DNA of 64,000 bases, from NCBI GenBank assembly GCA_021603905.1, contig BQIU01000015.1:1-64000 (forward strand). The letters are read 5' to 3'. Shown here piece by piece: positions 1 through 64,000 of the stretch. The position numbers were made by a program, and so were the translations under genes. Position 1 is the first letter of the stretch, and each line of letters starts with the position of its first letter. Origin of the DNA: Nitrospirales bacterium. GTDB taxonomy: Bacteria > Nitrospirota > Nitrospiria > Nitrospirales > UBA8639. Below the pieces are notes generated by a model. That model was not told where the DNA came from and did no database searches. It saw only the letters and a program-made list of their open reading frames with translations.

Positions 1-1010
1 TCGTACCCCACATCAATGACATTGGCACCTCGGTCACGTCCGGCTTGACGGCTGCCAATATTGACGGCAGGCACACCCAAATAGGAACATTCCCGAATCC
101 CCGCACTCGAATTCCCCACAAGACATTGACTGTGATAGATAGTCTGCACAAACACATCAGGCGGGAGATTTCTAAAAAAGTGGACATTCGGTAAATCGTG
201 ATGCTCTCGAAATACACGTATGCCTTGCGATGTTCCATCCGATCCGGCATCCACATTTGGCCAAAACCATAACGTCGGGAACCCGCTCGCGCTGACGGCA
301 TGCAGCGTTTCTTCAATATGTTGCCGAGCTTGTTGAAACTCTGTGGTAACCGGATGCTGTAAGACCACAATGTAGCCCTTCGTCACGTCGAATTCGTCAC
401 CCACACCACCATACGTCTTAAAAAACTGATCTACGCTCATTTGCGGACGAGCGATGGCACTTTTGGCTAGATCAATGGACGGGCATCCGGTCACGAAGAC
501 ACGATCGGACCGCTCCCCCATGCGTATGACCCGCTTCCCTGCTCGTTCGGTCGAGACAAAATGGAGGTCAGCCAATTTGGTGACCGCATGTCGTACTTTC
601 TCATCAATCGATCCGGTAATTTCGCCACCCTGGATATGCACCAAAGGGATATTCATATAGGCTGCACAAACCGCAGTGGCCATCGTTTCAAACCGATCGG
701 CAATGGTCACGACGACATCAGGTTGTAAATCATCAAACACCGTCGCCATCTCTGCCAGGCCTAATCCCGTGGATTTGGCAGAGGTCACTGGGTTTTCACC
801 TTCCACAATCATATAGACACGACGATTGATCGTGAACCCATCTTTCTCAATCACTGCATTCGTGCTCCCATAGCGGTCCAAGAGCGCAGAGGCGGCAACA
901 ACCAACTGCAATTCAAGGCCTGGATGATTTCGAATGGCTTCTAACGCCGATCGAATACGAGAATAACTCGGCCTTGCCGTGATTACGACACAGACTTTAC
1001 GTTTGCTCAT
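1..1010 (-). CDS. neuC: UDP-N-acetylglucosamine 2-epimerase (hydrolysing), NeuC/LegG type, partial
   Basis: The gene starts at 1010 (ATG, MSKRKVCVVITARPSYSRIR) and is open through the left edge, so about 336 residues are visible and the C-terminus is missing. The N-terminal Rossmann strand, the VVTIADRFETMA segment, VHIQGGEITGSIDEKVRHA and the later VGNSSAGIRE stretch are typical of hydrolysing UDP-GlcNAc 2-epimerases. In nonulosonic acid pathways this enzyme releases UDP and forms ManNAc or the diacetyl analogue. Its ATG overlaps the neuB stop by 4 bp (ATGA), so the two are translationally coupled. Whether the substrate is UDP-GlcNAc or UDP-diacetylbacillosamine cannot be told from sequence alone. 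Confidence 0.9.
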   Translation of the reverse strand, partial: MSKRKVCVVITARPSYSRIRSALEAIRNHPGLELQLVVAASALLDRYGSTNAVIEKDGFTINRRVYMIVEGENPVTSAKSTGLGLAEMATVFDDLQPDVVVTIADRFETMATAVCAAYMNIPLVHIQGGEITGSIDEKVRHAVTKLADLHFVSTERAGKRVIRMGERSDRVFVTGCPSIDLAKSAIARPQMSVDQFFKTYGGVGDEFDVTKGYIVVLQHPVTTEFQQARQHIEETLHAVSASGFPTLWFWPNVDAGSDGTSQGIRVFREHHDLPNVHFFRNLPPDVFVQTIYHSQCLVGNSSAGIRECSYLGVPAVNIGSRQAGRDRGANVIDVGY

Positions 1011-2053
1011 GACCGCGATTCCAGATCCTCAAGCAGAATACAGGCATCACGTTTCACCGCCCGACAAAGAGTTCGGCCCAGGATTGTCGACATTTGACTG
1101 GGAGGAACCCCCGTGCCTGGCTTTTTAATGGCCAAATGCTCGCTTGCCAAGATTGTTCCTTCTTTTAAATCATCATTAGCCACAATACTTTTCATGAAAA
1201 TGTCTCGAAGAGAAGCAATGTCCGAGGGTAACGCCGATTTCTCGACTGGATTGGCCTTCATGCGTTCAATGACACGAATCCCGTCAACAAGCTGCCGCAG
1301 TTCCTCTGTCGTAATTGAAGCTGGAACATCCGGACCAAACATCTCACGACTGAGCGTGACATGCACTTCTAACACTTCAATTCCCGTCGTTGCTGCCGCT
1401 AACCCCGGGTAGATTGTTCCAGAATGATCCGATAAGCCGACGGAACACCCATACCGCTCTCGAAACATCGTCAACACATTCAACCCAATTTGCTCGGGAG
1501 GGCAAGGATAGAGTGACGTACATTGAAACACCGCTAAGGATTCCGTCCGTTCACGCACATGCTGAACCGCGAGATCGATTTCTTCAACCACGCTCATCCC
1601 TGTTGATAAAATAATTGGCAGATTCGTCGCAGCCATTGATTCCAACAAGGGGAAGTTCGTGATTTCACCAGAGGGGACTTTCCAGGCTTCCACACCGACG
1701 TCGGTCAGCAACTTAACGGCTTCAAGAGAAAAAGGAGAGCTGAGAAAACACAAGCCTCGCGCTTTCGCATGCTCCCGTAAGCTCACCCACTGCTCAGGAG
1801 TAAATTCCATACGACGCCAATAGTCGTATCGTGTTTTATCTTGAAGACTAAATGACTTTCGCCAGGGTTCAGCAGCGGTACTTTCGGCTGCAGCAATATG
1901 GGTTTGAAACTTGACTGCATCGGCCCCCGCATCGGCAATCGCATCAATAAATGCGTGCGCTAAGCCTAAGCTCCCATCATGAGATTGACCAACTTCTGCA
2001 ACAATGGCACACGCAGAACCCGGGACGGGTTGTTGGAGCCAGGTAGGATTCAT
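1007..2053 (-). CDS. neuB: N-acetylneuraminate/legionaminate synthase family, NeuB
   Basis: A 348-residue protein, the usual length for NeuB. It has an N-terminal TIM barrel (CAIVAEVGQSHDGSLGLA near residue 15; DAVKFQTH; WKVPSGEITNFPLL; LSTGMS) and a C-terminal SAF/antifreeze-like domain (SIVANDDLKEGTIL, IKKPGTGV) from about residue 280. The family condenses phosphoenolpyruvate with ManNAc or a 6-deoxy diamino hexose to give sialic, legionaminic or pseudaminic acid. It sits between neuA upstream and neuC downstream in one minus-strand operon. The exact sugar is unresolved. I prefer a legionaminic-like product only weakly, because free-living bacteria make that more often than Neu5Ac. Confidence 0.9.
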   Translation of the reverse strand: MNPTWLQQPVPGSACAIVAEVGQSHDGSLGLAHAFIDAIADAGADAVKFQTHIAAAESTAAEPWRKSFSLQDKTRYDYWRRMEFTPEQWVSLREHAKARGLCFLSSPFSLEAVKLLTDVGVEAWKVPSGEITNFPLLESMAATNLPIILSTGMSVVEEIDLAVQHVRERTESLAVFQCTSLYPCPPEQIGLNVLTMFRERYGCSVGLSDHSGTIYPGLAAATTGIEVLEVHVTLSREMFGPDVPASITTEELRQLVDGIRVIERMKANPVEKSALPSDIASLRDIFMKSIVANDDLKEGTILASEHLAIKKPGTGVPPSQMSTILGRTLCRAVKRDACILLEDLESRS

Positions 2054-2098
2054 TGCTTGCTCATTCTTAGGATATAACGGATGACGATTAAATAACTA

Positions 2099-2836
2099 TC
2101 ATTGCAATGATGACTCGGACTTGGCAGCCTGTTCACGCTGCAACACCACATTGGCAAGATCAAGCTCAAACGGTTCATCAATATTGATAATGTGCCGATC
2201 AATCACCACTCCGACACAATCATCTTCGACGATATGTCCTTTTGTCAAAAGCGTCTCTCTCGTCACGGCATAACACAATCCATTCCGCGAATAATAGGAA
2301 GGAATCGTTTGCCGTCGTGAATGCTGGGCACCATCTTTCAGATAAAAATCGAGGGAACCCGACGGTGTTAATGTGAGTAACTTTTGAGGCGTAAAGTGAC
2401 CCGGCACACGGCTCACCGTCGCAGCGGCATGATGTCCCCCGTCAACTAAGGCCTGCACCGTTCGCTCAACTTCTTCCGGCTGTCGTAAAGGCGTTGTGGG
2501 TTGCAAGAGGAGAGAAATCTCAAACCGGCATTGATAGTAGTCTTCGCTTTGACTCCACGCATGTTGCCACATACCTACTGAAGATGCTTGATCATCAGCA
2601 AATTCTGCCGGACGAAGAAAGGGGGCATCCAGACCATGGGCACGACCTTCTTCTGCCATTTCTTCATCATCGGTAGAGATGATAGCGTGGTCTATCCAGT
2701 GAAGCGCTTTAACGGTTTGAGCCGCATGAGCAATCAACGAATACTCGCCCACCTTACACAAATTTTTTCGGGGTATTCCCTTGCTGCCTCCGCGAGCGGG
2801 TACCACTGCCAAAATACGCTGTCCCTGCCAAGCCAC
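2099..2836 (-). CDS. neuA: CMP-nonulosonic acid (acylneuraminate) cytidylyltransferase, NeuA
   Basis: A 245-residue protein with the N-terminal nucleotide-binding signature ILAVVPARGGSKGIPRKNL, typical of CMP-sialic/legionaminic acid synthetases, plus ISTDDEEMAEEG and LLLQPTTPLR. It activates the nonulosonic acid with CTP for glycosyltransfer. The start is taken as GTG at 2836 because an AGGAG sits 6 nt upstream; the ATG just ahead is out of frame. It is first in the neuA-neuB-neuC order, 45 bp from neuB. A 250-bp gap separates it from the serine palmitoyltransferase gene upstream, so it may have its own promoter. Confidence 0.88.
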   Translation of the reverse strand: MAWQGQRILAVVPARGGSKGIPRKNLCKVGEYSLIAHAAQTVKALHWIDHAIISTDDEEMAEEGRAHGLDAPFLRPAEFADDQASSVGMWQHAWSQSEDYYQCRFEISLLLQPTTPLRQPEEVERTVQALVDGGHHAAATVSRVPGHFTPQKLLTLTPSGSLDFYLKDGAQHSRRQTIPSYYSRNGLCYAVTRETLLTKGHIVEDDCVGVVIDRHIINIDEPFELDLANVVLQREQAAKSESSLQ

Positions 2837-3086
2837 AACATCTCCTGTGAAAAATCATATCGTTAAAGTAACACGAATCATATTCAGATGAATTATTCGA
2901 TCGGTTATAACAACGTTACATGCTGCGAGTATCGAACGTTTATCGGAATAGCGATAGACGGATTGATCAGATTACACCGCGTTGACAATCCGGATGCCGC
3001 AGTCACGTAGACGTTTGGCGCAAGTTTTTAGCACAAACGACAGCATGTCAGTTCATGACAAAAACCTCACGCAACGACTTCTGAGC

Positions 3087-4292
3087 CTACGAGGTCTCTA
3101 TCTGCAATTCACCCAGCTTTTCTTTGAGGGAGGCAAAAGTCTCACATATATACGTGAGCTGAGCAGTGGTATGGGCTGCACTCACACTACAACGCAATAA
3201 ACTGAGGCCATTGGGTGTCGCGGGAGGGAGCATCAGATTGACATAGACACCCTGTTCAATGAGACCGTTCCAAAAGGCAATGGCATACTCCTTTGATGGA
3301 ACAGTCGCCGCAACCACGGGAGAAACTTCAGGCCCAAGTGCGAAGCCAGCCTTTTGTAACCCCTCATACAGCACATGACTATTTTCCCACAGTCGTTCAC
3401 GCAATTGGTGATTTTCTTCAAGGATTTTTAAGGCCATTCGTGTTGAGGCCACCACCGATGGGCAGAGGGATGCCGAAAAAATATAGGGACGGCTCATGTA
3501 TCGTATATAATCGAGTTCCGGCCGTCGACTCACGCAAAACCCGCCCGTTGACCCCAAGCTTTTGCTAAACGTTCCCACAATAAAATCTACGTTGTCTTCA
3601 AGCTTAGCCTCTTCGGCCAGCCCACGACCATGCGGACCAAGGACCCCGAGTGAATGCGCTTCATCAACGACTAAACAGGCTTCATATTTTTCCTTGATCG
3701 CCACAATAGGGGCCAAGGGTGCCCGATCACCCAGCATACTATAAATACCCTCAAGGACAATTAGAGTTCTTGTTGCGCGCTCACCGAGTCTGACTAATCG
3801 TTTCTCAAGATCATTCACATCGTTATGTCGAAATCGAATGACTTCCGCACCGCCTAAACGGCACCCATCGTAAATACTTGCGTGACTATCCGCATCAAGC
3901 AGAATGACATCTTCAGGTCCTGCAAGGGTCGACAAAATCCCTAGGTTGGCTTGGTACCCGGTCGAGAAAACAATTGCGGTAGAACAGCCGTAAAATTCCG
4001 CAATTTCCTTCTCAAGAGCCACATGACCTTCAAAGGAACCATTCGCCATACGCGATCCAGTGGTCCCTGTCCCATGACGTTCTAAAGCCTCGCGTGCCGC
4101 GGCAATGCATTGCGGATCAAACGTCAATCCCAAATAATTATTGGTACCAGCCAAGATCGTGCGGCGATCGTTGATCATAGCTTCTGTTGGAGAGAGAACT
4201 TGTTGGACCACGAGTCGAAAGGGATCGACACCGTGGTCGACAATCGCCTGGTGGGCAGTCCGAACCGGGGTGAATTTATCGAATAGCGTCAT
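3087..4292 (-). CDS. spt: Serine palmitoyltransferase (alpha-oxoamine synthase family)
   Basis: A 401-residue PLP enzyme. The PLP lysine is K244 in GTFSKSLGS; D210 and H213 of VVDEAHSLG contact the cofactor, and the DSHAS histidine near 137 stacks on it. Three features favour serine palmitoyltransferase over KBL or 8-amino-7-oxononanoate synthase: the FSKSLG lysine motif, RPYIFSASLCPSV at about 268, and the LPPATPNG loop near 356. It would condense L-serine with an acyl thioester to 3-ketosphinganine in the cytoplasm. The start overlaps the ACP stop by 4 bp (ATGA). The ACP, reductase and ligase in the same operon match the Caulobacter spt neighbourhood. Confidence 0.87.
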   Translation of the reverse strand: MTLFDKFTPVRTAHQAIVDHGVDPFRLVVQQVLSPTEAMINDRRTILAGTNNYLGLTFDPQCIAAAREALERHGTGTTGSRMANGSFEGHVALEKEIAEFYGCSTAIVFSTGYQANLGILSTLAGPEDVILLDADSHASIYDGCRLGGAEVIRFRHNDVNDLEKRLVRLGERATRTLIVLEGIYSMLGDRAPLAPIVAIKEKYEACLVVDEAHSLGVLGPHGRGLAEEAKLEDNVDFIVGTFSKSLGSTGGFCVSRRPELDYIRYMSRPYIFSASLCPSVVASTRMALKILEENHQLRERLWENSHVLYEGLQKAGFALGPEVSPVVAATVPSKEYAIAFWNGLIEQGVYVNLMLPPATPNGLSLLRCSVSAAHTTAQLTYICETFASLKEKLGELQIETS

Positions 4293-4540
4293 GAGGATGG
4301 TACAACAAGTTTGGAAATTTGAACGGCAAGGTCGTCAATCGTTCTCACGTCTGGAACAATATTAAGTGGCACCGAAATATCAAACTCATCTTCAATCGTC
4401 GACAATAGTTCCATCACTTGCATCGAATCAAGGCCGAGATCAGCCACAAGTTGTGTGTCGGACTTCAAAGTTTTCCCTTCTTTGACAAAAGGAGATAGGA
4501 CCTCATACAGCTTTTCGGTTATGTCATCATGGTTACCCAT
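4289..4540 (-). CDS. Acyl carrier protein dedicated to sphingolipid synthesis (AcpR-like)
   Basis: An 83-residue acidic ACP. The phosphopantetheine-accepting serine lies in LGLDSMQVMELL, followed by a typical helix II (EDEFDISVPLNIVPDVRTIDDLA). I use the internal ATG at 4540 because a GGGGG ribosome-binding run lies 6-7 nt upstream; a longer frame from 4567 adds nine residues of non-ACP sequence. It overlaps serine palmitoyltransferase by 4 bp. It presumably carries the acyl chain loaded by the downstream-encoded acyl-AMP ligase and hands it to the synthase, as inferred for the Caulobacter cluster. Confidence 0.88.
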   Translation of the reverse strand: MGNHDDITEKLYEVLSPFVKEGKTLKSDTQLVADLGLDSMQVMELLSTIEDEFDISVPLNIVPDVRTIDDLAVQISKLVVPSS

Positions 4541-4608
4541 CAAATCCCCCTTCTCCCTATTGTACATACCAGGTCAGATCATCAAGAGAAAACGTTTGGA
4601 AGTCGAAT

Positions 4609-5544
4609 TTAGGAAACACGTTCATCAGGATGCAATGAACGTCTCACCCCTTCCACTAACGATATTGACGGCTCCCACCCTAACAGCTTAGTCAGTTCTG
4701 TGTTATCACAAACCCAATGGGGATGTCTCAATTCTCGCACTTTACCATAGGTCAATATTGGATCATACCGAAAAATTCTTGCGAGGGCTTGATTGATCGA
4801 TGCCGTCGCACTCAGCACGGCTTTTGGAACCACAAATCGGATCACCGATTTTCCACCCACCAGTTCAAAGACATCTGCCCAGGAATACCCACCTGCATGT
4901 CCATCATGAAGCTCTAACGCCAATCCGGCGTGAGGTCCGCGTTCCAACCACATTACAACTGCGGCAGTTAAATCATCAACATACAACAATGAAAACCTGG
5001 AGTGCCTCTCCCCTAACTGCACGCCAATCCCTCGTTCAATCCATTGAAATAAGGGAAGGGTTGCTCGGTCGTGCGGTCCATAGACCGCTGGAGGACGAAG
5101 AATAATCCAGTCCATTCTTCCTGCCATTTCTTGAAGGGCGACCTCTCCCTGCTGCTTACTCCACGCATAGGCTGAGAGAGTTGGTTCTCTCGCTGCCAGC
5201 GATGATAGTAGGACAAAACGCGGGGGTCGCTGTTGCGAAGCAGCGAGACGTGCAATTCGACCCACCCCCTCAACATTACTTTCTTGAAACTGCGCACGGT
5301 CAAGCCCTCGAACCCTCCCTGCACAGTGGACCACTGCGTCGACGCCATCGACAAGAGCGGACAACCGCTCTTCATCTTGTAACGTCCCTTCAATAAATTT
5401 TTTATGATGAAGTTCGTCTCGATGCCGATTGGCATAAGAAGGACGGATTAATGCACGAACCGCCCACCCGGCCTCTTCAAGACGCCGCCATAACACCTGA
5501 CCAATAAATCCCGTAGCTCCTGTTAAGGCAACTATTCGGGACAT
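4609..5544 (-). CDS. Extended SDR / NAD-dependent epimerase family, ceramide reductase (CerR)-like
   Basis: A 311-residue extended short-chain dehydrogenase. The dinucleotide motif GATGFIG is at residues 9-15. The catalytic tyrosine and lysine are in YAWSKQQGE (about 147-155) and a substrate-binding ILRPPAVYGP segment follows. In Caulobacter the cognate cluster enzyme (CerR) reduces the keto group of 3-ketoceramide, and this gene holds the same place between the ACP/spt pair and the acyl ligase. The reductase assignment is therefore by family and position. From sequence alone it could also be a sugar-nucleotide epimerase. Confidence 0.75.
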   Translation of the reverse strand: MSRIVALTGATGFIGQVLWRRLEEAGWAVRALIRPSYANRHRDELHHKKFIEGTLQDEERLSALVDGVDAVVHCAGRVRGLDRAQFQESNVEGVGRIARLAASQQRPPRFVLLSSLAAREPTLSAYAWSKQQGEVALQEMAGRMDWIILRPPAVYGPHDRATLPLFQWIERGIGVQLGERHSRFSLLYVDDLTAAVVMWLERGPHAGLALELHDGHAGGYSWADVFELVGGKSVIRFVVPKAVLSATASINQALARIFRYDPILTYGKVRELRHPHWVCDNTELTKLLGWEPSISLVEGVRRSLHPDERVS

Positions 5545-5575
5545 GGTCAGGGCAATGACGTATGGCGAATAATGA

Positions 5576-7366
5576 TTAGAGAGAAGCTAAACTCTCAGAA
5601 GGAGCAGCACATAAGGCAAGATCTGGCGACTCGTTCCAATTGCCTCGTTTTAAAAAATCTTCACGAGCGCGAGATCTGGACAACTTCCCAGAAGAGGTTC
5701 GAGGCAAGGTTCGAGGAGGAATCAACTCAACAAAACAGTCAATTCCTAATTCTTTGTAAATAATTGGCTTTAATTGCTCAATTAAGTGTTCTCGTTTTTC
5801 AGAGTCTGTTTCACGACATTGAATGACGACCACAGCAGATTCTTCTCCACTCGACGATTTGACAGAAAATGCCGACGCATCACCTGGTCGAACACCTGGA
5901 AGACATTCTGCGAGGTACTCTAAATCTTGAGGCCAAATATTTTTCCCATTAATAATGATCAAATCTTTCTCACGTCCAATGATGACGAGACTTTCACCAA
6001 TGCGATACCCAATATCGCCAGTATTTAACCATCCATCAGAGGAGAGAACTTCTTGGGTAGTGACAGGATCACCAAAGTATCCAGTCATCAGCCCTGGCCC
6101 TTTAACATAAATCACCCCGGCACATCGCTCAGGAAGGATGTCACCGAACTCATCACGGATTTCAACGTCACAATCCGGAATTGGGTTCCCGCAGTTCACA
6201 TAGCTGCTTTCTCGAACATTGGTCTTTGAGCTTGGCGTGTCATCATCCAAGGGGATCGCTTCTTTATATTCCGCTAAATGATCCCCATCGACATAATCCA
6301 CAATCAGACCTTGATCAAGTGGAGCAAAACTCACAGCCAATGAACATTCGGCCATTCCATAACATGCCACAAATGCCTTTTTATTAAAGCCACTGGGCTC
6401 AAGCGCTTTCGCAAACTGCAACAGGGACTCAGCGCGAACCGTTTCGGCTCCCACACCGGCGATACGCCAATTTGACAGATCGAATTGATCACGGTCCCGT
6501 TCGGCCAATCGCCTCAGGCATAATTCAAATCCGAATGAAGGACTGAACGATATCGTGGCCTTACTCTGCGTCATGAGATTCAACCATTGCCGTGGTCGCA
6601 TCGCAAAATCTCGCGTGCTGAGATAATCCACAGACAACTGAGAAGCCAGTGGACCCAACACAAACCCCACTAATCCCATATCGTGATAGAAGGGCAACCA
6701 TGAAACGCATCGGTCACCAGATCGGACCTGAAGTCCATGTTGGATGATCCCTGACAAATTGCTCAACACAGCCTCTTGCGTGATTTCCACACCACGAGGC
6801 CAGCGAGTACTTCCGGAGGTAAACTGTATGTACGCGAGTTCTGATGATCCCAGAGGACGTAACTCTTGCGCAGCTTCTGGAAGGCTGGCAAATACATCTG
6901 CCCCACCTTGAATCTCCAGATCAAGGCCTTGCGAAGCCTCCTCAAGATACGGAACAATTTCTTCTGGAGCCACTGCAGCAGAAGCTCCGCAGGTCATCAA
7001 CAAACGATTCAATTGTTTGACGTACGCATCATGTCCGCCAAGGTGCATGGACACTGGGAGGGGAACAGGCACAAACCCAGCCATTTGACAAGCAAAGAAA
7101 AACCGAAGGAAATCAGGGGTTGTATCTGCAACTATCGCCACTCGTGCTCCACGTGGCAATTGAAGAGACAACAAACGCCTGGCAAGGGCACCGGACTGCT
7201 GATAGAGATCTCGATAAGAAAGGGCGACTGAAAGTTTCCCTCGGCTTGTGAAGAAATTACATCCGGTCGTTCCTTGTGCTGCATACTCAAGTGCATGCGA
7301 CAAGCTTTGAAAGTTTCCCGGTCGAAGAGGAATTCCACTTTGAGTTGGGGTCACAATACTTTCCAT
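5576..7366 (-). CDS. Acyl-AMP ligase / acyl-ACP synthetase (FAAL-like)
   Basis: An approximately 596-residue adenylate-forming enzyme. The AMP-binding loop is YIQFTSGSTRWPRGV, the A5-type motif is CYGMAECSLAVSF, and the later adenylation motif is GWLNTGDIGYR with IIINGKNIWPQDLE near the C-terminal hinge. These features are closer to fatty-acyl-AMP ligases than to acyl-CoA synthetases. I choose ATG at 7366 because GAGGGGG lies 8 nt upstream; the frame extends to 7390. It is the first gene of the spt operon, 31 bp from cerR, and probably charges the operon ACP with a fatty acid. Confidence 0.85.
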   Translation of the reverse strand: MESIVTPTQSGIPLRPGNFQSLSHALEYAAQGTTGCNFFTSRGKLSVALSYRDLYQQSGALARRLLSLQLPRGARVAIVADTTPDFLRFFFACQMAGFVPVPLPVSMHLGGHDAYVKQLNRLLMTCGASAAVAPEEIVPYLEEASQGLDLEIQGGADVFASLPEAAQELRPLGSSELAYIQFTSGSTRWPRGVEITQEAVLSNLSGIIQHGLQVRSGDRCVSWLPFYHDMGLVGFVLGPLASQLSVDYLSTRDFAMRPRQWLNLMTQSKATISFSPSFGFELCLRRLAERDRDQFDLSNWRIAGVGAETVRAESLLQFAKALEPSGFNKKAFVACYGMAECSLAVSFAPLDQGLIVDYVDGDHLAEYKEAIPLDDDTPSSKTNVRESSYVNCGNPIPDCDVEIRDEFGDILPERCAGVIYVKGPGLMTGYFGDPVTTQEVLSSDGWLNTGDIGYRIGESLVIIGREKDLIIINGKNIWPQDLEYLAECLPGVRPGDASAFSVKSSSGEESAVVVIQCRETDSEKREHLIEQLKPIIYKELGIDCFVELIPPRTLPRTSSGKLSRSRAREDFLKRGNWNESPDLALCAAPSESLASL

Positions 7367-7676
7367 TAATCTAGCCCCCTCATCTGCCACTTTCGTGAAG
7401 TACGAGACAGTACATTTCTCTCAACATCCATTTCCAACATTCTCCATCTATCCCTACCTATAAAAATACCTAAGTATATAATCTCATAGCAATTTACTTG
7501 GCACATGAAGACACAACCGAACCTAGGCTTTACTAAGCAATACACATACCAAAACGATAACGTGAAATTGTCATATATTACAGCCATTTTCTTTATTATT
7601 TTCACTACCTTATTGAAAAACTGTTGCTTAACTGCAACTGAAATGAGTCCATTTAGACACACTGCAAGCAAAAAAT
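7367..7676. other. Intergenic region upstream of the sphingolipid operon
   Basis: About 310 bp of AT-rich sequence between the acyl-AMP ligase start and the HIT gene stop, both on the minus strand. It should hold the promoter of the ligase-cerR-acp-spt operon. I see no convincing -35/-10 pair, open frame with family features, or strong hairpin. Confidence 0.5.
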
Positions 7677-8099
7677 TTAATGAGACTTGAGGTGTGAAAG
7701 AATCAATTGATTGAGTTCGCTACCCGTCGTATTTGCTTGCTTAAAGTTAGGGGGGCCAGGCCAGCCATGATCCAAAAATTCTTGCTCAGCAAAGAGCTTG
7801 TGCCCAGAATATCTTGGGATGACATGAAAGTGCACATCTGGATCGACCATCATCAACATGAGGTAATTAATCTTTTCGTAAGAAAACGCACGAGCCAAAA
7901 CACCTTCAACGTACTTCGCAACCTCACGTAACTCTAGAAAGGACTCTGCACTAAGCTCAGAAAAGGCTGAAACGTTTTCTTTGCACACGATCACCAAAGA
8001 ACCGAGGGTTATCTGTTGCGGACGCAACAACACAACCCACTGATTAAATATTTTCAATCGAGTCTCTGGATCCCCGAATTTTTGCAAGGTCGCATTCAT
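7677..8099 (-). CDS. HIT-family hydrolase/transferase
   Basis: An approximately 140-residue histidine-triad protein with the active-site motif DVHFHVIPRY near residue 99. It has the upstream beta strands VVLLRPQQITLGSLVIVCKE of the fold. The frame extends to 8267, but ATG at 8099 gives the conventional HIT length and has GGGAGA upstream. Family members hydrolyse nucleoside-phosphate bonds (AMP-lysine, ApnA, nucleotide sugars). Its position next to an adenylate-forming ligase invites a clean-up role for acyl-AMP or nucleotide-activated headgroups, but that is a guess. Confidence 0.82.
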   Translation of the reverse strand: MNATLQKFGDPETRLKIFNQWVVLLRPQQITLGSLVIVCKENVSAFSELSAESFLELREVAKYVEGVLARAFSYEKINYLMLMMVDPDVHFHVIPRYSGHKLFAEQEFLDHGWPGPPNFKQANTTGSELNQLILSHLKSH

Positions 8100-8498
8100 T
8101 CTCTCATTCTCCCTATTTTTTTTGAGGTTCCATCCTACAGACTTTGGACAGCAAGATGAAATTACCATATGATGAGAAAGGAACATATGGTGAGAAAGGA
8201 TCATATTGCAACAGATCAATTGAACCGATAGGCCTAAACGCCTGTTCACGAATAAAAACCAAGACAAGCAAAAGTGAAGCGCCTGTTTAACCGATAGGGA
8301 TGTTGTATGAAAATGCGCTCAATCGTTTCAAGCTTCCACCAACAAAAACATCCTCCATCTTTTGCCGAGCCGATAAATACACCACTCGGAACAATCAAAC
8401 GAGGTCCCAATCAGCGCCTGCTTGAGTTCACTTTCTCTGCTGCCTATAATTGCTACTCAAGATCAACATTCATCAGGGTAGGCCAAGCCATATAAGCC
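8100..8498. other. Divergent intergenic region (HIT gene / hydroxylase)
   Basis: About 400 bp between the minus-strand HIT start and the plus-strand hydroxylase start. It contains the 18-bp tandem repeat listed separately. A frame reads through part of it upstream of the HIT start but encodes nothing recognisable. Confidence 0.5.
8166..8206. repeat. 18-bp tandem repeat, 2.3 copies
   Basis: Unit 1 (8166-8183) is CATATGATGAGAAAGGAA and unit 2 (8184-8201) is CATATGGTGAGAAAGGAT, with two mismatches; a third CATAT begins at 8202. It lies 67-107 bp upstream of the HIT start in a divergent promoter region, so a repeated operator is possible. Chance duplication is equally possible. Confidence 0.7.
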
Positions 8499-9242
8499 AT
8501 GAATGCTTCAGGAAGTTTTTGGCGTGAACGCACGCATCACTTAGACAAGATGACCTTACGCGAACTCGTGATCGCGTACTTTCAATATCCAGCTGTCATC
8601 GCCTATATCATCTTACTTTTCCCAAGTTCCTACATGGCAATTGTTCCATGGCAAGAAAATATTGCAACTCATTGGTCACTCTTGCTTCTTGCAGCCATGA
8701 CAGCTGTCCTCGTCTATCCGGCTGTCTGGTACCTCCTCCACCGATTTGTGTTGCATGGTCAGTATCTTTACCGATCACCACTGACAGCCGCCTTATGGAA
8801 ACGAATTCACTTTGACCATCATCAAGATCCCAATAATCTTCGAGTCCTCTTCGGGGCCCTCTACACCACCCTTCCGACCGTCGCCATCGTCACCATGACT
8901 GTTGGCAACCTTATCGGAGGTTATCAAGGTGCGGCAGCCGCATTTGCAGCTGGACTCGCGACGACGTTGGTCTATGAATTTTGTCATTGCATTCAGCACT
9001 TACGCTACGTGCCGAAATCTCAATTTCTTCGAAGGATTAAACGACTGCATTTGCTCCATCATTTTCACAACGAAAACGGCAATTACGGTATCACCAACTA
9101 TTTCTGGGATAAACTGTCCGGTACGTTTTATGGACAATCAAATGATGTCCCTTCAAGTTCTACGGTCTTTAACCTTGGGTATAGCGAACAGGAAAGTGAT
9201 CGCTATCCCTGGGTCGCCAAACTTTCCGAGTCCAATCAGTAG
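8499..9242 (+). CDS. Fatty acid hydroxylase / sterol desaturase superfamily membrane protein
   Basis: A 247-residue integral membrane protein with four hydrophobic segments and the di-iron histidine clusters of the superfamily: HRFVLH near 88, HFDHH near 107, HCIQH near 167 and HLLHHFH near 184, followed by NGNYG. It likely adds a hydroxyl group to a lipid chain using O2 in the inner membrane. Flanked by the spt operon and a ceramide-synthase-like gene, the sphingoid base or the N-acyl chain is the most economical substrate. A carotenoid or other lipid substrate cannot be excluded. Confidence 0.82.
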   Translation: MNASGSFWRERTHHLDKMTLRELVIAYFQYPAVIAYIILLFPSSYMAIVPWQENIATHWSLLLLAAMTAVLVYPAVWYLLHRFVLHGQYLYRSPLTAALWKRIHFDHHQDPNNLRVLFGALYTTLPTVAIVTMTVGNLIGGYQGAAAAFAAGLATTLVYEFCHCIQHLRYVPKSQFLRRIKRLHLLHHFHNENGNYGITNYFWDKLSGTFYGQSNDVPSSSTVFNLGYSEQESDRYPWVAKLSESNQ

Positions 9243-9476
9243 TGCGTTCGTACAGTGACGCGCATCATCCTCAATAGACGCATTTCCATTCGACTTCCCT
9301 ACACTCATTTGCTATATGAGCCATGAGGCCGAGACTTTCGCCTTAGACTATTCACACAAACAGTAGGAAATTCGATTGACTGACATTGCCGCTAAGACGT
9401 CGTCTCTAGCGGCCATGAGGACGGTTTCGCTCAAAACCAATACAGTGCCAGGAACGACTGACCTGCACCCCATATC

Positions 9477-10685
9477 ATGTCCGACTATGTCCAAATGAAT
9501 TCGCACACTCACAAGACTTTTCAACAGTTGATCACGACCAATGAAGGCAACGCACTTCGTATTGTTCCCGTAGAAGATTCTCGAACCGTAGAACAGTTTA
9601 TTCGTGTCCCGTGGGCAATTTACACCCATGATGAAAACTGGGTCCCCCCGCTCTTACTGGAACGGAAGCAACACCTTTCAAAACGTAATCCCTATCTTTC
9701 GCATGCCACCGTTCAATTATGGATAGCGTACCGCAACGATCAACCCGTTGGGCGCATCAGCGCACAAATCGATAGATTCCACCAAGAACGCTATCGAGAC
9801 CACACAGGGTTTTGGGGTATGCTGGAAGCACATGACGATCAAGAAGTTTTCCATGCACTGCTGAATACGGCTGAACAGTGGCTACAAGAAAAGGGCATGC
9901 GTCGAACCCTCGGCCCTTTCAACCTTTCCATTAACCAGGAATGCGGACTCCTTATTGACGGAATGAATTCACCACCAATGGTCATGATGGGACATGCCCT
10001 CCCCTATTACCCCCAGCACATTGAATCGTACGACTATCGAAAAGCCAAAGATCTCTTCGCCTATCGCGTTGATCTTGACTTCATCATTCCACCCATTATT
10101 CAAAAAGCGATTCGCAAAGCCGAATCGTCTATCACTTTTCGTCAACTGCGACGGAATGATTTCAAAAATGAACTTGAAACAATTCACCGCATATTCGAAG
10201 AAGCCTGGTCCGATAATTGGGGGTTTATTCCATTTTCCGACGAAGAATTTGCCGCGGTTGGCCAGGAATTACGACTATTAGTCGATGATAGTTTTATTCA
10301 AATCGCCGAAGTCGACGGAACACCGGAGGCCATGCTTGTCGCCTTCCCCAATGTGAATGAACTCATCCGAGATCTCAATGGACGCTTATTCCCAATAGGC
10401 TGGATGAAATTTCTCTGGCGTCTTAAGGTTTCACACCCTCAAACAGCGCGAGTCGTATTAATGGGTGTCAGAAAAAAATATCAAGGCACGCCACTAGGGG
10501 CAGTTCTCGCATTTGGCATGATCGACTCTGTTCGGCAGGCAGGACGAAAATGGGGAATCAAACACGTCGAATTGTCATGGATCCTGGAAGATAATATCGG
10601 CATGAAAAGTATGTTACAAGCGATCGGATGCGAGCAGTACAAGACGTATCGCGTTTATGAAAAACACTTGACAAAGAGGCAATAA
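9477..10685 (+). CDS. GNAT-fold acyltransferase, candidate bacterial ceramide synthase (bCerS-like)
   Basis: A 402-residue soluble protein with two GNAT-like halves. The C-terminal half carries an acyl-CoA-binding-like stretch VLMGVRKKYQGTPLGAVL near 325. The N-terminal part has VPWAIYTHDENWVPPLL and GPFNLSINQECGLLIDG, which resemble the GNAT-family proteins of bacterial sphingolipid loci. The Caulobacter ceramide synthase belongs to this group and acylates 3-ketosphinganine. I make the call on domain type, length and co-location with spt, acp and cerR; a search would be needed to secure it. The stop is followed immediately by the nucleotidyltransferase frame, so the two are probably co-translated. 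Confidence 0.72.
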   Translation: MSDYVQMNSHTHKTFQQLITTNEGNALRIVPVEDSRTVEQFIRVPWAIYTHDENWVPPLLLERKQHLSKRNPYLSHATVQLWIAYRNDQPVGRISAQIDRFHQERYRDHTGFWGMLEAHDDQEVFHALLNTAEQWLQEKGMRRTLGPFNLSINQECGLLIDGMNSPPMVMMGHALPYYPQHIESYDYRKAKDLFAYRVDLDFIIPPIIQKAIRKAESSITFRQLRRNDFKNELETIHRIFEEAWSDNWGFIPFSDEEFAAVGQELRLLVDDSFIQIAEVDGTPEAMLVAFPNVNELIRDLNGRLFPIGWMKFLWRLKVSHPQTARVVLMGVRKKYQGTPLGAVLAFGMIDSVRQAGRKWGIKHVELSWILEDNIGMKSMLQAIGCEQYKTYRVYEKHLTKRQ

Positions 10686-10726
10686 TCATCAAAGCCACAC
10701 CACATCGTTCGACTTTTACGGCCATT

Positions 10727-11503
10727 GTGTTAGCTGGAAGCCGCGCCGCTCACGACCCCGTAGCTGAAGCTGCAGGAGTACCCTGCAAGGCGTTGACTCC
10801 GATCGGAAATACACCAATGGTATTTCGTGTACTTGAGACACTCAAGACAGCACAAACGATCTCACGTCGAATTCTTTGCGGCCCGGGTTCGTCCATCATT
10901 GACCAAGAGCCCCGGCTCCGTAGCTGTATTGACTCACAAGAAATCGAATGGATTGCACCGCAGTCGACTCCCAGTACCAGCGCCGCGTTTGCCATGCAAT
11001 CCATTCCGCATGAGACACCAATCCTCATTACGACAGCCGATCATGCATTACTCACCCCTGAAATGGTCGACTATTTTTGCTCCAAGGCTCAGGCCAGCCA
11101 GAGTGATGTCATTGCCGGCCTTGTCCCCTCTGATATCGTCCAAGAGGCCTTCCCGCAATCCAAACGAACCGTGATGAAATTCAAAGATCAAGGCTATTGC
11201 GGCTGCAATCTGTTCGCCTTTCTCACCCCACAAGGTCGAACGATGGCTACATTCTGGCAGCAGATCGAACAAGAACGGAAAAAACCGCTTCGTCTTATCG
11301 GCACGCTCGGCTGGATGGCTGTCTTGCGATTTTTGACAGGGAACCTATCGTTGGCTCAAGGACTGGCAGGTATCTCAAAAAAACTGAATCTGAAGATTAA
11401 TACGGTTTCGCTGCCATTCCCGCAAGCGGCTGTCGATGTGGATACAGTGGCTGACTGGGAACTTGTTCAGAAAATTGTGCAGGAACGGTCCGTCGGAACC
11501 TAG
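10727..11503 (+). CDS. MobA-like NTP transferase family protein (start uncertain, frame open from 10661)
   Basis: A nucleotidyltransferase with a first strand FTAIVLAGSR, a metal-binding TTADHALLTPEMV and a second acidic site AVDVDTVADWELV. The first canonical start codon is GTG at 10727, but that removes the beginning of the strand that normally opens the fold. In-frame codons upstream (ATA 10682, ATC 10685, ATC 10688) follow an AGAGG at 10675-10679 and could initiate, or translation may be coupled to the upstream gene, whose stop is at 10683-10685. It likely transfers a nucleotide to a phospho-alcohol or sugar phosphate for lipid headgroup use. The 3' end overlaps the convergent 11500-12246 gene by 4 bp. 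Confidence 0.75.
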   Translation: MLAGSRAAHDPVAEAAGVPCKALTPIGNTPMVFRVLETLKTAQTISRRILCGPGSSIIDQEPRLRSCIDSQEIEWIAPQSTPSTSAAFAMQSIPHETPILITTADHALLTPEMVDYFCSKAQASQSDVIAGLVPSDIVQEAFPQSKRTVMKFKDQGYCGCNLFAFLTPQGRTMATFWQQIEQERKKPLRLIGTLGWMAVLRFLTGNLSLAQGLAGISKKLNLKINTVSLPFPQAAVDVDTVADWELVQKIVQERSVGT

Positions 11504-12246
11504 GGTTTTCCCGCATCATGTAAGCTTTCGACCAGTTTATGCGCATGATCAAGATCGGCTGAACTATCAATTTCTCCCCATTTCAGCCCGCGAATAGCAC
11601 TGGTCCATACAGAGCCTGCTTGAGCCAACTCATCGATAATCGATAAATACCATTTTTTCAAAGACTCTGGTCGACGCAACGCCTGTTCAACGGCCTGACG
11701 AAAAACTGTTGGGCCTTCGTCACGGAACACCATCATGCCGATTGATTCCCCATGCGTCTCGCCAATGGGTATGGTTTTCCCCACCCTTGCCAGTTTCGTC
11801 CCATCAAGAATGACCTTCATATCATCGGCATCGTACGTTCCCTTGGAATCCGTCACGAGGGTCACCGGATGACGAGGTGAGGCCAGCAATTGCCGAGGCA
11901 CGGCAGACTCGAACAACGTATCACCGTTTAACAAAATAAATTCATCGGTCATTTCTCCTCGAGCAACCCAGCAACTTCCTAAATTGTCAGCCACAGCATA
12001 AAAAGGATTGAAAATAGTACGAACCCAATTCTCATACCCTTGCTGCTGAAGAAGCTGCTCCACTTTGTCCGCACCATACCCCACTACAACAGACACTTGC
12101 TCAATGCCGCATTGACGCAGTTCCTGTAATTGCCATTCAAGAAGAGACTTTCCACCAATTTGGAGTAGACATTTTGGATTTTCAGCTGTGAGAGGCAATA
12201 ACCGTCGACCTTGACCAGCACTCAGAATAATCGTTTTCATGATCAC
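11500..12246 (-). CDS. Sugar-phosphate / phospho-alcohol nucleotidyltransferase (LicC / IPCT-like)
   Basis: A 248-residue NTP_transferase protein. It has the N-terminal signature ILSAGQGRRLLPLT...PKCLLQIGGKSLLEWQL, the catalytic aspartate in LLNGDTLFES (about 103), and WGEIDSSADLDHA near the C-terminus, where the second metal-binding aspartate usually lies. The layout resembles phosphocholine or inositol-1-phosphate cytidylyltransferases. It could supply a CDP-alcohol to the two CDP-alcohol phosphotransferases encoded about 4-8 kb away. It is convergent with and overlaps the MobA-like gene by 4 bp. Confidence 0.78.
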   Translation of the reverse strand: MIMKTIILSAGQGRRLLPLTAENPKCLLQIGGKSLLEWQLQELRQCGIEQVSVVVGYGADKVEQLLQQQGYENWVRTIFNPFYAVADNLGSCWVARGEMTDEFILLNGDTLFESAVPRQLLASPRHPVTLVTDSKGTYDADDMKVILDGTKLARVGKTIPIGETHGESIGMMVFRDEGPTVFRQAVEQALRRPESLKKWYLSIIDELAQAGSVWTSAIRGLKWGEIDSSADLDHAHKLVESLHDAGKP

Positions 12247-12534
12247 CTACATTAGAATGATTGTCCCAGCCCCTCTTCTACCATATTGCGTCTCATTTTT
12301 GAAATTCACCAAGAACTTCATCTTTTTTCTTGTCAATCCGGCCTGAGATTCAATACTCTTCCGTATCACATCGAAAAAATCCATCTCCACCAAGACAAAA
12401 CAGGCTTTAGGCATAAAGCGATAGTGAGAAGAACGTTTCCTGGGGATTTTTCAAACAGGATTTCATCTCATTCGGATTTATACTCGTCGACAATGCCTCG
12501 ATTCATGATACGGTAATCTAAACGTTGAGCCAGC

Positions 12535-13617
12535 ATGATGTTATTAGAACGATATCTCGCCAGAGAAATTCTCAAGCCCTTCCTCGGCATTTGTGCAATC
12601 CTCATTACCATGTTTGTGAGCTTTAATTGGGTTCGCTTCTTAGGACGCGCTGTCGAAGCTCAACTGCCGTCCAGCATGATCTTCACCCTCATCATTTTCA
12701 AGGTAATTATTGCATTGGAAGTGCTACTCCCTGTTGCCCTCCTGTTATCCATCGTCCTTGGACTCGGACGTCTTCATATGGAATTAGAAATGACTGCTCT
12801 TTCTGCCTGTGGGGTGAGTCCCTTGAAACCTTTCAAGGTGGTGTTCTTGTTTGCCCTCGCACTCTCACTACTGGTCAGCTGTTTATCGCTGTTTATTCGC
12901 CCATGGGCCTATCAACAAAGTTACGACCTCCAAGCCAAAGCCGACACTGGATTTCGCGTGTCAGATCTTGAAGCCGGCCGATTTTATGAACGAAAAAAAA
13001 ATGATGGCTCATTCGTTCTATTCATGAAAGACATTGACGTGAAAGACGGAAGAATGAAACAGGTGTTTGTGCAGACTGAAAAAGGGGACAATATTCGCAT
13101 CCTGTCTGCGAAAGAAGGTTATGAACGCCGCGATCCTATCACCAATCAAATGTTACCCGTTCTCGTCGATGGATACGAATATAAATTGTCACGCCATGAA
13201 GGTATTAATCGCATTACGGCCTTTAAAGAACTCACCATTTTTCCAAGTGATAACCAATCGGTCTACTATACGCGAAAGGCATCACCAAACACTCAATTGG
13301 CCAAATCATCCAACCCCAAAGAGTTTGCTGAATTTCAATGGCGGCTCTCAACTGGTCTCTCGACTTTGCTCTTAGCTTTGCTCGGCATTCCGTTAAGTCG
13401 TGCCACTCCGCGCCAAGGGAAATATGCCAAACTTTTTGTTGCAGTCATCGCCTTTGCGATCTATTACAACCTTGGTGCCATTGCCATGACTTGGGTAGAG
13501 CAGGGCATCGTGGATCCAATCTTCCCTGGTATTTGGTGGGTCAATGGAATCCTGCTCATAGTGCTCCTCATCTATTACTGGCCACCCACGTTGATTCGCC
13601 AAGGACGAACGTCATAA
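12535..13617 (+). CDS. lptF: LPS export permease LptF (YjgP/YjgQ family)
   Basis: A 360-residue inner-membrane protein. It has three N-terminal membrane helices within residues 1-125, a periplasmic beta-jellyroll of about 170 residues and three C-terminal helices. LERYLAREILKPFL at the N-terminus and LEMTALSACGVSPLK after helix 2 are standard for LptF/LptG. With LptG and the ATPase LptB it extracts LPS from the inner membrane for the Lpt bridge. lptG follows after 63 bp. The adjoining sphingolipid genes suggest an envelope-lipid locus. Confidence 0.88.
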   Translation: MMLLERYLAREILKPFLGICAILITMFVSFNWVRFLGRAVEAQLPSSMIFTLIIFKVIIALEVLLPVALLLSIVLGLGRLHMELEMTALSACGVSPLKPFKVVFLFALALSLLVSCLSLFIRPWAYQQSYDLQAKADTGFRVSDLEAGRFYERKKNDGSFVLFMKDIDVKDGRMKQVFVQTEKGDNIRILSAKEGYERRDPITNQMLPVLVDGYEYKLSRHEGINRITAFKELTIFPSDNQSVYYTRKASPNTQLAKSSNPKEFAEFQWRLSTGLSTLLLALLGIPLSRATPRQGKYAKLFVAVIAFAIYYNLGAIAMTWVEQGIVDPIFPGIWWVNGILLIVLLIYYWPPTLIRQGRTS

Positions 13618-13680
13618 GGTCACCATTCCACGGATATCTCCCGGACCAATAAGATTCCCATTGCTCCCGGGACCACTGAC

Positions 13681-14748
13681 ATGAAAATTCTTGATCGATA
13701 TATCGCGAATTCCGTCATGACTAGCTATGGGCTCGTCCTGGCATTATTTGTCACGATCTTTAGCTTTTTTATCTTCGTCGAAGAACTCGACCAAGTCGGG
13801 ACCGGACGCTATACACTTTTTCATGCCATCACTCATGTCCTCTTGACGATTCCCGGTCGCATTATCGATCTGGCTCCCATCACGGCCCTACTCGGCAGCA
13901 TCATCGGCCTCGGAACATTGGCGAATCACCGAGAGCTGATCGCGATGCAAACCGTCGGAATTTCCACTCCACGCATTGCTTGGTCCGTGCTGCGAGTCGG
14001 CATACTGTTTATGCTCATGGTTGTCGTGTTCGAGGAATACATTCATCCACCACTCGCTCATTATGCCCATAACCAAAGGACATTGGCCTTAGCTGAATCC
14101 CAAACATTATTGAGTGAAGATGGATTCTGGTTCCACGAAGCATCGAGATTCATAAAAGTCGGAGGACTTCGATACGGAAAAATTCCCGAAGACATTGATG
14201 TCTATCAATTCGACGAACACGGTGAGCTGCAAGTCTTTACTCACGCTCGCACAGCCGAGATCGTGAATCCCAAGCAATGGATTCTCAGGGACGTCGAGCA
14301 GAAAGCCATTGACCACAGAGGCGTGACGTCTCAACACCTTGAAGAACTGACCTGGGATTCGTTTCTGAGTGCGCAGCAAGTCGGGATATTTTCGACTCCT
14401 CCGGAAATGTTTTCTCTCACACAGCTCTATGCCTATTTAGAATACCTGCATGAGACAGGTGCGAACTCAAACCGCCTTGAGCTTGTTTTTTGGCAAAAAA
14501 TTGCCATGCCCTTCATAGCAGGCGCCATGGTTCTTCTCGCCATACCATTTGTCTTTGGCCCACTTCGGTCGGCCACGGCAGGGAAACGCATTCTGATAGG
14601 AGCAGGAATTGCTATTGCCTTTTATTTCCTCAATCAAATTCTTGGACATGCGGGATTGCTGTTTGGCCTCAACCCTCTCCTCATCACCTTTGGGCCGATC
14701 GGCATCCTCATCGGCATAGCCATCTGGCTATGGAAACAGCACATCTAG
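13681..14748 (+). CDS. lptG: LPS export permease LptG (YjgP/YjgQ family)
   Basis: A 355-residue partner of LptF with the same topology. KILDRYIANSVMTSY opens the first helix, HRELIAMQTVGIS is the conserved coupling segment after helix 2, a periplasmic domain spans about 130-260, and three helices close the protein. I assign G to the second gene by order and by the LDRYI start; the F/G choice is less certain than the family. It ends 20 bp from the convergent metallophosphoesterase. Confidence 0.87.
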   Translation: MKILDRYIANSVMTSYGLVLALFVTIFSFFIFVEELDQVGTGRYTLFHAITHVLLTIPGRIIDLAPITALLGSIIGLGTLANHRELIAMQTVGISTPRIAWSVLRVGILFMLMVVVFEEYIHPPLAHYAHNQRTLALAESQTLLSEDGFWFHEASRFIKVGGLRYGKIPEDIDVYQFDEHGELQVFTHARTAEIVNPKQWILRDVEQKAIDHRGVTSQHLEELTWDSFLSAQQVGIFSTPPEMFSLTQLYAYLEYLHETGANSNRLELVFWQKIAMPFIAGAMVLLAIPFVFGPLRSATAGKRILIGAGIAIAFYFLNQILGHAGLLFGLNPLLITFGPIGILIGIAIWLWKQHI

Positions 14749-14768
14749 GCAATCAATTTAATAAAACG

Positions 14769-15692
14769 CTACGATACGGCGAGGTGTTGCTCGTGATCAA
14801 GATGAAAACGTTGCGTCTCAGCAGAATACGCATAGACCTGGACTTGAATATCCCACGCTCCTGACCGTTCTTTGACTGAATACAGATGATAGTGCGCTCG
14901 GCGATCCGGTGTCGCCCCGACTGCCGAGGCCGAAGGCACTCCCAAAACGGGAATTGGCTGTGTGGGCGTCGAAATCGACGTCATGATTGAACGGTGCGCA
15001 TGACCATGAAGCACTAATTCAGCTCCGCATTGAGCAAGAATCGCTTCAAGAGTAGAAGCATTCGTCAAAGATTTTCGCCACTTGACAATCCCAGACAACG
15101 GAGGATGATGAATCAACACGACTCGACAGAGGTTTTGGCGGCCTAATTGACGCAACACCTCTTCCAGTTTCGACAACTGTGCCGCGTCGAGAGTGCCAGT
15201 TGCTAAAAACGGCAACGTCGGCTGCGCACTCGACAACCCGATGAAGGCCACACGTCCTCGAATACGGACCGTGGGAAACACGCCCTCAGCACTGGAGAGT
15301 GACTCTGCTTCGTTCGCCTGATCAGAAAGCAGATAGGGGGCCCAATGGGCAAATGTTTTCTCCCATGCTGTGGCTACATAGGTTTCATGATTCCCAGGAA
15401 TCACGGTGACGTGTGTCGCCGGCCCAAGGTCATGAAGCCAATCTTTGGCTTCTTCAAATTCAGCCGGTAGTCCCAAATGCGTGAGATCTCCTGTAATGAC
15501 AATGTGATTGGGATTTTTGATACGCACATCATCAACGAGCCTTGCTAAAATCTCTCCTTGATGTTCCGTTCGTCGGTGCGAACGCCAAGAGAGATATCCC
15601 AACACTCGTTTACTGAACAAATCCCCTATTTCAACATCTTCGAGCGTCGTCAAATGAGGATCTGATAAATGGGCAAAAGTAAAGTCACTCAT
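14769..15692 (-). CDS. Calcineurin-like metallophosphoesterase
   Basis: A 307-residue enzyme with the full metallophosphoesterase motif set: HLSDPHL (D-x-H, residue ~9), ITGDLTHLG (~65), IPGNHETY (~97), LIHHPPLSG (~190) and LHGHAHRS (~232). No signal peptide is visible, so it should be cytoplasmic. Relatives include cyclic-nucleotide phosphodiesterases and lipid-pathway phosphatases such as LpxH-type enzymes. Its location beside lptFG and the lipid-kinase module suggests a lipid or headgroup phosphate substrate, but nothing in the sequence fixes it. Confidence 0.83.
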   Translation of the reverse strand: MSDFTFAHLSDPHLTTLEDVEIGDLFSKRVLGYLSWRSHRRTEHQGEILARLVDDVRIKNPNHIVITGDLTHLGLPAEFEEAKDWLHDLGPATHVTVIPGNHETYVATAWEKTFAHWAPYLLSDQANEAESLSSAEGVFPTVRIRGRVAFIGLSSAQPTLPFLATGTLDAAQLSKLEEVLRQLGRQNLCRVVLIHHPPLSGIVKWRKSLTNASTLEAILAQCGAELVLHGHAHRSIMTSISTPTQPIPVLGVPSASAVGATPDRRAHYHLYSVKERSGAWDIQVQVYAYSAETQRFHLDHEQHLAVS

Positions 15693-15874
15693 CGTATATT
15701 TTGACCTTTATGCATATTCGTTCAAACTCGTGGACAATTGATTCTTTACCCCAGGTATCGCATTAGTATACGATCTCGCGTTCGATATTCCTATAACCAC
15801 CCTCAACCCCAGATCGTCTCTTGGGTACAAAATAAAGAGAAACAAGGGATTTTAGTAAATTCTCTAGATTTTCC

Positions 15875-17104
15875 ATGCCAGGGTACCTCTACATAGTCAA
15901 CGAGTCTCCGGTCTCTCTTTGGGGATTAACTTCTCATGAGCGATTGAAGCGAATGGTTCAACGCGCGGGCAATCTCTCGTTTCTCGAAAATCTCCAGACA
16001 CTCCCGGCTAATTCTTCCGTCCTCATTCTACGTGGGGACTTCCTCTATGATGATCGGATTATTAAACGTCTCGCCAAAGAGGAGCAGACCATCCTGCAAG
16101 TCTCCATCAAACAGACGCTTATTCCGGTAGCCGCTGTCGTCCCGACTCAGTTTGCTCGACAAGCGGAAATGCTCCTGATGGAACAGACATCAGCAAGAGA
16201 GATCCCTGATGTCCAAACGGTTGAACTGCAAGACTGGGCTTCAGGCTTTCAGGAGCAGCTACGCAAGTTTGATCCTCCCTATGTTCTTCCAATTACTAGC
16301 GACAGACAACAAGACTTTGAAGAACATTTGTATTCCGGTTCCTATAAAGGGGTCACCGACCTGATCACCAAATGGGCCTGGCCGATTCCGGCTAAATGGG
16401 CAGCACGGTTGTGCGTGAAAGCTGGGATTGCCCCTAATGCCGTCACGACACTCAGCTTGCTTCTCACCATTATTGCGGGAATATGTTTTATCAAGGGACA
16501 ATTTGGAATTGGCCTCCTAGCCGGATGGCTTATGACCTTTCTCGATACGGTTGACGGAAAACTAGCACGAGTGACGGTCACCTCCAGTAAATTGGGACAT
16601 GTCTTAGATCACGGCCTCGATATTATTCATCCTCCGCTTTGGTATATCGCCTGGGGCCTGGGTTTGGCCGCCTTTACTCCTCCTACAGCCTGGCTGACAC
16701 TTCATACAATTTTTGGCATCATTCTCCTCGGCTACATTGTCGGCCGATTATGCGAAGGATTATTCCAACTCTGTCTAGGCCAATTTGGCTTATTTTGCTG
16801 GCGTCCCCTTGATTCCTTCAATCGTTTAATTACAGCTCGTCGAAATCCCAACCTTATCTTACTCACAGGCTCACTGTGTATAGGTCGCCCTGACTTGGGG
16901 TTACTCGCCGTCACCGCATGGACCGTCCTCTCAACCGTCATCTTACTCCTTCGACTGGGATTCGCCTTCAGTGTCCGTATGATATCTGGCAGTCCATTGC
17001 GCCCATGGCTAGCAGAAATTGGGACCATCGTGGACAGGAAATCATTAGCGGCGAAAACATTCACTCGACCTCCACTCACCACAACCATTCAATCAACAGA
17101 TTGA
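15875..17104 (+). CDS. CDP-alcohol phosphotransferase with degenerate N-terminal nucleotidyltransferase-like domain, paralogue 1
   Basis: A 409-residue membrane protein. The C-terminal half carries the complete CDP-OH-P signature, starting D224-T-V-D-G-K-L-A-R and continuing G241-HVL-D245-HGL-D249, followed by several membrane helices. Residues 1-135 look like a decayed NTP_transferase fold (VLILRGDFLYDDRIIKRL at ~49). The linker EEHLYSGSYKGVTDLITKW then leads into the transferase, the arrangement of bifunctional inositol-phosphate cytidylyltransferase/DIPP synthase proteins. It should move a phospho-alcohol from or onto a CDP carrier in the inner membrane. A close paralogue lies at 19367-20593, and a lipid-kinase-like gene and a nucleotidyltransferase gene separate them. 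Confidence 0.85.
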   Translation: MPGYLYIVNESPVSLWGLTSHERLKRMVQRAGNLSFLENLQTLPANSSVLILRGDFLYDDRIIKRLAKEEQTILQVSIKQTLIPVAAVVPTQFARQAEMLLMEQTSAREIPDVQTVELQDWASGFQEQLRKFDPPYVLPITSDRQQDFEEHLYSGSYKGVTDLITKWAWPIPAKWAARLCVKAGIAPNAVTTLSLLLTIIAGICFIKGQFGIGLLAGWLMTFLDTVDGKLARVTVTSSKLGHVLDHGLDIIHPPLWYIAWGLGLAAFTPPTAWLTLHTIFGIILLGYIVGRLCEGLFQLCLGQFGLFCWRPLDSFNRLITARRNPNLILLTGSLCIGRPDLGLLAVTAWTVLSTVILLLRLGFAFSVRMISGSPLRPWLAEIGTIVDRKSLAAKTFTRPPLTTTIQSTD

Positions 17105-17152
17105 CTCTGGTACTATCACACAAGAAGCCTAAGCCGAACGTTTTCCTTAAAA

Positions 17153-18142
17153 ATGAGGACAGCATTGCTAGCACCCGCACGAACATATCGCCTTGGAATT
17201 GTCTCTAACCCCCTCAGTGGACGTAATAAAAAAAGTTCTGTTGATCTAAAGAACATCCTGGAAGCCCATCCGACGATTCTTCAATATGAAGCACGGACAG
17301 GACACGAGATCCAAACCGCCGTCATAGAGCTTGCCCGAGAACAGGTTGATATCATCGTGATCAATGGTGGCGACGGAACGGTACAAGGCGTTCTCACAAC
17401 ACTGTTTCATCAGCAACCGTTCGAAACACCCCCCTTGTTAGCCATCCTTCCTTCCGGCACGTCGAATATGAATGCAGGCGATGTTGGGCTCCGCGGCAAT
17501 CGAACGGCAGCACTCCAAAAACTGTTATTATGGGCAGAAGGACAAGGCAATGCTCCGACGATTCTCACACGACAGGTATTACGCGTTCAGCGAGTCCCCA
17601 ATGAAGATCCCATCTACGGAATGTTTTTTGGCGCAGGAGCCATCTACCAAGGCGCACAAGTTGGCTGGAAAACGAAGCAGTCAGTCGGACGGCTGGGCGA
17701 AGTTGGCGCAAGTCTCATCATCAGCCGGTTTTTTCTTTCACTGCTGTTTGGTCGACAAACCCGTATCAACCCTATTCCCTTGACCATATCCCGCGATGCG
17801 CATCCTCCCATTCAAGGCGAGTTCCTCACTATTCTCGTCACAACCCTAGAACGACTCTTCCTTGGATTACGGCCGTATTGGGGAAACGAAACCCACCCGT
17901 TACACTACACAGCAGTTCGAAACAAACCCACATACCTCAAAAGAACGCTCCCCTCACTGCTGTTTGGACGTTCGCATCAATATGGAACACCAGAACATGG
18001 ATACAGCAGTCATAATGCGCAAACACTGGAACTTCATATGCAAGATGGATTTACCATTGACGGTGAGGACTACAAACCTGACCCTGAACTGGGCCCCGTG
18101 CGCCTAACCACTGGCGGTCTGGCCTCCTTTATCCGTTTTTAA
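17153..18142 (+). CDS. Diacylglycerol/ceramide kinase-like lipid kinase
   Basis: A 329-residue DAGK-catalytic family protein. It has a nucleotide loop LGIVSNPLSGR near 14, GGDGT at 72-76 and LPSGTSNMNAGDVG near 103, where many relatives have GTxNDFA. A C-terminal beta-sandwich ends in FTIDGEDY. The family phosphorylates diacylglycerol, sphingoid bases or ceramide. Given the upstream spt/bCerS-type genes and the Caulobacter ceramide kinase CpgB, ceramide is a reasonable substrate, but this is inference. It follows the first CDP-alcohol phosphotransferase by 48 bp and precedes the next gene by 11 bp. Confidence 0.8.
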   Translation: MRTALLAPARTYRLGIVSNPLSGRNKKSSVDLKNILEAHPTILQYEARTGHEIQTAVIELAREQVDIIVINGGDGTVQGVLTTLFHQQPFETPPLLAILPSGTSNMNAGDVGLRGNRTAALQKLLLWAEGQGNAPTILTRQVLRVQRVPNEDPIYGMFFGAGAIYQGAQVGWKTKQSVGRLGEVGASLIISRFFLSLLFGRQTRINPIPLTISRDAHPPIQGEFLTILVTTLERLFLGLRPYWGNETHPLHYTAVRNKPTYLKRTLPSLLFGRSHQYGTPEHGYSSHNAQTLELHMQDGFTIDGEDYKPDPELGPVRLTTGGLASFIRF

Positions 18143-18153
18143 TCATATCGATT

Positions 18154-19107
18154 GTGACTATTTCACCTGAACTACAACAGCTCGTCCATGGCCAAGATGC
18201 GGAGAATGTTCCTGATTCGATCCATGCACTGAGTGAAGCACTCCTGAAGCGGCATACTGACGCGATTCAAGCCATCCTGTTTTACGGTTCTTGCTTACGA
18301 TCAGACTCAGACATCGAGGGTATTGTAGACTTATATCTTATCGTCGATACTTATAGTCTAATATATGACACGACGTTCTTAGCGATTGCGAATAAACTCC
18401 TTCCGCCCAATGTATTTTACATTGAAGTTCCATTTCAAGATCGTACCGTACGAGCAAAATACGCCATCCTTTCTTTACCAGATTTTCAACGCAGCACATC
18501 CATGAAATGGTTTCATTCCTATTTCTGGGCACGCTTCGCACAACCCACAAAAGTGCTTTATACCGCGACGCCTCAGGTCGAACAAAAAATTTACTCCACG
18601 CTAGCCCAAGCCATCATGACGTTTCTCACAAGGACTCTCCCGCAAACGCCGCAGTCTTTTGATGCACTCACGCTCTGGGAAACAGGCTTGTCACTTACTT
18701 ATCGAGCTGAGCTTCGAACAGAGAAACCAGGACGAATCAAGCAAATCGTTGAAGCGAATCGAGACTATTATCAGCAGACCGCTGACGCGGCTCTTCCTCA
18801 ACTGTCGCCCCCTGCCATCATCGACCGATCAGTCCAGCCTCCTTGTTTTCAGGCACCCTGTTCATCAGCAGTCCGTCAGCTCAATAGCGTCACCTGGCTG
18901 CTTCGTCGAGGACAAGGAAAGGTCTTATCCATCTTACGGCTGATCAAAGGACTCTTTACGTTTCAAGGGGGTGTCGACTATATCCTGTGGAAAATAGAAC
19001 GCCATTCCGGTGTCAGCATTGAACTCACGCCTCAGCAACGAAAGCATCCGCTCCTAGCCAGTCCTGTTGTTTTTTGGAAGCTATATCGAAAAGGAGCATT
19101 TCGTTAG
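18154..19107 (+). CDS. Nucleotidyltransferase-fold protein, Tam41/Mmp37-like candidate lipid cytidylyltransferase
   Basis: A 317-residue protein starting with GTG 11 bp after the lipid kinase. A Pol-beta-type core is visible: LFYGSCLRS at 42-50, then acidic VDLYLIVD at 58-65. Then come KYAILSLPDF and KWFHSYFWARFAQPTKVLY, a spacing reminiscent of Tam41 mitochondrial CDP-DAG synthase. If right, it would convert a phosphorylated lipid (phosphatidate or ceramide-1-phosphate) to its CDP derivative. This is a fold-level reading by eye. The alternative is another nucleotidyltransferase acting on a headgroup. No signal peptide or membrane helix is evident. Confidence 0.55.
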   Translation: MTISPELQQLVHGQDAENVPDSIHALSEALLKRHTDAIQAILFYGSCLRSDSDIEGIVDLYLIVDTYSLIYDTTFLAIANKLLPPNVFYIEVPFQDRTVRAKYAILSLPDFQRSTSMKWFHSYFWARFAQPTKVLYTATPQVEQKIYSTLAQAIMTFLTRTLPQTPQSFDALTLWETGLSLTYRAELRTEKPGRIKQIVEANRDYYQQTADAALPQLSPPAIIDRSVQPPCFQAPCSSAVRQLNSVTWLLRRGQGKVLSILRLIKGLFTFQGGVDYILWKIERHSGVSIELTPQQRKHPLLASPVVFWKLYRKGAFR

Positions 19108-19366
19108 TGCCCCCTCGTCCTTGACATACAAAACAGTGTAGCGATCCTCGATAAACTAAAGTACTCCCTGATGATTCCTTATGAAAATATTTTTCTCATC
19201 GTGCATCACAAGCCAACCTTATACTCGACCAAGGTCTTTACCGATGTCATGATATTCGTTACTATGAGGGCTCGCGATACAATATCCCTCAAGCCGACAA
19301 ATACGTAACACATCTCAATACTTCAACCGTTCATCTTAATGCTTTTCACGTAAGAAACAATCCGTC

Positions 19367-20593
19367 ATGTCGCTGTATGCCCATATCATCGGTGAATCGC
19401 CTCTTGAGTTATGGGGACTCACCTCTCGTAAGCGATTAACCCGAATGCTGGAACGCATAGAGATTAAGCAGGTGATTGATGATTGCGCCTTGCTGCCTTC
19501 AGATTCCACCCTTCTACTGATTCATAGTGATTACCTCTATGATGTGCGGGTATTGAATCACCTCATGGAGCAGAAAAACGTCCTTTTTCAATTCATGGTA
19601 GAAGGGAAAGAGGTCCCCATTGCAGCACATGTTCAGGCCAGGTTCGCCATACAGACATTGCATGCCCTTGAACAAGGCATACGGCCTGAGTCAGTGCCCC
19701 TTCAATCGATTTCCTTAAATTCCTTAACAAACACATTTAGTAAAAAACTCCGAAAAGTTGCTCCCGCCTACGTGTTTCCCATCACCAACGATAATCAAGA
19801 CGCACTCGAAGAACATCTCTATTCCGGATCATATAAAGGCATTACCGACCTTATTACGAAATGGGCCTGGCCAATCCCTGCTAAATGGGCCACACGAATC
19901 TGTGCAACCCATGGCATCAAACCGAACTACGTGACGTTTCTTGGACTCATCCTAACAATCATTGCCGGTGTCTGTTTTGCCAAACAGCAGTACCTCATTG
20001 GCCTTCTAGCCGGTTGGTGTATGACCTTTCTTGACACGGTCGATGGAAAATTAGCTCGTGTGACCGTCACCTCTAGTCGATTCGGCGACATCTTCGATCA
20101 TGGAATAGATCTCATTCATCCACCCCTCTGGTACCTCGCCTGGGGCATCGGCTTATCCACTTTTCAGACCGCTGCCTGGTGGCCATGGTCACTATCAACC
20201 ACGCTTTGGGCTATTTTCATTGGGTATGTATTAGGAAGAATTATCGAAGGGTCGTTTCATCAATTGGTCGGCCGATTCGGCATATACTGCTGGAAGCCGA
20301 TGGATTCGTATTTTCGATTGATCACCGCGAGACGCAATCCCAATCTGATTGTACTGACTGCAAGCGTCATCATTGGGCGGCCAGATTGGGGCTTGATGGG
20401 TGTCGCCTTTTGGACAGTCGCATCAACCGCCATTCTCCTCATTCGATTTTTAATGGCTTTAGGAACAAAGAAAAGCTGTGGGGAAATTAATCCATGGCTA
20501 GCCGACATTGGCACCAGCATCGATCGCGAGTCACTTACCGCCAGGCTCTTCACCCGCCCTCCGTTTACAAAAGCTATTCAATCGAAAGACTGA
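19367..20593 (+). CDS. CDP-alcohol phosphotransferase with degenerate N-terminal domain, paralogue 2
   Basis: A 408-residue paralogue of the protein at 15875-17104, with the same N-terminal opening (ESPLELWGLTSRKRL), the same relic strand (LLLIHSDYLYDVRVLNHL) and an intact CDP-OH-P motif (DTVDGKLARVTV...GDIFDHGID). Duplication with retention of both catalytic motifs suggests two different acceptor or donor substrates. It has a separate 259-bp upstream region, so it may be transcribed independently. A shared hairpin terminator follows at 20651-20680. Confidence 0.85.
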   Translation: MSLYAHIIGESPLELWGLTSRKRLTRMLERIEIKQVIDDCALLPSDSTLLLIHSDYLYDVRVLNHLMEQKNVLFQFMVEGKEVPIAAHVQARFAIQTLHALEQGIRPESVPLQSISLNSLTNTFSKKLRKVAPAYVFPITNDNQDALEEHLYSGSYKGITDLITKWAWPIPAKWATRICATHGIKPNYVTFLGLILTIIAGVCFAKQQYLIGLLAGWCMTFLDTVDGKLARVTVTSSRFGDIFDHGIDLIHPPLWYLAWGIGLSTFQTAAWWPWSLSTTLWAIFIGYVLGRIIEGSFHQLVGRFGIYCWKPMDSYFRLITARRNPNLIVLTASVIIGRPDWGLMGVAFWTVASTAILLIRFLMALGTKKSCGEINPWLADIGTSIDRESLTARLFTRPPFTKAIQSKD

Positions 20594-20650
20594 CTCTAGC
20601 ATCGTCTATAGCTCCAACAAGGAACAGTTGCCCCTCTCAAAGACAAAAAG

Positions 20651-20680
20651 AGCGCTCACCTTCTGAGAAGATGAGCGCTT
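20651..20680. terminator. Bidirectional hairpin terminator between the lipid cluster and glnA
   Basis: A near-perfect stem (AGCGCTCACCTTC with GAAGATGAGCGCT, one mismatch, 3-nt loop) lies between two convergent genes. On the minus strand it is followed by CTTTTTG, giving a T-rich tail for the glutamine synthetase transcript; on the plus strand a short TTTG follows. Confidence 0.72.
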
Positions 20681-20720
20681 TGTAAATAACTCAATGAATA
20701 GAGATTCTTGCTACTGGAAT

Positions 20721-22130
20721 CTACACATCATAGTACATCAGGAACTCGTACGGATGTGGTCGAACTCTGACTTTATCCACTTCGTTCTCACGTTTGTACG
20801 CGATCCAAGCTTCAATAATGTCTTCGCTAAATACACCACCCTTAAGCAAGAATTGATGGTCGTCCTCCAGATTATTCAAGGCCTCTTCTAAGCTGACTGG
20901 AAGCGTAGGAATGTTGCTCGCTTCTTCAGGCTCCAAATCATAAAGATTCTTATCCATCGCTTCACCTGGATGAATTTTATTTTGAATCCCATCAAGCCCG
21001 GCCATCAGCATCGCACTAAAAGCGAGATACATATTGCATGAGGGGTCAGGGAATCGCACTTCAATTCGCTTGGCTTTAGGGCTTGGCGAGTACATAGGAA
21101 TCCGGATTCCCGCCGAACGATTACGACTCGAATAGGCCAACAACGTTGGCGCTTCAAATCCTGGGGTCAATCGCTTATACGAATTAGTGGACGGATTCGT
21201 AAAGGCCGCAAGCGCTTTGGCATGTTTGAGAATCCCGCCGATATAGTACAAACATTGCTGCGACACACCCGCATAATCTTTTCCGGCAAATGATGGCTTT
21301 CCGCCCTTCCAAAGGCTTTGATGCGTATGCATACCCGTTCCGTTATCACCAAACATGGGCTTGGGCATAAAAGTCGCCGTCTTTCCGTGACGACGTGCAA
21401 CATTCTTGACGATATATTTGTACATCATCATTTTGTCAGCCATGCTCAGGAGCGTATCGAACCGAAGATCAATCTCTGCCTGTCCGCCCGTCGCAACTTC
21501 ATGATGGTGTTTTTCGACGTGAATGCCAACTTTCTCCATTTCACGCACCATTTCGGAACGAATATCTTGCTGAGAATCAGTTGGAGCGACGGGGAAATAC
21601 CCTTCCTTATGACGAGGACGAGACCCAAGGTTATTGCCCTCATCTCCGGAGTTCCATATCCCTTCTTCTGAATCAATAAAATAAAATCCGGAATAGGCAT
21701 TCTGATCGTAACTGACATGATCAAAGATAAAAAATTCCGCTTCCGGTCCCCAGTAGGAAGTATCAGCAATCTTGGTGCTCTTGAGATATTTCTCGGCATT
21801 TTGCGCAATGAAGCGTGGATCCCGCTCATAACCTTGTCGGGTGATGGGATCTTCCACATTCCCTACCATCGAGAGCGTTGGAATCTCTGTAAATGGGTCC
21901 ATCCGTGCGGTATCGGGATCTGGCACCAGCAACATATCGCTATTTTGAATCGCTCGCCATCCACGGATGGACGATCCATCAAATCCTGATCCGTCTTTAA
22001 AGAGATCCAGCGTCAGCTCAGAGGTCGGGACAGAGAAGTGCTGCCATGTCCCTAAAAAATCCACGAACTTTAAATCAACCATTTCTACTTTGTTCTTTTT
22101 GGCATAATCCAAGACTTCACGCGGAGTCAT
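20721..22130 (-). CDS. glnA: Glutamine synthetase, type I
   Basis: A 469-residue type I enzyme, canonical length. Visible motifs are DGSSIRGW near 51, the ATP/glutamate-binding [10 protein letters not shown] near 265, the catalytic [10 protein letters not shown] near 315 and the NRSAGIRIP region. Y397 in NLYDLEPEE is at the exact adenylylation position of GlnA, so activity is probably controlled by adenylylation. It assimilates ammonium in the cytoplasm. AAGGAGG precedes the ATG. It is the last gene of a minus-strand nitrogen block after amt-PII-amt, separated from amt by 169 bp, and ends at a hairpin terminator. Confidence 0.95.
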
Positions 22131-22299
22131 GTAATACCTCCTTCAGGAGAATTGTTCATAAAAACTTGCTTGATCAAACAAATACAATCAGGCCTACCGT
22201 TAACACGAAGGTTCTCTGTCACCCGCACGCAACTCGTGGAACAAGCTAAAAAGAAAGGGAGTGAGTGAGAACATCATAAACCTTCAGGCGCAGATCTTA

Positions 22300-23619
22300 T
22301 TACGAATACGCTCGCTCACTATGTTGACTGAGATCCAACCCAATTTCTTCGTCCTGCGACGATACACGCAGTCCTATCGTGATATCAATCACTTTTAAGA
22401 TCAGATACGTCCCGACCAGGGCAAAAACCAATGTCACAACGGCCAAGAGAATTTGCGTGACAAATTGACTGGCATTGCCAAAAAATAGCCCCTGAGCGCC
22501 GATCGACGCAAAAAGTCCAGTTGCTAAGATCCCGGTAAACCCGCCAACCCCATGAATACCGACCACATCAAGAGAGTCATCGTATCCCAGCCTGACTTTC
22601 CATACCACGGCCACGTAACAAATTGTTCCGGCAAATAATCCAATTAACAGCGCAGACAGCGGACCGAGAAAACCTGCACCTGGAGTAATGGTGGCTAATC
22701 CGGCAATAATTCCACTCGCCACGCCCAGCACCGTAGGCTTTCCTCGATGGACCCACTCCGCAATCATCCAACCGATTCCCCCCGCTGCGGCGGCCGTATG
22801 GGTCGAGACAAAGGCCGCGGCGGCAACCTCATTGGCCCCCAATGCGCTCCCGGCATTAAATCCAAACCACCCAAACCACAAAAGACCAGTTCCCAACACC
22901 GTCATAGGCAAATTATGAGGAGGCATGGGCTCTGTTCCAAAGCCTCTGCGTGGGCCCAACATGACCGCACAGACCAAGGCCGCAATCCCTGAACTAATAT
23001 GGACGACCGCACCACCAGCAAAATCCAAGGCGCCCATCTGGCCCAGCCATCCACCACCCCACACCCAATGGGCTAACGGTGAATAAATACACAAAGACCA
23101 CAACACTGCAAACCAGAGTAATGCGGTAAACTTCATTCGTTCGGCCACACTTCCTGTGATTAATGCGACTGTGATGGCCGCAAACATTAATTGAAACATC
23201 ATGAATACTTGATGAGGAATGGTCGGAGCATAATCAGGACTCGGTGTCAGCCCCACGTTCTGCAATCCAATCCAATCAAGCCCTCCGATCAGACCGCCAA
23301 CATCAGGGCCAAATGCAAGGCTGTATCCACAGAGAATCCAAAGAAGACTCACCATGCAAAGAATAATGGCCGTATGCATAATGGTGCCTAGGACGTTCCG
23401 GCTTCGGACTAACCCACCATAAAATAAGGCAAGCCCGGGAAGCATCATACAAAGAACAAACGCAGAAGAGACTAAAATCCACGCAGTATCCCCTGTGTCG
23501 ATCGTCAAACCCACCGCCTCTTCAGCCCATGACACCGTCGGCTGTCCACACAACATCCAGAGCATGAGGAGAAGTCCAATCACACCGAATCGCCAACCAT
23601 TCACAGTATTACCCCACAA
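22300..23619 (-). CDS. amt: Ammonium transporter Amt, copy 1
   Basis: An approximately 439-residue Amt/Rh channel with an N-terminal signal-like helix ending near SWAEEA, then eleven membrane helices. The family signature LDFAGGAVVHISSG holds the first pore histidine, and VVGIHGVGG the second. The C-terminus DLSQHSERAYS nearly equals that of copy 2. The start is ambiguous: TTG at 23619 or GTG at 23604, the latter after GGGG. It begins 34 bp after the PII gene, which should regulate it by inserting its T-loop in the channel mouth. Confidence 0.93.
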   Translation of the reverse strand: MWGNTVNGWRFGVIGLLLMLWMLCGQPTVSWAEEAVGLTIDTGDTAWILVSSAFVLCMMLPGLALFYGGLVRSRNVLGTIMHTAIILCMVSLLWILCGYSLAFGPDVGGLIGGLDWIGLQNVGLTPSPDYAPTIPHQVFMMFQLMFAAITVALITGSVAERMKFTALLWFAVLWSLCIYSPLAHWVWGGGWLGQMGALDFAGGAVVHISSGIAALVCAVMLGPRRGFGTEPMPPHNLPMTVLGTGLLWFGWFGFNAGSALGANEVAAAAFVSTHTAAAAGGIGWMIAEWVHRGKPTVLGVASGIIAGLATITPGAGFLGPLSALLIGLFAGTICYVAVVWKVRLGYDDSLDVVGIHGVGGFTGILATGLFASIGAQGLFFGNASQFVTQILLAVVTLVFALVGTYLILKVIDITIGLRVSSQDEEIGLDLSQHSERAYS

Positions 23620-23653
23620 TCAAAAATTCTCTCGCAGGCTCGTATTTGAACCA

Positions 23654-24028
<375 letters not shown>

Positions 24029-24088
24029 TCACATCACCCTCATCGGGAGGCCTATACTGACGGTCTCACAGGCAAGATGCAAGTGAAA

Positions 24089-25390
24089 TTATGCATAGGC
24101 CCGTTCACTATGTTGACTCAGATCCAACCCAAGAATCTCATCCTCTTTTGACACTCGCAATCCGATTGTCAAATCAATGGTTTTCAAAATGAGGAACGTT
24201 CCCACAAAGGCAAACACCCACGTGGCCGTGACACCAACAGCTTGGATAACCATTTGTGCCGGATTTCCAAAAACCAGCCCAGTACCACCTCCCACACTCG
24301 CAAACAACCCTGTCGCTAGGGCTCCCCACGTTCCACCAATTCCATGAATACCGAGAACATCAAGTGCATCATCATAGCCCAATTTATTTTTCACAAATAC
24401 ACCAAGGTAACAAACGATTCCTCCGCCCAATCCAATTAGAATCGCGAACACGGGCGTCACATATCCGGCGGCTGGCGTAATCGCCACGAGCCCAGCCACC
24501 GCTCCGCTTGCTGCACCCAACAAAGTCGGTTTGCCGCGGTATCCCCATTCGACGGTTAACCATGCCAAAGCCCCCGAAGCCGTCGCCACATGCGTCGCGA
24601 CAAACGCACCCGCGGCAAGCCCATCCGCAGCTAATGCACTCCCGGCATTAAATCCAAACCATCCCACCCATAACAGACTCGCCCCCACAACAGTGAGCGG
24701 AAGATTGTGTGGCGCCATATTCTCACTGCCATATCCATGCCGTTTCCCAAGCACCAGCGCACAGGCAAGTGCCGCGACACCAGAACTGATGTGCACCACC
24801 GTGCCACCAGCAAAATCCAACTCTCCAAGCCCGGCCAACCATCCACCGCCCCACACCCAATGCGCAAGAGGCGCATAGATAAATGTCACCCAGAGTATGG
24901 AAAAAACCACAAACGCACTAAATTTCATCCGTTCAGCAATCGCTCCGCTAATGAGTGCGACCGTGATGCCCGCAAACATCAGCTGAAAGACCATAAAGGC
25001 CAAATGTGGGATTGTTGAACCCTCCAGAGGGTCAGGGCCAACCCCGTCCAATCCAAACCATTGCAAATTGCCAATAATCCCTCCAACGTCTGGCGCAAAC
25101 GCTAAACTATATCCCCAGAGCACCCACACCACACTGACGAGACACACCGCAATAAAGCTATGCATCATCGTGCTGAGAATATTCTTACTTCGCACCATCC
25201 CGCCATAAAACAAGGCAAGTCCGGGAATCGTCATTGCCAACACCAGAGCTGAAGACACCAATACCCACGCGGTATCTCCAGCGCTAATCGTTGATACTTC
25301 CTCGGCATAAGCTGAAGGCACTGATATTCCTAAAAGTCCTACAATACTTACTATCGATACACTGATCTTATATGCCAGACGATTGAACAT
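24089..25390 (-). CDS. amt: Ammonium transporter Amt, copy 2
   Basis: A 433-residue Amt paralogue. A signal peptide ends near PSAYAEE, followed by the Amt helices; LDFAGGTVVHISSG and VLGIHGIGG hold the twin-histidine positions. The C-terminal DLSQHSERAYA mirrors copy 1. AAGGAG stands 5 nt before ATG 25390. It lies 27 bp after the porin gene and 96 bp before PII, so porin-amt-glnK-amt is probably one transcript. Differences in the pore-entrance residues suggest a functional split rather than simple dosage. Confidence 0.93.
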   Translation of the reverse strand: MFNRLAYKISVSIVSIVGLLGISVPSAYAEEVSTISAGDTAWVLVSSALVLAMTIPGLALFYGGMVRSKNILSTMMHSFIAVCLVSVVWVLWGYSLAFAPDVGGIIGNLQWFGLDGVGPDPLEGSTIPHLAFMVFQLMFAGITVALISGAIAERMKFSAFVVFSILWVTFIYAPLAHWVWGGGWLAGLGELDFAGGTVVHISSGVAALACALVLGKRHGYGSENMAPHNLPLTVVGASLLWVGWFGFNAGSALAADGLAAGAFVATHVATASGALAWLTVEWGYRGKPTLLGAASGAVAGLVAITPAAGYVTPVFAILIGLGGGIVCYLGVFVKNKLGYDDALDVLGIHGIGGTWGALATGLFASVGGGTGLVFGNPAQMVIQAVGVTATWVFAFVGTFLILKTIDLTIGLRVSKEDEILGLDLSQHSERAYA

Positions 25391-25417
25391 AACGGCTCCT
25401 TTATCCTCTCCGACGAA

Positions 25418-26674
25418 TTAGAAGAGGTACGCCACCTCAGCGGCTAAGGTCTCCTGATGATTGGCAGACCGGTTACCGAATTGGAATGTGTTCCGATTCG
25501 ATTTATCGTAACGAAATTCTAGGCGAGTCAATAATGAAGGAACCGGTTTATACTGGAGAGTCAACGTACCTTCCCAGAGAGTTTGCGATGCCGGCGCGAC
25601 GTCTCCGAAACAGGTATTGGCTCTCCCAGCCCTAACGACAGACCCACCACAGCCCAAGAATCCATCCGCATCTTCAAACAATTCACCACGGACACGGACA
25701 CCCCATTGATCCGTAAAGTCATGAATGACATATCCGGCGACACCATTCCAGCGTGCATTGACACCAGGGGTCGCATTGGCTTGATTGGCGTAATAGGCTT
25801 CCACGACAAACTCCGTCTGGTCTGTCGCCTGAATATCAATGATCCCACCGACCAGAACGCGATCAGCATTCTTCGCACCTATGTCACCTTCTGGTCCCCA
25901 AAACCCAAAAATTGAAACACCGAGCCAATCTACCGGCGTCAGACCGAGTAAGGCTTCGACGGATTTACTTCTATTGGGATCTTCCTGGGCTCCCGTAAAT
26001 GAATTAATGCCGCCGATTGAAAACGTCACGCTCTCCGAAAAGACATAGGTCCCTCGAATACCGGTTGTGGTAAATGGTTCGCCCAGCCCAAAAAGCCAGG
26101 AGCGCGAAAAATTCGGATTAAACGGACTTTCAATGACTTCGTATCCGATCAAGGTATTCATACGACCAATGCGAAGATCAAGTCCATTTCCGACAGGCGC
26201 CACGTATTGGGCATAGGCCTCTTGGAAATCGACTTCGTCTTCGCCGGTATTCCCGCCGGTAAATTTCGCATCTTCACCAAAATTCAACTTAATGCGAAAC
26301 CCTGCGCGATCAACCATAGCGCCATCAACCTTTCCTTCTTTTTCAAACACGATTTGGGCCATATTCGGTCGAAACGAATTCGCATCGCCATCAAAAATCC
26401 TCAGCGCATTGGCTTGGGAATTCGGGTTGTTAAAATTATGTGTATACGAAGCTGACACATAGCCGTACAATGAAAGATCAAATTTCTTGGCCAGGGATTC
26501 TTCATCTGTTGATTCTTCAATTTTTTCTAAACGTTTCAAGATGTCCGACGTGTCATCTTCTGCCACACTCAGACTCGTCATACCAATATAGATAATAAAA
26601 CTCGATACAAACAGAAACAGAAACAGAACTCGTTTAGTCCGAAACTTAATATTCAAATACGATATCTCTTGCAT
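25418..26674 (-). CDS. Outer-membrane porin (beta-barrel) of the ammonium operon
   Basis: An approximately 418-residue protein. An N-terminal hydrophobic signal (FLFLFVSSFIIYIG) is followed by a short coiled coil (DILKRLEKIEE). A beta-barrel of alternating strands comes next (LSLYGYVSASYTHNF, VDLQEAY-like strands) and the last residue is an aromatic F (AEVAYLF), the usual C-terminal barrel signature. I choose ATG 26674 because AAGGAGA sits 6 nt upstream; a longer frame to 26788 has no ribosome-binding site. Its position as first gene before amt suggests passage of ammonium or other small cations/anions across the outer membrane, which is inference. Confidence 0.82.
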   Translation of the reverse strand: MQEISYLNIKFRTKRVLFLFLFVSSFIIYIGMTSLSVAEDDTSDILKRLEKIEESTDEESLAKKFDLSLYGYVSASYTHNFNNPNSQANALRIFDGDANSFRPNMAQIVFEKEGKVDGAMVDRAGFRIKLNFGEDAKFTGGNTGEDEVDFQEAYAQYVAPVGNGLDLRIGRMNTLIGYEVIESPFNPNFSRSWLFGLGEPFTTTGIRGTYVFSESVTFSIGGINSFTGAQEDPNRSKSVEALLGLTPVDWLGVSIFGFWGPEGDIGAKNADRVLVGGIIDIQATDQTEFVVEAYYANQANATPGVNARWNGVAGYVIHDFTDQWGVRVRGELFEDADGFLGCGGSVVRAGRANTCFGDVAPASQTLWEGTLTLQYKPVPSLLTRLEFRYDKSNRNTFQFGNRSANHQETLAAEVAYLF

Positions 26675-26860
26675 GCTATCTCCTTGACGAAAAGGGTTGA
26701 AGGACTCGTGCAAGCCGTTCTCACTGTCCATGCTCGTGTAACAGGCATGTCCCAATTGTTCATGAGATCGCACGATGACCTTACTCATACTCGGCAGAAA
26801 TCCTTAAAAACTTAAGGTAAAATAAACAAACACACCGAAACTTGACAGAACGAAAACGGC

Positions 26861-26897
26861 AAAAAAAAAGCCCTCATCCCCTTCTTCGGGGTGAGGA
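26861..26897 (-). terminator. Intrinsic terminator in the porin leader
   Basis: On the minus strand CCTCACCCCG...GGGGATGAGG forms a 9-bp stem with one bulge and is followed by GGC and nine T residues. There is no minus-strand coding sequence immediately upstream for it to end, so it must serve a small RNA or an attenuated leader of the porin operon about 190 bp further on. Confidence 0.8.
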
Positions 26898-26967
26898 CTC
26901 CTTCGTCCAGAGCGTATTCAGTTTTTTAAATCAGCACGTTTGGTGACAACGCTGTCTCCGCACGTTA
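26861..26967 (-). ncRNA. Candidate ~105-nt small RNA or attenuator/riboswitch leader
   Basis: The segment is bounded by a near-consensus promoter (predicted start about 26967) and an intrinsic terminator. It has no open frame of note. Internal pairing includes AGCGT/ACGCT closing a ~37-nt loop and GGAC-GAAGGA-GTCC directly before the terminator stem, which offers a GAAGGAG anti-SD-like single strand. I compared it mentally with the glutamine-I aptamer (CGUU...GGAAGU...CAACG) and found only loose resemblance. It could act alone or control the porin-amt-glnK-amt operon by read-through. Confidence 0.5.
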
Positions 26968-26972
26968 GCTAA

Positions 26973-27002
26973 ATTTGTATCACCTGAATTCCAAACTGTC
27001 AA
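26973..27002 (-). promoter_or_regulatory. Sigma-70-type promoter for the leader/small RNA
   Basis: On the minus strand, a perfect -35 TTGACA (26997-27002) is separated by exactly 17 nt from TACAAA (26974-26979), five of six bases matching TATAAT if T/C drift is allowed at position 3-4. A run of A/T precedes the -35. Predicted initiation is near 26967. Confidence 0.68.
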
Positions 27003-27174
27003 GATCAAAATTAAAAAGCCGATGCACCTAGCCACATTGGCTCATTTTACGATACACCTGTTTATTCTAAAATTTACCTGCACGTCGAATGACCAAAAAT
27101 TTTTATTACGAGACCATGCATGTCACAATAGAGAAGATCATTTCGATACCACCGAATCAATGGAGGAACCACTA

Positions 27175-28095
27175 ATGTCCGATTTGAACTATGAGTATAT
27201 TTCGACTTGGCTGCTTCATAATATGACCGCGTTGATCGAAGCCGGCGCCAGAATTGTGTTCATTCTGGTTATGGCATTCCTTGTTATCCGCTCGATCAAA
27301 TTTGGCCTGACCCGACTTGAAGGGACCATCATCAAACGTCGAGAACAAGAAGAAACCTATCCAGGCGCAGCCTCCAAACGGATCAAAACACTGACAGGTC
27401 TCATGGAGACCATTAGTCTCGCAGTCATTTGGGTCATTGCAGTCATCATGTCACTTGATCAAATCGGACTGGATGTCACGCCCATTTTAGCCGGTGCCGG
27501 AATTATTGGATTGGCCGTTGGGTTTGGCGCACAAAACCTTGTCCGAGACATTTTCAGCGGATTCTTTATGATCCTGGAAAATCAAGTCCGAGTTGGAGAT
27601 GTCGCCATCGTCAATGGCACAGGAGGACTGGTTGAACGAATTACCTTTCGAACCATCATCCTTCGTGACATGGCAGGAGTCGTCCACGTCTTCCCAAACG
27701 GAACCGTCACGACCCTGGCCAATATGACCAAAGAATGGTCCGCGTATCTGATGGAGATCGGTGTCGCCTACAAAGAAGATACTGATCGAGTCGTTCAGGT
27801 GATGAAAGATGTTGATGAAGAATTACGACGCGACCCTGAATTTGGCTCACAAATTCTCGAACCCATAGAAGTCTTTGGCGTCGATCAATTTAAAGAATCA
27901 GAAGTCGTCATTAAAGCACGAATTAAAACTCGCCCCATAAAACAATGGAGCGTCGGACGAGAATATCGTCGTCGACTCAAAAAGGCATTTGACGCACAAG
28001 GCATTGAAATTCCCTTCCCCCATCGCACACTCTACATGGGTGAAGCCAGCTTGCCGTTTACGATAAAAACAGATCCGGTGAAACTCTCAGCATGA
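27175..28095 (+). CDS. mscS: Small-conductance mechanosensitive channel (MscS family)
   Basis: An approximately 306-residue channel. There are two or three N-terminal helices, then the pore-lining TM3 with the small-residue pattern ILAGAGIIGLAVGFGAQNLVRD near 110, which is the best MscS hallmark. The beta domain follows (ENQVRVGDVAIVNGTGGLVERITFRTI), then an alpha/beta C-terminal domain. It opens under membrane tension to release osmolytes. ATG 27175 is chosen for GGAGG upstream; the frame runs back to 27022 without support. It diverges from the porin operon. Confidence 0.92.
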   Translation: MSDLNYEYISTWLLHNMTALIEAGARIVFILVMAFLVIRSIKFGLTRLEGTIIKRREQEETYPGAASKRIKTLTGLMETISLAVIWVIAVIMSLDQIGLDVTPILAGAGIIGLAVGFGAQNLVRDIFSGFFMILENQVRVGDVAIVNGTGGLVERITFRTIILRDMAGVVHVFPNGTVTTLANMTKEWSAYLMEIGVAYKEDTDRVVQVMKDVDEELRRDPEFGSQILEPIEVFGVDQFKESEVVIKARIKTRPIKQWSVGREYRRRLKKAFDAQGIEIPFPHRTLYMGEASLPFTIKTDPVKLSA

Positions 28096-28265
28096 AAACA
28101 GCGTTTACCAGCACACGGGGTGGATCATGGCCATTCGGTGTGCACGCATTGAGCTTCGCAATCGCGTGAGGAAATCATTGCGCCTTGACACCATACAACT
28201 CACGAACAAATAATAGGGACGCATCACGTTCATGACATGATTATCCGTGTGTAACCCGACATGCT

Positions 28266-29117
28266 ATGCCAGACCACTCATCCCCACATTCACAGGAACA
28301 GCCAGACGAGGCCGTGACACCTAAAACAGACGAAGGCATGGCTCCTCCAACTCTCGAAGGAGGCAAGACGCTTTTCGTCGATGCCAACGATCCGCAATGC
28401 TACCCCAGACCCAGTGCCGCGCTAAAAGATGCAGGGCCTGAAGATCAAGTCTTTGTCAAACCCGGGATCTATGAAGATCGCGTGTTTGTCGCCGACCGCA
28501 ATATTCGCCTCATTGGAGCCGGACGCGACAAGGTACAAATTTTCAGCCGGCGCAGTAGTCCCTTGTATTTACAACGCGTCACGAGCGGACGAGTGGAAGG
28601 CCTGACTTTTCGATATGTCGGAAGTGATCAACATTCCGCCATGAACATCCTTGATTCCGTGTGTACGATAACTAAATGCCGGATACTTGAGGGAATTCTA
28701 TCTGGCGTCGTCATGTATGGACCGGAATGCCGGCCGACATTTTCAGAAAATGAAGTCTGCTATAACCGGGAATCCGGAATTTTTTCATTCGCTGGCGCTC
28801 GTCCTTACATCAGTCAAAACACGTGTTTCGGTAATCATCACTTCGGAATCGCCGTTCGTGATGACGGCACTTCTCCGGACATTGTCCGAAACATCTCCCG
28901 CGACAATATGCTCAGCGGCATCCTCTTGTTTCATTCAGCTAAAGCCTTGCTGCTGAACAACCACTGTCACGGCAATCAGCATTGGGGCATCGTCATGACA
29001 CCTGACTGCCAGTCGTCACCCGCACAAGAAAAGCTACTCGAAGCGAATACCTTAGGCGAAAATCCACGCGGCTCGCTCATTATCACGCATGAACCACTAG
29101 CCGAAATTGGCCGATAA
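28266..29117 (+). CDS. Right-handed parallel beta-helix repeat protein (NosD/DUF1565-like)
   Basis: A 283-residue protein with a Pro/Glu-rich N-terminus and then repeated rungs such as IYEDRVFVADRNIRLIGAG, VEGLTFRYVG and GIAVRDDGTSPDIVRNISRDN, each with the N/G turns of right-handed beta-helices. The start of the helical region (TLFVDANDPQCYPRPSAALKDA) matches DUF1565-type proteins. No signal peptide is visible, so a cytoplasmic location is likely despite similarity to periplasmic NosD. Function is unknown; carbohydrate binding is typical of the fold. Confidence 0.75.
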   Translation: MPDHSSPHSQEQPDEAVTPKTDEGMAPPTLEGGKTLFVDANDPQCYPRPSAALKDAGPEDQVFVKPGIYEDRVFVADRNIRLIGAGRDKVQIFSRRSSPLYLQRVTSGRVEGLTFRYVGSDQHSAMNILDSVCTITKCRILEGILSGVVMYGPECRPTFSENEVCYNRESGIFSFAGARPYISQNTCFGNHHFGIAVRDDGTSPDIVRNISRDNMLSGILLFHSAKALLLNNHCHGNQHWGIVMTPDCQSSPAQEKLLEANTLGENPRGSLIITHEPLAEIGR

Positions 29118-29265
29118 GTATCAAATTTCTTTGATGTGTATGAGGCCTTTCCTTTACATGGAAGTGTGTAATGCGACTTTGGATAGGGCGTGATGTCTGC
29201 CTAAGTGAGGAAGAGTTTGAGAATCAAAGCATGAACATCTGACAGAGCAAATCGGAACGAAACTG

Positions 29266-29655
29266 TTACGACAATGTTTTCGGTTTAGCCAGTTTCCAAA
29301 ACCCAATGGCTAAGAGCAGCCATCCCACAATAAAAAAGAGTCCGCCCAGAGGGGTAATGGCTCCCAACCAACGCATACCGGTTAGCGACAGCACATACAA
29401 ACTTCCGGAAAACACAAAAATACCGGTCAAAAACGACCATATAGCCCAGCGAAACAGTGGAAGCTGATACACGGCCAATGCTCCGCCTGACACCATGAGC
29501 CCGAACGCATGATACATCTGATACCGAACGCCCGTATGAAACACCTCCAACATGTGCTCAGACAAGATGGCACGAAGACCATGCGCACCAAAAGCACCCA
29601 ATGCCACTCCGAGCAATGCCATGATGGCCCCAACTGACATCATACGAAATCCCAT
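29266..29655 (-). CDS. DUF423 family inner-membrane protein
   Basis: A 129-residue protein with four membrane helices, opening MGFRMMSVGAIMALLGVALGAFGAHGLR, the hallmark of DUF423 (YgdD). GGAGGT lies 5-6 nt before the ATG. The biochemical role is not established for the family. It is 34 bp from the DUF2061 gene and is probably co-transcribed with it and with the Rrf2 regulator. Confidence 0.88.
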   Translation of the reverse strand: MGFRMMSVGAIMALLGVALGAFGAHGLRAILSEHMLEVFHTGVRYQMYHAFGLMVSGGALAVYQLPLFRWAIWSFLTGIFVFSGSLYVLSLTGMRWLGAITPLGGLFFIVGWLLLAIGFWKLAKPKTLS

Positions 29656-29689
29656 TTATACCTCCAGGTATATCCCAGAACGACTCAGC

Positions 29690-29911
29690 TTAAGGCGAGC
29701 TGGTTGGCGGGATATGTCGACCCCATTGAATATGTTGCCAGCCCCGTTCATGTGCCCAAAATAATCCAATTTTCACTAACGAATCGCTAAAACCCGCAAA
29801 CAAGGCCATCGCGGCCTCACCTGAAATAAACCACACGACGATAGTGGTCACGAGCGTGGCAATGACTCGCCAACTCAGGCCTTTGACTACACTACGTAGA
29901 TGCGTTTCCAT
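29690..29911 (-). CDS. DUF2061 family small membrane protein
   Basis: A 73-residue protein with the core RSVVKGLSWRVIATLVTTIVVW and SDSLVKIGLFWAHERGWQHI, which is the DUF2061 pattern. The two predicted helices put it in the inner membrane. It lies 15 bp after the Rrf2 regulator. In other bacteria this family is sometimes next to sulfur-assimilation genes, but none is visible here. Function unknown. Confidence 0.85.
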   Translation of the reverse strand: METHLRSVVKGLSWRVIATLVTTIVVWFISGEAAMALFAGFSDSLVKIGLFWAHERGWQHIQWGRHIPPTSSP

Positions 29912-29926
29912 AGTATCGACTCCCGT

Positions 29927-30430
29927 CTATTTGGACGACGATGGTTTTTTCTTTTTTGGACCAGTTTTCGTGCGAGAATTGGTGACTTTTTTCCGAGAGA
30001 GATTTGCCTTACTCACGAAATCCTCAAGGGTATAATGATCAAGAATCGCCGCAATGGCATTTCGTACTTCTAACATGATGCCTTGAATCGCACAGGCGGA
30101 TTTCTCTGCATACGGACAATCTTCACATTTTTGATACGCCGTTTGGCTCACGCAGCCGATCGGCGCAAGCGGGCCATCCAAGGTTCGAATAATATGACCT
30201 AACGTCACGTCCCCCGGATCTTTCAATAAACGAAACCCGCCATCCACCCCTCGCCGACTACTTAAAATCCCGGCATTCTTCAGAGTCAAAAGAATCCCCT
30301 CCAGAAATCCCAGGGGAATTCGTTGCTCCTTTGCCAACGTCGCTCGTTGCACCGGCACCACCTGATCGTAATTCGCCGTCAGTTCAATCAGCGCCCGCAA
30401 CGCATACTCACTTTTTTTGGAAAATCGCAT
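29927..30430 (-). CDS. Rrf2-family transcriptional regulator with four-cysteine cluster
   Basis: A 167-residue regulator. It has an N-terminal winged helix (MRFSKKSEYALRALIELT, the Rrf2 start), a dimerisation helix, and cysteines at 93, 102, 105 and 113 (GCVSQTAYQKCEDCPYAEKSAC). Three or four such cysteines usually bind a [2Fe-2S] or [4Fe-4S] cluster that senses iron, NO or redox state (IscR, NsrR, CymR relatives). The C-terminus is lysine-rich and not part of the domain. No isc/suf genes are in the window, so the target regulon is unknown; the two following membrane genes are the nearest candidates. Confidence 0.87.
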   Translation of the reverse strand: MRFSKKSEYALRALIELTANYDQVVPVQRATLAKEQRIPLGFLEGILLTLKNAGILSSRRGVDGGFRLLKDPGDVTLGHIIRTLDGPLAPIGCVSQTAYQKCEDCPYAEKSACAIQGIMLEVRNAIAAILDHYTLEDFVSKANLSRKKVTNSRTKTGPKKKKPSSSK

Positions 30431-31321
30431 AATCTTCTTATAGCCGATTAAATAACTTTCAATACTTGCAGTCGATAACTACGCGATGGTTGTCAGGGTG
30501 GTTCAACTGACGTTTATCATAATACGTTATAATGTTAACTAATTATATTAAGAATAGCAAAAGACACAAAATTTGTTTGTTGATTTGCACTATAGTTTTT
30601 TAACTTTTCATTAAGACCTATTTATCTGGAAAGTGCTATGGCCGACTCAGTTATACCGAAACGATAAAGCACCACCGTGTGCAAGTGCCATCCAATACGT
30701 GAAAAGGCAACGTCAAGCATTGTCAGTCAAGTCAAGCGGGTATAACCTTCCGATGTTTGGCGTTTGACACCAGCACAACCGAATTGAGATTCGCCATAGT
30801 GGTATGTTCTTGTTTGAAACGTATGTAGGTTTGCTATAGTGTCAGAAGAGCTTTTGCTCAAGAACATTACTCATTCACATTCTCTCATGCATCGCATGCA
30901 TTTCTTATCGTCCTAGGTTTTTGCTCTCTGCCGGGGGTTCGTCCCGGCGGCCGAGGCCCTTTTGTTTCGGCAAAAGGACCCAAAACCATGAACGCCCAGG
31001 CCAGACTCATCGGATGAGATGAACCCCGGTTGGTGGGGCGGGCTAACTCTCTGCGCTCAAACAAGCCCGCCCAGTATGAAAGGCGTTCCCTCAACGGACT
31101 GGCCTGCAGGCGTCAGATCATAAGTACTGAGAAAAAGCTAAAAACTATAAAATAATCGCTAAATGGGCCAGATCATTCCATCCGCACAAGCTATTGTTAT
31201 AGAATCCCTTCCTATACTCTCTCTGTTTTGCAAGTGACATCTATTTCATGCCAAGTTAGAATGACAAGAGCACAAGTTCCAACATTCCTGCAATCAGAAA
31301 TGACAGCCAATGTCTCACTCC
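30431..31321. other. Long gene-poor region with GC-rich repeat-like block
   Basis: About 890 bp between the Rrf2 start and a broken DUF433 gene. The left part (30440-30620) is very AT-rich and should hold the Rrf2 promoter. The middle (30903-31115) is a GC-rich block described separately. A 70-residue minus-strand frame across that block looks like a translated repeat rather than a gene. Confidence 0.55.
30903..31115. repeat. GC-rich hairpin-dense intergenic repeat candidate
   Basis: An abrupt GC-rich island within AT-rich flanks. It has at least three inverted repeats: CCGGG/CCCGG (30931-30947), CCTTTTG/CAAAAGG (30958-30977) and the perfect GGGCGGGC/GCCCGCCC pair (31036-31043 with 31065-31072). 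The translated minus strand (PFAETKGPRPPGR) resembles frames often called in dispersed bacterial intergenic repeats. No second copy is present in this window, so its repeat status is inferred. Confidence 0.45.
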
Positions 31322-31547
31322 ATGCACGACAAGCCAAACGTCATTCATCGTGATCCAGACATCTTAGGTGGAACCCCCTGTATTTATTGGTACACGGGTT
31401 CCTGTCCAAGCATTACCGGATTACCTAGAAGGTGGTCATGCACTCCATGAATTCCTTGATGACTTTCCATCAGTGAGTCAAGAGCAAGCCATTCCAGTCT
31501 TAGAACAAGCCAAACGGGCATTGATTGAAAATACGAGTCCTGCTTAA
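31322..31547 (+). pseudogene. DUF433 domain protein, frameshifted in a C-run
   Basis: The reading frame from ATG 31322 gives VIHRDPDILGGTP and then leaves frame. The +1 frame continues without interruption as VFIGTRVPVQALPDYLEGG, then FLDDFPSVSQEQAIPVLEQA, to a TAA at 31545. Removing one C from the five-C run at 31374-31378 restores an intact ~74-residue DUF433 protein. DUF433 proteins often pair with PIN-like toxins as antitoxins; no complete toxin follows. This is a pseudogene or a homopolymer sequencing error. Confidence 0.82.
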
Positions 31548-31997
31548 TGCTTACTCTTAGGGATAAAGCAATTTCTCCTCAAACCATTACCTGCATGGCA
31601 AAGGGTATGTTTTTCGCAAAATATTCGAGACTGACCCTATTATATATTTAAAATCTCCGTATTGTTTTTTTCATTGACCGTCAGAATTTTCATACATTCA
31701 TGCCATAATTTATACGTTTCAGCAAGTTCTTTGTCTCATATTTAGATGAAAAAGTCTATAGTGAGAACACTCCACGTCAATGCATCAGTGCGTCAGACAT
31801 TCAGGGTCAGGCATACTTATTGATATAAACAGAATCAAGAAAAGAAGGCATTCAACCTCTATCAAAGTTCGCCTACGAACGCATAGCATAGAGGTCATTT
31901 TCACAACAGCTCAATCACGATACCCGCTCTCATGTTGCACTACTCGATTCCGTGCGAAAGCATTATATGGAATACGCTCTACCCACAGAGGCACGTT
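31548..31997. other. Gap between two antitoxin remnants
   Basis: About 450 bp of AT-rich sequence with no recognisable gene. Just at the DUF433 end, a frame IRVLLNAYS resembles the start of DUF5615-type toxins but stops after a few codons. I see no terminal repeats that would identify a mobile element. Confidence 0.45.
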
Positions 31998-32144
31998 ATG
32001 GCTGTCCTCACCCTTCGATTGGATGATCACTTAGCACGGAATCTCAAGCAAATCTCGAAAAAGCTATTTCGTAACAAAAGCATTTGTTTATTGACCTTGG
32101 GGATGGCGATCGTCTTTCCGGACAGCTTGAAAACAACCGCCTGA
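31998..32144 (+). pseudogene. Ribbon-helix-helix antitoxin remnant (CopG/VapB-like)
   Basis: ATG 31998, preceded by GAGG, starts MAVLTLRLDDHLARNLKQIS, a textbook ribbon-helix-helix strand plus helix 1. After KKLFRNKS the expected helix 2 is replaced by unrelated sequence, and the frame ends at 32144 after 48 residues. It is a truncated or chimeric antitoxin with no toxin partner beside it. Confidence 0.65.
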
Positions 32145-32201
32145 GCTCCGCGATGAGTTACATTCTGTTGTTCTTTCAACGTGTCAAAAGCTCCTACGTG
32201 G

Positions 32202-33593
32202 TTAGCGATCGCTGAAGTCTCGGTGAAAAAGACCATCCGGGTCGTATGTTCGGCGAAGTGACTGGAGGCGTTGCCAGTTCGCAGGCGCGAATGACCTTTC
32301 AATGCGCGATGGTTCCGTTATAATATCTGATTCACCTATGTAATGCCCCACTGCAAACGCGTGCAATGCCGCTATCGTCTCACGATGCCAGGCAGTGTTT
32401 GTGTCATCACCCTCAGGCTGCTCCCAGATCGCATAGCACAGGAGTAATGTCTCGGCCATCATCGAGAATGCAGCCTCGGGCTGAACGACAGTACAATCTT
32501 CTGCTCCGGTAGAAAACACACACACCGCCAGAGACTCCGGTGAGGGTGCTTTCAGAAAATACTCCCGTAACGTCGACAGCGGCTGCGAAGGTGGTGAGTT
32601 GGACCAGACCGTATCGGCAAGACAACGGTGGCGCTCCGGCCACAACATTCCGCCCATCTCGAGTAAAGTTTTCAGTGAGGTAGGCTGGAGTACTTCCTTT
32701 CCTAAGCATTGAGATAAAACTGGGCAGTTCTCCAAAAGACTAAGCGTCGCGGCAGCTTCACCTCGCGTATCGAGGAATGCTGTGGCACTCAAGATACACA
32801 TAAAACCGTTGCTGGATCGACACTGCTCGCCCAAAGCAGAAGGCGCTGGTGAACAAAAAATCGTCAGCTCCACCGATCGCGGCAACTGTCTGGCAATATT
32901 TCCTGTCCACGCACCAACTTCATCAATACATTGTAACGGAAAATAGTATTTGCTAGTAGTTATCGCGCGCGGTACAGGATAAAGCTTGACTAGGTATTGA
33001 GTCACAACTCCAAAGAATCTAGGCCCCGCCCCACGAATCGCCCAGAGCAAATCGGCGTAATGCTTCTCATTTGCAACAACGAGGCGACCATCAGCCGTCA
33101 CGACATGAGCGGCTTCGATACTGAAGCAGGCCGGCCCCCACTCATTGGAGTTCCAACCCAAACCGCCATTTAACAAAAATCCACTCAGAGGAACGTTCGG
33201 GCAGTGCCCAATTGGAAAAGCCAGACCATGTGCGGCCAACTGCTGATTGAGTGCCTGTCCAGTGACCGCCGGCTGAATCGTTGCCGTGCGCGTATGGAGA
33301 TTAATCGCAACCTGTGTAAGGCGCCCAAGATCAATCAATAGACTCCCATCACACAGTGGGAGCCCAATCCAACTATGTCCTCCACCACGCACCGCAATTT
33401 TCATATTGTTGGCACGGGCGTACTGGACGGCTTCGACAACATCATTCTCACTCGCGACTTGCACGACCAATTGCGGGTAGCGCGTTGGCGTCAGCTGATT
33501 CCAAATAAGGTTGCGCCTGAGTTGTTCGTATCTGGGGTCGGTCGAAGTTGTCACCTTCCCCTCGATGCGACTCTGCAAAGTTTCTATATTCAT
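32202..33593 (-). CDS. FAD-dependent oxidoreductase, berberine-bridge-enzyme type
   Basis: A 463-residue flavoenzyme. The PCMH-type FAD domain contains the H73 attachment site in RGGGHSW and a probable second covalent link at C131 (GHCPNVPLSGFLLNGGLGW). The C-terminal BBE segment RRTYDPDGLFH closes the protein. Enzymes of this type oxidise sugars, polyphenols or alkaloid-like substrates with O2, and bicovalent FAD typically goes with bulky substrates. No signal peptide is seen. It stands alone next to a degraded antitoxin region, which is compatible with acquisition by transfer. Confidence 0.88.
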   Translation of the reverse strand: MNIETLQSRIEGKVTTSTDPRYEQLRRNLIWNQLTPTRYPQLVVQVASENDVVEAVQYARANNMKIAVRGGGHSWIGLPLCDGSLLIDLGRLTQVAINLHTRTATIQPAVTGQALNQQLAAHGLAFPIGHCPNVPLSGFLLNGGLGWNSNEWGPACFSIEAAHVVTADGRLVVANEKHYADLLWAIRGAGPRFFGVVTQYLVKLYPVPRAITTSKYYFPLQCIDEVGAWTGNIARQLPRSVELTIFCSPAPSALGEQCRSSNGFMCILSATAFLDTRGEAAATLSLLENCPVLSQCLGKEVLQPTSLKTLLEMGGMLWPERHRCLADTVWSNSPPSQPLSTLREYFLKAPSPESLAVCVFSTGAEDCTVVQPEAAFSMMAETLLLCYAIWEQPEGDDTNTAWHRETIAALHAFAVGHYIGESDIITEPSRIERSFAPANWQRLQSLRRTYDPDGLFHRDFSDR

Positions 33594-34025
33594 CTTGGCA
33601 TTATACGTTCGGGAATTCTTGAAATGTTCATATGATTGGACAAGTTCCGATAGAGCTTAAGTCTTAGGTATAGCCGTTACAAATACCTTCCGACAGTTTG
33701 AGACACTACAAGAAATTAATAGCTTCGTTATCATTAATCAAGCATTCCGACTTCACAGATTTCCTTCATCTCTTTCAGCCATACTTCATTGTTTTGATCA
33801 CCAAAGCTCGATTAACCCAGGGTTTATAAGAGTATCGCTCAAATTAATTTCAATCTAAAGTGAAAAGAAACCTGTGAGCGATTTCGTAAGATTTCTGAAT
33901 AAGGAAATCCCGAACACTTTAAGAGGTGATGGGCAGGAAGCTCACAACTCTATCGGATATGAGGCCGGCAGGCCAAGCAATCGCCAAAAGGAATAATCAC
34001 ATAAATACGTGTTTAGGAGGCAGAG
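33594..34025. other. Intergenic region upstream of the CBS-domain gene
   Basis: About 430 bp between two divergent genes (FAD enzyme and CBS protein). I see no gene, strong hairpin or clear promoter; AGGAGG near 34017 belongs to the CBS-domain gene. Confidence 0.5.
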
Positions 34026-34418
34026 ATGGTCATTACGGATATTATGAAGCCGGTGGATGAGGTTGTATATGGAGGATTTCCTTTAGATCAAACAATCCGA
34101 ATAATGGAACGACTTAAGGTGGAAAGTCTGCCAGTGATCGATCATAATCGATTTATTGGAATCCTCACGAAACACGATATCGAGTTAAGATGTAAAACCA
34201 AAGAATGGGATCCAACAAGATTGCTTGTACGAAATGTCATAACGAGAAGAGAGATTACGTGTTCTGATAGCCACAGCCTTCAGGAAGTCTTCCAACTCTT
34301 GGAACACATGAATGAGACATGTCTGATGGTTCTTAATCGACAGGGGCAACCCCTTGGATTAGTTTACAAGGAGGATATTTACTCAGGTTTGCTTCAAGAG
34401 TCATGTCATTCTTCATAA
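34026..34418 (+). CDS. Tandem CBS-domain protein
   Basis: A 130-residue protein made of two CBS motifs: ITDIMKPVDEVVYGGFPLDQTIRIM...SLPVIDHNRFIGILTKHDIE, then VRNVITRREITCSDSHSLQEVFQLL...LMVLNRQGQPLGLVYKEDI. Stand-alone CBS pairs bind adenine nucleotides and regulate partner enzymes or transporters. AGGAGG lies 5 nt before ATG. No partner is obvious nearby. Confidence 0.9.
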   Translation: MVITDIMKPVDEVVYGGFPLDQTIRIMERLKVESLPVIDHNRFIGILTKHDIELRCKTKEWDPTRLLVRNVITRREITCSDSHSLQEVFQLLEHMNETCLMVLNRQGQPLGLVYKEDIYSGLLQESCHSS

Positions 34419-34497
34419 TCTTTAATATTTAAAAGAGAACGAAATTCTGATCGACCATTCTATTTTCAATTACATAAGAGTTAGAAGACAAGTTTCC

Positions 34498-34803
34498 TTA
34501 TTTCTTGTTCTGCGCTCTCGTGCGAGCCGCCTTTTTAGCAGAAGCTGATTTCGCTGAGGCCGATCTTGAGGCAGCGGCTTTTCCACCTTTGCGCCCTCCT
34601 TTTTTAGCCGGCTCCGTATTGAGAGATTTTCCTCGACCAGAACCACCCTTCTTCTTTCCTCCACCTGTCATTTTATTCACCGTAGCCCACGCTCGCCGTT
34701 CGGCTTCTTGTTCAGGCACCCCTCGCTCTTCATACCCTTCTTCAATTTTTTCCGCTTGACGTTTCTGCTTATCGGTATATTTGGATTTATCACCTCTGGG
34801 CAT
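34498..34803 (-). CDS. Small basic protein with histone-H1-like lysine/alanine tail
   Basis: A 101-residue protein. The N-terminal half (KSKYTDKQKRQAEKIEEGYEE, then EQEAERRAWATVNKMTGGG) belongs to a conserved small-protein family often labelled plasmid stabilisation protein. The C-terminal half is a Lys/Ala/Ser/Gly-rich tail (AKKGGRKGGKAAASRSASAKSA-type) like bacterial histone H1 tails. DNA binding is likely. A strong AGGAGGG precedes the ATG. It sits in a block of stress genes, which fits a stationary-phase or desiccation role, though that is inference. Confidence 0.78.
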   Translation of the reverse strand: MPRGDKSKYTDKQKRQAEKIEEGYEERGVPEQEAERRAWATVNKMTGGGKKKGGSGRGKSLNTEPAKKGGRKGGKAAASRSASAKSASAKKAARTRAQNKK

Positions 34804-34955
34804 GACATCCCTCCTAGTATTAAATGATAAATAGGTCTCTTAGCATGACGTGTAATAGCTATGAAAACATGAGAGATTAATTATCATAGGACAATAATAT
34901 GGTCCAACTCCTGATAACTCTGCTTGTATGAATTCCATCGCAGATTTTAGGCAGC

Positions 34956-35882
34956 CTAACGGGTGGTGGATGATTGTCCTGTGGGAGCAAGAATTTCTCC
35001 TGTATAATAACGGGCATCTGATGACGCCAAGAAAACAAAGCTTGGGGCAATTTCCGCCGGTTGAGCTGGTCGTTTCCAAAAAGAATTGGAGCCGAAGGCA
35101 TCCACTGCCTCTTTTTTTCTTGTTGAAGGAATTAATGGTGTCCATACTGGACCCGGCGCCACGCAATTCACTCGAATACCTTGCTCGACCACAATTTGAG
35201 CAAGTGACAAAGTAAAATTATGAATAGCGGCTTTTGTGGCTGCATAATCAACTAAGTGTTCATTCCCTTTCAGCGCCACCACAGACCCGGTATTGAGAAT
35301 CACATCTCCTTCCTTCATGTGCGGGAGCGCTGCTTGCACCATCCATACATAAGCATAAAAATTGGTTCGGAAGGTTCGATCGAGTTGCTCGGGTGTAATA
35401 TCAAGAAAATGACTTTGTTCATTATGGAATGCCGCATTATTAACAAGGATATTGAGTGAACCAAACTCCCGGACTGCTTGTTCGACCGCCTGCCGACAGT
35501 GATCGGGCTGTTGGAGGTCTCCAGACATTAACAAAGCGCGACGTCCAGCTTGTTCAATCCATTTTTGTGTTTCTCTGGCATCTTCCTCTTCGTTGTAATA
35601 GGAAATAGCAACATCTGCTCCTTCTCTCGCAAAGGCAATAGCAATAGCTCGTCCAATTCCGCTATCACCGCCGGTGATCAGCGCCTTTCGATCTTGAAGT
35701 TTTCCAGCCCCTCGATAGGTATCTTCCCCATGATCCGCCTGTGGTCGCATAGCCGATTCCCGGCCCGGCCATTCTTGTTGCTGTGGAGGCACTCCATCAG
35801 CGGTTCGGTCTTCTACGAACGGATTGGGATTAACTTGTAAGCCGCTTGAATGGTTTTTTAAATCACCTGGTGATTTTCCCAT
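34956..35882 (-). CDS. Short-chain dehydrogenase/reductase (YghA-like)
   Basis: A 308-residue SDR. An N-terminal extension of about 50 residues (NPNPFVEDRTADGVPPQQQEWPG) is typical of the YghA/general-stress SDR group. The cofactor loop GGDSGIGRAIA, the NNAA motif and the catalytic Y-x3-K (YAATKAA) follow. The C-terminus reads GEILAPTGQSSTTR instead of the usual glycine-rich VTGG ending, so the last residues may be altered. It likely reduces aldehydes or ketones with NADPH as part of a stress response. Confidence 0.88.
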   Translation of the reverse strand: MGKSPGDLKNHSSGLQVNPNPFVEDRTADGVPPQQQEWPGRESAMRPQADHGEDTYRGAGKLQDRKALITGGDSGIGRAIAIAFAREGADVAISYYNEEEDARETQKWIEQAGRRALLMSGDLQQPDHCRQAVEQAVREFGSLNILVNNAAFHNEQSHFLDITPEQLDRTFRTNFYAYVWMVQAALPHMKEGDVILNTGSVVALKGNEHLVDYAATKAAIHNFTLSLAQIVVEQGIRVNCVAPGPVWTPLIPSTRKKEAVDAFGSNSFWKRPAQPAEIAPSFVFLASSDARYYTGEILAPTGQSSTTR

Positions 35883-36340
35883 AGCCTTCTTTCCCCCTCC
35901 CTTCTCTATTCTTTTTTAGCGTCTCTCTTGTTCATGTTTTCAATCTCGATAAGCTCATACATGCTCCGTTTCTGATAAGCCTTTGTAGCGTACTCCGTAT
36001 AGGCACTCGCCGATAACTGGCTAAAACCCTTGAAGTATACAGAGCGACAGAGATGATGATTTCACGCATCTTTGACCTGTGAAGTGGCTTTAAAAACAAA
36101 CAATCCATGGCTCAGAACTCAATGGATGAGCACAAAAGACTGTCCATGGTTTCTATATCAACACACAGCGAGAAGTGAAGACTAAAGAAGCGTGGGTGAG
36201 TTGCCAGTCATCAGTAAGCAGGAAGGTTACTGGCGAAATGTTTTAAAATTTCTCGAAGACAGACAAAAAGACAGTTGATGTTTTCTTTGCTGACCAATTT
36301 TCACTGCGGGATCTTAACAACAGAAATAGGGATCCAGCCT
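35883..36340. other. Intergenic region between SDR and HAD-ATPase genes
   Basis: About 460 bp upstream of the SDR gene and downstream of the HAD-ATPase gene, both minus strand. I see no coding frame with family features and no clear terminator. Confidence 0.5.
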
Positions 36341-38080
36341 TTAAGATGATGACTTCGAAGAAGATGAGGGTGGCGTGGGCGAAAAAGTATAATGAGATTC
36401 AATGGTCGATTTGATTTGCGCCAGGCTTTCAACAGCTCCCACGTCTTCAGCTGATTCAATTTTTTCGGCTTCCGCGGCAAGTTCATCGTCTTTAATACAA
36501 TCCCTAAACCATGTGGAATAATCGTGCTGTTTCAGATGATAGTTCCACGTGTCGTGATCGATGCCTTCCGCTATTTGTAGAAAAAGCACAAGATTCTGGG
36601 CTCGTAGCTGTAGCTTGTTATCAGGCCCTTGAAAATAAAAGCTGTGTTCAGGGCTCAATTCCCCTTCTGCGTATTTTCGGCGATGACGTCGGCGCTCCCC
36701 TCGGTTCGACATGATCTCAAAATGTAAGGGCTCTAATCCATCATCACGATTCCAGTATAGAGCCTCACCCGGCGGAAGCGCGTCCGACCTGGTTGCCGGA
36801 CAAGACTCTCCGACTAATTTAGTAAACGCCATTAACATTTCCGTCGGCGTCTTCCCAATAAAGACCACGGTATGCATCATCGAGAGTGCCTGCTGAGCCA
36901 CTTGCTCCGGATGCACGGTAATCAGCAGCAATGAATATGGCAAAGGATTGAATAGTGTGGATGGGAGATCCCAATCCGCGGGCATTAAATGGTGAGCTTC
37001 ATCCAGTACGATCCAATGAGGACGGCCCGTACGTGCACGATAGTCCTGAAGATCAGTATATATCTTATGAAAAAAATGGGGACGATCCTGAATCGGTAGA
37101 CCGACAAGATTGATCACCACATTTGTTTCAGGATTCTCCAAAACCTGTATGACCTCTTTCACATTTGGTGTGTGCTCCATGTCTCCCAATATGACGGCTT
37201 GCTCCAACGATTCATAGTCGCCTTCTGGATCGATAATACAACATTGATAATGTTTATCTCCAAGACGTTCAATGATCCCTGTAGCAAGTGTGGATTTTCC
37301 ACTTCCAGAGGTTCCAGCAATGAGCAGGTTGAGCCCATGTGGAGTAATCTGGATGTTCTCTCCCTGAGACGTACCTAGCAACACGTGATGCCGAGACAGT
37401 TGAGAATCGAGAGATAGTAAATCATCGTCCATGAGGCGTCTAATCAGTTCAGCAACGCCTTCTCCGCGCTTTCCCTCGGTCACAAAATCCGCTCGCTCTT
37501 TAATTGCAGGAAGGGCATTGCCCACAGCACTTGCGCATTCAACCATTGCTAAAAAGGCGAGGTCATTCTCCGCATCTCCGATTCCCACGATATTATGAGG
37601 AGATAGACCTGAGAATCTCAGCGCTTCTAGAAGTCCGGTTGCCTTATTACATCCGGCAGGCAACATCATGACGGCTTCTTTATTAAAAATAAGCTGTAAG
37701 TCTAATCCGAGATCACGGATAATCTCTAATACCGCAATTTCGTGTGGACGCACCGTGGACACAATGGTATGTCCAACCGAAATAGGGATCTGTCGGAAAC
37801 GAAGCTGGGAAATAAACTCCTCGGATGGCGGATTCGCCAGTGTAATCGTTTCAGTCGATGCTGGTTTGTAGAGAAGAAGACCGTTTTCGGCGACTATCCA
37901 TTCAAACAGGTGAGCATGAGGAAACACATGTAGCAAATCTTCTAATTCTCGACCCGTTACCAGAAATAATTTGCGGTGTGTTGCTAACAACCGTTCCAAA
38001 GCCCGTACTGTCTCTTCATAAACCTTACCATGATGAGCTAATGTCTCATCATAATCCGTAGCAAGCGCTAAAAATCGCAT
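36341..38080 (-). CDS. HAD-IIB phosphatase fused to a HerA/DUF87-type ATPase
   Basis: A 579-residue two-domain protein. Residues 1-215 are a Cof-type HAD phosphatase, with the nucleophile region LATDYDETLAH (D9/D11), VTGRE near 42 and GIGDAENDLAFL near 166. Residues 240-440 are a P-loop ATPase with Walker A AGTSGSGKST (255-264), the sensor-like IDPEGDYESL and Walker B HWIVLDEAHHL (355-365), as in DUF87/HerA helicases. The last 130 residues are unassigned. HAD domains of this type act on sugar phosphates. How an ATPase of a DNA-translocase family serves it is unknown. Next to catalase and glycan genes, a trehalose- or sucrose-phosphate link is conceivable. Confidence 0.82.
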   Translation of the reverse strand: MRFLALATDYDETLAHHGKVYEETVRALERLLATHRKLFLVTGRELEDLLHVFPHAHLFEWIVAENGLLLYKPASTETITLANPPSEEFISQLRFRQIPISVGHTIVSTVRPHEIAVLEIIRDLGLDLQLIFNKEAVMMLPAGCNKATGLLEALRFSGLSPHNIVGIGDAENDLAFLAMVECASAVGNALPAIKERADFVTEGKRGEGVAELIRRLMDDDLLSLDSQLSRHHVLLGTSQGENIQITPHGLNLLIAGTSGSGKSTLATGIIERLGDKHYQCCIIDPEGDYESLEQAVILGDMEHTPNVKEVIQVLENPETNVVINLVGLPIQDRPHFFHKIYTDLQDYRARTGRPHWIVLDEAHHLMPADWDLPSTLFNPLPYSLLLITVHPEQVAQQALSMMHTVVFIGKTPTEMLMAFTKLVGESCPATRSDALPPGEALYWNRDDGLEPLHFEIMSNRGERRRHRRKYAEGELSPEHSFYFQGPDNKLQLRAQNLVLFLQIAEGIDHDTWNYHLKQHDYSTWFRDCIKDDELAAEAEKIESAEDVGAVESLAQIKSTIESHYTFSPTPPSSSSKSSS

Positions 38081-38227
38081 GCAACTCTCTTCTTCACTGG
38101 TTATAAAGGAATGTAGTACCGATAGCGTGCATGATAGCCGTCGCCCCTCAGCAAATCAGGAGACAACGCCCAATGAACATCTATGCGTGCAATTGGGGAC
38201 GGTATGAGATGTATACCCAAAATATGG

Positions 38228-40366
38228 CTACTCTTTCATTCCATCGTCTGCGCGATCCCAAAACCGTAACTGACGGCAGATTTCTATAAATTTCGAGGCT
38301 GCTTTTGGCCCATCAATTTCGATAAATCCGCCGTCTTGATCCCCTTCATTAATCCCGGCCTTTCGCAAGAGAGGAGTCACCGCCTCGACATAGCCGATAA
38401 ATTTCATATGCGCAAAGGCATCCGCGACAAAATCTCGCGCAGCTGCTTCTTTCATCAAAGACTTGGCTCCTTCCTCAGAAGGTAATAATGCGACGGCGTC
38501 ATACAGAACGGATGGACCTCCATCAATTTTTTCATCCGCTTCTATCCACGTGCCGTCACTGGCTTTGACACCGCCGACCCCAGGAGCAACAATAGCCATG
38601 ATTGCCCCTTCGGCCTTCACAGCAGCTTTCAGTGCTTTAAACACTGCCATATCAACCCCGTCAGTGATGAGAACGCCTAACTTACGACCTTTGAATGTTT
38701 CCAGACAATTGAGAAGAATACTAAGAGCTGGTGACGGTTCAAGATCGTCCCGTGTCGGTTTGGCCGCGTCAGCCGCTTCAGGCATCTTCTTGACTCGCAA
38801 GCCTTTCGCCACCTGTTCGGCCAACTCCTCATGGATATTCAGCAAATGAGAAACCATGCGAGTCCGAATTTTCAACCGCTCTACTTTGCTTAATTCAAAA
38901 ATCAATGCCGCTGCGATATGACGTTGCTCGACGTCGGTCTGGCTGAGATAAAACTGACGGGCTTGACTATAGTGATCGGCGAAGGTCTCGGAGCGGACAC
39001 GCAGTTTAGCGCCTTCTTCCACCGCAGGATACGAGTTAAATCCTTTCTCCGGCGATTCACGCGGTCCCCCAGCCTCACCTTCCCAAGAGTTCGGTTCATA
39101 GTTGGCTCGTCCTTGAGGATTATGCATAGCCATATGCCCGTCTTGTTGAAAATGACTGAAAGGACATTTGGGCGCGTTAATAGGGATATGGGTGAAATTC
39201 GGGCTGCCGAGCCGTTTGAGTTGAGTATCGAGATAGGAAAAGTTTCGTCCTTGAAGAAGCGGATCATTAGAAAAATCAATACCTGGCACTATGTTCTGTG
39301 TACAAAAAGCCACCTGTTCGGTCTCGGCAAAGAAATTGTCCACACAGCGATCAAGCACAAGCCGACCAACGCGTTGGACCGGCACAAGTTCCTCTGGAAT
39401 AATTTTAGTGGCATCCAATACATCAAAATCGAATTGCTCGGCAAAATTATCGTCAAAGAGCTGCAAGCCTAGCTCCCATTCAGGGCTATCACCTTGTTGA
39501 ATGGCATCCCATAGATCGCGTCGGTGGAAGTCCGGATCCGCGCCGTTAATCTTCATCGCTTCATTCCAGACGACAGATTGCAAACCCTGCTTGGGCTTCC
39601 AGTGAAATTTCACAAACGTGGACTTTCCCTCGCCATTGATCAAGCGGAACGTATGCACGCCAAAACCTTCCATAAACCGAAATGAACGAGGAATCGCTCG
39701 ATCCGACATGATCCACATGATCATATTCATGCTCTCGGGGGTCAAAGAAATAAAATCCCAGAAATTATCATGTGCAGTTTGGGCCTGAGGAAATCCTCGA
39801 TCCGGTTCAGCCTTGGCGGCATGGACAAGATCGGGAAATTTCATAGCATCCTGAATAAAAAAAACGGGGATATTGTTTCCGACAATGTCCCAATTTCCTT
39901 CTTTGGTGTACAGCTTGACGGCAAATCCCCGCACGTCCCGTGCCAAATCGAAGGATCCTTTATTGCCCGCGACAGTCGAAAATCGGACAAACGCGGGAGT
40001 CTTGTCGCCTGCACGCTGAAAAAGATCGGCTTGAGTGATATCCGCGAGCGATTTGTAATTTTCGAAATATCCATGTGCCCCAAAGCCTCGAGCATGAACG
40101 ACTCGTTCGGGAATTCGTTCATGATCAAAATGAAAGATCTTTTCACGAAAGTGAAAATCTTCTAAAAGGGTCGGACCACGCGTTCCAATTTTCAGAGAGT
40201 TTTGATCATCCGAGACGGGAGTGCCCTGTTGGGTCGTTAATACGGGAGTCTTTTTGCCTGAGATCTGATGGGTTTCACCTCCCTCGCCGATGGGCACGGT
40301 CTGGTCTGAGAACTTTGCTGTGGAACGGTCCGTGGAATTGGATTGGGCGCGCTGTTTTTTTGCCAT
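38228..40366 (-). CDS. katE: Large-subunit catalase HPII (clade 2)
   Basis: A 712-residue haem catalase. A long N-terminal arm is followed by the active-site [14 protein letters not shown] (essential His). Next come the asparagine region [15 protein letters not shown] and the proximal haem tyrosine in [16 protein letters not shown]-terminal DJ-1/PfpI-like flavodoxin fold begins at about 560 ([14 protein letters not shown]). That extra domain defines large-subunit catalases. GAGGAAAT precedes the ATG. It removes H2O2 in the cytoplasm and is commonly under stationary-phase control; no such promoter could be identified here. Confidence 0.95.
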
Positions 40367-40590
40367 GTTTATTTCCTCATAATGATTAACAAGTATTAAT
40401 TTCTGTTTAAATAAATTTTCAAAATGAAATCTGAGGCAACATATTCATCACAGTTAGTATACGCGATTTAAAAGGAACTCACACACTGGCAATAACCCTG
40501 GCGAGAATCACCGAAACTCATCATGTGAACAGGAAGGTATCGTGAAGGAAAAGGACTTCCGTCCTTTACTGACGAGAATAACCCGAGCTT

Positions 40591-41784
40591 TTAAGGCAGA
40601 AGGACGACTTTGATGCAGTCATTCTGATTATAGCGAAAGGCTTTGTACGCCTCGGGAGCTTCATCAAGACTGTAGCGGTGTGAGATGATGAAGGAAGGAT
40701 CAATCTCCTCTTTTTCAATGCGCTTGAGTAGGGGGTTCAGATAATTATGGACATGTGTCTGCCCGCATCGAATCGTCACCCCCTTCCCAAAGATCGCCCC
40801 AATAGGAAATTTATCGGCAAAACCGCCATAAACTCCGGGTATAGAGATTATGCCATTTTTGCGTACAGCCCGTGCCGCTTGGCGGATGACGTGAATGCGG
40901 TCTGTCGCAAGCATACTGGCAACTTTAATCCGGTCATATAACGCGTCAAGAGTGGTTCCATGCGTTTCGAGACCTACTGCATCAATGCACGAATCTGGAC
41001 CACGACCGCCAGTGGATTCCATAAGACGGTCGTAGACTTCCTCTTCATCAAAATTGATCGTCTCAACCCGTTCATCGTTTAGATGTTGCTCATTACCCTT
41101 CTGGCGAGAGAGGTCAAGCCGTCGCACATGATGATCAATGGCAAACACTTTCGCCGCTCCTAGCAGCAGCGCGCTACGAATGGCAAACTGTCCCACCGGA
41201 CCACAGCCCCAGACGGCGACTGTATCACCTTCCTTGATCTGACAATTGTCGGCGGCTTGATAGCCTGTCGGAAAAATATCTGATAAGAAGAGTACGTCTT
41301 CGTCCTTCAATCCGGCCGGAACCTTGAGGGGACCCGTATCGGCAAAGGGTATACGAACATACTCGGCTTGTCCGCCAGCATATCCCCCAAGCATATGAGA
41401 GTAGCCAAACAGCCCAGCGGGAGAATGTCCATATGCCTTTTCAGCCATCCATGCGTTGGGATTAGAATTATCACAACACGACCACATCTTCCCCTGGCAA
41501 AAGAAACATCGTCCACATGCAATGTTAAATGGGACAACGACCCGATCTCCTTTGCTCAGATTTTTTATACTAGAGCCGACTTCAACAACCTCTCCCATAA
41601 ATTCATGGCCAAGAATGTCCCCAGACTTCATGGTCGGGATATATCCGTCGTATAAGTGGAGATCTGACCCACAAATAGCCGTGAGTGACACACGAACGAT
41701 GGCATCGCGGGGATTAAGAATTTCAGGATCGGCTACATTTTCAACCCGGACATCATGTATTCCATTCCAACAAACTGCTCGCAT
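40591..41784 (-). CDS. Zinc-dependent alcohol dehydrogenase (formaldehyde-dehydrogenase-like MDR)
   Basis: A 397-residue medium-chain dehydrogenase. Catalytic zinc ligands are seen in [10 protein letters not shown] (C~38) and [12 protein letters not shown] (H-E ~60). The structural zinc loop is [16 protein letters not shown]. The Rossmann motif is [11 protein letters not shown] near 190. The length and internal insert after the zinc loop match glutathione-independent or -dependent formaldehyde dehydrogenase-like enzymes rather than simple ethanol dehydrogenases. The true substrate is not evident. It lies between catalase and an SRPBCC protein in the stress island. Confidence 0.88.
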
Positions 41785-41868
41785 AATATGAATTCCTTCT
41801 TCGCTTCATAGACTTATGAATATTGAAACTGAGCATATGAATCTTAGCTTCACTTCTCATTTTTCCCG

Positions 41869-42645
41869 TTAAACGCGATCTGACGTTTCAACTGGATAGG
41901 TTATGCCTAATTCATCGCTTACGCCTCGAGCCTGTTCTGCAATACGAGAGAATGTGCTCGCAGACGTGGTCTCATGATTCCGAGTAATTTCCCCCGTCTC
42001 AATCAATTGACGAAAACGACGAAGATCCTCCCCTACTTGTCGTGCGGGATCTTGAGGAAGAATCTTTGCTGCCGCTGCGCCGAATATCCCCCCAGGCGGA
42101 GACCATCGACAATTTAACTGAAGAATTGTCCCTCGATTACCAGGTGCTGGACGTAATGAAAAGGTCCCTTCATGTTCAAGATTGGACTCCGACTCTATCG
42201 TACGCCATTTAATCATTTCATTCTCGTGTTCTTCGACAATCTCGGCTTCCCAATAAAAATCTTTGTCCATTGGACCACGTGCCTGCCAACGCGAATGTCG
42301 TCTATCGAGCTCTTCGACCTTAATAATATTCTGCATGAACAGCGGCAAATTCTTAAAATCTCGCCAACATGCATAAATCTCTGCTGGGGAGCTATTGATA
42401 ATGATTGAATCGCTAAAATGCACAGTTCTATTTAAAGGGTGTCTAATTGTGAAACCATGAGTCTCATCAATTCCCATTGCTTCATAGAGACGGCTGTGAC
42501 TGGAAAGACCATGAATAAGTAACCCGCTGCCGACAAGAAACGAGACAGCTCCACTTTTCCGTCCTTGGGTGAGCCCAGATAGCATAAGGCCTCCTCCAAT
42601 ACAGACAGAAAGCAATTGTTCAATTGCTCCGACATTATTTTTCAT
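41869..42645 (-). CDS. Membrane-anchored SRPBCC (START-like) protein
   Basis: A 258-residue protein. Residues 1-60 form a YgaP/DUF2892-like pair of helices (LLSVCIGGGLMLSGL, GAVSFLVGSGLLIHGL). Residues 75-215 form an SRPBCC ligand-binding fold (DSIIINSSPAEIYACWRDFKN, then WRTIESESNLEHEGTFSL). ATG 42645 follows a purine-rich AGAGGGGGAG; a GTG at 42648 is also in frame. Fusions of this kind recur in stress islands of soil and aquatic bacteria, but their ligand is unknown. Confidence 0.85.
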   Translation of the reverse strand: MKNNVGAIEQLLSVCIGGGLMLSGLTQGRKSGAVSFLVGSGLLIHGLSSHSRLYEAMGIDETHGFTIRHPLNRTVHFSDSIIINSSPAEIYACWRDFKNLPLFMQNIIKVEELDRRHSRWQARGPMDKDFYWEAEIVEEHENEMIKWRTIESESNLEHEGTFSLRPAPGNRGTILQLNCRWSPPGGIFGAAAAKILPQDPARQVGEDLRRFRQLIETGEITRNHETTSASTFSRIAEQARGVSDELGITYPVETSDRV

Positions 42646-42798
42646 CACGCTCCCCCTCTTCCAACCTCGGATCTTGTTATGGAAATTAATCTTTTCAATA
42701 AGTTTGTGATCCTGGGTTCAAGTTATCATCCTATCTCACTCACACAGCTTTCGGAACTAGCAGTATTCCTTATTCAGATCTATTGATACAAGATCATT

Positions 42799-44376
42799 TC
42801 ATTGACGAAACACGATTAACCCCTCATTCCCACGCAGGTGAATGGATGCTTGCATATGTTCATCTTCTCTGTCCAAAAACGTCGAAAGACGCACACTGGC
42901 ATGAAACGATGCGTCATGATCTAAGCATTGCGGCTCATTGCTAAAATTTAACAAAATAAGACAGTCTTCTCTCTCGTGCATGCGCCGATAGACGAGAAGA
43001 GGTCCTTGAATTGTGACCAGTTCGAGTTGACCAAGAATGGTCTCTCGTTGAAAGGTAAACAGTTTGCGATAAAGATTGAGCAGGGATCGTGGATTCGCAC
43101 TTTGTACCGCGACATTCGCGGTGTGGAAGTCCTCAGCGATTGGCAACCACGGTTCATGCACGGAGAACCCGGCATGTTGTTCAGTGTTCCATTGCATCGG
43201 CGTTCGCTCCGGATCACGATTGCGTCCAACCCGACGCCCCTGAGGATCAATAGCCTGATCGGCCGGAATTGGCACACCTCGCATACCAATTTCTTCGCCA
43301 AAGTAATGAACTGGCGTTCCGGGTAGCGTGAACAAAAGCATGGCTGCGACACGCATTTGATCGCCGGGACATCGCATGGCCAGCCTCAAGCAATCGTGAG
43401 TGCTGAGAAGCCACGACGGCCATCCGTTGGATGGCACATGATGAAGATAGGTTTTCAGGGAACTTCCTATTTCTTCAGCATTCCATGGAGTCCAGGAAAA
43501 TTGCATATTAAGTGGAAGATGTAATTCAGGGGCCTCTCCACCATAATACGCCATGACTTTCTCAACTGATAAATAAAGTTCACCCGCCAGCAGTCTATCA
43601 TCGCCGAACTCCTCAGCAACTCGTCGCATCGTAGCAATGATCTCATGGACCCCTTGCTGATCACGTGTGTAGTACGGCAATAATTGAGTGTCCGGCCCTT
43701 GTCCCTCCTGATACTCTGGATTGGATGGATTATTTCGAAACTGTTCATCTTTAAGCAATAAATCCAAAGCATCGATACGAAATCCATCCACTCCCCTGTT
43801 CAGCCAAAATCTCATAGTGTCAAACATCGCCGCTTGCACATCGGAATTCCGCCAATTCAAGTCCGGTTGTTTTTCATGAAAGGTATGTAGATAATATTGG
43901 TCGGTATTCGGATCCCATTGCCATACACTTCCACCAAAGACGCTAATCCAATTATTCGGAGGAGAACCGTCTGCGTTTGCATCGTGCCAAAGATACCAAT
44001 CGCGTTTAGCACTTTCGCGATTCGAACGAGAATCAATAAACCAAGGGTGTTCATCCGATGTATGATTAGGCACCCAGTCCAATATGAGCTTCATATCACG
44101 TCGATGCACGTCGGCCAATAACTTATCAAAATCATTCAGAGATCCATATTGCGGTGCGATATGACAGTAATCCATCACATCGTACCCCAAATCGGCAAAC
44201 GGTGACGGATAAATCGGAGATAACCAAATAGCCCGGGCGCCCAGCCATTGAAGATAGTCCAGACGCTCACTCAATCCAGATAAATCACCAATTCCGTCCC
44301 CATTGCTGTCGAGAAATGATGGAACTAAGACTTGATAAATGACACCCTCTTGCCACCAATGAAGAGCACCGGGCAT
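42799..44376 (-). CDS. GH13 alpha-glucosidase / trehalose-synthase-like amylase
   Basis: A 525-residue GH13 enzyme. It opens WWQEGVIYQVLVPSFLDSNGDGIGDL, then has DWVPNHTSDEH. The nucleophile aspartate lies in GVDGFRIDALD (~200), the acid/base glutamate in LLAGELYL (~265) and the third acidic residue in STHDCLR (~325). The C-terminal beta domain is present. It retains the usual oligo-1,6-glucosidase architecture and would act on alpha-glucosides in the cytoplasm. It diverges from the glycogen debranching gene by a 265-bp spacer, which suggests joint control of an alpha-glucan cycle. Confidence 0.88.
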   Translation of the reverse strand: MPGALHWWQEGVIYQVLVPSFLDSNGDGIGDLSGLSERLDYLQWLGARAIWLSPIYPSPFADLGYDVMDYCHIAPQYGSLNDFDKLLADVHRRDMKLILDWVPNHTSDEHPWFIDSRSNRESAKRDWYLWHDANADGSPPNNWISVFGGSVWQWDPNTDQYYLHTFHEKQPDLNWRNSDVQAAMFDTMRFWLNRGVDGFRIDALDLLLKDEQFRNNPSNPEYQEGQGPDTQLLPYYTRDQQGVHEIIATMRRVAEEFGDDRLLAGELYLSVEKVMAYYGGEAPELHLPLNMQFSWTPWNAEEIGSSLKTYLHHVPSNGWPSWLLSTHDCLRLAMRCPGDQMRVAAMLLFTLPGTPVHYFGEEIGMRGVPIPADQAIDPQGRRVGRNRDPERTPMQWNTEQHAGFSVHEPWLPIAEDFHTANVAVQSANPRSLLNLYRKLFTFQRETILGQLELVTIQGPLLVYRRMHEREDCLILLNFSNEPQCLDHDASFHASVRLSTFLDREDEHMQASIHLRGNEGLIVFRQ

Positions 44377-44641
44377 GGTCAGGATCTCCGACTTTGTACT
44401 GACTATCTGGAATGCATTTCACTATTACATGTGATTCTCTCATCATGTATCACCATCCAACGCTGAGAAGTTTCACCGTTCATAAATGAACACACTATCA
44501 TAGGGGAAAACTTTCATCTCTCTACTAATTTCTCGCACCTATGACAAATTTATATCTTGAAAATGTCGATCCAGTTATGATTTTAAAGAAGGGACTTGAA
44601 TAGCGCTAAGTGTGAGATACAATGACCCACAGAGGTTACGA

Positions 44642-46702
44642 ATGAAAGTGATAACTCGAAAAATTACACTGCAATCGAACAACGATTCGCCCCAACAATT
44701 CGCAACTCGTGAATGGCTAGTGACGAATGGGTTGGGGGGATATGCATCGGGTACGATAGCGGGGGTCGTAACGCGTCGGTATCATGGTCTCTTAATTTCC
44801 GGTTTGCCATCACCAATAGGAAGACAATTGATGTTTTCGCATTTGTCAGAACGCGTGCGATTAGCTGATAGGACCTTAGCCAAACTCAGCGATGAACAAC
44901 CCCAAACCCACGACTCCTATCATGACGGCATACAATATCTGAGTGAGTTTCGTCTGGACATGGGATTGCCAGTCTGGCGCTATACCATCGACGGCACGAT
45001 CATCGAAAAATGCATTATGATGCCCCATCACCACAATACCGTCATCATCATGTATCGATTACTCGAGGGCAAACCCGTACGGCTAAAGTTAATGCCATCG
45101 ATTCACAACCGGTCGCATGATGCGCCGGTAAACACTCCTCTACCGGGTACTTTTCGGTTAAGTGAAATCAATTCACGGTATGAATTATCCGTATCACCAG
45201 ATCTTCCCACACTTCGAATGCTCGTGAATGGATCGAATCAGGCCTTTACGGTCCTCCGTCAAACCATCCCTGAAATCATGTACCCCATTGAAGAATACCG
45301 TGGATATGAACAAGTAGGGACGATGTGGAGCCCCGGTTATTTTCGTGTGGATTTATCGACATCTCAGTCCGTGTCGTTAGTAGCCTCTACCGAACCCTGG
45401 GACGACATCACGGCGCTGCAGATAGATGAGTCATTGGACATCGAACATGAACGCCGAAAGCGACAGCTGAGCATTGCACGTTCATCTGTTCGTACCGGAA
45501 TCGCAGGCGAACTGGCGTTGGCAGCGGATCAATTTCTTATCAAGCCGGTTGGCCGTACTGAAGATGCAGCACGTATCCGTGCTGAAGGCCATGACATATG
45601 CACGGTCATTGCTGGCTATCATTGGTTTACTGACTGGGGTCGCGATACCATGATCAGTTTGGAAGGCCTGACCTTGACGACAGGTCGGTATGCCGATGCT
45701 GCGAATATCCTACGACTGTTTGCGCATTATATATGGGATGGCCTATTGCCGAACTTATTCCCGGAAGGTGGTAAAAAAGGGCTGTATCATACGGCCGACG
45801 CAACGCTGTGGTTTTTTCATGCCATAGACCGTTACGTGGAAATCACACACGACCTCTCGATGCTGAATGATCTGTTACCGCATCTTGTCAAAATCGCCGA
45901 ACATCACCTTCGTGGGACTCATTTCGGGATTGGTGTTGATCCACAGGACCAATTATTAAGACAAGGAAAAGAAGGCTTTCAACTTACCTGGATGGATGCC
46001 AAAGTCGACGATTGGGTCGTGACGCCCAGACGAGGGAAGGCTGTCGAGATTAATGCGCTGTGGTACAACGCCTTGTGCTTACTGGCCGAATGGGTTCGGC
46101 AAATTCAAGGGTCCACCCATGCCGAGCCGTGGGAGACTCAGGCCAAACGAACACGAGCATCATTCAATTCCCGCTTTTGGTCCTCACGCAATGGTTATTT
46201 ATTTGATGTGGTTGATGGAGAAGAGGGTGACGATCTGGCATGTCGGCCAAATCAATTATTTGCCATGTCGTTAAAATATCCAGTTCTTGACCAGGAATAT
46301 TGGAAAGCCGTTCTCCAAACTGTTCAACAGCGCCTGTTGACACCGATTGGGTTGCGATCACTTTCAGCCGAACATCCTCACTATCACGAAAAATATTATG
46401 GTGACATCTATGCACGAGATGCGTCGTACCATCAAGGGACCGTGTGGGCCTGGCTTATCGGACCTTTTATTGACGCTTGGCTGAAAGTTTATCCTGATGA
46501 TCTAGCGGGGGCGCGACAATTCCTTTCCGGATTCGAAGACCATCTTAACCAAGCGTGCATTGGGAGTATCAGTGAAATTTTCGATGCAGAATCGCCGTTC
46601 ATCCCTCGCGGATGTGTTGCACAAGCCTGGAGTGTCGCCGAGGTTCTTCGTACCTGGGAAAAGACTGAACCGTCTGACCAGAACAATCCGGTTTCTAAAT
46701 GA
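44642..46702 (+). CDS. Glycogen debranching enzyme (amylo-alpha-1,6-glucosidase family)
   Basis: An approximately 686-residue protein. It has a GDE N-terminal beta domain (ATREWLVTNGLGGYASGTIAGVVTRRYHG, the family opening) and a C-terminal (alpha/alpha)6 barrel. Conserved acidic stretches include GYHWFTDWGRDTMISLEG, LTWMDAKVDDWVVTPRRGKAVEINALWYN, and YHQGTVWAWLIGP. It removes alpha-1,6 branches from glycogen. I use ATG 44642 with AGAGG 6 nt upstream; the frame opens at a GTG 30 nt earlier. Confidence 0.9.
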   Translation: MKVITRKITLQSNNDSPQQFATREWLVTNGLGGYASGTIAGVVTRRYHGLLISGLPSPIGRQLMFSHLSERVRLADRTLAKLSDEQPQTHDSYHDGIQYLSEFRLDMGLPVWRYTIDGTIIEKCIMMPHHHNTVIIMYRLLEGKPVRLKLMPSIHNRSHDAPVNTPLPGTFRLSEINSRYELSVSPDLPTLRMLVNGSNQAFTVLRQTIPEIMYPIEEYRGYEQVGTMWSPGYFRVDLSTSQSVSLVASTEPWDDITALQIDESLDIEHERRKRQLSIARSSVRTGIAGELALAADQFLIKPVGRTEDAARIRAEGHDICTVIAGYHWFTDWGRDTMISLEGLTLTTGRYADAANILRLFAHYIWDGLLPNLFPEGGKKGLYHTADATLWFFHAIDRYVEITHDLSMLNDLLPHLVKIAEHHLRGTHFGIGVDPQDQLLRQGKEGFQLTWMDAKVDDWVVTPRRGKAVEINALWYNALCLLAEWVRQIQGSTHAEPWETQAKRTRASFNSRFWSSRNGYLFDVVDGEEGDDLACRPNQLFAMSLKYPVLDQEYWKAVLQTVQQRLLTPIGLRSLSAEHPHYHEKYYGDIYARDASYHQGTVWAWLIGPFIDAWLKVYPDDLAGARQFLSGFEDHLNQACIGSISEIFDAESPFIPRGCVAQAWSVAEVLRTWEKTEPSDQNNPVSK

Positions 46703-46870
46703 TTGGCATCACAATAGCTTTGAGGTCCCACGAAATATCTGAAATTGGACATTTTCCTCTCTACACTTCCAATTTATCTAGATTTCTGCCAGACCTCTTT
46801 TTGCTATTCTTTTATATCTGTGACAGGCAGACCACGCTTGCCACCACATCTTTTCTTTTACTTTTATAAG

Positions 46871-47509
46871 ATGGAGACTCGGTTGAAGCATCTCGTCGTG
46901 TCAATATTGTTGTTATGGTATGTCGTCTTTTTCTTTTTTATGGGAATGAATCCGGTTGATTCTCAAAATTGGATCTTCGCGAATATTCTTCCCATTCTTT
47001 TTATTGGCTTTTTGACCATCACCTATCACGCTCTTCCTTTCTCGAGTACGTCGTATCTGTTAGTCTCGTTTTTTTTGACCTTGCACACCATCGGAGCTCA
47101 TTATACGTACGCTCAAACTCCGGTTGGAGAATGGATCGAAGACTTTCTCCATTTACCTCGGAATAATTTTGACCGTATTGTGCATTTCTGTTTCGGATTG
47201 CTCCTGGCTTATCCGTTCAATGAGCTGTTTGGAAAAATCAAAGGAATACCGTCCTGGCTTCGCACATATCTCGTCTTCATGACTTTAATCGGATTAGCCG
47301 GAATATGGGAAATTTTAGAATCCTGGTTTGCGCGAATCGTCCACCCCGATTTAGGACAAGCTTTTCTCGGAGCGCAGGGCGATATCTGGGATGCACAAAA
47401 AGATATGGCCGCAACCATGTATGGTGCCTTGCTCTGCTTATCATTCATGATTCTGATACGAAAGGTTCCAAAACCTTTATCGTGCTTTCGCACGGAGAGG
47501 CTTGTATAA
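46871..47509 (+). CDS. DUF2238 (YjdF-like) membrane protein, copy 1
   Basis: An approximately 212-residue membrane protein with six predicted helices. The conserved block is HTIGAHYTYAQTPVGEW...NNFDRIVHFCFGLLLAYP, then WEILESWFARI, and AQGDIWDAQKDMAATMYGALL. These H/D/E-rich membrane-embedded motifs define DUF2238. ATG 46871 (METRLKHL) begins the first helix; the open frame upstream is probably untranslated. Function is unknown. The paralogue follows with an 8-bp overlap or a short gap depending on the start used. Confidence 0.83.
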   Translation: METRLKHLVVSILLLWYVVFFFFMGMNPVDSQNWIFANILPILFIGFLTITYHALPFSSTSYLLVSFFLTLHTIGAHYTYAQTPVGEWIEDFLHLPRNNFDRIVHFCFGLLLAYPFNELFGKIKGIPSWLRTYLVFMTLIGLAGIWEILESWFARIVHPDLGQAFLGAQGDIWDAQKDMAATMYGALLCLSFMILIRKVPKPLSCFRTERLV

Positions 47510-48179
47510 GCAACCTATGCCCCTCACCACTGCAACGACTGCCACTAATCAAAGAGCCTTTCGAAATCATTACCTCCTTCATGGATTAATGACGTGGTTT
47601 GTCCTGATTTGGGGATTGCTCGCGATTGATCCGGTTGACCGCCATGATTGGGCTCTTGAAAACATTTTGGTCTGTGGCTTGATCATTTTCCTCATAGCGA
47701 CATATCGGTGGTTTCCCTTATCCGATCTTTCCTATATTTTTATTGTCGTGTTTTTGACCCTTCATGCAATCGGAGCACATTACACTTATGCCAAGGTTCC
47801 TCTTGGTTTCTGGATCCAAGAGGTGTGGGAATTAGAACGTAATCCTTTCGATCGCATTGCTCACTTTTCATTTGGATTAATCTTGGCGTATCCGCTTCGT
47901 GAATTATTTCTACGTCGAGTTAAGGTCAAAGGATTTTGGGCCTACTATTTACCCATCAGTGGAATCTTAGCCCTTAGTGGACTTTTTGAGATTGGTGAAT
48001 CTTGGATTGTTCGATTAGTCAATCCCGAATTGGGAGAAGCCTATCTGGGTACTCAGGGAGATGAATGGGATGCACAGAAAGATATGACGGTCGCTGTTGT
48101 CGGTGCCCTACTAACGATGACCGCAACGTTTATACTTTCGTTGTTCTTCACACAGAAATCTCGCACGTTTTCATCGTAA
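47502..48179 (+). CDS. DUF2238 (YjdF-like) membrane protein, copy 2
   Basis: An approximately 220-residue paralogue of the preceding gene, sharing HAIGAHYTYAKVPLGFW, NPFDRIAHFSFGLILAYPLREL and GTQGDEWDAQKDMTVAVVGALL. Start choice is TTG 47502 (overlapping copy 1 and close to GGAGAGG) or ATG 47517. Tandem duplication with conservation of all polar membrane motifs suggests that both are functional, perhaps as a heteromer. Confidence 0.83.
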   Translation: MYKQPMPLTTATTATNQRAFRNHYLLHGLMTWFVLIWGLLAIDPVDRHDWALENILVCGLIIFLIATYRWFPLSDLSYIFIVVFLTLHAIGAHYTYAKVPLGFWIQEVWELERNPFDRIAHFSFGLILAYPLRELFLRRVKVKGFWAYYLPISGILALSGLFEIGESWIVRLVNPELGEAYLGTQGDEWDAQKDMTVAVVGALLTMTATFILSLFFTQKSRTFSS

Positions 48180-48614
48180 AAACTTATTTTGTGACACGTA
48201 TTACACAAAGACGCTCCTTCCATACTGTGCGTCCTCCCGCCTGGATGACGTTCAGTCATGCCTTCGTTCACGCTTCTCGATAAAAATCTAGACAACACCA
48301 CTCAACCTCACACTGAATGCTCAGATGATCTCAGCCGTCACTCCACGACCTTAGGTCACTAGACAAATAATTAAAACAAATTTAAAAATTATTCATTGTT
48401 TTTAAAAATACTGACCTGAAACAATTAAGCAGAAAAGACAACACGGTATTCATGAGGACACGGGAAAGCGAGTGAGACATCGATTAGGCCTCGTGACTCT
48501 TGATCAAGAATCGCAAGTGTTTTGTATTCACGCACCAGGAACTGCATCGTAGGTGTGAGTTACATGCTGTCGATGAGTTTATAACTAATGAAGATCAAAA
48601 GCTGAAAGGAGAGC
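48180..48614. other. Promoter region of the ferritin-like gene
   Basis: About 435 bp without a gene. It contains a perfect 12-bp palindrome TCTTGATCAAGA at 48498-48509, about 105 bp before the ferritin-like start, which could be an operator. AAAGGAGA stands directly upstream of the ATG. Confidence 0.5.
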
Positions 48615-49157
48615 ATGATGAAAAACCAACCATTTCTCACTGACATCAAGACGTTACGAAAACGTGCACGAGAACATATTGAAAAAGGTGCGGTGACACC
48701 AGGCTATACGGCAGATCGTGATACCGTTATCAAGCTACTTAATGAAGCGCTCGCTACTGAAATCGTCTGTGTACTTCGGTATAAACGGCATTATTATATG
48801 GCCTCAGGTATCAATGCTCAAAGCGTCGCCGCAGAGTTTCTTCAACATGCCACTGAAGAACAAGGTCATGTCGATCAACTGGCACAGAGGATTGTCCAAC
48901 TCGGAGGTGAGCCCAATCTCTCTCCCGATGGGTTACTAACCCGCAGCCATTCTGAATATGTCGAAGGCTCATCCTTGCTCGATATGATCAAAGAGGATTT
49001 GATCGCTGAGCGAATTGCCATCGATAGTTACCGGGAAGTCATCAATTACCTTGGCACTCAGGATTCGACGTCTCGCCGAATGCTGGAAGAAATTCTGGCC
49101 GTCGAAGAAGAGCACGCCGATGACCTCGTCTCGCTTCTGGAAGATATGGATTCATAA
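48615..49157 (+). CDS. Ferritin-like / bacterioferritin-family di-iron protein
   Basis: A 180-residue four-helix protein. Helix signatures carry the di-iron ligands: NEALATEIVCVLRYKRHYYMA (E), EFLQHATEEQGHVDQL (E-x-x-H), EDLIAERIAIDSYREVI (E) and EEILAVEEEHADDL (E-x-x-H). It could store iron or oxidise Fe(II) with H2O2, protecting DNA like bacterioferritin or Dps-related proteins. AAAGGAG precedes the tandem ATGs at 48615/48618. It is close to catalase in the same island, consistent with oxidative-stress defence. Confidence 0.87.
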   Translation: MMKNQPFLTDIKTLRKRAREHIEKGAVTPGYTADRDTVIKLLNEALATEIVCVLRYKRHYYMASGINAQSVAAEFLQHATEEQGHVDQLAQRIVQLGGEPNLSPDGLLTRSHSEYVEGSSLLDMIKEDLIAERIAIDSYREVINYLGTQDSTSRRMLEEILAVEEEHADDLVSLLEDMDS

Positions 49158-49222
49158 AGAATGCTTGAATGCAGAGATCGTGCGTTATTCAACCGTTACG
49201 ACGACAACCATTGCCACAATTC

Positions 49223-50113
49223 ATGATGACATATCGCTGTTTCTTCATACTTGGAGTACTTGGGATGTTGCTCGGGAGCATACACGTCCATGCCGAAACA
49301 CCGGCTCCAAGTATTTATTGGGGTGGGCTTGCCTATCCTGATCAAAAATCGGCTTTGCTTACTGGTATCACGTTACTTCGCTTTACAGAGTTTGATGGCG
49401 ATGATCGTCGCTATCCTTCTACGGTTGAGGAAACGATTGGACTCAATCTACTTTCTGCCTCTTGGACGGAACGGATTGGATCTTGGGGATTTAATCTCAC
49501 CGGAGGTGCCGGGCCGACTCATAATCAACCGACGGAATTTCTGCAAAATGATTTCGTTCACAATTATGTGTTTGACTATGCGTCAGTTCCCGTCGGAGCC
49601 ACTCGTGAGGCTGCCGACTTCATGCTCGGCGGTTCAATCACTCGATGGTTTAGTCTCTTTGAATCACGTGAAAACACATTTTGGGGAATCGGGGTCACAT
49701 CTGGAACGCTCTATCATGAACCCTATGTTAGAGCTGGATTTCGACGCATCCCTTTTCCCAGCTCCACCTTCCTACGCTTATCGGCTCTGGGTCGCTATGG
49801 CCAACTCTATAATAGTTCGGCCTTTCCTTCGATTGCGCCTCAATCTTATCTCGGGCAAGCGTCCCTAAGCCTTGGCGATTACCGGGAGACGCCCGCACCA
49901 CCATGGGAACTAGAATTTGGGATCACAATTCATTCCGGACTCTTCGTCACACGAACGGGAAATTCGCTTGAAGAAATACTCGGAACCGTAGCATTGAGTT
50001 TTCCGTACGGTCGAGTCGAAATGTGGAACGATTTAGTGAACTCCAAAGATCGAGGACCGTCATTTGGAGGAACGCTAATGATGGATGTCCTACCGTTCAT
50101 TCGAGGCACGTAA
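49223..50113 (+). CDS. Outer-membrane beta-barrel protein, unknown
   Basis: An approximately 296-residue secreted protein. A signal peptide (TYRCFFILGVLGMLLGSIHVHAE) is followed by repeated amphipathic strands, for example LLTGITLLRFTEFDGDD, SWGFNLTGGAGPT and FGGTLMMDVLPFI. The start at 49223 removes an 18-residue unsupported extension. It resembles LpxR/DUF2219- or PagL-like small barrels by length and strand pattern only; I do not see their catalytic motifs. Function unknown. Confidence 0.7.
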   Translation: MMTYRCFFILGVLGMLLGSIHVHAETPAPSIYWGGLAYPDQKSALLTGITLLRFTEFDGDDRRYPSTVEETIGLNLLSASWTERIGSWGFNLTGGAGPTHNQPTEFLQNDFVHNYVFDYASVPVGATREAADFMLGGSITRWFSLFESRENTFWGIGVTSGTLYHEPYVRAGFRRIPFPSSTFLRLSALGRYGQLYNSSAFPSIAPQSYLGQASLSLGDYRETPAPPWELEFGITIHSGLFVTRTGNSLEEILGTVALSFPYGRVEMWNDLVNSKDRGPSFGGTLMMDVLPFIRGT

Positions 50114-50343
50114 AGGATGTGAATATCGTCACAATGGCAGGTAAGGTCTTGAAATCTTTCCAGACCTTCAACGTTGAATCCTCACTAGACCATCTGACAT
50201 CTTCCTAGGAAATGTCCAGGTCCAAGCAATTAGTCAAATTATCTAACGTTAAACTCTTAGGATAAGAATAAAAATCCGCAGAATTCATGGACAGCATATT
50301 AAAGGAAGGACTAACAGCAATCGTCATGCGAACCGCTACCTGA

Positions 50344-50925
50344 TCACACGACCCCTCTCATAGATTCTTTACGTTTTGTTGTCGCGATAAACGTCACAAA
50401 TGCCTCAATATAAGCTTGGAGTTTTTTCCGCATCGAATCTTCGATAAAATGACCATGCTCATCAAAGGCCTGGTGCGCGCGTGACACCAAAAATGGTGTT
50501 TCATCCGTCCACAACGACAACCCTAACGCGCGGATGGTTGGGAGCCAACCGGCCTGCGCCAATACCGTTCCAAAGCTTCCCATACTCGCGCCCATCATGG
50601 CCAGGGGCTTACGAGCAAAAACTATGTCTATTTTTTCTGATGGGCGCGATAACCAGTCGATTGCGTTTTTCATCACACCTGGAACTCCATTATTGTATTC
50701 CGGTGAGGCGAGAATTAAACCATCAGCCTGTTCCAGCCTATCTTGCAACATCGTCACAGAACTTGGAGGACCTGTATTAGCTTCGATATCTCCGTTATAG
50801 AGAGGGATGTCAGCGATCGATGCCACTTCAATCGTGGCTGATTGACAAACGCTCACGGCTTCATGAATGAGCATCGTATTGAACGACGCTTTTCTGAGAC
50901 TTCCAGAGATAGCTACAATGTTCAT
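50344..50925 (-). CDS. NAD(P)H-dependent FMN reductase
   Basis: A 193-residue flavodoxin-like reductase with the FMN phosphate loop AISGSLRKASFNTML, ASPEYNNGVPGVMKNAIDWLSRP in the middle and GASMGSFGTVLAQ near 112. This matches the chromate/quinone/azo reductase family. It accepts electrons from NAD(P)H and reduces FMN or quinones. It starts 2 bp after the stop of the truncated HxlR gene, with AAAGGA between, so the two were a regulator-enzyme operon. Confidence 0.9.
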   Translation of the reverse strand: MNIVAISGSLRKASFNTMLIHEAVSVCQSATIEVASIADIPLYNGDIEANTGPPSSVTMLQDRLEQADGLILASPEYNNGVPGVMKNAIDWLSRPSEKIDIVFARKPLAMMGASMGSFGTVLAQAGWLPTIRALGLSLWTDETPFLVSRAHQAFDEHGHFIEDSMRKKLQAYIEAFVTFIATTKRKESMRGVV

Positions 50926-50927
50926 GG

Positions 50928-51182
50928 TTATCGTCCTTTCTTTTGCAAGGCTTTCTGCCCATACCTCTCACCCCACTCATGCATAGCCATTAACACGCCT
51001 TCAAGCGATTGGCCAAGAGTCGACAACCAATATTCCACGCGCGGAGGAATTTCTCGATAGTCTTTGCGCGTGACCAAACCCCAATTCGTCAAGCCGTCAC
51101 TGACTTTAAAGCTGGACTCAAGGGGTCCAGGGCCGCCTGACTCGTCACAAAAGATGTGTAGGTCTGAAAATAATCTATTCAT
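50928..51182 (-). pseudogene. HxlR-family regulator remnant lacking its DNA-binding half
   Basis: Residues 33-84 (NWGLVTRKDYREIPPRVEYWLSTLGQSLEGVL...) match the C-terminal wing of HxlR-type winged-helix regulators. The first 32 residues show none of the family's conserved start (a cysteine, GGKWKxxIL, then the recognition helix). Only 50 bp separate it from the next gene, so the N-terminal half is deleted rather than out of frame. It should not bind DNA normally. Confidence 0.72.
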
Positions 51183-51232
51183 AACCTACATCATGCTCTC
51201 ACACGCTTTCTTCTGACTGATTTTTCGTAGTC

Positions 51233-52363
51233 TCAACCGGATGGACTCTCGGCACGGATGAGGTTTGGCTTCTTAATTGGTGGACGACGCATGTGTTGTT
51301 TGAGATTCGGTCGACGCTTCCGTTCGATTTTTTTGAGTGTCATTGGCTTTCCTTTTTTGGCTGATTGATACAGAGCTTCAATGATCCGTACATCATGGAG
51401 CCCTTCATCACCTGCAGGTTCAGGGATTGTATCATGGAGAATCGCATCTGAAAATTTTAGGAGTTGAGGCGCAAATTGATCACGCGTAGCAAACGTTTTT
51501 GACTGTTTTTTCCCATGTATCGTCAGATGATAGGTAATGGGTGCCACATATTCATAGGCAGAAGTCAGTTGAAGTTGGCCCTTTGTTCCCACCACACGAA
51601 ACTCCGACACATCAGTTGCGCCAAAACTACAAATAAAACTGGCCAATCGATTGTTGGAAAATCGTAAAATGACCGCACTCATTTCTTCCACTTCTTGAAA
51701 TTTACCTGTTCCCTTGCCCATCGTGCTTGCAAAGACTTCGACCGGTTCCGCCCGAAACAGGTTTCGGGCTGCATTTAAACAATAAATACCGATGTCCCAT
51801 AATGTTCCTCCACCGGTTTCCTGTCGTAACCGAATGTTCTTTTTGTTTTGAATGGGGAGACTAAACGCTGATTGAAAATAACGCGGCTCCCCAATTTTTC
51901 CAGAGTGAATCAGTTGCATGGCCTTGAGATTCGCCTCTTCGTAGTGAAGTCTGTAGGCCACCATGAGTTTAATCCGATGGTGATCGGCTGTCCGGATCAT
52001 CCTTTCACATTCTGTGACGGACAGGGCCATCGGTTTTTCGCAAAGAACATGAACGCCAAGTTTGGCAGCACGAATGGCATATTCACAATGCAAGTGATTG
52101 GGGAGAGCGATATACACGGCATCGATCGCCTCATTTTTAAGACATTTTTCATAAGCATCATAAGAATACGTTCCTTCTACATGATATTTTTTACCTAATT
52201 CGCGTAATTTTTTTGAATCGTCCGATATCAGACCTGCCAATTCTGAATTCTTCTTGGCATGAACAAACGCTGGGAGGACAGCGATTTGAGCAATATACCC
52301 CAATCCAACAACCGCGTATCTAATTTTACGTGATGACCGAGGGCGTTTTTTAGCGATAGCCAT
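51233..52363 (-). CDS. Gfo/Idh/MocA-family NAD(P)-dependent oxidoreductase
   Basis: A 376-residue dehydrogenase with Rossmann motif YAVVGLGYIAQIAVLPAF at about 16, the substrate-binding VLCEKPMALS (CEKP) and the GGTLWDIGIYCLN site. A lysine/arginine-rich C-terminal tail of about 45 residues is not typical and may be an independent nucleic-acid- or membrane-contact region. It probably oxidises a sugar hydroxyl or a phosphorylated intermediate. It follows PfkB and GH65 genes after 193 bp, consistent with a sugar catabolic group. Confidence 0.88.
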   Translation of the reverse strand: MAIAKKRPRSSRKIRYAVVGLGYIAQIAVLPAFVHAKKNSELAGLISDDSKKLRELGKKYHVEGTYSYDAYEKCLKNEAIDAVYIALPNHLHCEYAIRAAKLGVHVLCEKPMALSVTECERMIRTADHHRIKLMVAYRLHYEEANLKAMQLIHSGKIGEPRYFQSAFSLPIQNKKNIRLRQETGGGTLWDIGIYCLNAARNLFRAEPVEVFASTMGKGTGKFQEVEEMSAVILRFSNNRLASFICSFGATDVSEFRVVGTKGQLQLTSAYEYVAPITYHLTIHGKKQSKTFATRDQFAPQLLKFSDAILHDTIPEPAGDEGLHDVRIIEALYQSAKKGKPMTLKKIERKRRPNLKQHMRRPPIKKPNLIRAESPSG

Positions 52364-52556
52364 ACATGAATCCTTTCACATCATAATGATAAGACATGTG
52401 CAACTATCTAACAGATTTATTTTTTATCTGAACCTGGAAAGAACCCTTGATGAATGACCACAACGACGCAAAAATGAGTTTGAATATGGAAAGAGAAGGG
52501 AATACCCACATCAAGGGCTAGTATGCGTGTCACACCCCAGAAGACACGGATCGCCA

Positions 52557-53495
52557 TTACTCATCATTCATAGTTCTGAGAAGTGCATCAACCTGCGCAC
52601 GGGAGGGATAGGAAGGTTGAGATCCGTAGCCGGTGACAGCATGGGCTGACGCCGCGACAGCGAAACGCGTGGATTCGAACAGTGTGCGATTTTCCAAAAG
52701 TGCCACACTCAATGCGGCGGCAAAAGCATCTCCAGCACCAGTGGTATCAATAGTCTCCACAAGAGGGGGCGAAATGAAATATTGTTCGTTGGCTGACATC
52801 ACGGCGCACCCACCCGACCCAAGTTTCACGAAAACCGCTTGCCCCCCTAATGAGACAAGACATTGAGCCGCCTCCATAGCTTGTTCTCGATTTTCTATGG
52901 TAGTGTCCGTTAAATGCTGCGCTTCAGACTGATTGGGTGTGAGAAAACAGCCTAATTCCAGCAATTCCTTATCGAGTCTCTGTGCTGGTGAAGGATCGAG
53001 TATCACCAGCATTCCGCGCTTGTTAGCCTCACTCACAGCATGTTTCACGAGAGGAACCGGTATTTCTAAATTGGTTGTGAGGATAGAGCCGGAAGGAGCA
53101 TCTGTCAGGATATGACTCACGGCATCATAATCTTCTTTTCTCCATACTTCATTGGCATTCGCTGACAGAAGGATACCTTTCCGCCCGTCTTTGGGAACCA
53201 CAATGAGTGAAACCCCGGTTGACTGCTTATCTATCTGAGAAACCGTGCATAAATTGACACCAATTTGTTGTAGAGGTTTCATCGCGATTTCCTGCAGTGA
53301 ATCAGATCCGACATGAGCAACTAATTGCGCTTCTGCCCCCAAATTTCTCGCTAACCAGGCCACATTAGCCGATTTCCCCCCTCCTATCATCAGGAAATCC
53401 TGTCCCATGAGAGTTTCACCGGGTTCCGGCCATCGATCAGCTCTTAATTGAAAGTCTACATTAATGCTTCCCAAGGCAATAATTTGAGAAGTCAT
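52557..53495 (-). CDS. PfkB-family sugar/nucleoside kinase
   Basis: A 312-residue ribokinase-type kinase. The N-terminal GSINVDFQLRADRWPEPGET and GGGKSANVAWLARNLGA bind sugar, and the anion-hole motif is TTGAGDAFAAALSVALL (~247). The start overlaps the GH65 stop by 4 bp (ATGA), with AGGA upstream, which is strong evidence for co-translation. The substrate is probably a monosaccharide produced by the GH65 enzyme, but nucleosides are possible. Confidence 0.88.
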   Translation of the reverse strand: MTSQIIALGSINVDFQLRADRWPEPGETLMGQDFLMIGGGKSANVAWLARNLGAEAQLVAHVGSDSLQEIAMKPLQQIGVNLCTVSQIDKQSTGVSLIVVPKDGRKGILLSANANEVWRKEDYDAVSHILTDAPSGSILTTNLEIPVPLVKHAVSEANKRGMLVILDPSPAQRLDKELLELGCFLTPNQSEAQHLTDTTIENREQAMEAAQCLVSLGGQAVFVKLGSGGCAVMSANEQYFISPPLVETIDTTGAGDAFAAALSVALLENRTLFESTRFAVAASAHAVTGYGSQPSYPSRAQVDALLRTMNDE

Positions 53496-55873
53496 ACGGT
53501 ATATTCCTGTGTGCTGGCTTCATGGATGGTATACGTTCTATTTCGCACATGGATTTTCAAAGGGAAGTGAGGGCCAGCTGATATGTCGACATGAAGGGTT
53601 TTTTGAGAGATCAATACACAAATCTGATGGCCTCGATAATACATAGACGTCGCCACCTCATGTAATGATTCCGGTAAGCGTGGATTAATTATTAACATGT
53701 CATACTCCATATCTATTCCGCTATAGCAACGTTGAATCAAATCAACCGTTCCCGCCATGGCCCCAAGATGAATGCCCTGGCTGGTTGACCCGCCCTGAAT
53801 TTCATGGACATCATTTCCTAAGGCTTCGACTAAACATTGCCACGACCCCTTCCTATTGGATCGCGCAAGAATCCATCCAAATACGATGCGACTGAGCGTG
53901 GACCCGTGAGTGGTTCGTGGTTGGTAATACTCAATATTTTTTTGTATCAGGTGAGGAGTGAAGAGATAGCCTAACTCAGAAAATATCGCTTCAAGTTCTT
54001 GCAACGGCAGGAGATAACACATCATCAATACGTCCGGTTGTTTTGAGACTTTGTAACGATTCACCGTATCTCCTTCAGCTTCAAGGATTCGATCCATTCG
54101 ACGAATGTCTCCATAACGGGTTCGATACTTGGGCCAATCCAACTCTTGAAGCTTTTCATATCCAGCAAATTGACTGATAATTTCCTTGTCCAAAAACGGC
54201 ACATACATACGTCGAGCAATATCGGCCCAACGATCGAGAGTGTTTGGCTTGATCGATAATTCGTCCATTAATTGTTCTCGAGCATAATTGGGCAATTTCT
54301 GTATGAGGCGTGCGGCACAACGAAGCGTCCACACAGCCATAATATTAGTATAGGCATTATCGTCGAGACCGGGAGACGCGACATCTGGATAGCCGGTATG
54401 AAATTCATCAGGTCCCATGACGCCACGAATATGGTATCGACCGTCTTCTTCACTTTTTACGGCCATACTGGACCACAGTTGGGCAATTTCAAGAATTAGT
54501 TTTCCGCCGCAAGATTGTAAAAAATGGAAATCTCCAGTCGCTTGATAATATTTCCAGGCTTGATACACAATTGTTGCGTTGAGATGATATTGCAAGTACG
54601 TATAATCTTTGGTCCATTGCTGAGCGCGCGGATTCCATTGAAGACGAGGGGTTTGCTCTGATCCGTCACTCGCACTTCTCCAAGGGTAGAGCACACCGTC
54701 ATATCCAAGCTGATCCGCACGGTTTCGAGCAATTAATTGTCGTCGCGTCCTATAGAGTAACAACGCGCGGGATACGTCTGGAATACGAAGAGTTAAAAAA
54801 GGGAAAGCAAAAACTTCATCCCAAAAGATATGCCCGTGATACATTTCGCCGGTCAGTCCACGAGCAGGTATCCCAGCATCACAATCCACAAGATGAGGCG
54901 ATGCCGTTTGTAAGAGATGAAAAAGATGAAGACGTAACATTAATTGATCTTCCGGTCGACTGCGAATGCGAATATCGCCAATGTTCCACAATCGCCTCCA
55001 CGCTTTCTCATGAGAATCCTGCAATAGCTCGCACGTCTTTGTAGAGGCCAAGGCTTGCTGCACGGCTTCAAGTGGTTCCGAAACGGCATGATCTCGTGAA
55101 TGGCACATCGCAATAATTTTCTCAAATTTGACCGGCGAACGTGAGGAGACATCAATGAAAAATTCTTTCGCGACCATATTGAGGTTTTGTATGATGCCTT
55201 GATTGATAATCGGAGCCCCTGAACATTCTGCTCGAAAACTTTGAGCCGCTCGAATATGAGATTGTAAAGTCTCCGCGACCACGTAAGGGCCATACTCCTG
55301 AAAAAATCCTGATTTCACAATGTGAACATGTTTTCCATGCATCTCTTTATCGCGCTCCACATTCTTATTGATGATGCCAGTATCGATCCCTGCCCTGACT
55401 TGTAATTGCCCAGACCAGTTATGTGGAAAGATTTCCCACTTTACTGCCGCAAGATGTCGGAAACGCATGTGGAGAAAACGGGTGCTATGAAGCGTCGTCT
55501 CGCGCCCGGCAGGTTCAATAAAATGAATACGCCTGCTGAGGAGCCCTCGGTGAAGATCAAGTTCTTGGCAAAACTCCTGGACATGAACCTTTTCCAAGTC
55601 AAACCACGAGCCGGATTCCATTTTGAAGGACAGGAAAAGGCTATTGGGCCAATTCACCAGAGTTTCATGATTCACGATTTCGCCGGCAATGGTTTTCTCC
55701 AAACGGTTGTATACGCCAGACAAATAGGTACCAGGGTAATGACAGCCATGTTGGGTGGATTCTTCCGCCGCTCCCCGCATACTCCAATATCCATTTGTGA
55801 GAGTGCAAAGCGCCTCTCTGACCTGTTGAATTTCAGGGTCCCAACGATTAAATTGTAATTTCCATTCGTTCAT
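53492..55873 (-). CDS. GH65 glycoside hydrolase/phosphorylase
   Basis: A 793-residue GH65 protein. It has an N-terminal beta-sandwich opening WDPEIQQVREALCTLTNGYWSMRGA and a central (alpha/alpha)6 barrel. The catalytic general-acid glutamate lies in MGPDEFHTGYPD (~480). A phosphate-site-like TTHGSTLSRIVFG (~655) and STSQGIHLGAMAGTVDLIQR follow. It cleaves a double-glucosyl link such as trehalose, kojibiose or nigerose with phosphate to yield beta-glucose-1-phosphate plus glucose. Coupled to PfkB instead of the usual beta-phosphoglucomutase. The exact disaccharide is not predictable here. Confidence 0.87.
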   Translation of the reverse strand: MNEWKLQFNRWDPEIQQVREALCTLTNGYWSMRGAAEESTQHGCHYPGTYLSGVYNRLEKTIAGEIVNHETLVNWPNSLFLSFKMESGSWFDLEKVHVQEFCQELDLHRGLLSRRIHFIEPAGRETTLHSTRFLHMRFRHLAAVKWEIFPHNWSGQLQVRAGIDTGIINKNVERDKEMHGKHVHIVKSGFFQEYGPYVVAETLQSHIRAAQSFRAECSGAPIINQGIIQNLNMVAKEFFIDVSSRSPVKFEKIIAMCHSRDHAVSEPLEAVQQALASTKTCELLQDSHEKAWRRLWNIGDIRIRSRPEDQLMLRLHLFHLLQTASPHLVDCDAGIPARGLTGEMYHGHIFWDEVFAFPFLTLRIPDVSRALLLYRTRRQLIARNRADQLGYDGVLYPWRSASDGSEQTPRLQWNPRAQQWTKDYTYLQYHLNATIVYQAWKYYQATGDFHFLQSCGGKLILEIAQLWSSMAVKSEEDGRYHIRGVMGPDEFHTGYPDVASPGLDDNAYTNIMAVWTLRCAARLIQKLPNYAREQLMDELSIKPNTLDRWADIARRMYVPFLDKEIISQFAGYEKLQELDWPKYRTRYGDIRRMDRILEAEGDTVNRYKVSKQPDVLMMCYLLPLQELEAIFSELGYLFTPHLIQKNIEYYQPRTTHGSTLSRIVFGWILARSNRKGSWQCLVEALGNDVHEIQGGSTSQGIHLGAMAGTVDLIQRCYSGIDMEYDMLIINPRLPESLHEVATSMYYRGHQICVLISQKTLHVDISAGPHFPLKIHVRNRTYTIHEASTQEYTV

Positions 55874-56330
55874 AGAGTGTATATCAGGTGATGACAGAGA
55901 TTTCTGAGAGTCAGCAATTCGCCCTCTCTACTCATGGACTTAAATCAGGTAAGGAAAACACGTCCCCCTATTTCATGCTCTCTGTATTGGCCTCAACCCG
56001 TCCTATGACATCGGGATAACATCGAGACTCGAAACACGTGGCCGATTAGATGAGTTGAGATTAACCGCAGACATTAAAAAAAAACATGCCGGATTCCATA
56101 ATAACATTATGTGCCAATTCGCCTTTGGCATTTTCTTCACGTCATAATCGGAGATAATGTAGAAGCTTGGTCTCATTTTACGACGCTGACTACCCTAAAA
56201 AACCCTTGAATACGTTGTTTTTCTACTAGGGTTTTATCCAGTTATTTCCCATTGATAAATAGAGTATATATTTTTAGAAGAAATGATGATGCGAGAAATG
56301 CCTCCTGCAAATTTCGAAAAGGAGTTCCCT
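55874..56330. other. Divergent intergenic region GH65 / DUF2892 gene
   Basis: About 457 bp with no gene. It is AT-rich in places, including a nine-A run near 56078. No paired promoter elements or repeats are clear. AAAGGAG near 56320 serves the next gene. Confidence 0.5.
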
Positions 56331-56822
56331 ATGCAGATTCCACGCACAACAACACGAGTTGCCGAACATACCGATCCGCAAATCAATGAAGATATCCTTA
56401 ACCGAACAAAACATAATATCGTTTTATATGCTTCTGCCGGACGTTCGTCCCTCGATCGTCGCTTGATGGAGCTTGATGAAGAATGGGATATAGAACGAGT
56501 GCTCGAAGCTAATGCGGCATCGTTTTCGCTTGTGGGATTGGTATTAGGGACGTTCGCTCATCGCCGATGGTTTCTTCTTCCTGCTGCTGTTTGTAGCTTT
56601 CTCCTGCAGCACTCCATTCAAGGCTGGTGTCCGCCCGTTCCACTGTTTCGACGATTGGGGGTACGAACATCAGCTGAGATTCAACAAGAACGTCATGCAT
56701 TGAAGGCACTGAGAGGTGATTATCACGATATTCAAGGTTTACCAGACCAAACAGATCATGCACATGCGCCGAAGGCATCCGCCGCATTTGAAGCTGCAGG
56801 GAACCATTCTTCGAACATGTAA
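56331..56822 (+). CDS. DUF2892-domain membrane-associated protein
   Basis: An approximately 163-residue protein. The central portion has two membrane helices (ASFSLVGLVLGTFAH, FLLPAAVCSFLLQHS) followed by the family ending GWCPPVPLFRRLGVRTSAEIQQERHALKALRGDY, characteristic of YgaP-like DUF2892 proteins. The C-terminus is polar and unrelated. I choose ATG 56331 because AAAGGAG is 7 nt upstream. Function is unknown; the related helices at the start of the SRPBCC protein suggest that both are part of the same stress module. Confidence 0.8.
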   Translation: MQIPRTTTRVAEHTDPQINEDILNRTKHNIVLYASAGRSSLDRRLMELDEEWDIERVLEANAASFSLVGLVLGTFAHRRWFLLPAAVCSFLLQHSIQGWCPPVPLFRRLGVRTSAEIQQERHALKALRGDYHDIQGLPDQTDHAHAPKASAAFEAAGNHSSNM

Positions 56823-56974
56823 AAATAAAATAGATACGTTGAAGTGATTGACAAGTAACAGGCTATAAGTCAGACGCCAATTCTTCAAACTTCCGCGGAC
56901 GACTATATCGAAGAACTCACAGCATTCGTTGAAAAGGCACCTTTGATAAGAGAGTCCCAAGCAATAAGCTCAGC

Positions 56975-59254
56975 TCAATGAGAGGAAGAATCCATCACCA
57001 CATCATACATCACCTTACTCAGCTCTACGAGTGTGTAAGGTTTGCTGACGACTCCCTGGAAACCATGAATTTGATAATTGGCCATGACCGGATCATGAGA
57101 GTAGCCGCTTGAAACGATGGCTTTCACGTCTGGATCAATCTGTTGCAATCGTCTCAACGTCTCTTTCCCACCAATGCTCCCCGGAATCGTCAAATCCAAT
57201 ATGACTACCGAAAAACGCTCTCCGCATCGCACCGCATGTTTATAGAGGGTGATGGCCTCGTAGCCGTCCTTGGCTAACTCGTAATGATACCCACAGTGAG
57301 TCAAAAGTTCTCCTGCGACCATTCGAACATGTTCATCATCATCCATCACCAACACTTTCCCACGGCCTTGCATTGGCTGAACAGCTGCCGCATTACTGGA
57401 AACGTGCGCGTGGGGGACCGCTGGAAAGAATAACGTAAACTCCGTACCAAAGCCGAGTTTGCTATCGACGGCAATCAACCCTTCATGCTTTTTCATAATC
57501 GAGTACGCTGAGGCCAACCCGAGACCATGCCCGTCAGTCTTCGTTGTATAATACGGATCAAAAATTCGCAACAAATGCTCATCAGGAATTCCAGGACCTT
57601 CGTCACGCAGAGACACCCTGAGATATGGACCTGGGGGCAATGGAATACTCCGGCCTAACTTTTTTGTGGGGAGAAGCATATTTTCAGCACGAATGATAAT
57701 GGTGCCCCCATGAGACATCGCCTCCACCGCATTGATCACGAGATTATGGATGACTTGACTAATCTGTCCTGGATCCACATCCGTTGGCCAAAGATTTGGT
57801 TGAAACACATACTCACAGGCCACGGCTGACCCAGATAGTGAAAAACTTGAGCTTTCCTTAATCATCGTATCCATTGATATCAGTTGCTTAATGGGTTCCC
57901 CCCCTTTTGCAAACGTGAGAAGTTGCTGTGTCAAATCCTTTGCGCGTAATGTGGCTTGTTCAGCCTTGGTTAAGAATTCTGACCGTAACTCACTGGAAGT
58001 CGTGGTCTCCTTAGCGAGCACAATATTCCCCAAGACACTCGTCAAGAAATTATTAAAATCGTGAGCGATTCCACCTGCCAACGTACCGACTGCTTCGATT
58101 TTCTGAGAACGCAGAAGTTGCGTTTCAAGAGTTTGTTTTTCTTCATTCATTTTTCTTCGTTCAGTGACATCGCGAGTCATCCCCACCATGCCAATAGGCT
58201 GTCCCTGTTCATTACGCAAAACACTTCCCCTCACTTCCGCCCATACTGTCGATCCGTCTTTGCAGTAATGCTCCAACTCCAACAGACGCGATCTAAAACG
58301 GTCAGCATAACGAGACGGTTCAAGATTTAACTCTTCTTCAAGAACCGCTCTGGCTTTTTGAACAGAATCGGGCGTCAGCGTTTCTTCCAAGGAAAGAGCC
58401 ATCGCTTCTTCAGGAGTATAGCCTCGGAACGACATGATTGAAGGACTGATGTAGGTAAAGTGACTTCCATCTGATGCCATCACCCAAATGACATCCGTCA
58501 CATTGGTAGCCAAAAGCCGATAGCGGGATTCTGATGTTTGCAATTCGGCGGTTCGAGCCTCCACAATCGATTCAAGATGATCTCGAGCCCTAGTGACTTG
58601 ATCGAGAAGCTGAACATTCTCATGCTGCAACGTGATGCCCTTCGTGACCAGGAGATGATTCCGACGAGCAACCACCCCCATCATACTCATAAACAATAAG
58701 GACAATATTCCCATGGCCACATGCAGATCATCTCCCTGTTGAAAAAACTTGAACGTAAATGGCATCGCCGTAGGGACACTAAAGGCCCAAAAAGCTTTTG
58801 GTAGCGCCGAATGCATCGCCGTCGATCCAGCAACCATTCCTCCCAGCACGAAGATTAACCCGAATTCATGCGGTAGCGAGTCGGGAGGATACAAAAAGAA
58901 CCCTGCTGCTCCCCAGACAATGCCTGTGGTCAGATTGCCTACGATAAACCAATCACACCAACGATGAGTGTCTTCTATCAACACAGTCGCGCGTCGATAG
59001 CGAAAAACAAGCCATCCCCTGATGAGATTAATCAGCGTCAGGCTCGTCACCCACGCAATTAGCAGAACATGACCGATCACATTCCATAGAATGAACACAA
59101 GAATTAGAGCATTGAGACATGATGCCATAATCCCAATAGGCGCAAGTGCATACAGCTGAGCGACCTGTTCACGAAAGAGTTGCGTCTTCAGTGGAAGGTG
59201 AGAGGAAGAAGGAGAGGAAGACGACATACGATCTGCAGTCGGTACCATGATCAA
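56975..59254 (-). CDS. Hybrid sensor histidine kinase with PAS and receiver domains
   Basis: A 759-residue protein. It has several N-terminal membrane helices (about 30-210), a PAS domain (~240-360), an H-box GGIAHDFNNFLTSVLGN (~393), N-box HNLVINAVEAM and G-box DEGPGIPD...GHGLGLASAYSI in HATPase_c, then a C-terminal receiver with phospho-acceptor aspartate in VVILDLTIPG (~700) and conserved K in VVSKPY. Such ntrB-like hybrid kinases often cross-talk with sigma-54 activators. It is 650 bp from the sigma-54 regulator and encoded on the same strand, so partnership is plausible but not shown. Confidence 0.92.
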   Translation of the reverse strand: MIMVPTADRMSSSSPSSSHLPLKTQLFREQVAQLYALAPIGIMASCLNALILVFILWNVIGHVLLIAWVTSLTLINLIRGWLVFRYRRATVLIEDTHRWCDWFIVGNLTTGIVWGAAGFFLYPPDSLPHEFGLIFVLGGMVAGSTAMHSALPKAFWAFSVPTAMPFTFKFFQQGDDLHVAMGILSLLFMSMMGVVARRNHLLVTKGITLQHENVQLLDQVTRARDHLESIVEARTAELQTSESRYRLLATNVTDVIWVMASDGSHFTYISPSIMSFRGYTPEEAMALSLEETLTPDSVQKARAVLEEELNLEPSRYADRFRSRLLELEHYCKDGSTVWAEVRGSVLRNEQGQPIGMVGMTRDVTERRKMNEEKQTLETQLLRSQKIEAVGTLAGGIAHDFNNFLTSVLGNIVLAKETTTSSELRSEFLTKAEQATLRAKDLTQQLLTFAKGGEPIKQLISMDTMIKESSSFSLSGSAVACEYVFQPNLWPTDVDPGQISQVIHNLVINAVEAMSHGGTIIIRAENMLLPTKKLGRSIPLPPGPYLRVSLRDEGPGIPDEHLLRIFDPYYTTKTDGHGLGLASAYSIMKKHEGLIAVDSKLGFGTEFTLFFPAVPHAHVSSNAAAVQPMQGRGKVLVMDDDEHVRMVAGELLTHCGYHYELAKDGYEAITLYKHAVRCGERFSVVILDLTIPGSIGGKETLRRLQQIDPDVKAIVSSGYSHDPVMANYQIHGFQGVVSKPYTLVELSKVMYDVVMDSSSH

Positions 59255-59520
59255 ATTTTAGCTCGAGGTGATTCTGTATAGGATACGGGGTTTAGAATCT
59301 TTTTTCCATGCTTAATATCATTACTCCTTCAAAATATTTGTTAAGTGATGTCATAACCAAAGAAACAGACTTCCGTGTAGAACATTCTTCTTCAGCCATT
59401 CACGATTCATCTTTTTGTCATGTTAATCTATTTTTCTTTTTCACGGAATGCTAAGGTAGGAAAATATACGATCGCGTCGTCGTGAGAGATATCCATTCGA
59501 ATTCATTTGGGAGAAAGACT

Positions 59521-59886
59521 ATGGCCGAACAATCTCGTGATCCGCAGCATATTCAAATCACCGAAGCTCTGATTCACGTTTATTTAATCCTGACTCAGTA
59601 CCTTGACCATGTTGTGGATGAACGAAAAAGCCCTGAACTGTCGAATCAGGAAATTGAGACGCAACTGGAAGAGGCTCGCAGCAAGCTACAAGCTTTTCTA
59701 GCAGCCAATCCTGTTGTGCAAGCCAAAGTGGGAGAGGAGAGTGATCGAATCTTGTCAGAAGCGACTCAGGTCAGAAAAGAGGGACAGAGTACCAAGAATG
59801 TTGACATGCTGACATCTGAACGAAACCTCCTTCAAACGAAAATTGTGACACTAACTGATCTGATTGCGGTCTTTCGCGCACTCTAA
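59521..59886 (+). CDS. Small helical protein of unknown function
   Basis: A 121-residue, mostly alpha-helical protein. The start at 59521 is supported by GGGAGAAAG and excludes a 13-residue extension of the open frame. Heptad-like acidic and leucine positions (EIETQLEEARSKLQAFLAA) suggest a coiled coil. No signal peptide or membrane helix and no family recognised. It lies between a hybrid kinase and a sigma-54 activator, both encoded on the other strand. Confidence 0.65.
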   Translation: MAEQSRDPQHIQITEALIHVYLILTQYLDHVVDERKSPELSNQEIETQLEEARSKLQAFLAANPVVQAKVGEESDRILSEATQVRKEGQSTKNVDMLTSERNLLQTKIVTLTDLIAVFRAL

Positions 59887-59938
59887 ACACGGCAGGCTCT
59901 GCATTCGACCGTACACGGCGCATTACATGATCCAGGAT

Positions 59939-61768
59939 TTATTCTGGAAGAACATGATGTTTGTTGAGCTGCATTTTTCTCATACGTGCCAATAAGGTTG
60001 TGGGTTTCATCCCCAACAATTCAGCTGCTCCACCAGCACCATACACTTTCCACCGTGTCTGCTTTAAGGCTGCGAGCGTATTCTGACGAATGACCTCTTG
60101 CACCTCTTCTTCAGATAAGACCACCGGAGACTTTAGATCTTCACCCACGTTCTCCGAAAGACGCCGCTTGGTTTTACTGGGCAACTCAAAGTAGAGCTCT
60201 CCAGAATTGGCCGTGATTAATGCGCGTTCGATAATATTTTGCAGCTCTCGAATATTCCCAGGCCAATCATACCCCCGCAAAAGACTGACATGTTTTTTGG
60301 TTAAGCGGGGGCGTATACAATGGAACTTCTTTGCTCCAATTGTGAGAAAATGATCTGTTAATAGTGGAATGTCTTCCTTACGGTCACGAAGCGGTGATAT
60401 TTCCAGTGGAAATACATTCAAACGATAATACAGGTCTTGTCGAAAGCGGCCCAGTTCAACCTCTCGCTTGAGATCACGATTCGTTGCAGCCATGACCCGC
60501 ACATTCACCTTGCGCGTGTATTCATCCCCGACCCGTTCATATTGCTGTTCCTGCAACACCCGCAAAAATTTACTTTGCAAATCCAGGGGAATTTCTCCTA
60601 CTTCATCAAGAAATAAGGTTCCGCCATCTGCCGCCTCAAATCGACCAGCTCGATCTTTGACGGCTCCCGTAAAGGCGCCCTTCACATGACCGAAAAATTC
60701 ACTTTCGTAGAGTTCCTTGGGAATTGACGCACAATTGACTCGAATGAGCGGACGCTCATGCCGGTGACTTCGTTTGTGTATTTCTCGAGCCACCAACTCT
60801 TTTCCAGTCCCAGACTCGCCAAGAATTAACACGGTCGCTTCGGTTGGAGCCACCAGATCAATCTGGCGAATCACATTTTCAAGCGCCGGACTTTGCCCCA
60901 CAAGATCACCGAACGCGCAGGCTTCAATAACTTCTTCTTGTAAATACCAATTTTCCGCCTCGAGCCGAGTTTTCGTTTTTAATAACTCTTCGGCTTGCTT
61001 GCGTGCACTAATGTCTACTACAGACCCTTCGTACCATTGAGGAAGACCTTGAGCATCCTTAATGGCTCGAGCATTTTCGGAAATCCAGATAATCGTGCCG
61101 TCTTTTCGGTAAACCTGCGACTCGAATTCAGTCACGACATCGACTTCTTCCACGAGCTGACAAAACTGGCTTCGTCGCTCCGGCTCCACATAGAGTTGCA
61201 CGCCAATTTCCTGGACCGTTTCGATGAGTGTTGATGACGAATCGTAGCCTAATAAATGACTCAGGGCCGGATTGGCATTGAGAAACATGCCGTTCAGGGT
61301 TGTTTGATAAATACCTTCAACGGCCTGATTAAATATGGCGCGATATTTTTCTTCTGATTGCCGAAGAGCTCCTTCCGCAGCTTTCCGTTGAGAAATGTCT
61401 CGAATGATTCCGCTAAAAAATTGTTGCTGATGCTCCATCCACGCAGACAGCGTCAGTTCCAAAGGAAACTCTTCCCCTGTTTTTCTAAGACCATGAAGCT
61501 CAAACGTCTTTCCAATGAGGTGCGCCTCACCTGTCCCACAAAATCGAGCCATCCCCCGCAGATGGGCAAGACGATAACGCTCAGGCATCAATAATGTCAG
61601 CGACTTCCCTACGACTTCGTCACTCTGGTAGCCAAAAATTGCTTGAGCTCCGCTATTCCAAAATAAAATGTTTCCGCCTTGATCCCCGATAATGATGGCG
61701 TCATTGGATGACTGAGCCACCGCTCGAAACCTCCTTTCGGCATCATAGATGTGTTGTTCTGCGTTCAT
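59939..61768 (-). CDS. PAS-PAS sigma-54-dependent transcriptional activator
   Basis: A 609-residue bacterial enhancer-binding protein. Two PAS domains (about 10-125 and 135-255), an AAA+ core with Walker A GESGTGKE (~317), the sigma-54 contact loop GAFTGA (~365) and Walker [11 protein letters not shown], and a C-terminal HTH ([20 protein letters not shown]) like FhlA/NorR-type regulators. It has no receiver domain, so PAS ligand or redox binding is probably the input. It is divergent from nirK, whose promoter carries a -24/-12 match, so direct activation of nirK is the simplest reading. Confidence 0.92.
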
Positions 61769-61898
61769 GGGTATGAGGCTTTCACAATATGTATCTTCAA
61801 GAAAAATCTTGTTGATGGTCCATCAACACCCTCAATGCCAACCGATAGCAAGAGGTGCAACAGATGATAGGGTAAACAAATTATTGCGTTTTCACAAC

Positions 61899-61934
61899 AT
61901 TATTTTGCTATTCATTAAAATAATGATTAATCAT
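61899..61934. promoter_or_regulatory. Palindromic candidate activator sites upstream of nirK
   Basis: ATTATTTT (61899-61906) and AAAATAAT (61917-61924) form a perfect 8-bp inverted repeat with a 10-nt spacer. It is followed directly by the perfect 12-bp palindrome ATGATTAATCAT (61923-61934). They lie about 60-95 bp upstream of the -24 element, a normal distance for enhancer-binding-protein sites. Confidence 0.5.
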
Positions 61935-61992
61935 GAAATGGTTAAAGTTAAAAAAATCAAATAATATCAATATCTTAAGAAAATGACATGAT

Positions 61993-62008
61993 TGGCATAT
62001 TTGATGCT
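61993..62008 (+). promoter_or_regulatory. Sigma-54-type (-24/-12) promoter of nirK
   Basis: TGGCAT-ATTTG-ATGCT matches the consensus TGGCAC-N5-TTGCT at all but two positions and keeps the invariant GG-N10-GC. It lies about 80 bp before the nirK ATG, giving a predicted start near 62019 and a 5' leader of about 70 nt. Confidence 0.6.
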
Positions 62009-62087
62009 ATATCTGTTGGCAAAATCAAGAGATTATTTGAATACACTCATTACTCATTAGCGCATTTATTAATCGAGGAGGAAGAAT

Positions 62088-63083
62088 ATGAATCGGACTC
62101 AGCTCACTTCAAAGCGCATACCTAGTCTGGCAGCTCTAGCCGTGACAGGTGCTTTGCTCTGCACATTTGGACAGGCAGAAGCCAAAACCGTCAATGTCGA
62201 AATGACCGCGGTGGAAACAGAAGTCGTGATTGACGGCAAAGGCACCAAAACCAAGGCTTGGACCTTCAATGGACAATTCCCAGGTCCTGTGGTTCGTGTC
62301 ACCGAAGGCGATACCGTTCACTTCACGCTCATCAATTTACCAACTAATAGTCGGCCACATTCCATGGACTTTCATTCGGCCGAAACCAATTTCCTGGATA
62401 ATTATTCAGAAGTGAATCCTGGAGAAACCAAGGAGTTTGACTGGGTCGCCAAACGCCCGGGAGTCTTTGCATATCACTGCGGAGCCTTTCCGATGATTCA
62501 GCACATTGCCCGTGGCATGTTCGGAGCAGTGATCGTGGACCCGAAAGATGCCTCTGCCATGCCAAAAGCTGACAGAGAATACGTCTTGGTTCAATCTGAG
62601 TTATTTTTAAAAGACCCGGATGATGTGCAAGGCATGTTTGACGAAAAATACGATCATGTGGTCTTTAATGGCGGCGTGTTCAAGTACGACCCCGTCCACG
62701 CGACACAAGGGGGTGATTTCTTACAAGCCAAACCAGGTGAACGCGTGCGGTTCTATTTCGTCAATATCGGACCAAACCGATTTTCCGCCCTACATCCGAT
62801 TGCAGAAATTTGGGATGACGTCTGGCCAACAGGAACACCAGCCAATCGAATGCAAAGCGTCCAAACTCAAGTTGTCGGTCCAGCCGATGGGGCGATCCTC
62901 GATATGATTGTCGATGAAGAAAACATCATTCCAATTGTCACGCATTCGCTCACCGACGCCCTTCGAGGCGCCATCGCTTTACTCGAAGTAAAGAAGGATG
63001 CAGAGCAATTACCACTCATGCCATTCGTGGCACCATCGGTGGCCAAGTCCCCCTCCGACGCCACACAGGAATCCCACCACTAA
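62088..63083 (+). CDS. nirK: Copper-containing nitrite reductase NirK (two cupredoxin domains)
   Basis: A 331-residue periplasmic enzyme with a signal peptide ending near GQAEA. All copper ligands are in place: type 1 H91, C131, H139, M144; type 2 H96, H130, H286. Catalytic D94 (SMDFH) and H236 (SALHPI), with I238, match Asp98, His255 and Ile257 of Alcaligenes-type NirK. The C-to-H loop is one residue shorter than in classical class I, and SALHPI resembles the class II SSFHVI site rather than the class I TRPHL. It reduces nitrite to NO, or may act in reverse or as NO control in nitrifiers. GAGGAGGAAG precedes the ATG. Confidence 0.9.
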   Translation: MNRTQLTSKRIPSLAALAVTGALLCTFGQAEAKTVNVEMTAVETEVVIDGKGTKTKAWTFNGQFPGPVVRVTEGDTVHFTLINLPTNSRPHSMDFHSAETNFLDNYSEVNPGETKEFDWVAKRPGVFAYHCGAFPMIQHIARGMFGAVIVDPKDASAMPKADREYVLVQSELFLKDPDDVQGMFDEKYDHVVFNGGVFKYDPVHATQGGDFLQAKPGERVRFYFVNIGPNRFSALHPIAEIWDDVWPTGTPANRMQSVQTQVVGPADGAILDMIVDEENIIPIVTHSLTDALRGAIALLEVKKDAEQLPLMPFVAPSVAKSPSDATQESHH

Positions 63084-63106
63084 AAAACGGGCGACGGTGT
63101 CACATC

Positions 63107-63139
63107 TCACGGAAGGTCAAGACCCTTGGCCTTCCGTGA
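63107..63139 (+). terminator. Stable hairpin downstream of nirK
   Basis: TCACGGAAGGTCAAG pairs with CTTGGCCTTCCGTGA (15 bp, one G-U) around a 3-nt loop, 23 bp after the nirK stop. There is no T-run, so it may protect the mRNA end or work with Rho instead of being an intrinsic terminator. Confidence 0.6.
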
Positions 63140-63839
63140 AGAGACTAACGCAAATTACTCCCCACTGCCTCCTCTCTTCATCACATCACCTGAGACTCAA
63201 CCAACCGTTCAAAATCACCATCTCGACATTTCGACAGCCTCTTCTAGAAAGCGGCCCGATATGTATATTCACTCCTTGCGCTTCACATCGCACGTCCCCA
63301 TACTGACATTGCACACACGGAGTCATCGGTCACCCCTAAAGATCCCCTCGTTTCTGAGCACACAACCACACAAAAGCAAAAGCTCCACAACGATTGAAAC
63401 CTGAGAACACTACGGCCAAGGGCGGCTAAAAGCATTCGAGGCATGACGTTTCACGCCAAAAATTCCATACAATGAAGTCATCTGCGTTCTTGCGGATGCA
63501 GGAATTAGGATCTCCGCTTACATCTTTTATTACGGTAGAGACGATTGAGGAAAATATTGAGGCAAACGGAATTTGAAAGAGGCAAAGAAGATACGTTAAC
63601 GAATCCAATTAAATTCCAGTTTAAGAGAAGGGGAGACCTAGGCGACAGTTGCGATATACTTCACCAGAATTGAAGTGATTGCCAACAGTGAGACCTGCTT
63701 GTTACTGGAGAGTTTGACTCCTTGACAACGCTTGCTCCATACACCTGTGCCATCCTGATGTTGAAAGCTGTACTGTTTCTAGGTGGCGGCTTTTAGAAAT
63801 AATTACCGATTTAGTGAGATGAAATTCTCACTGATCCAT
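63140..63839. other. Gene-poor region after nirK
   Basis: About 700 bp between the nirK hairpin and the convergent partial gene at the right edge. Open frames crossing it lack ribosome-binding sites and recognisable motifs. No repeats or tRNA-like structure seen. Confidence 0.5.
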
Positions 63840-64000
63840 CTAGTCAAAGTGATCTTTTCTCAGCACAAAAGCATCGATGACAAAAACGCTTCCAGAATGA
63901 CGCTCCAGAAACGGCTTAAGCCCCGACAGTATGAGCTCGACCTTTCCCTCCGGCACCACGGTCAACACCATTTGCAGACTGCTTGTGTCATTAAACATCA
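63840..64000 (-). CDS. Partial protein, possible PII-like (GlnB-fold) C-terminus
   Basis: A minus-strand frame closes with TAG at 63840-63842 and is open through the right edge, giving about 52 residues that include LQMVLTVVPEGKVELILSG, LKPFLERHSG and FVIDAFVLRKDHF. The pattern strand-helix-strand and the final segment resemble PII-like or DUF3240-type small regulators, but the visible part is too short to decide. It faces nirK tail to tail. Confidence 0.42.
   Translation of the reverse strand, partial: MFNDTSSLQMVLTVVPEGKVELILSGLKPFLERHSGSVFVIDAFVLRKDHFD

What the first reader, a model, noticed from the sequence alone, without database searches (positions are those of the whole stretch)
3087..10685. 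A candidate sphingolipid core set (spt, acp, cerR-like, acyl ligase, bCerS-like) in a nitrifier-like genome
The sequence shows a serine palmitoyltransferase with SPT-type FSKSLG and PPATP motifs, co-translated with an ACP (ATGA overlap), a CerR-like SDR and a FAAL-like ligase, followed by a lipid hydroxylase and a GNAT protein like bacterial ceramide synthase. The same gene types make ceramide in Caulobacter (Spt, ACP, CerR, acyl-ACP synthetase, bCerS). A complete set here would mean ceramide-type lipids in a lineage where they are not commonly described.
Basis: partly seen in the sequence, partly recalled or inferred. Interest (0 to 1): 0.82.

Follow-up and report, generated by a model that had tools for sequence, protein, structure and literature searches.

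The report
Complete phosphosphingolipid gene island in Nitrospirales
This stretch of a Nitrospirales bacterium carries what looks like a near-complete toolkit for making a ceramide lipid, giving it a charged head and moving it to the outer membrane, a pathway worked out mainly in Caulobacter; the genes tend to be present together or missing together across the order, but no lipid has been measured.

Summary
3087-4292 is a serine palmitoyltransferase (NCBIfam SPT model 637 bits, cut-off 500). With 4289-7390 (ACP, CerR-type SDR, fatty acyl-AMP ligase) and the GNAT 9477-10685 it matches the five genes of the E. coli BL21 ceramide cluster at 41-57% identity. The island runs on to about 20593: CpgD-like cytidylyltransferase, LptF/LptG, phosphoesterase, two CDP-alcohol phosphotransferases, DAGK-type kinase, Tam41-type CDP-lipid synthase: most of the Caulobacter ceramide-diphosphoglycerate (CPG2) gene set (PMC11324152). 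In 59 Nitrospirales genomes SPT and GNAT occur in the same 21; this LptF in 20 of them, kinase, phosphotransferase and hydroxylase in 19, HIT protein in 18; none, at ortholog-level identity, in the other 38. Of 13 published CpgD contact residues 11 are identical here. Outside the published pathway: a ceramide-hydroxylase-like gene beside bCerS, also beside it in 15 of 20 alphaproteobacterial loci, and a HIT protein. The pathway is known; lineage, completeness and two extra genes are the news. No lipid is shown.

The parts
1007..2053 (-). NeuB-type synthase downstream of spt; membership in the island uncertain
   Evidence: PF03102; NCBIfam NeuB model below its cut-off
2099..2836 (-). NeuA/PseF-type CMP-sugar-acid cytidylyltransferase; membership uncertain
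   Evidence: PF02348; homologues at 68% or more in 4 of 59 genomes, all with SPT and next to it
3087..4292 (-). spt, serine palmitoyltransferase
   Evidence: NF047599 637 bits over cut-off 500; PDB 2x8u and 2w8j; tree; 57% to E. coli BL21 Spt
4289..4567 (-). acpR, dedicated acyl carrier protein, Ser48 in DSM
   Evidence: PF00550; 45% over 67 aa to E. coli BL21 ACP; ATGA overlap with spt
4609..5544 (-). cerR/epi, NAD-dependent reductase of the SDR/epimerase family
   Evidence: PF01370; 41% to E. coli BL21 epi
5576..7390 (-). aasR, fatty acyl-AMP ligase / acyl-ACP synthetase
   Evidence: NF006624 764 bits; 46% to E. coli BL21 FAAL
7677..8099 (-). HIT-family protein with DVHFHV motif (ORF listed from TTG 8267; start inferred from homologues)
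   Evidence: PF01230 in 16 of 17 aligned members; orthologues in 18 of 21 SPT+ and 0 of 38 SPT- genomes; alignment A3
8499..9242 (+). PF04116 hydroxylase, ceramide-hydroxylase-like
   Evidence: PF04116; profile A2 hits yeast Scs7, E 5.6e-15; 19 of 21 SPT+, 0 of 38 SPT-
9477..10685 (+). bCerS/aca, GNAT ceramide synthase
   Evidence: 47% to E. coli BL21 YghO, E 3e-128; in exactly the 21 SPT+ genomes
10727..11503 (+). MobA-like NTP transferase, likely counterpart of CC_1153; true start uncertain, frame open from 10661
   Evidence: PF12804; found in 70 of 80 named bCerS loci; start:
11500..12246 (-). cpgD-like CTP:phosphoglycerate cytidylyltransferase
   Evidence: PF12804/PF00483; LicC- and IPCT-type relatives in PDB; CpgD contact residues kept
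12535..13617 (+). lptF2, second LptF-type permease
   Evidence: TIGR04407 309 bits, cut-off 230; in 20 of 21 SPT+ and 0 of 38 SPT- genomes at 45% or more
13681..14748 (+). lptG2, second LptG-type permease
   Evidence: TIGR04408 351 bits, cut-off 240
14769..15692 (-). metallophosphoesterase, likely counterpart of CC_1158
   Evidence: PF00149; found in 23 of 80 named loci and in alphaproteobacterial islands
15875..17104 (+). CDP-alcohol phosphotransferase 1, cpgA-like, with N-terminal domain
   Evidence: PF01066; AlphaFold model best matches AF2299; 19 of 21 SPT+, 0 of 38 at 51% or more
17153..18142 (+). DAGK-type lipid kinase, cpgB-like ceramide kinase
   Evidence: PF00781, GGDGT motif; 19 of 21 SPT+, 0 of 38
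18154..19107 (+). Tam41-type nucleotidyltransferase, cpgC-like CDP-lipid synthase
   Evidence: PF09139 over its cut-off; AlphaFold model (pLDDT 86) best matches Tam41, E 2.5e-9
19367..20593 (+). CDP-alcohol phosphotransferase 2, paralogue of the first
   Evidence: PF01066; 54% identical to 15875-17104

Best explanation
The window carries a nearly complete, contiguous Caulobacter-type phosphosphingolipid island. AasR loads a fatty acid on the dedicated ACP. SPT condenses it with serine to 3-oxo-sphinganine. The GNAT bCerS adds the amide-linked acyl chain and CerR reduces the ketone. The neighbouring PF04116 enzyme probably hydroxylates the ceramide. The DAGK-type kinase makes ceramide-1-phosphate, and the Tam41-type enzyme activates it, perhaps as CDP-ceramide. 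The CpgD-like enzyme makes CDP-glycerate, and the CDP-alcohol phosphotransferases attach phosphoglycerate units. The second LptF/LptG pair carries the anionic lipid to the outer membrane. Shown here: homology, gene order, co-occurrence and conserved active-site residues. Inferred: every reaction, the final lipid and its location.
For: SPT over its curated cut-off and in the SPT clade. Five core genes 41-57% identical to the E. coli BL21 cluster. SPT and GNAT in the same 21 of 59 genomes; lptF2 in 20, phosphotransferase 19, kinase 19, hydroxylase 19, HIT 18 of those 21; none in the other 38 at ortholog-level identity. The island-type LptF comes on top of a distant second copy (own genome: C32, 24% over residues 2-132). 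Island order kept in Nitrospirales and in part in Desulfobacterota, Rokubacteria, Nitrosomonas and Alphaproteobacteria. Of 13 CpgD residues listed in PMC13228409 and PMC12275187 the window has 11 identical (G12, R16, K26, N90, N110, G111, D112, M147, K161, S170, W201), T93 as Ser and T88 (backbone contact) as Ala; N90, N110, M147 and K161 are invariant in 45 sequences, S170 in 44. Tam41 and AF2299 are the best fold matches of two headgroup proteins.
Against: No lipid data. No Caulobacter protein sequence was in hand, so equivalence to CC_1152-CC_1161 rests on domain families, gene order in unnamed alphaproteobacterial genomes, the E. coli BL21 cluster and published residue lists; the CpgD residues were placed by motif and spacing, and one spacing differs (K161 to S170 is 9 in CpgD, 11 here; three others differ by one). 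No LptC2 or flippase gene (CC_1168, CC_1166) was recognised by eye; none was searched for. Kinase and Tam41-type substrates could be other lipids. The 21 genomes are related, so co-occurrence counts are not independent trials, and some matches are contig-end fragments. G038 and G044 have SPT and GNAT without hydroxylase and HIT. Same-genus G003 lacks the island genes searched.
Confidence: 0.86

Rival explanations
1. A ceramide core is made, but the headgroup is not phosphoglycerate: the CDP-alcohol phosphotransferases (PI-synthase-like) and the IPCT-like cytidylyltransferase make an inositol- or other alcohol-phosphoceramide.
For: Best family hits of the phosphotransferases are archaetidylinositol-phosphate and PIP synthases, below cut-off; fold matches include PIP synthases; PDB relatives of the cytidylyltransferase include phosphocholine and inositol-phosphate cytidylyltransferases.
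Against: The CpgD residues that touch glycerate (N90, N110, S170, M147, K161) are kept, and the gene set matches the CPG2 genes. No inositol-phosphate synthase was recognised by eye among the window ORFs; it was not searched for in the genome.
Confidence: 0.12
2. The five core genes make a different amide lipid: the SPT-family enzyme uses another amino acid than serine (capnine-, 1-deoxy- or sulfono-type base), and the island decorates that base.
For: The alpha-oxoamine synthase family has such branches (a cysteate acyltransferase is among the PDB hits); 1-deoxyceramides are prominent in the Black Sea (PMC11334938, passages).
Against: Equivalog SPT model far over cut-off; closest structures are SPTs; a ceramide kinase and phosphotransferases need the C1 hydroxyl that serine supplies (general knowledge).
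Confidence: 0.04
3. The island is binning contamination and does not belong to the Nitrospirales genome.
For: MAG with 7.5% contamination and two copies of part of the island.
Against: Same-genus G001 (2 contigs, 98% complete) and G002, and single-contig relatives G018 and G020, hold it; the SPT tree groups the window with its genus.
Confidence: 0.01

Closest known systems
Caulobacter crescentus CC_1152-CC_1168 phosphosphingolipid island (CPG/CPG2; PMC11324152, PMC12275187)
   Same: Likely counterparts of the five ceramide genes, of the six headgroup genes (CC_1152, 1153, 1158-1161) and of LptF2/LptG2, within about 17.5 kb
   Different: PF04116 hydroxylase and HIT gene inside; two CDP-alcohol phosphotransferases; no recognised LptC2 or flippase; another gene order. 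In Caulobacter acyl hydroxylation is ascribed to unlinked CC_0202, a DesA-family enzyme (PMC11324152)
Nitrosomonas eutropha spt region (Neut_0458-0461 and Neut_1100; PMC9386255, PMC11324152)
   Same: Order aasR-epi-acpR-spt; other Nitrosomonas loci show bCerS-ntp1-lptF-lptG-phosphotransferase-kinase-Tam41 like the window
   Different: Spread over three regions and lacking CC_1158 per PMC11324152; the window is one region and has a phosphoesterase
Escherichia coli BL21(DE3) yghO-spt cluster (L038)
   Same: Five core genes at 41-57% identity, and an lptF/lptG pair beside them
   Different: No kinase, Tam41-type or CDP-alcohol phosphotransferase match in the 49 kb searched
Yeast Scs7 ceramide fatty-acid hydroxylase
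   Same: The only significant hit of the hydroxylase profile among solved structures, E 5.6e-15
   Different: Only PF04116 was found in the window protein (247 aa), no cytochrome b5 domain; position hydroxylated unknown

Membership tests
Serine palmitoyltransferase | Score over a curated SPT model and not over KBL/BioF/ALAS models | tested here: met
   637.3 bits vs cut-off 500; BioF 347.6 (426), glycine C-acetyltransferase 332.8 (460) and 289.8 (493), ALAS 233.7 (339). Below the cut-offs of the alphaproteobacterial (503 vs 670) and Bacteroidota-type (375 vs 640) SPT models
Serine palmitoyltransferase | PLP lysine and neighbouring His/Asp/Arg aligned with solved SPTs | tested here: met
   K244, H137, D210, H213, R367 in the window, aligned with 2x8u/2w8j; catalytic roles recalled
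Serine palmitoyltransferase | Phylogenetic placement with a tested SPT | tested here: met
   41-row SPT clade with E. coli BL21 SPT, split from 10 paralogues at 100%; quick tree, SH-aLRT only; activity of the E. coli BL21 SPT from PMC9386255 abstract
Bacterial ceramide synthase (CC_1154/YghO) | Full-length homology to the family | tested here: met
Bacterial ceramide synthase (CC_1154/YghO) | N-acylation of the sphingoid base | not testable with these tools
   needs enzyme assay or lipidomics
Rhodobacterial AcpR/AasR pair | acp directly before spt in an operon with aasR near | tested here: met
   ATGA overlap of acp and spt; 41 nt between SDR and acp, 31 nt between FAAL and SDR, one strand
CpgD phosphoglycerate cytidylyltransferase | CTP-, Mg- and glycerate-contacting residues listed in PMC13228409 and PMC12275187 | tested here: met
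   11 of 13 identical, T93 as Ser, T88 (backbone contact) as Ala; placed by motif and spacing, not by alignment to CpgD
CPG2 island of Caulobacter | Genes for ceramide kinase, CDP-lipid synthase-like CpgC, CDP-alcohol phosphotransferase CpgA | tested here: met
   PF00781, PF09139, PF01066; fold matches Tam41 and AF2299; at the level of domain family only, Caulobacter sequences not in hand
CPG2 island of Caulobacter | LptC2 (CC_1168) and flippase (CC_1166) | not tested
   Not recognised by eye among the window ORFs; no search run; also lacking in N. eutropha per PMC11324152
CPG2 island of Caulobacter | CPG or CPG2 lipid | not testable with these tools
   mass spectrometry needed

The most novel reading that the evidence does not exclude
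These Nitrospirales make a hydroxylated ceramide-phosphoglycerate outer-membrane lipid whose assembly includes two components not assigned in the Caulobacter pathway: a ceramide hydroxylase that works with bCerS, and a HIT protein (possibly the neglected CC_1157, judged only by its position in alphaproteobacterial islands) that clears acyl-AMP or CDP intermediates. Some lineages may further attach a nonulosonic (sialic-acid-type) sugar, since NeuA/NeuB genes follow spt, which would be a bacterial ganglioside-like lipid.
Probability: 0.2. Interest if true: 0.8.

Novelty: new variant of a known kind. Interest (0 to 1): 0.55.

Why it matters
The section of PMC11324152 on conservation lists the CPG2 genes only for proteobacteria; here the set is nearly complete and contiguous in Nitrospirales, an order that includes nitrite oxidisers (general knowledge), and appears in part in Desulfobacterota, Rokubacteria and others. 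It gives a testable lipid prediction and possible biomarkers for this order. It also gives a comparative data set (21 genomes with, 38 without) that ties a second LptF to sphingolipid synthesis, bearing on the open question of how these lipids reach the outer membrane, and it points to two untested genes.

Tried and rejected
Considered and rejected: KBL or BioF identity of the PLP enzyme; an unrelated GNAT (a PDB search with the GNAT alone gave only four weak ribosomal-protein hits); contamination; a true duplication of the cluster (C123 is 88-95% identical per gene and lies in a contaminated bin; not excluded outright). Led nowhere: a Caulobacter locus was wanted for direct comparison, but the genome-contig scan kept the best 80 of 576 or more relatives and no listed title was Caulobacter, and the alphaproteobacterial sample is unnamed; a phmmer search with the Tam41-type protein found no relative among solved structures (best E 0.47). 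The nonulosonate link is only partial: in the alphaproteobacterial sample NeuA of the window type (49% or more) is in 18 of 387 genomes, 8 of them with bCerS, against 58 of 387 overall (Fisher p 0.002, not corrected for kinship), but NeuA and bCerS are physically linked in only 2 of the 8, and 10 of the 18 lack bCerS. Literature: three searches that combined Nitrospira, Nitrospirota or Nitrospirae with sphingolipid, ceramide or serine palmitoyltransferase were made (25 of 16,501 papers listed; 20 of 38; 20 of 14,924). No listed title or abstract start dealt with sphingolipids of Nitrospirales; this is no proof that none exists. A search for NPIRA with Nitrospirales found no paper. Stankeviciute 2022 and Zik 2022 were not read; they are known here only through papers that cite them.


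Full report
Where the window lies. It is contig C15 of a 4.74 Mb MAG in 203 contigs, 90.8% complete and 7.5% contaminated. Its nearest named relative found is Nitrospirales bacterium NPIRA04: G004, same genus, whose contig C1 has 360,342 bases like BQIX01000001.1. Whether this organism oxidises nitrite was not tested.

SPT, ACP, SDR, FAAL, hydroxylase and GNAT are at the stated places. The SPT scores 637 bits against NCBIfam NF047599 (cut-off 500) and falls below the cut-offs of the KBL, BioF and ALAS models listed. Its best PDB matches are bacterial SPTs. In a quick maximum-likelihood tree of 51 rows, 41 SPTs including E. coli BL21 Spt are separated from 10 paralogues by a branch with 100% SH-aLRT support. 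The rows are tblastn pieces of 300 or more residues without a stop; of 51 loci asked for, three (L036, L042, L043) gave no row, two gave a second, paralogous row, and the window was added. Within the SPT clade many forks are weak, and the branching between phyla is not resolved.

The five core genes are those of the Rhodobacterial ceramide pathway. PMC9386255 (outline with abstract, sections 3 and 13 seen) lists the five E. coli BL21(DE3) genes and the Nitrosomonas eutropha order aasR-epi-acpR-spt, the order seen here. Compared with the E. coli BL21 proteins, the window gives SPT 57%, ACP 45% (67 aa), SDR 41%, FAAL 46% and GNAT 47% over 375 columns. That paper lists YghO as the acyltransferase 'aca' beside Caulobacter CC_1154, which PMC11324152 names cerS; PMC11087976 (part 1 of 4 seen) calls the Caulobacter enzyme bCerS.

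The island is larger than the finding. To the right of the GNAT are an NTP transferase, a CpgD-like cytidylyltransferase, LptF and LptG over their NCBIfam cut-offs, a metallophosphoesterase, a CDP-alcohol phosphotransferase, a DAGK-type kinase, a Tam41-type protein and a second phosphotransferase. PMC11324152 (outline, section 8 part 1 of 2, section 9 and passages seen) describes the Caulobacter region as five ceramide genes, six headgroup genes (a CofC-like CC_1153, nucleotidyltransferase CC_1152, phosphoesterase CC_1158, CDP-alcohol enzyme CC_1159, ceramide kinase CC_1160, CDP-DAG-synthase-like CC_1161) and LptC2, LptF2, LptG2 and a flippase. Except for LptC2 and the flippase, which were looked for by eye only, each has a likely counterpart here. 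No Caulobacter sequence was in hand, so 'counterpart' means domain family plus context.

Co-occurrence. Among 59 genomes (own genome included), SPT orthologues (66% or more, or split pieces at 57-71%) are in 21; the other 38 have only paralogues at 41% or less. The GNAT is in exactly those 21. The island-type LptF (45% or more) is in 20 of 21, the phosphotransferase in 19, the kinase in 19, the hydroxylase in 19 and the HIT protein (53% or more) in 18; none in the 38, which show only weaker relatives of LptF, phosphotransferase, hydroxylase and HIT. LptG, the NTP transferases, the phosphoesterase and the Tam41-type gene were not counted genome-wide in this set. Several misses are incomplete genomes: G047 (73%) lacks LptF, phosphotransferase, kinase and HIT; G026 (84%) lacks phosphotransferase and kinase. 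G038 (90%) and G044 (96%) lack hydroxylase and HIT, which may be real. Some matches are fragments (LptF in G034 and G044, kinase in G041 and G044, hydroxylase in G006 and G028, HIT in G006). The genomes are related, so the Fisher values overstate the evidence. Against a mere neighbourhood effect: in G038 SPT and GNAT lie about 532 kb apart on one contig and still co-occur; G003, a 100% complete genome of the same genus, lacks all seven proteins searched.

Synteny elsewhere. These are lower bounds because many loci are cut. bCerS carriers include Nitrosomonas, Nitrosospira, Candidatus Nitrotoga, Methylotenera, Geobacter, Desulfobacterota, Rokubacteria and a Nitrospinota MAG. A Pseudomonas veronii plasmid carries yghO, a gene annotated as 8-amino-7-oxononanoate synthase and a relative of the kinase close together. 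In an even sample of Alphaproteobacteria 58 of 387 genomes have bCerS; 20 of these loci, chosen by me for contig length, were fetched.

Headgroup chemistry. PMC13228409 (a preprint; parts 1 and 2 of 5 seen) and PMC12275187 (part 1 of 4 seen) name CpgD residues. I placed them in the window by motif and spacing: G11, R15, K25, N88, N107, G108, D109, M143, K157, S168 and W199 are identical to G12, R16, K26, N90, N110, G111, D112, M147, K161, S170 and W201; T93 is S91 and T88, a backbone contact, is A86. In 45 sequences (from 113 loci tried, some of them the same genome twice) nine of the thirteen positions are invariant, G111 and S170 hold in 44, T93 is Ser in 40 and Thr in 5, T88 is Ala, Thr or Ser. 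Spacings G-R, R-K, N90-T93, M-K and S-W equal those of CpgD; K26-T88, T93-N110 and D112-M147 differ by one and K161-S170 by two. This makes phosphoglycerate the likeliest substrate but does not prove it. The Tam41-type protein was modelled at pLDDT 86; its best PDB match is Tam41, a CDP-DAG synthase, at E 2.5e-9 with TM-scores of 0.51 and 0.58. It fits the suggestion in PMC11324152 that CC_1161 activates ceramide-1-phosphate. The phosphotransferase (pLDDT 84) matches AF2299 and PIP synthases and has the CDP-alcohol motif with four aspartates (motif recalled).

Two genes not in the published pathway. The PF04116 protein lies beside bCerS in Nitrospirales, and in 15 of the 20 fetched alphaproteobacterial loci at 54-61% identity, higher than bCerS itself (40-48%) in those loci; of two further loci in the same run L165 has it and L154 has not. 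Its profile finds yeast Scs7, the ceramide fatty-acid hydroxylase, at E 5.6e-15; few proteins of this superfamily may have solved structures, so this does not fix the position hydroxylated. PMC11324152 attributes acyl hydroxylation in Caulobacter to unlinked CC_0202 of the DesA family. The HIT protein is beside FAAL in Nitrospirales and several Desulfobacterota loci, and near the island in 3 of the 20 alphaproteobacterial loci plus L154. In L197 and L203 it sits between the phosphoesterase and LptF, the place of CC_1157, which PMC11324152 calls probably unrelated. Whether CC_1157 is a HIT protein was not tested.

What is new. Bacterial SPT-bCerS-CerR sets are widely predicted (38 phyla in the Black Sea, PMC11334938, passages seen; its main text does not contain 'Nitrospir'), and Thermodesulfovibrio is already mentioned (PMC10667739, passages seen). 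New here is the nearly complete CPG2-type island with its own LptFG in Nitrospirales, its near all-or-none distribution, and the hydroxylase and HIT genes. I rate it a new variant of a known kind; all functions remain predictions.

Noticed in passing
window 1007-2836; L036 5341-8327; L040; L050: Nonulosonate genes NeuA and NeuB (and NeuC in L036 and L040) follow spt on the same strand; in L050 the gap to spt is about 35 bp, though its neuA is in two frames. NeuA at 68% or more occurs in 4 of 59 genomes and at 39-41% in 8 more, all with SPT; genomes without SPT have 37% at most.
   Followed up: partly
L049 10365-12800; L198 1754-4639: PF06258 (Elm1-type) proteins lie beside the sphingolipid genes in a Nitrospirales and an alphaproteobacterial genome.
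   Followed up: no
window 15875-17104 and 19367-20593: Two paralogous CDP-alcohol phosphotransferases (54%); six of 20 alphaproteobacterial islands (L201, L204, L205, L207, L209, L214) also show two matches, a candidate for the unknown enzyme that adds the first phosphoglycerate.
   Followed up: partly
L055 8253-9017 (G018): In single-contig genome G018 the spt gene is split in two overlapping pieces in different frames; a real frameshift or a sequencing error, not pursued.
   Followed up: no
L047 5236-6321; L054 9503-10588; L057 4183-5268: A divergent alpha-oxoamine synthase (33-34% to SPT) lies about 2-3 kb from spt on the opposite strand in f4 genomes.
   Followed up: no
window 10661-11503: The NTP transferase has no ATG, GTG or TTG start in its frame upstream of 10727 although several relatives are about 10 residues longer; unusual start or frameshift.
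   Followed up: partly
window 62088-63083: NirK-like copper protein, below the NirK model's cut-off (200 bits against 296).
   Followed up: no
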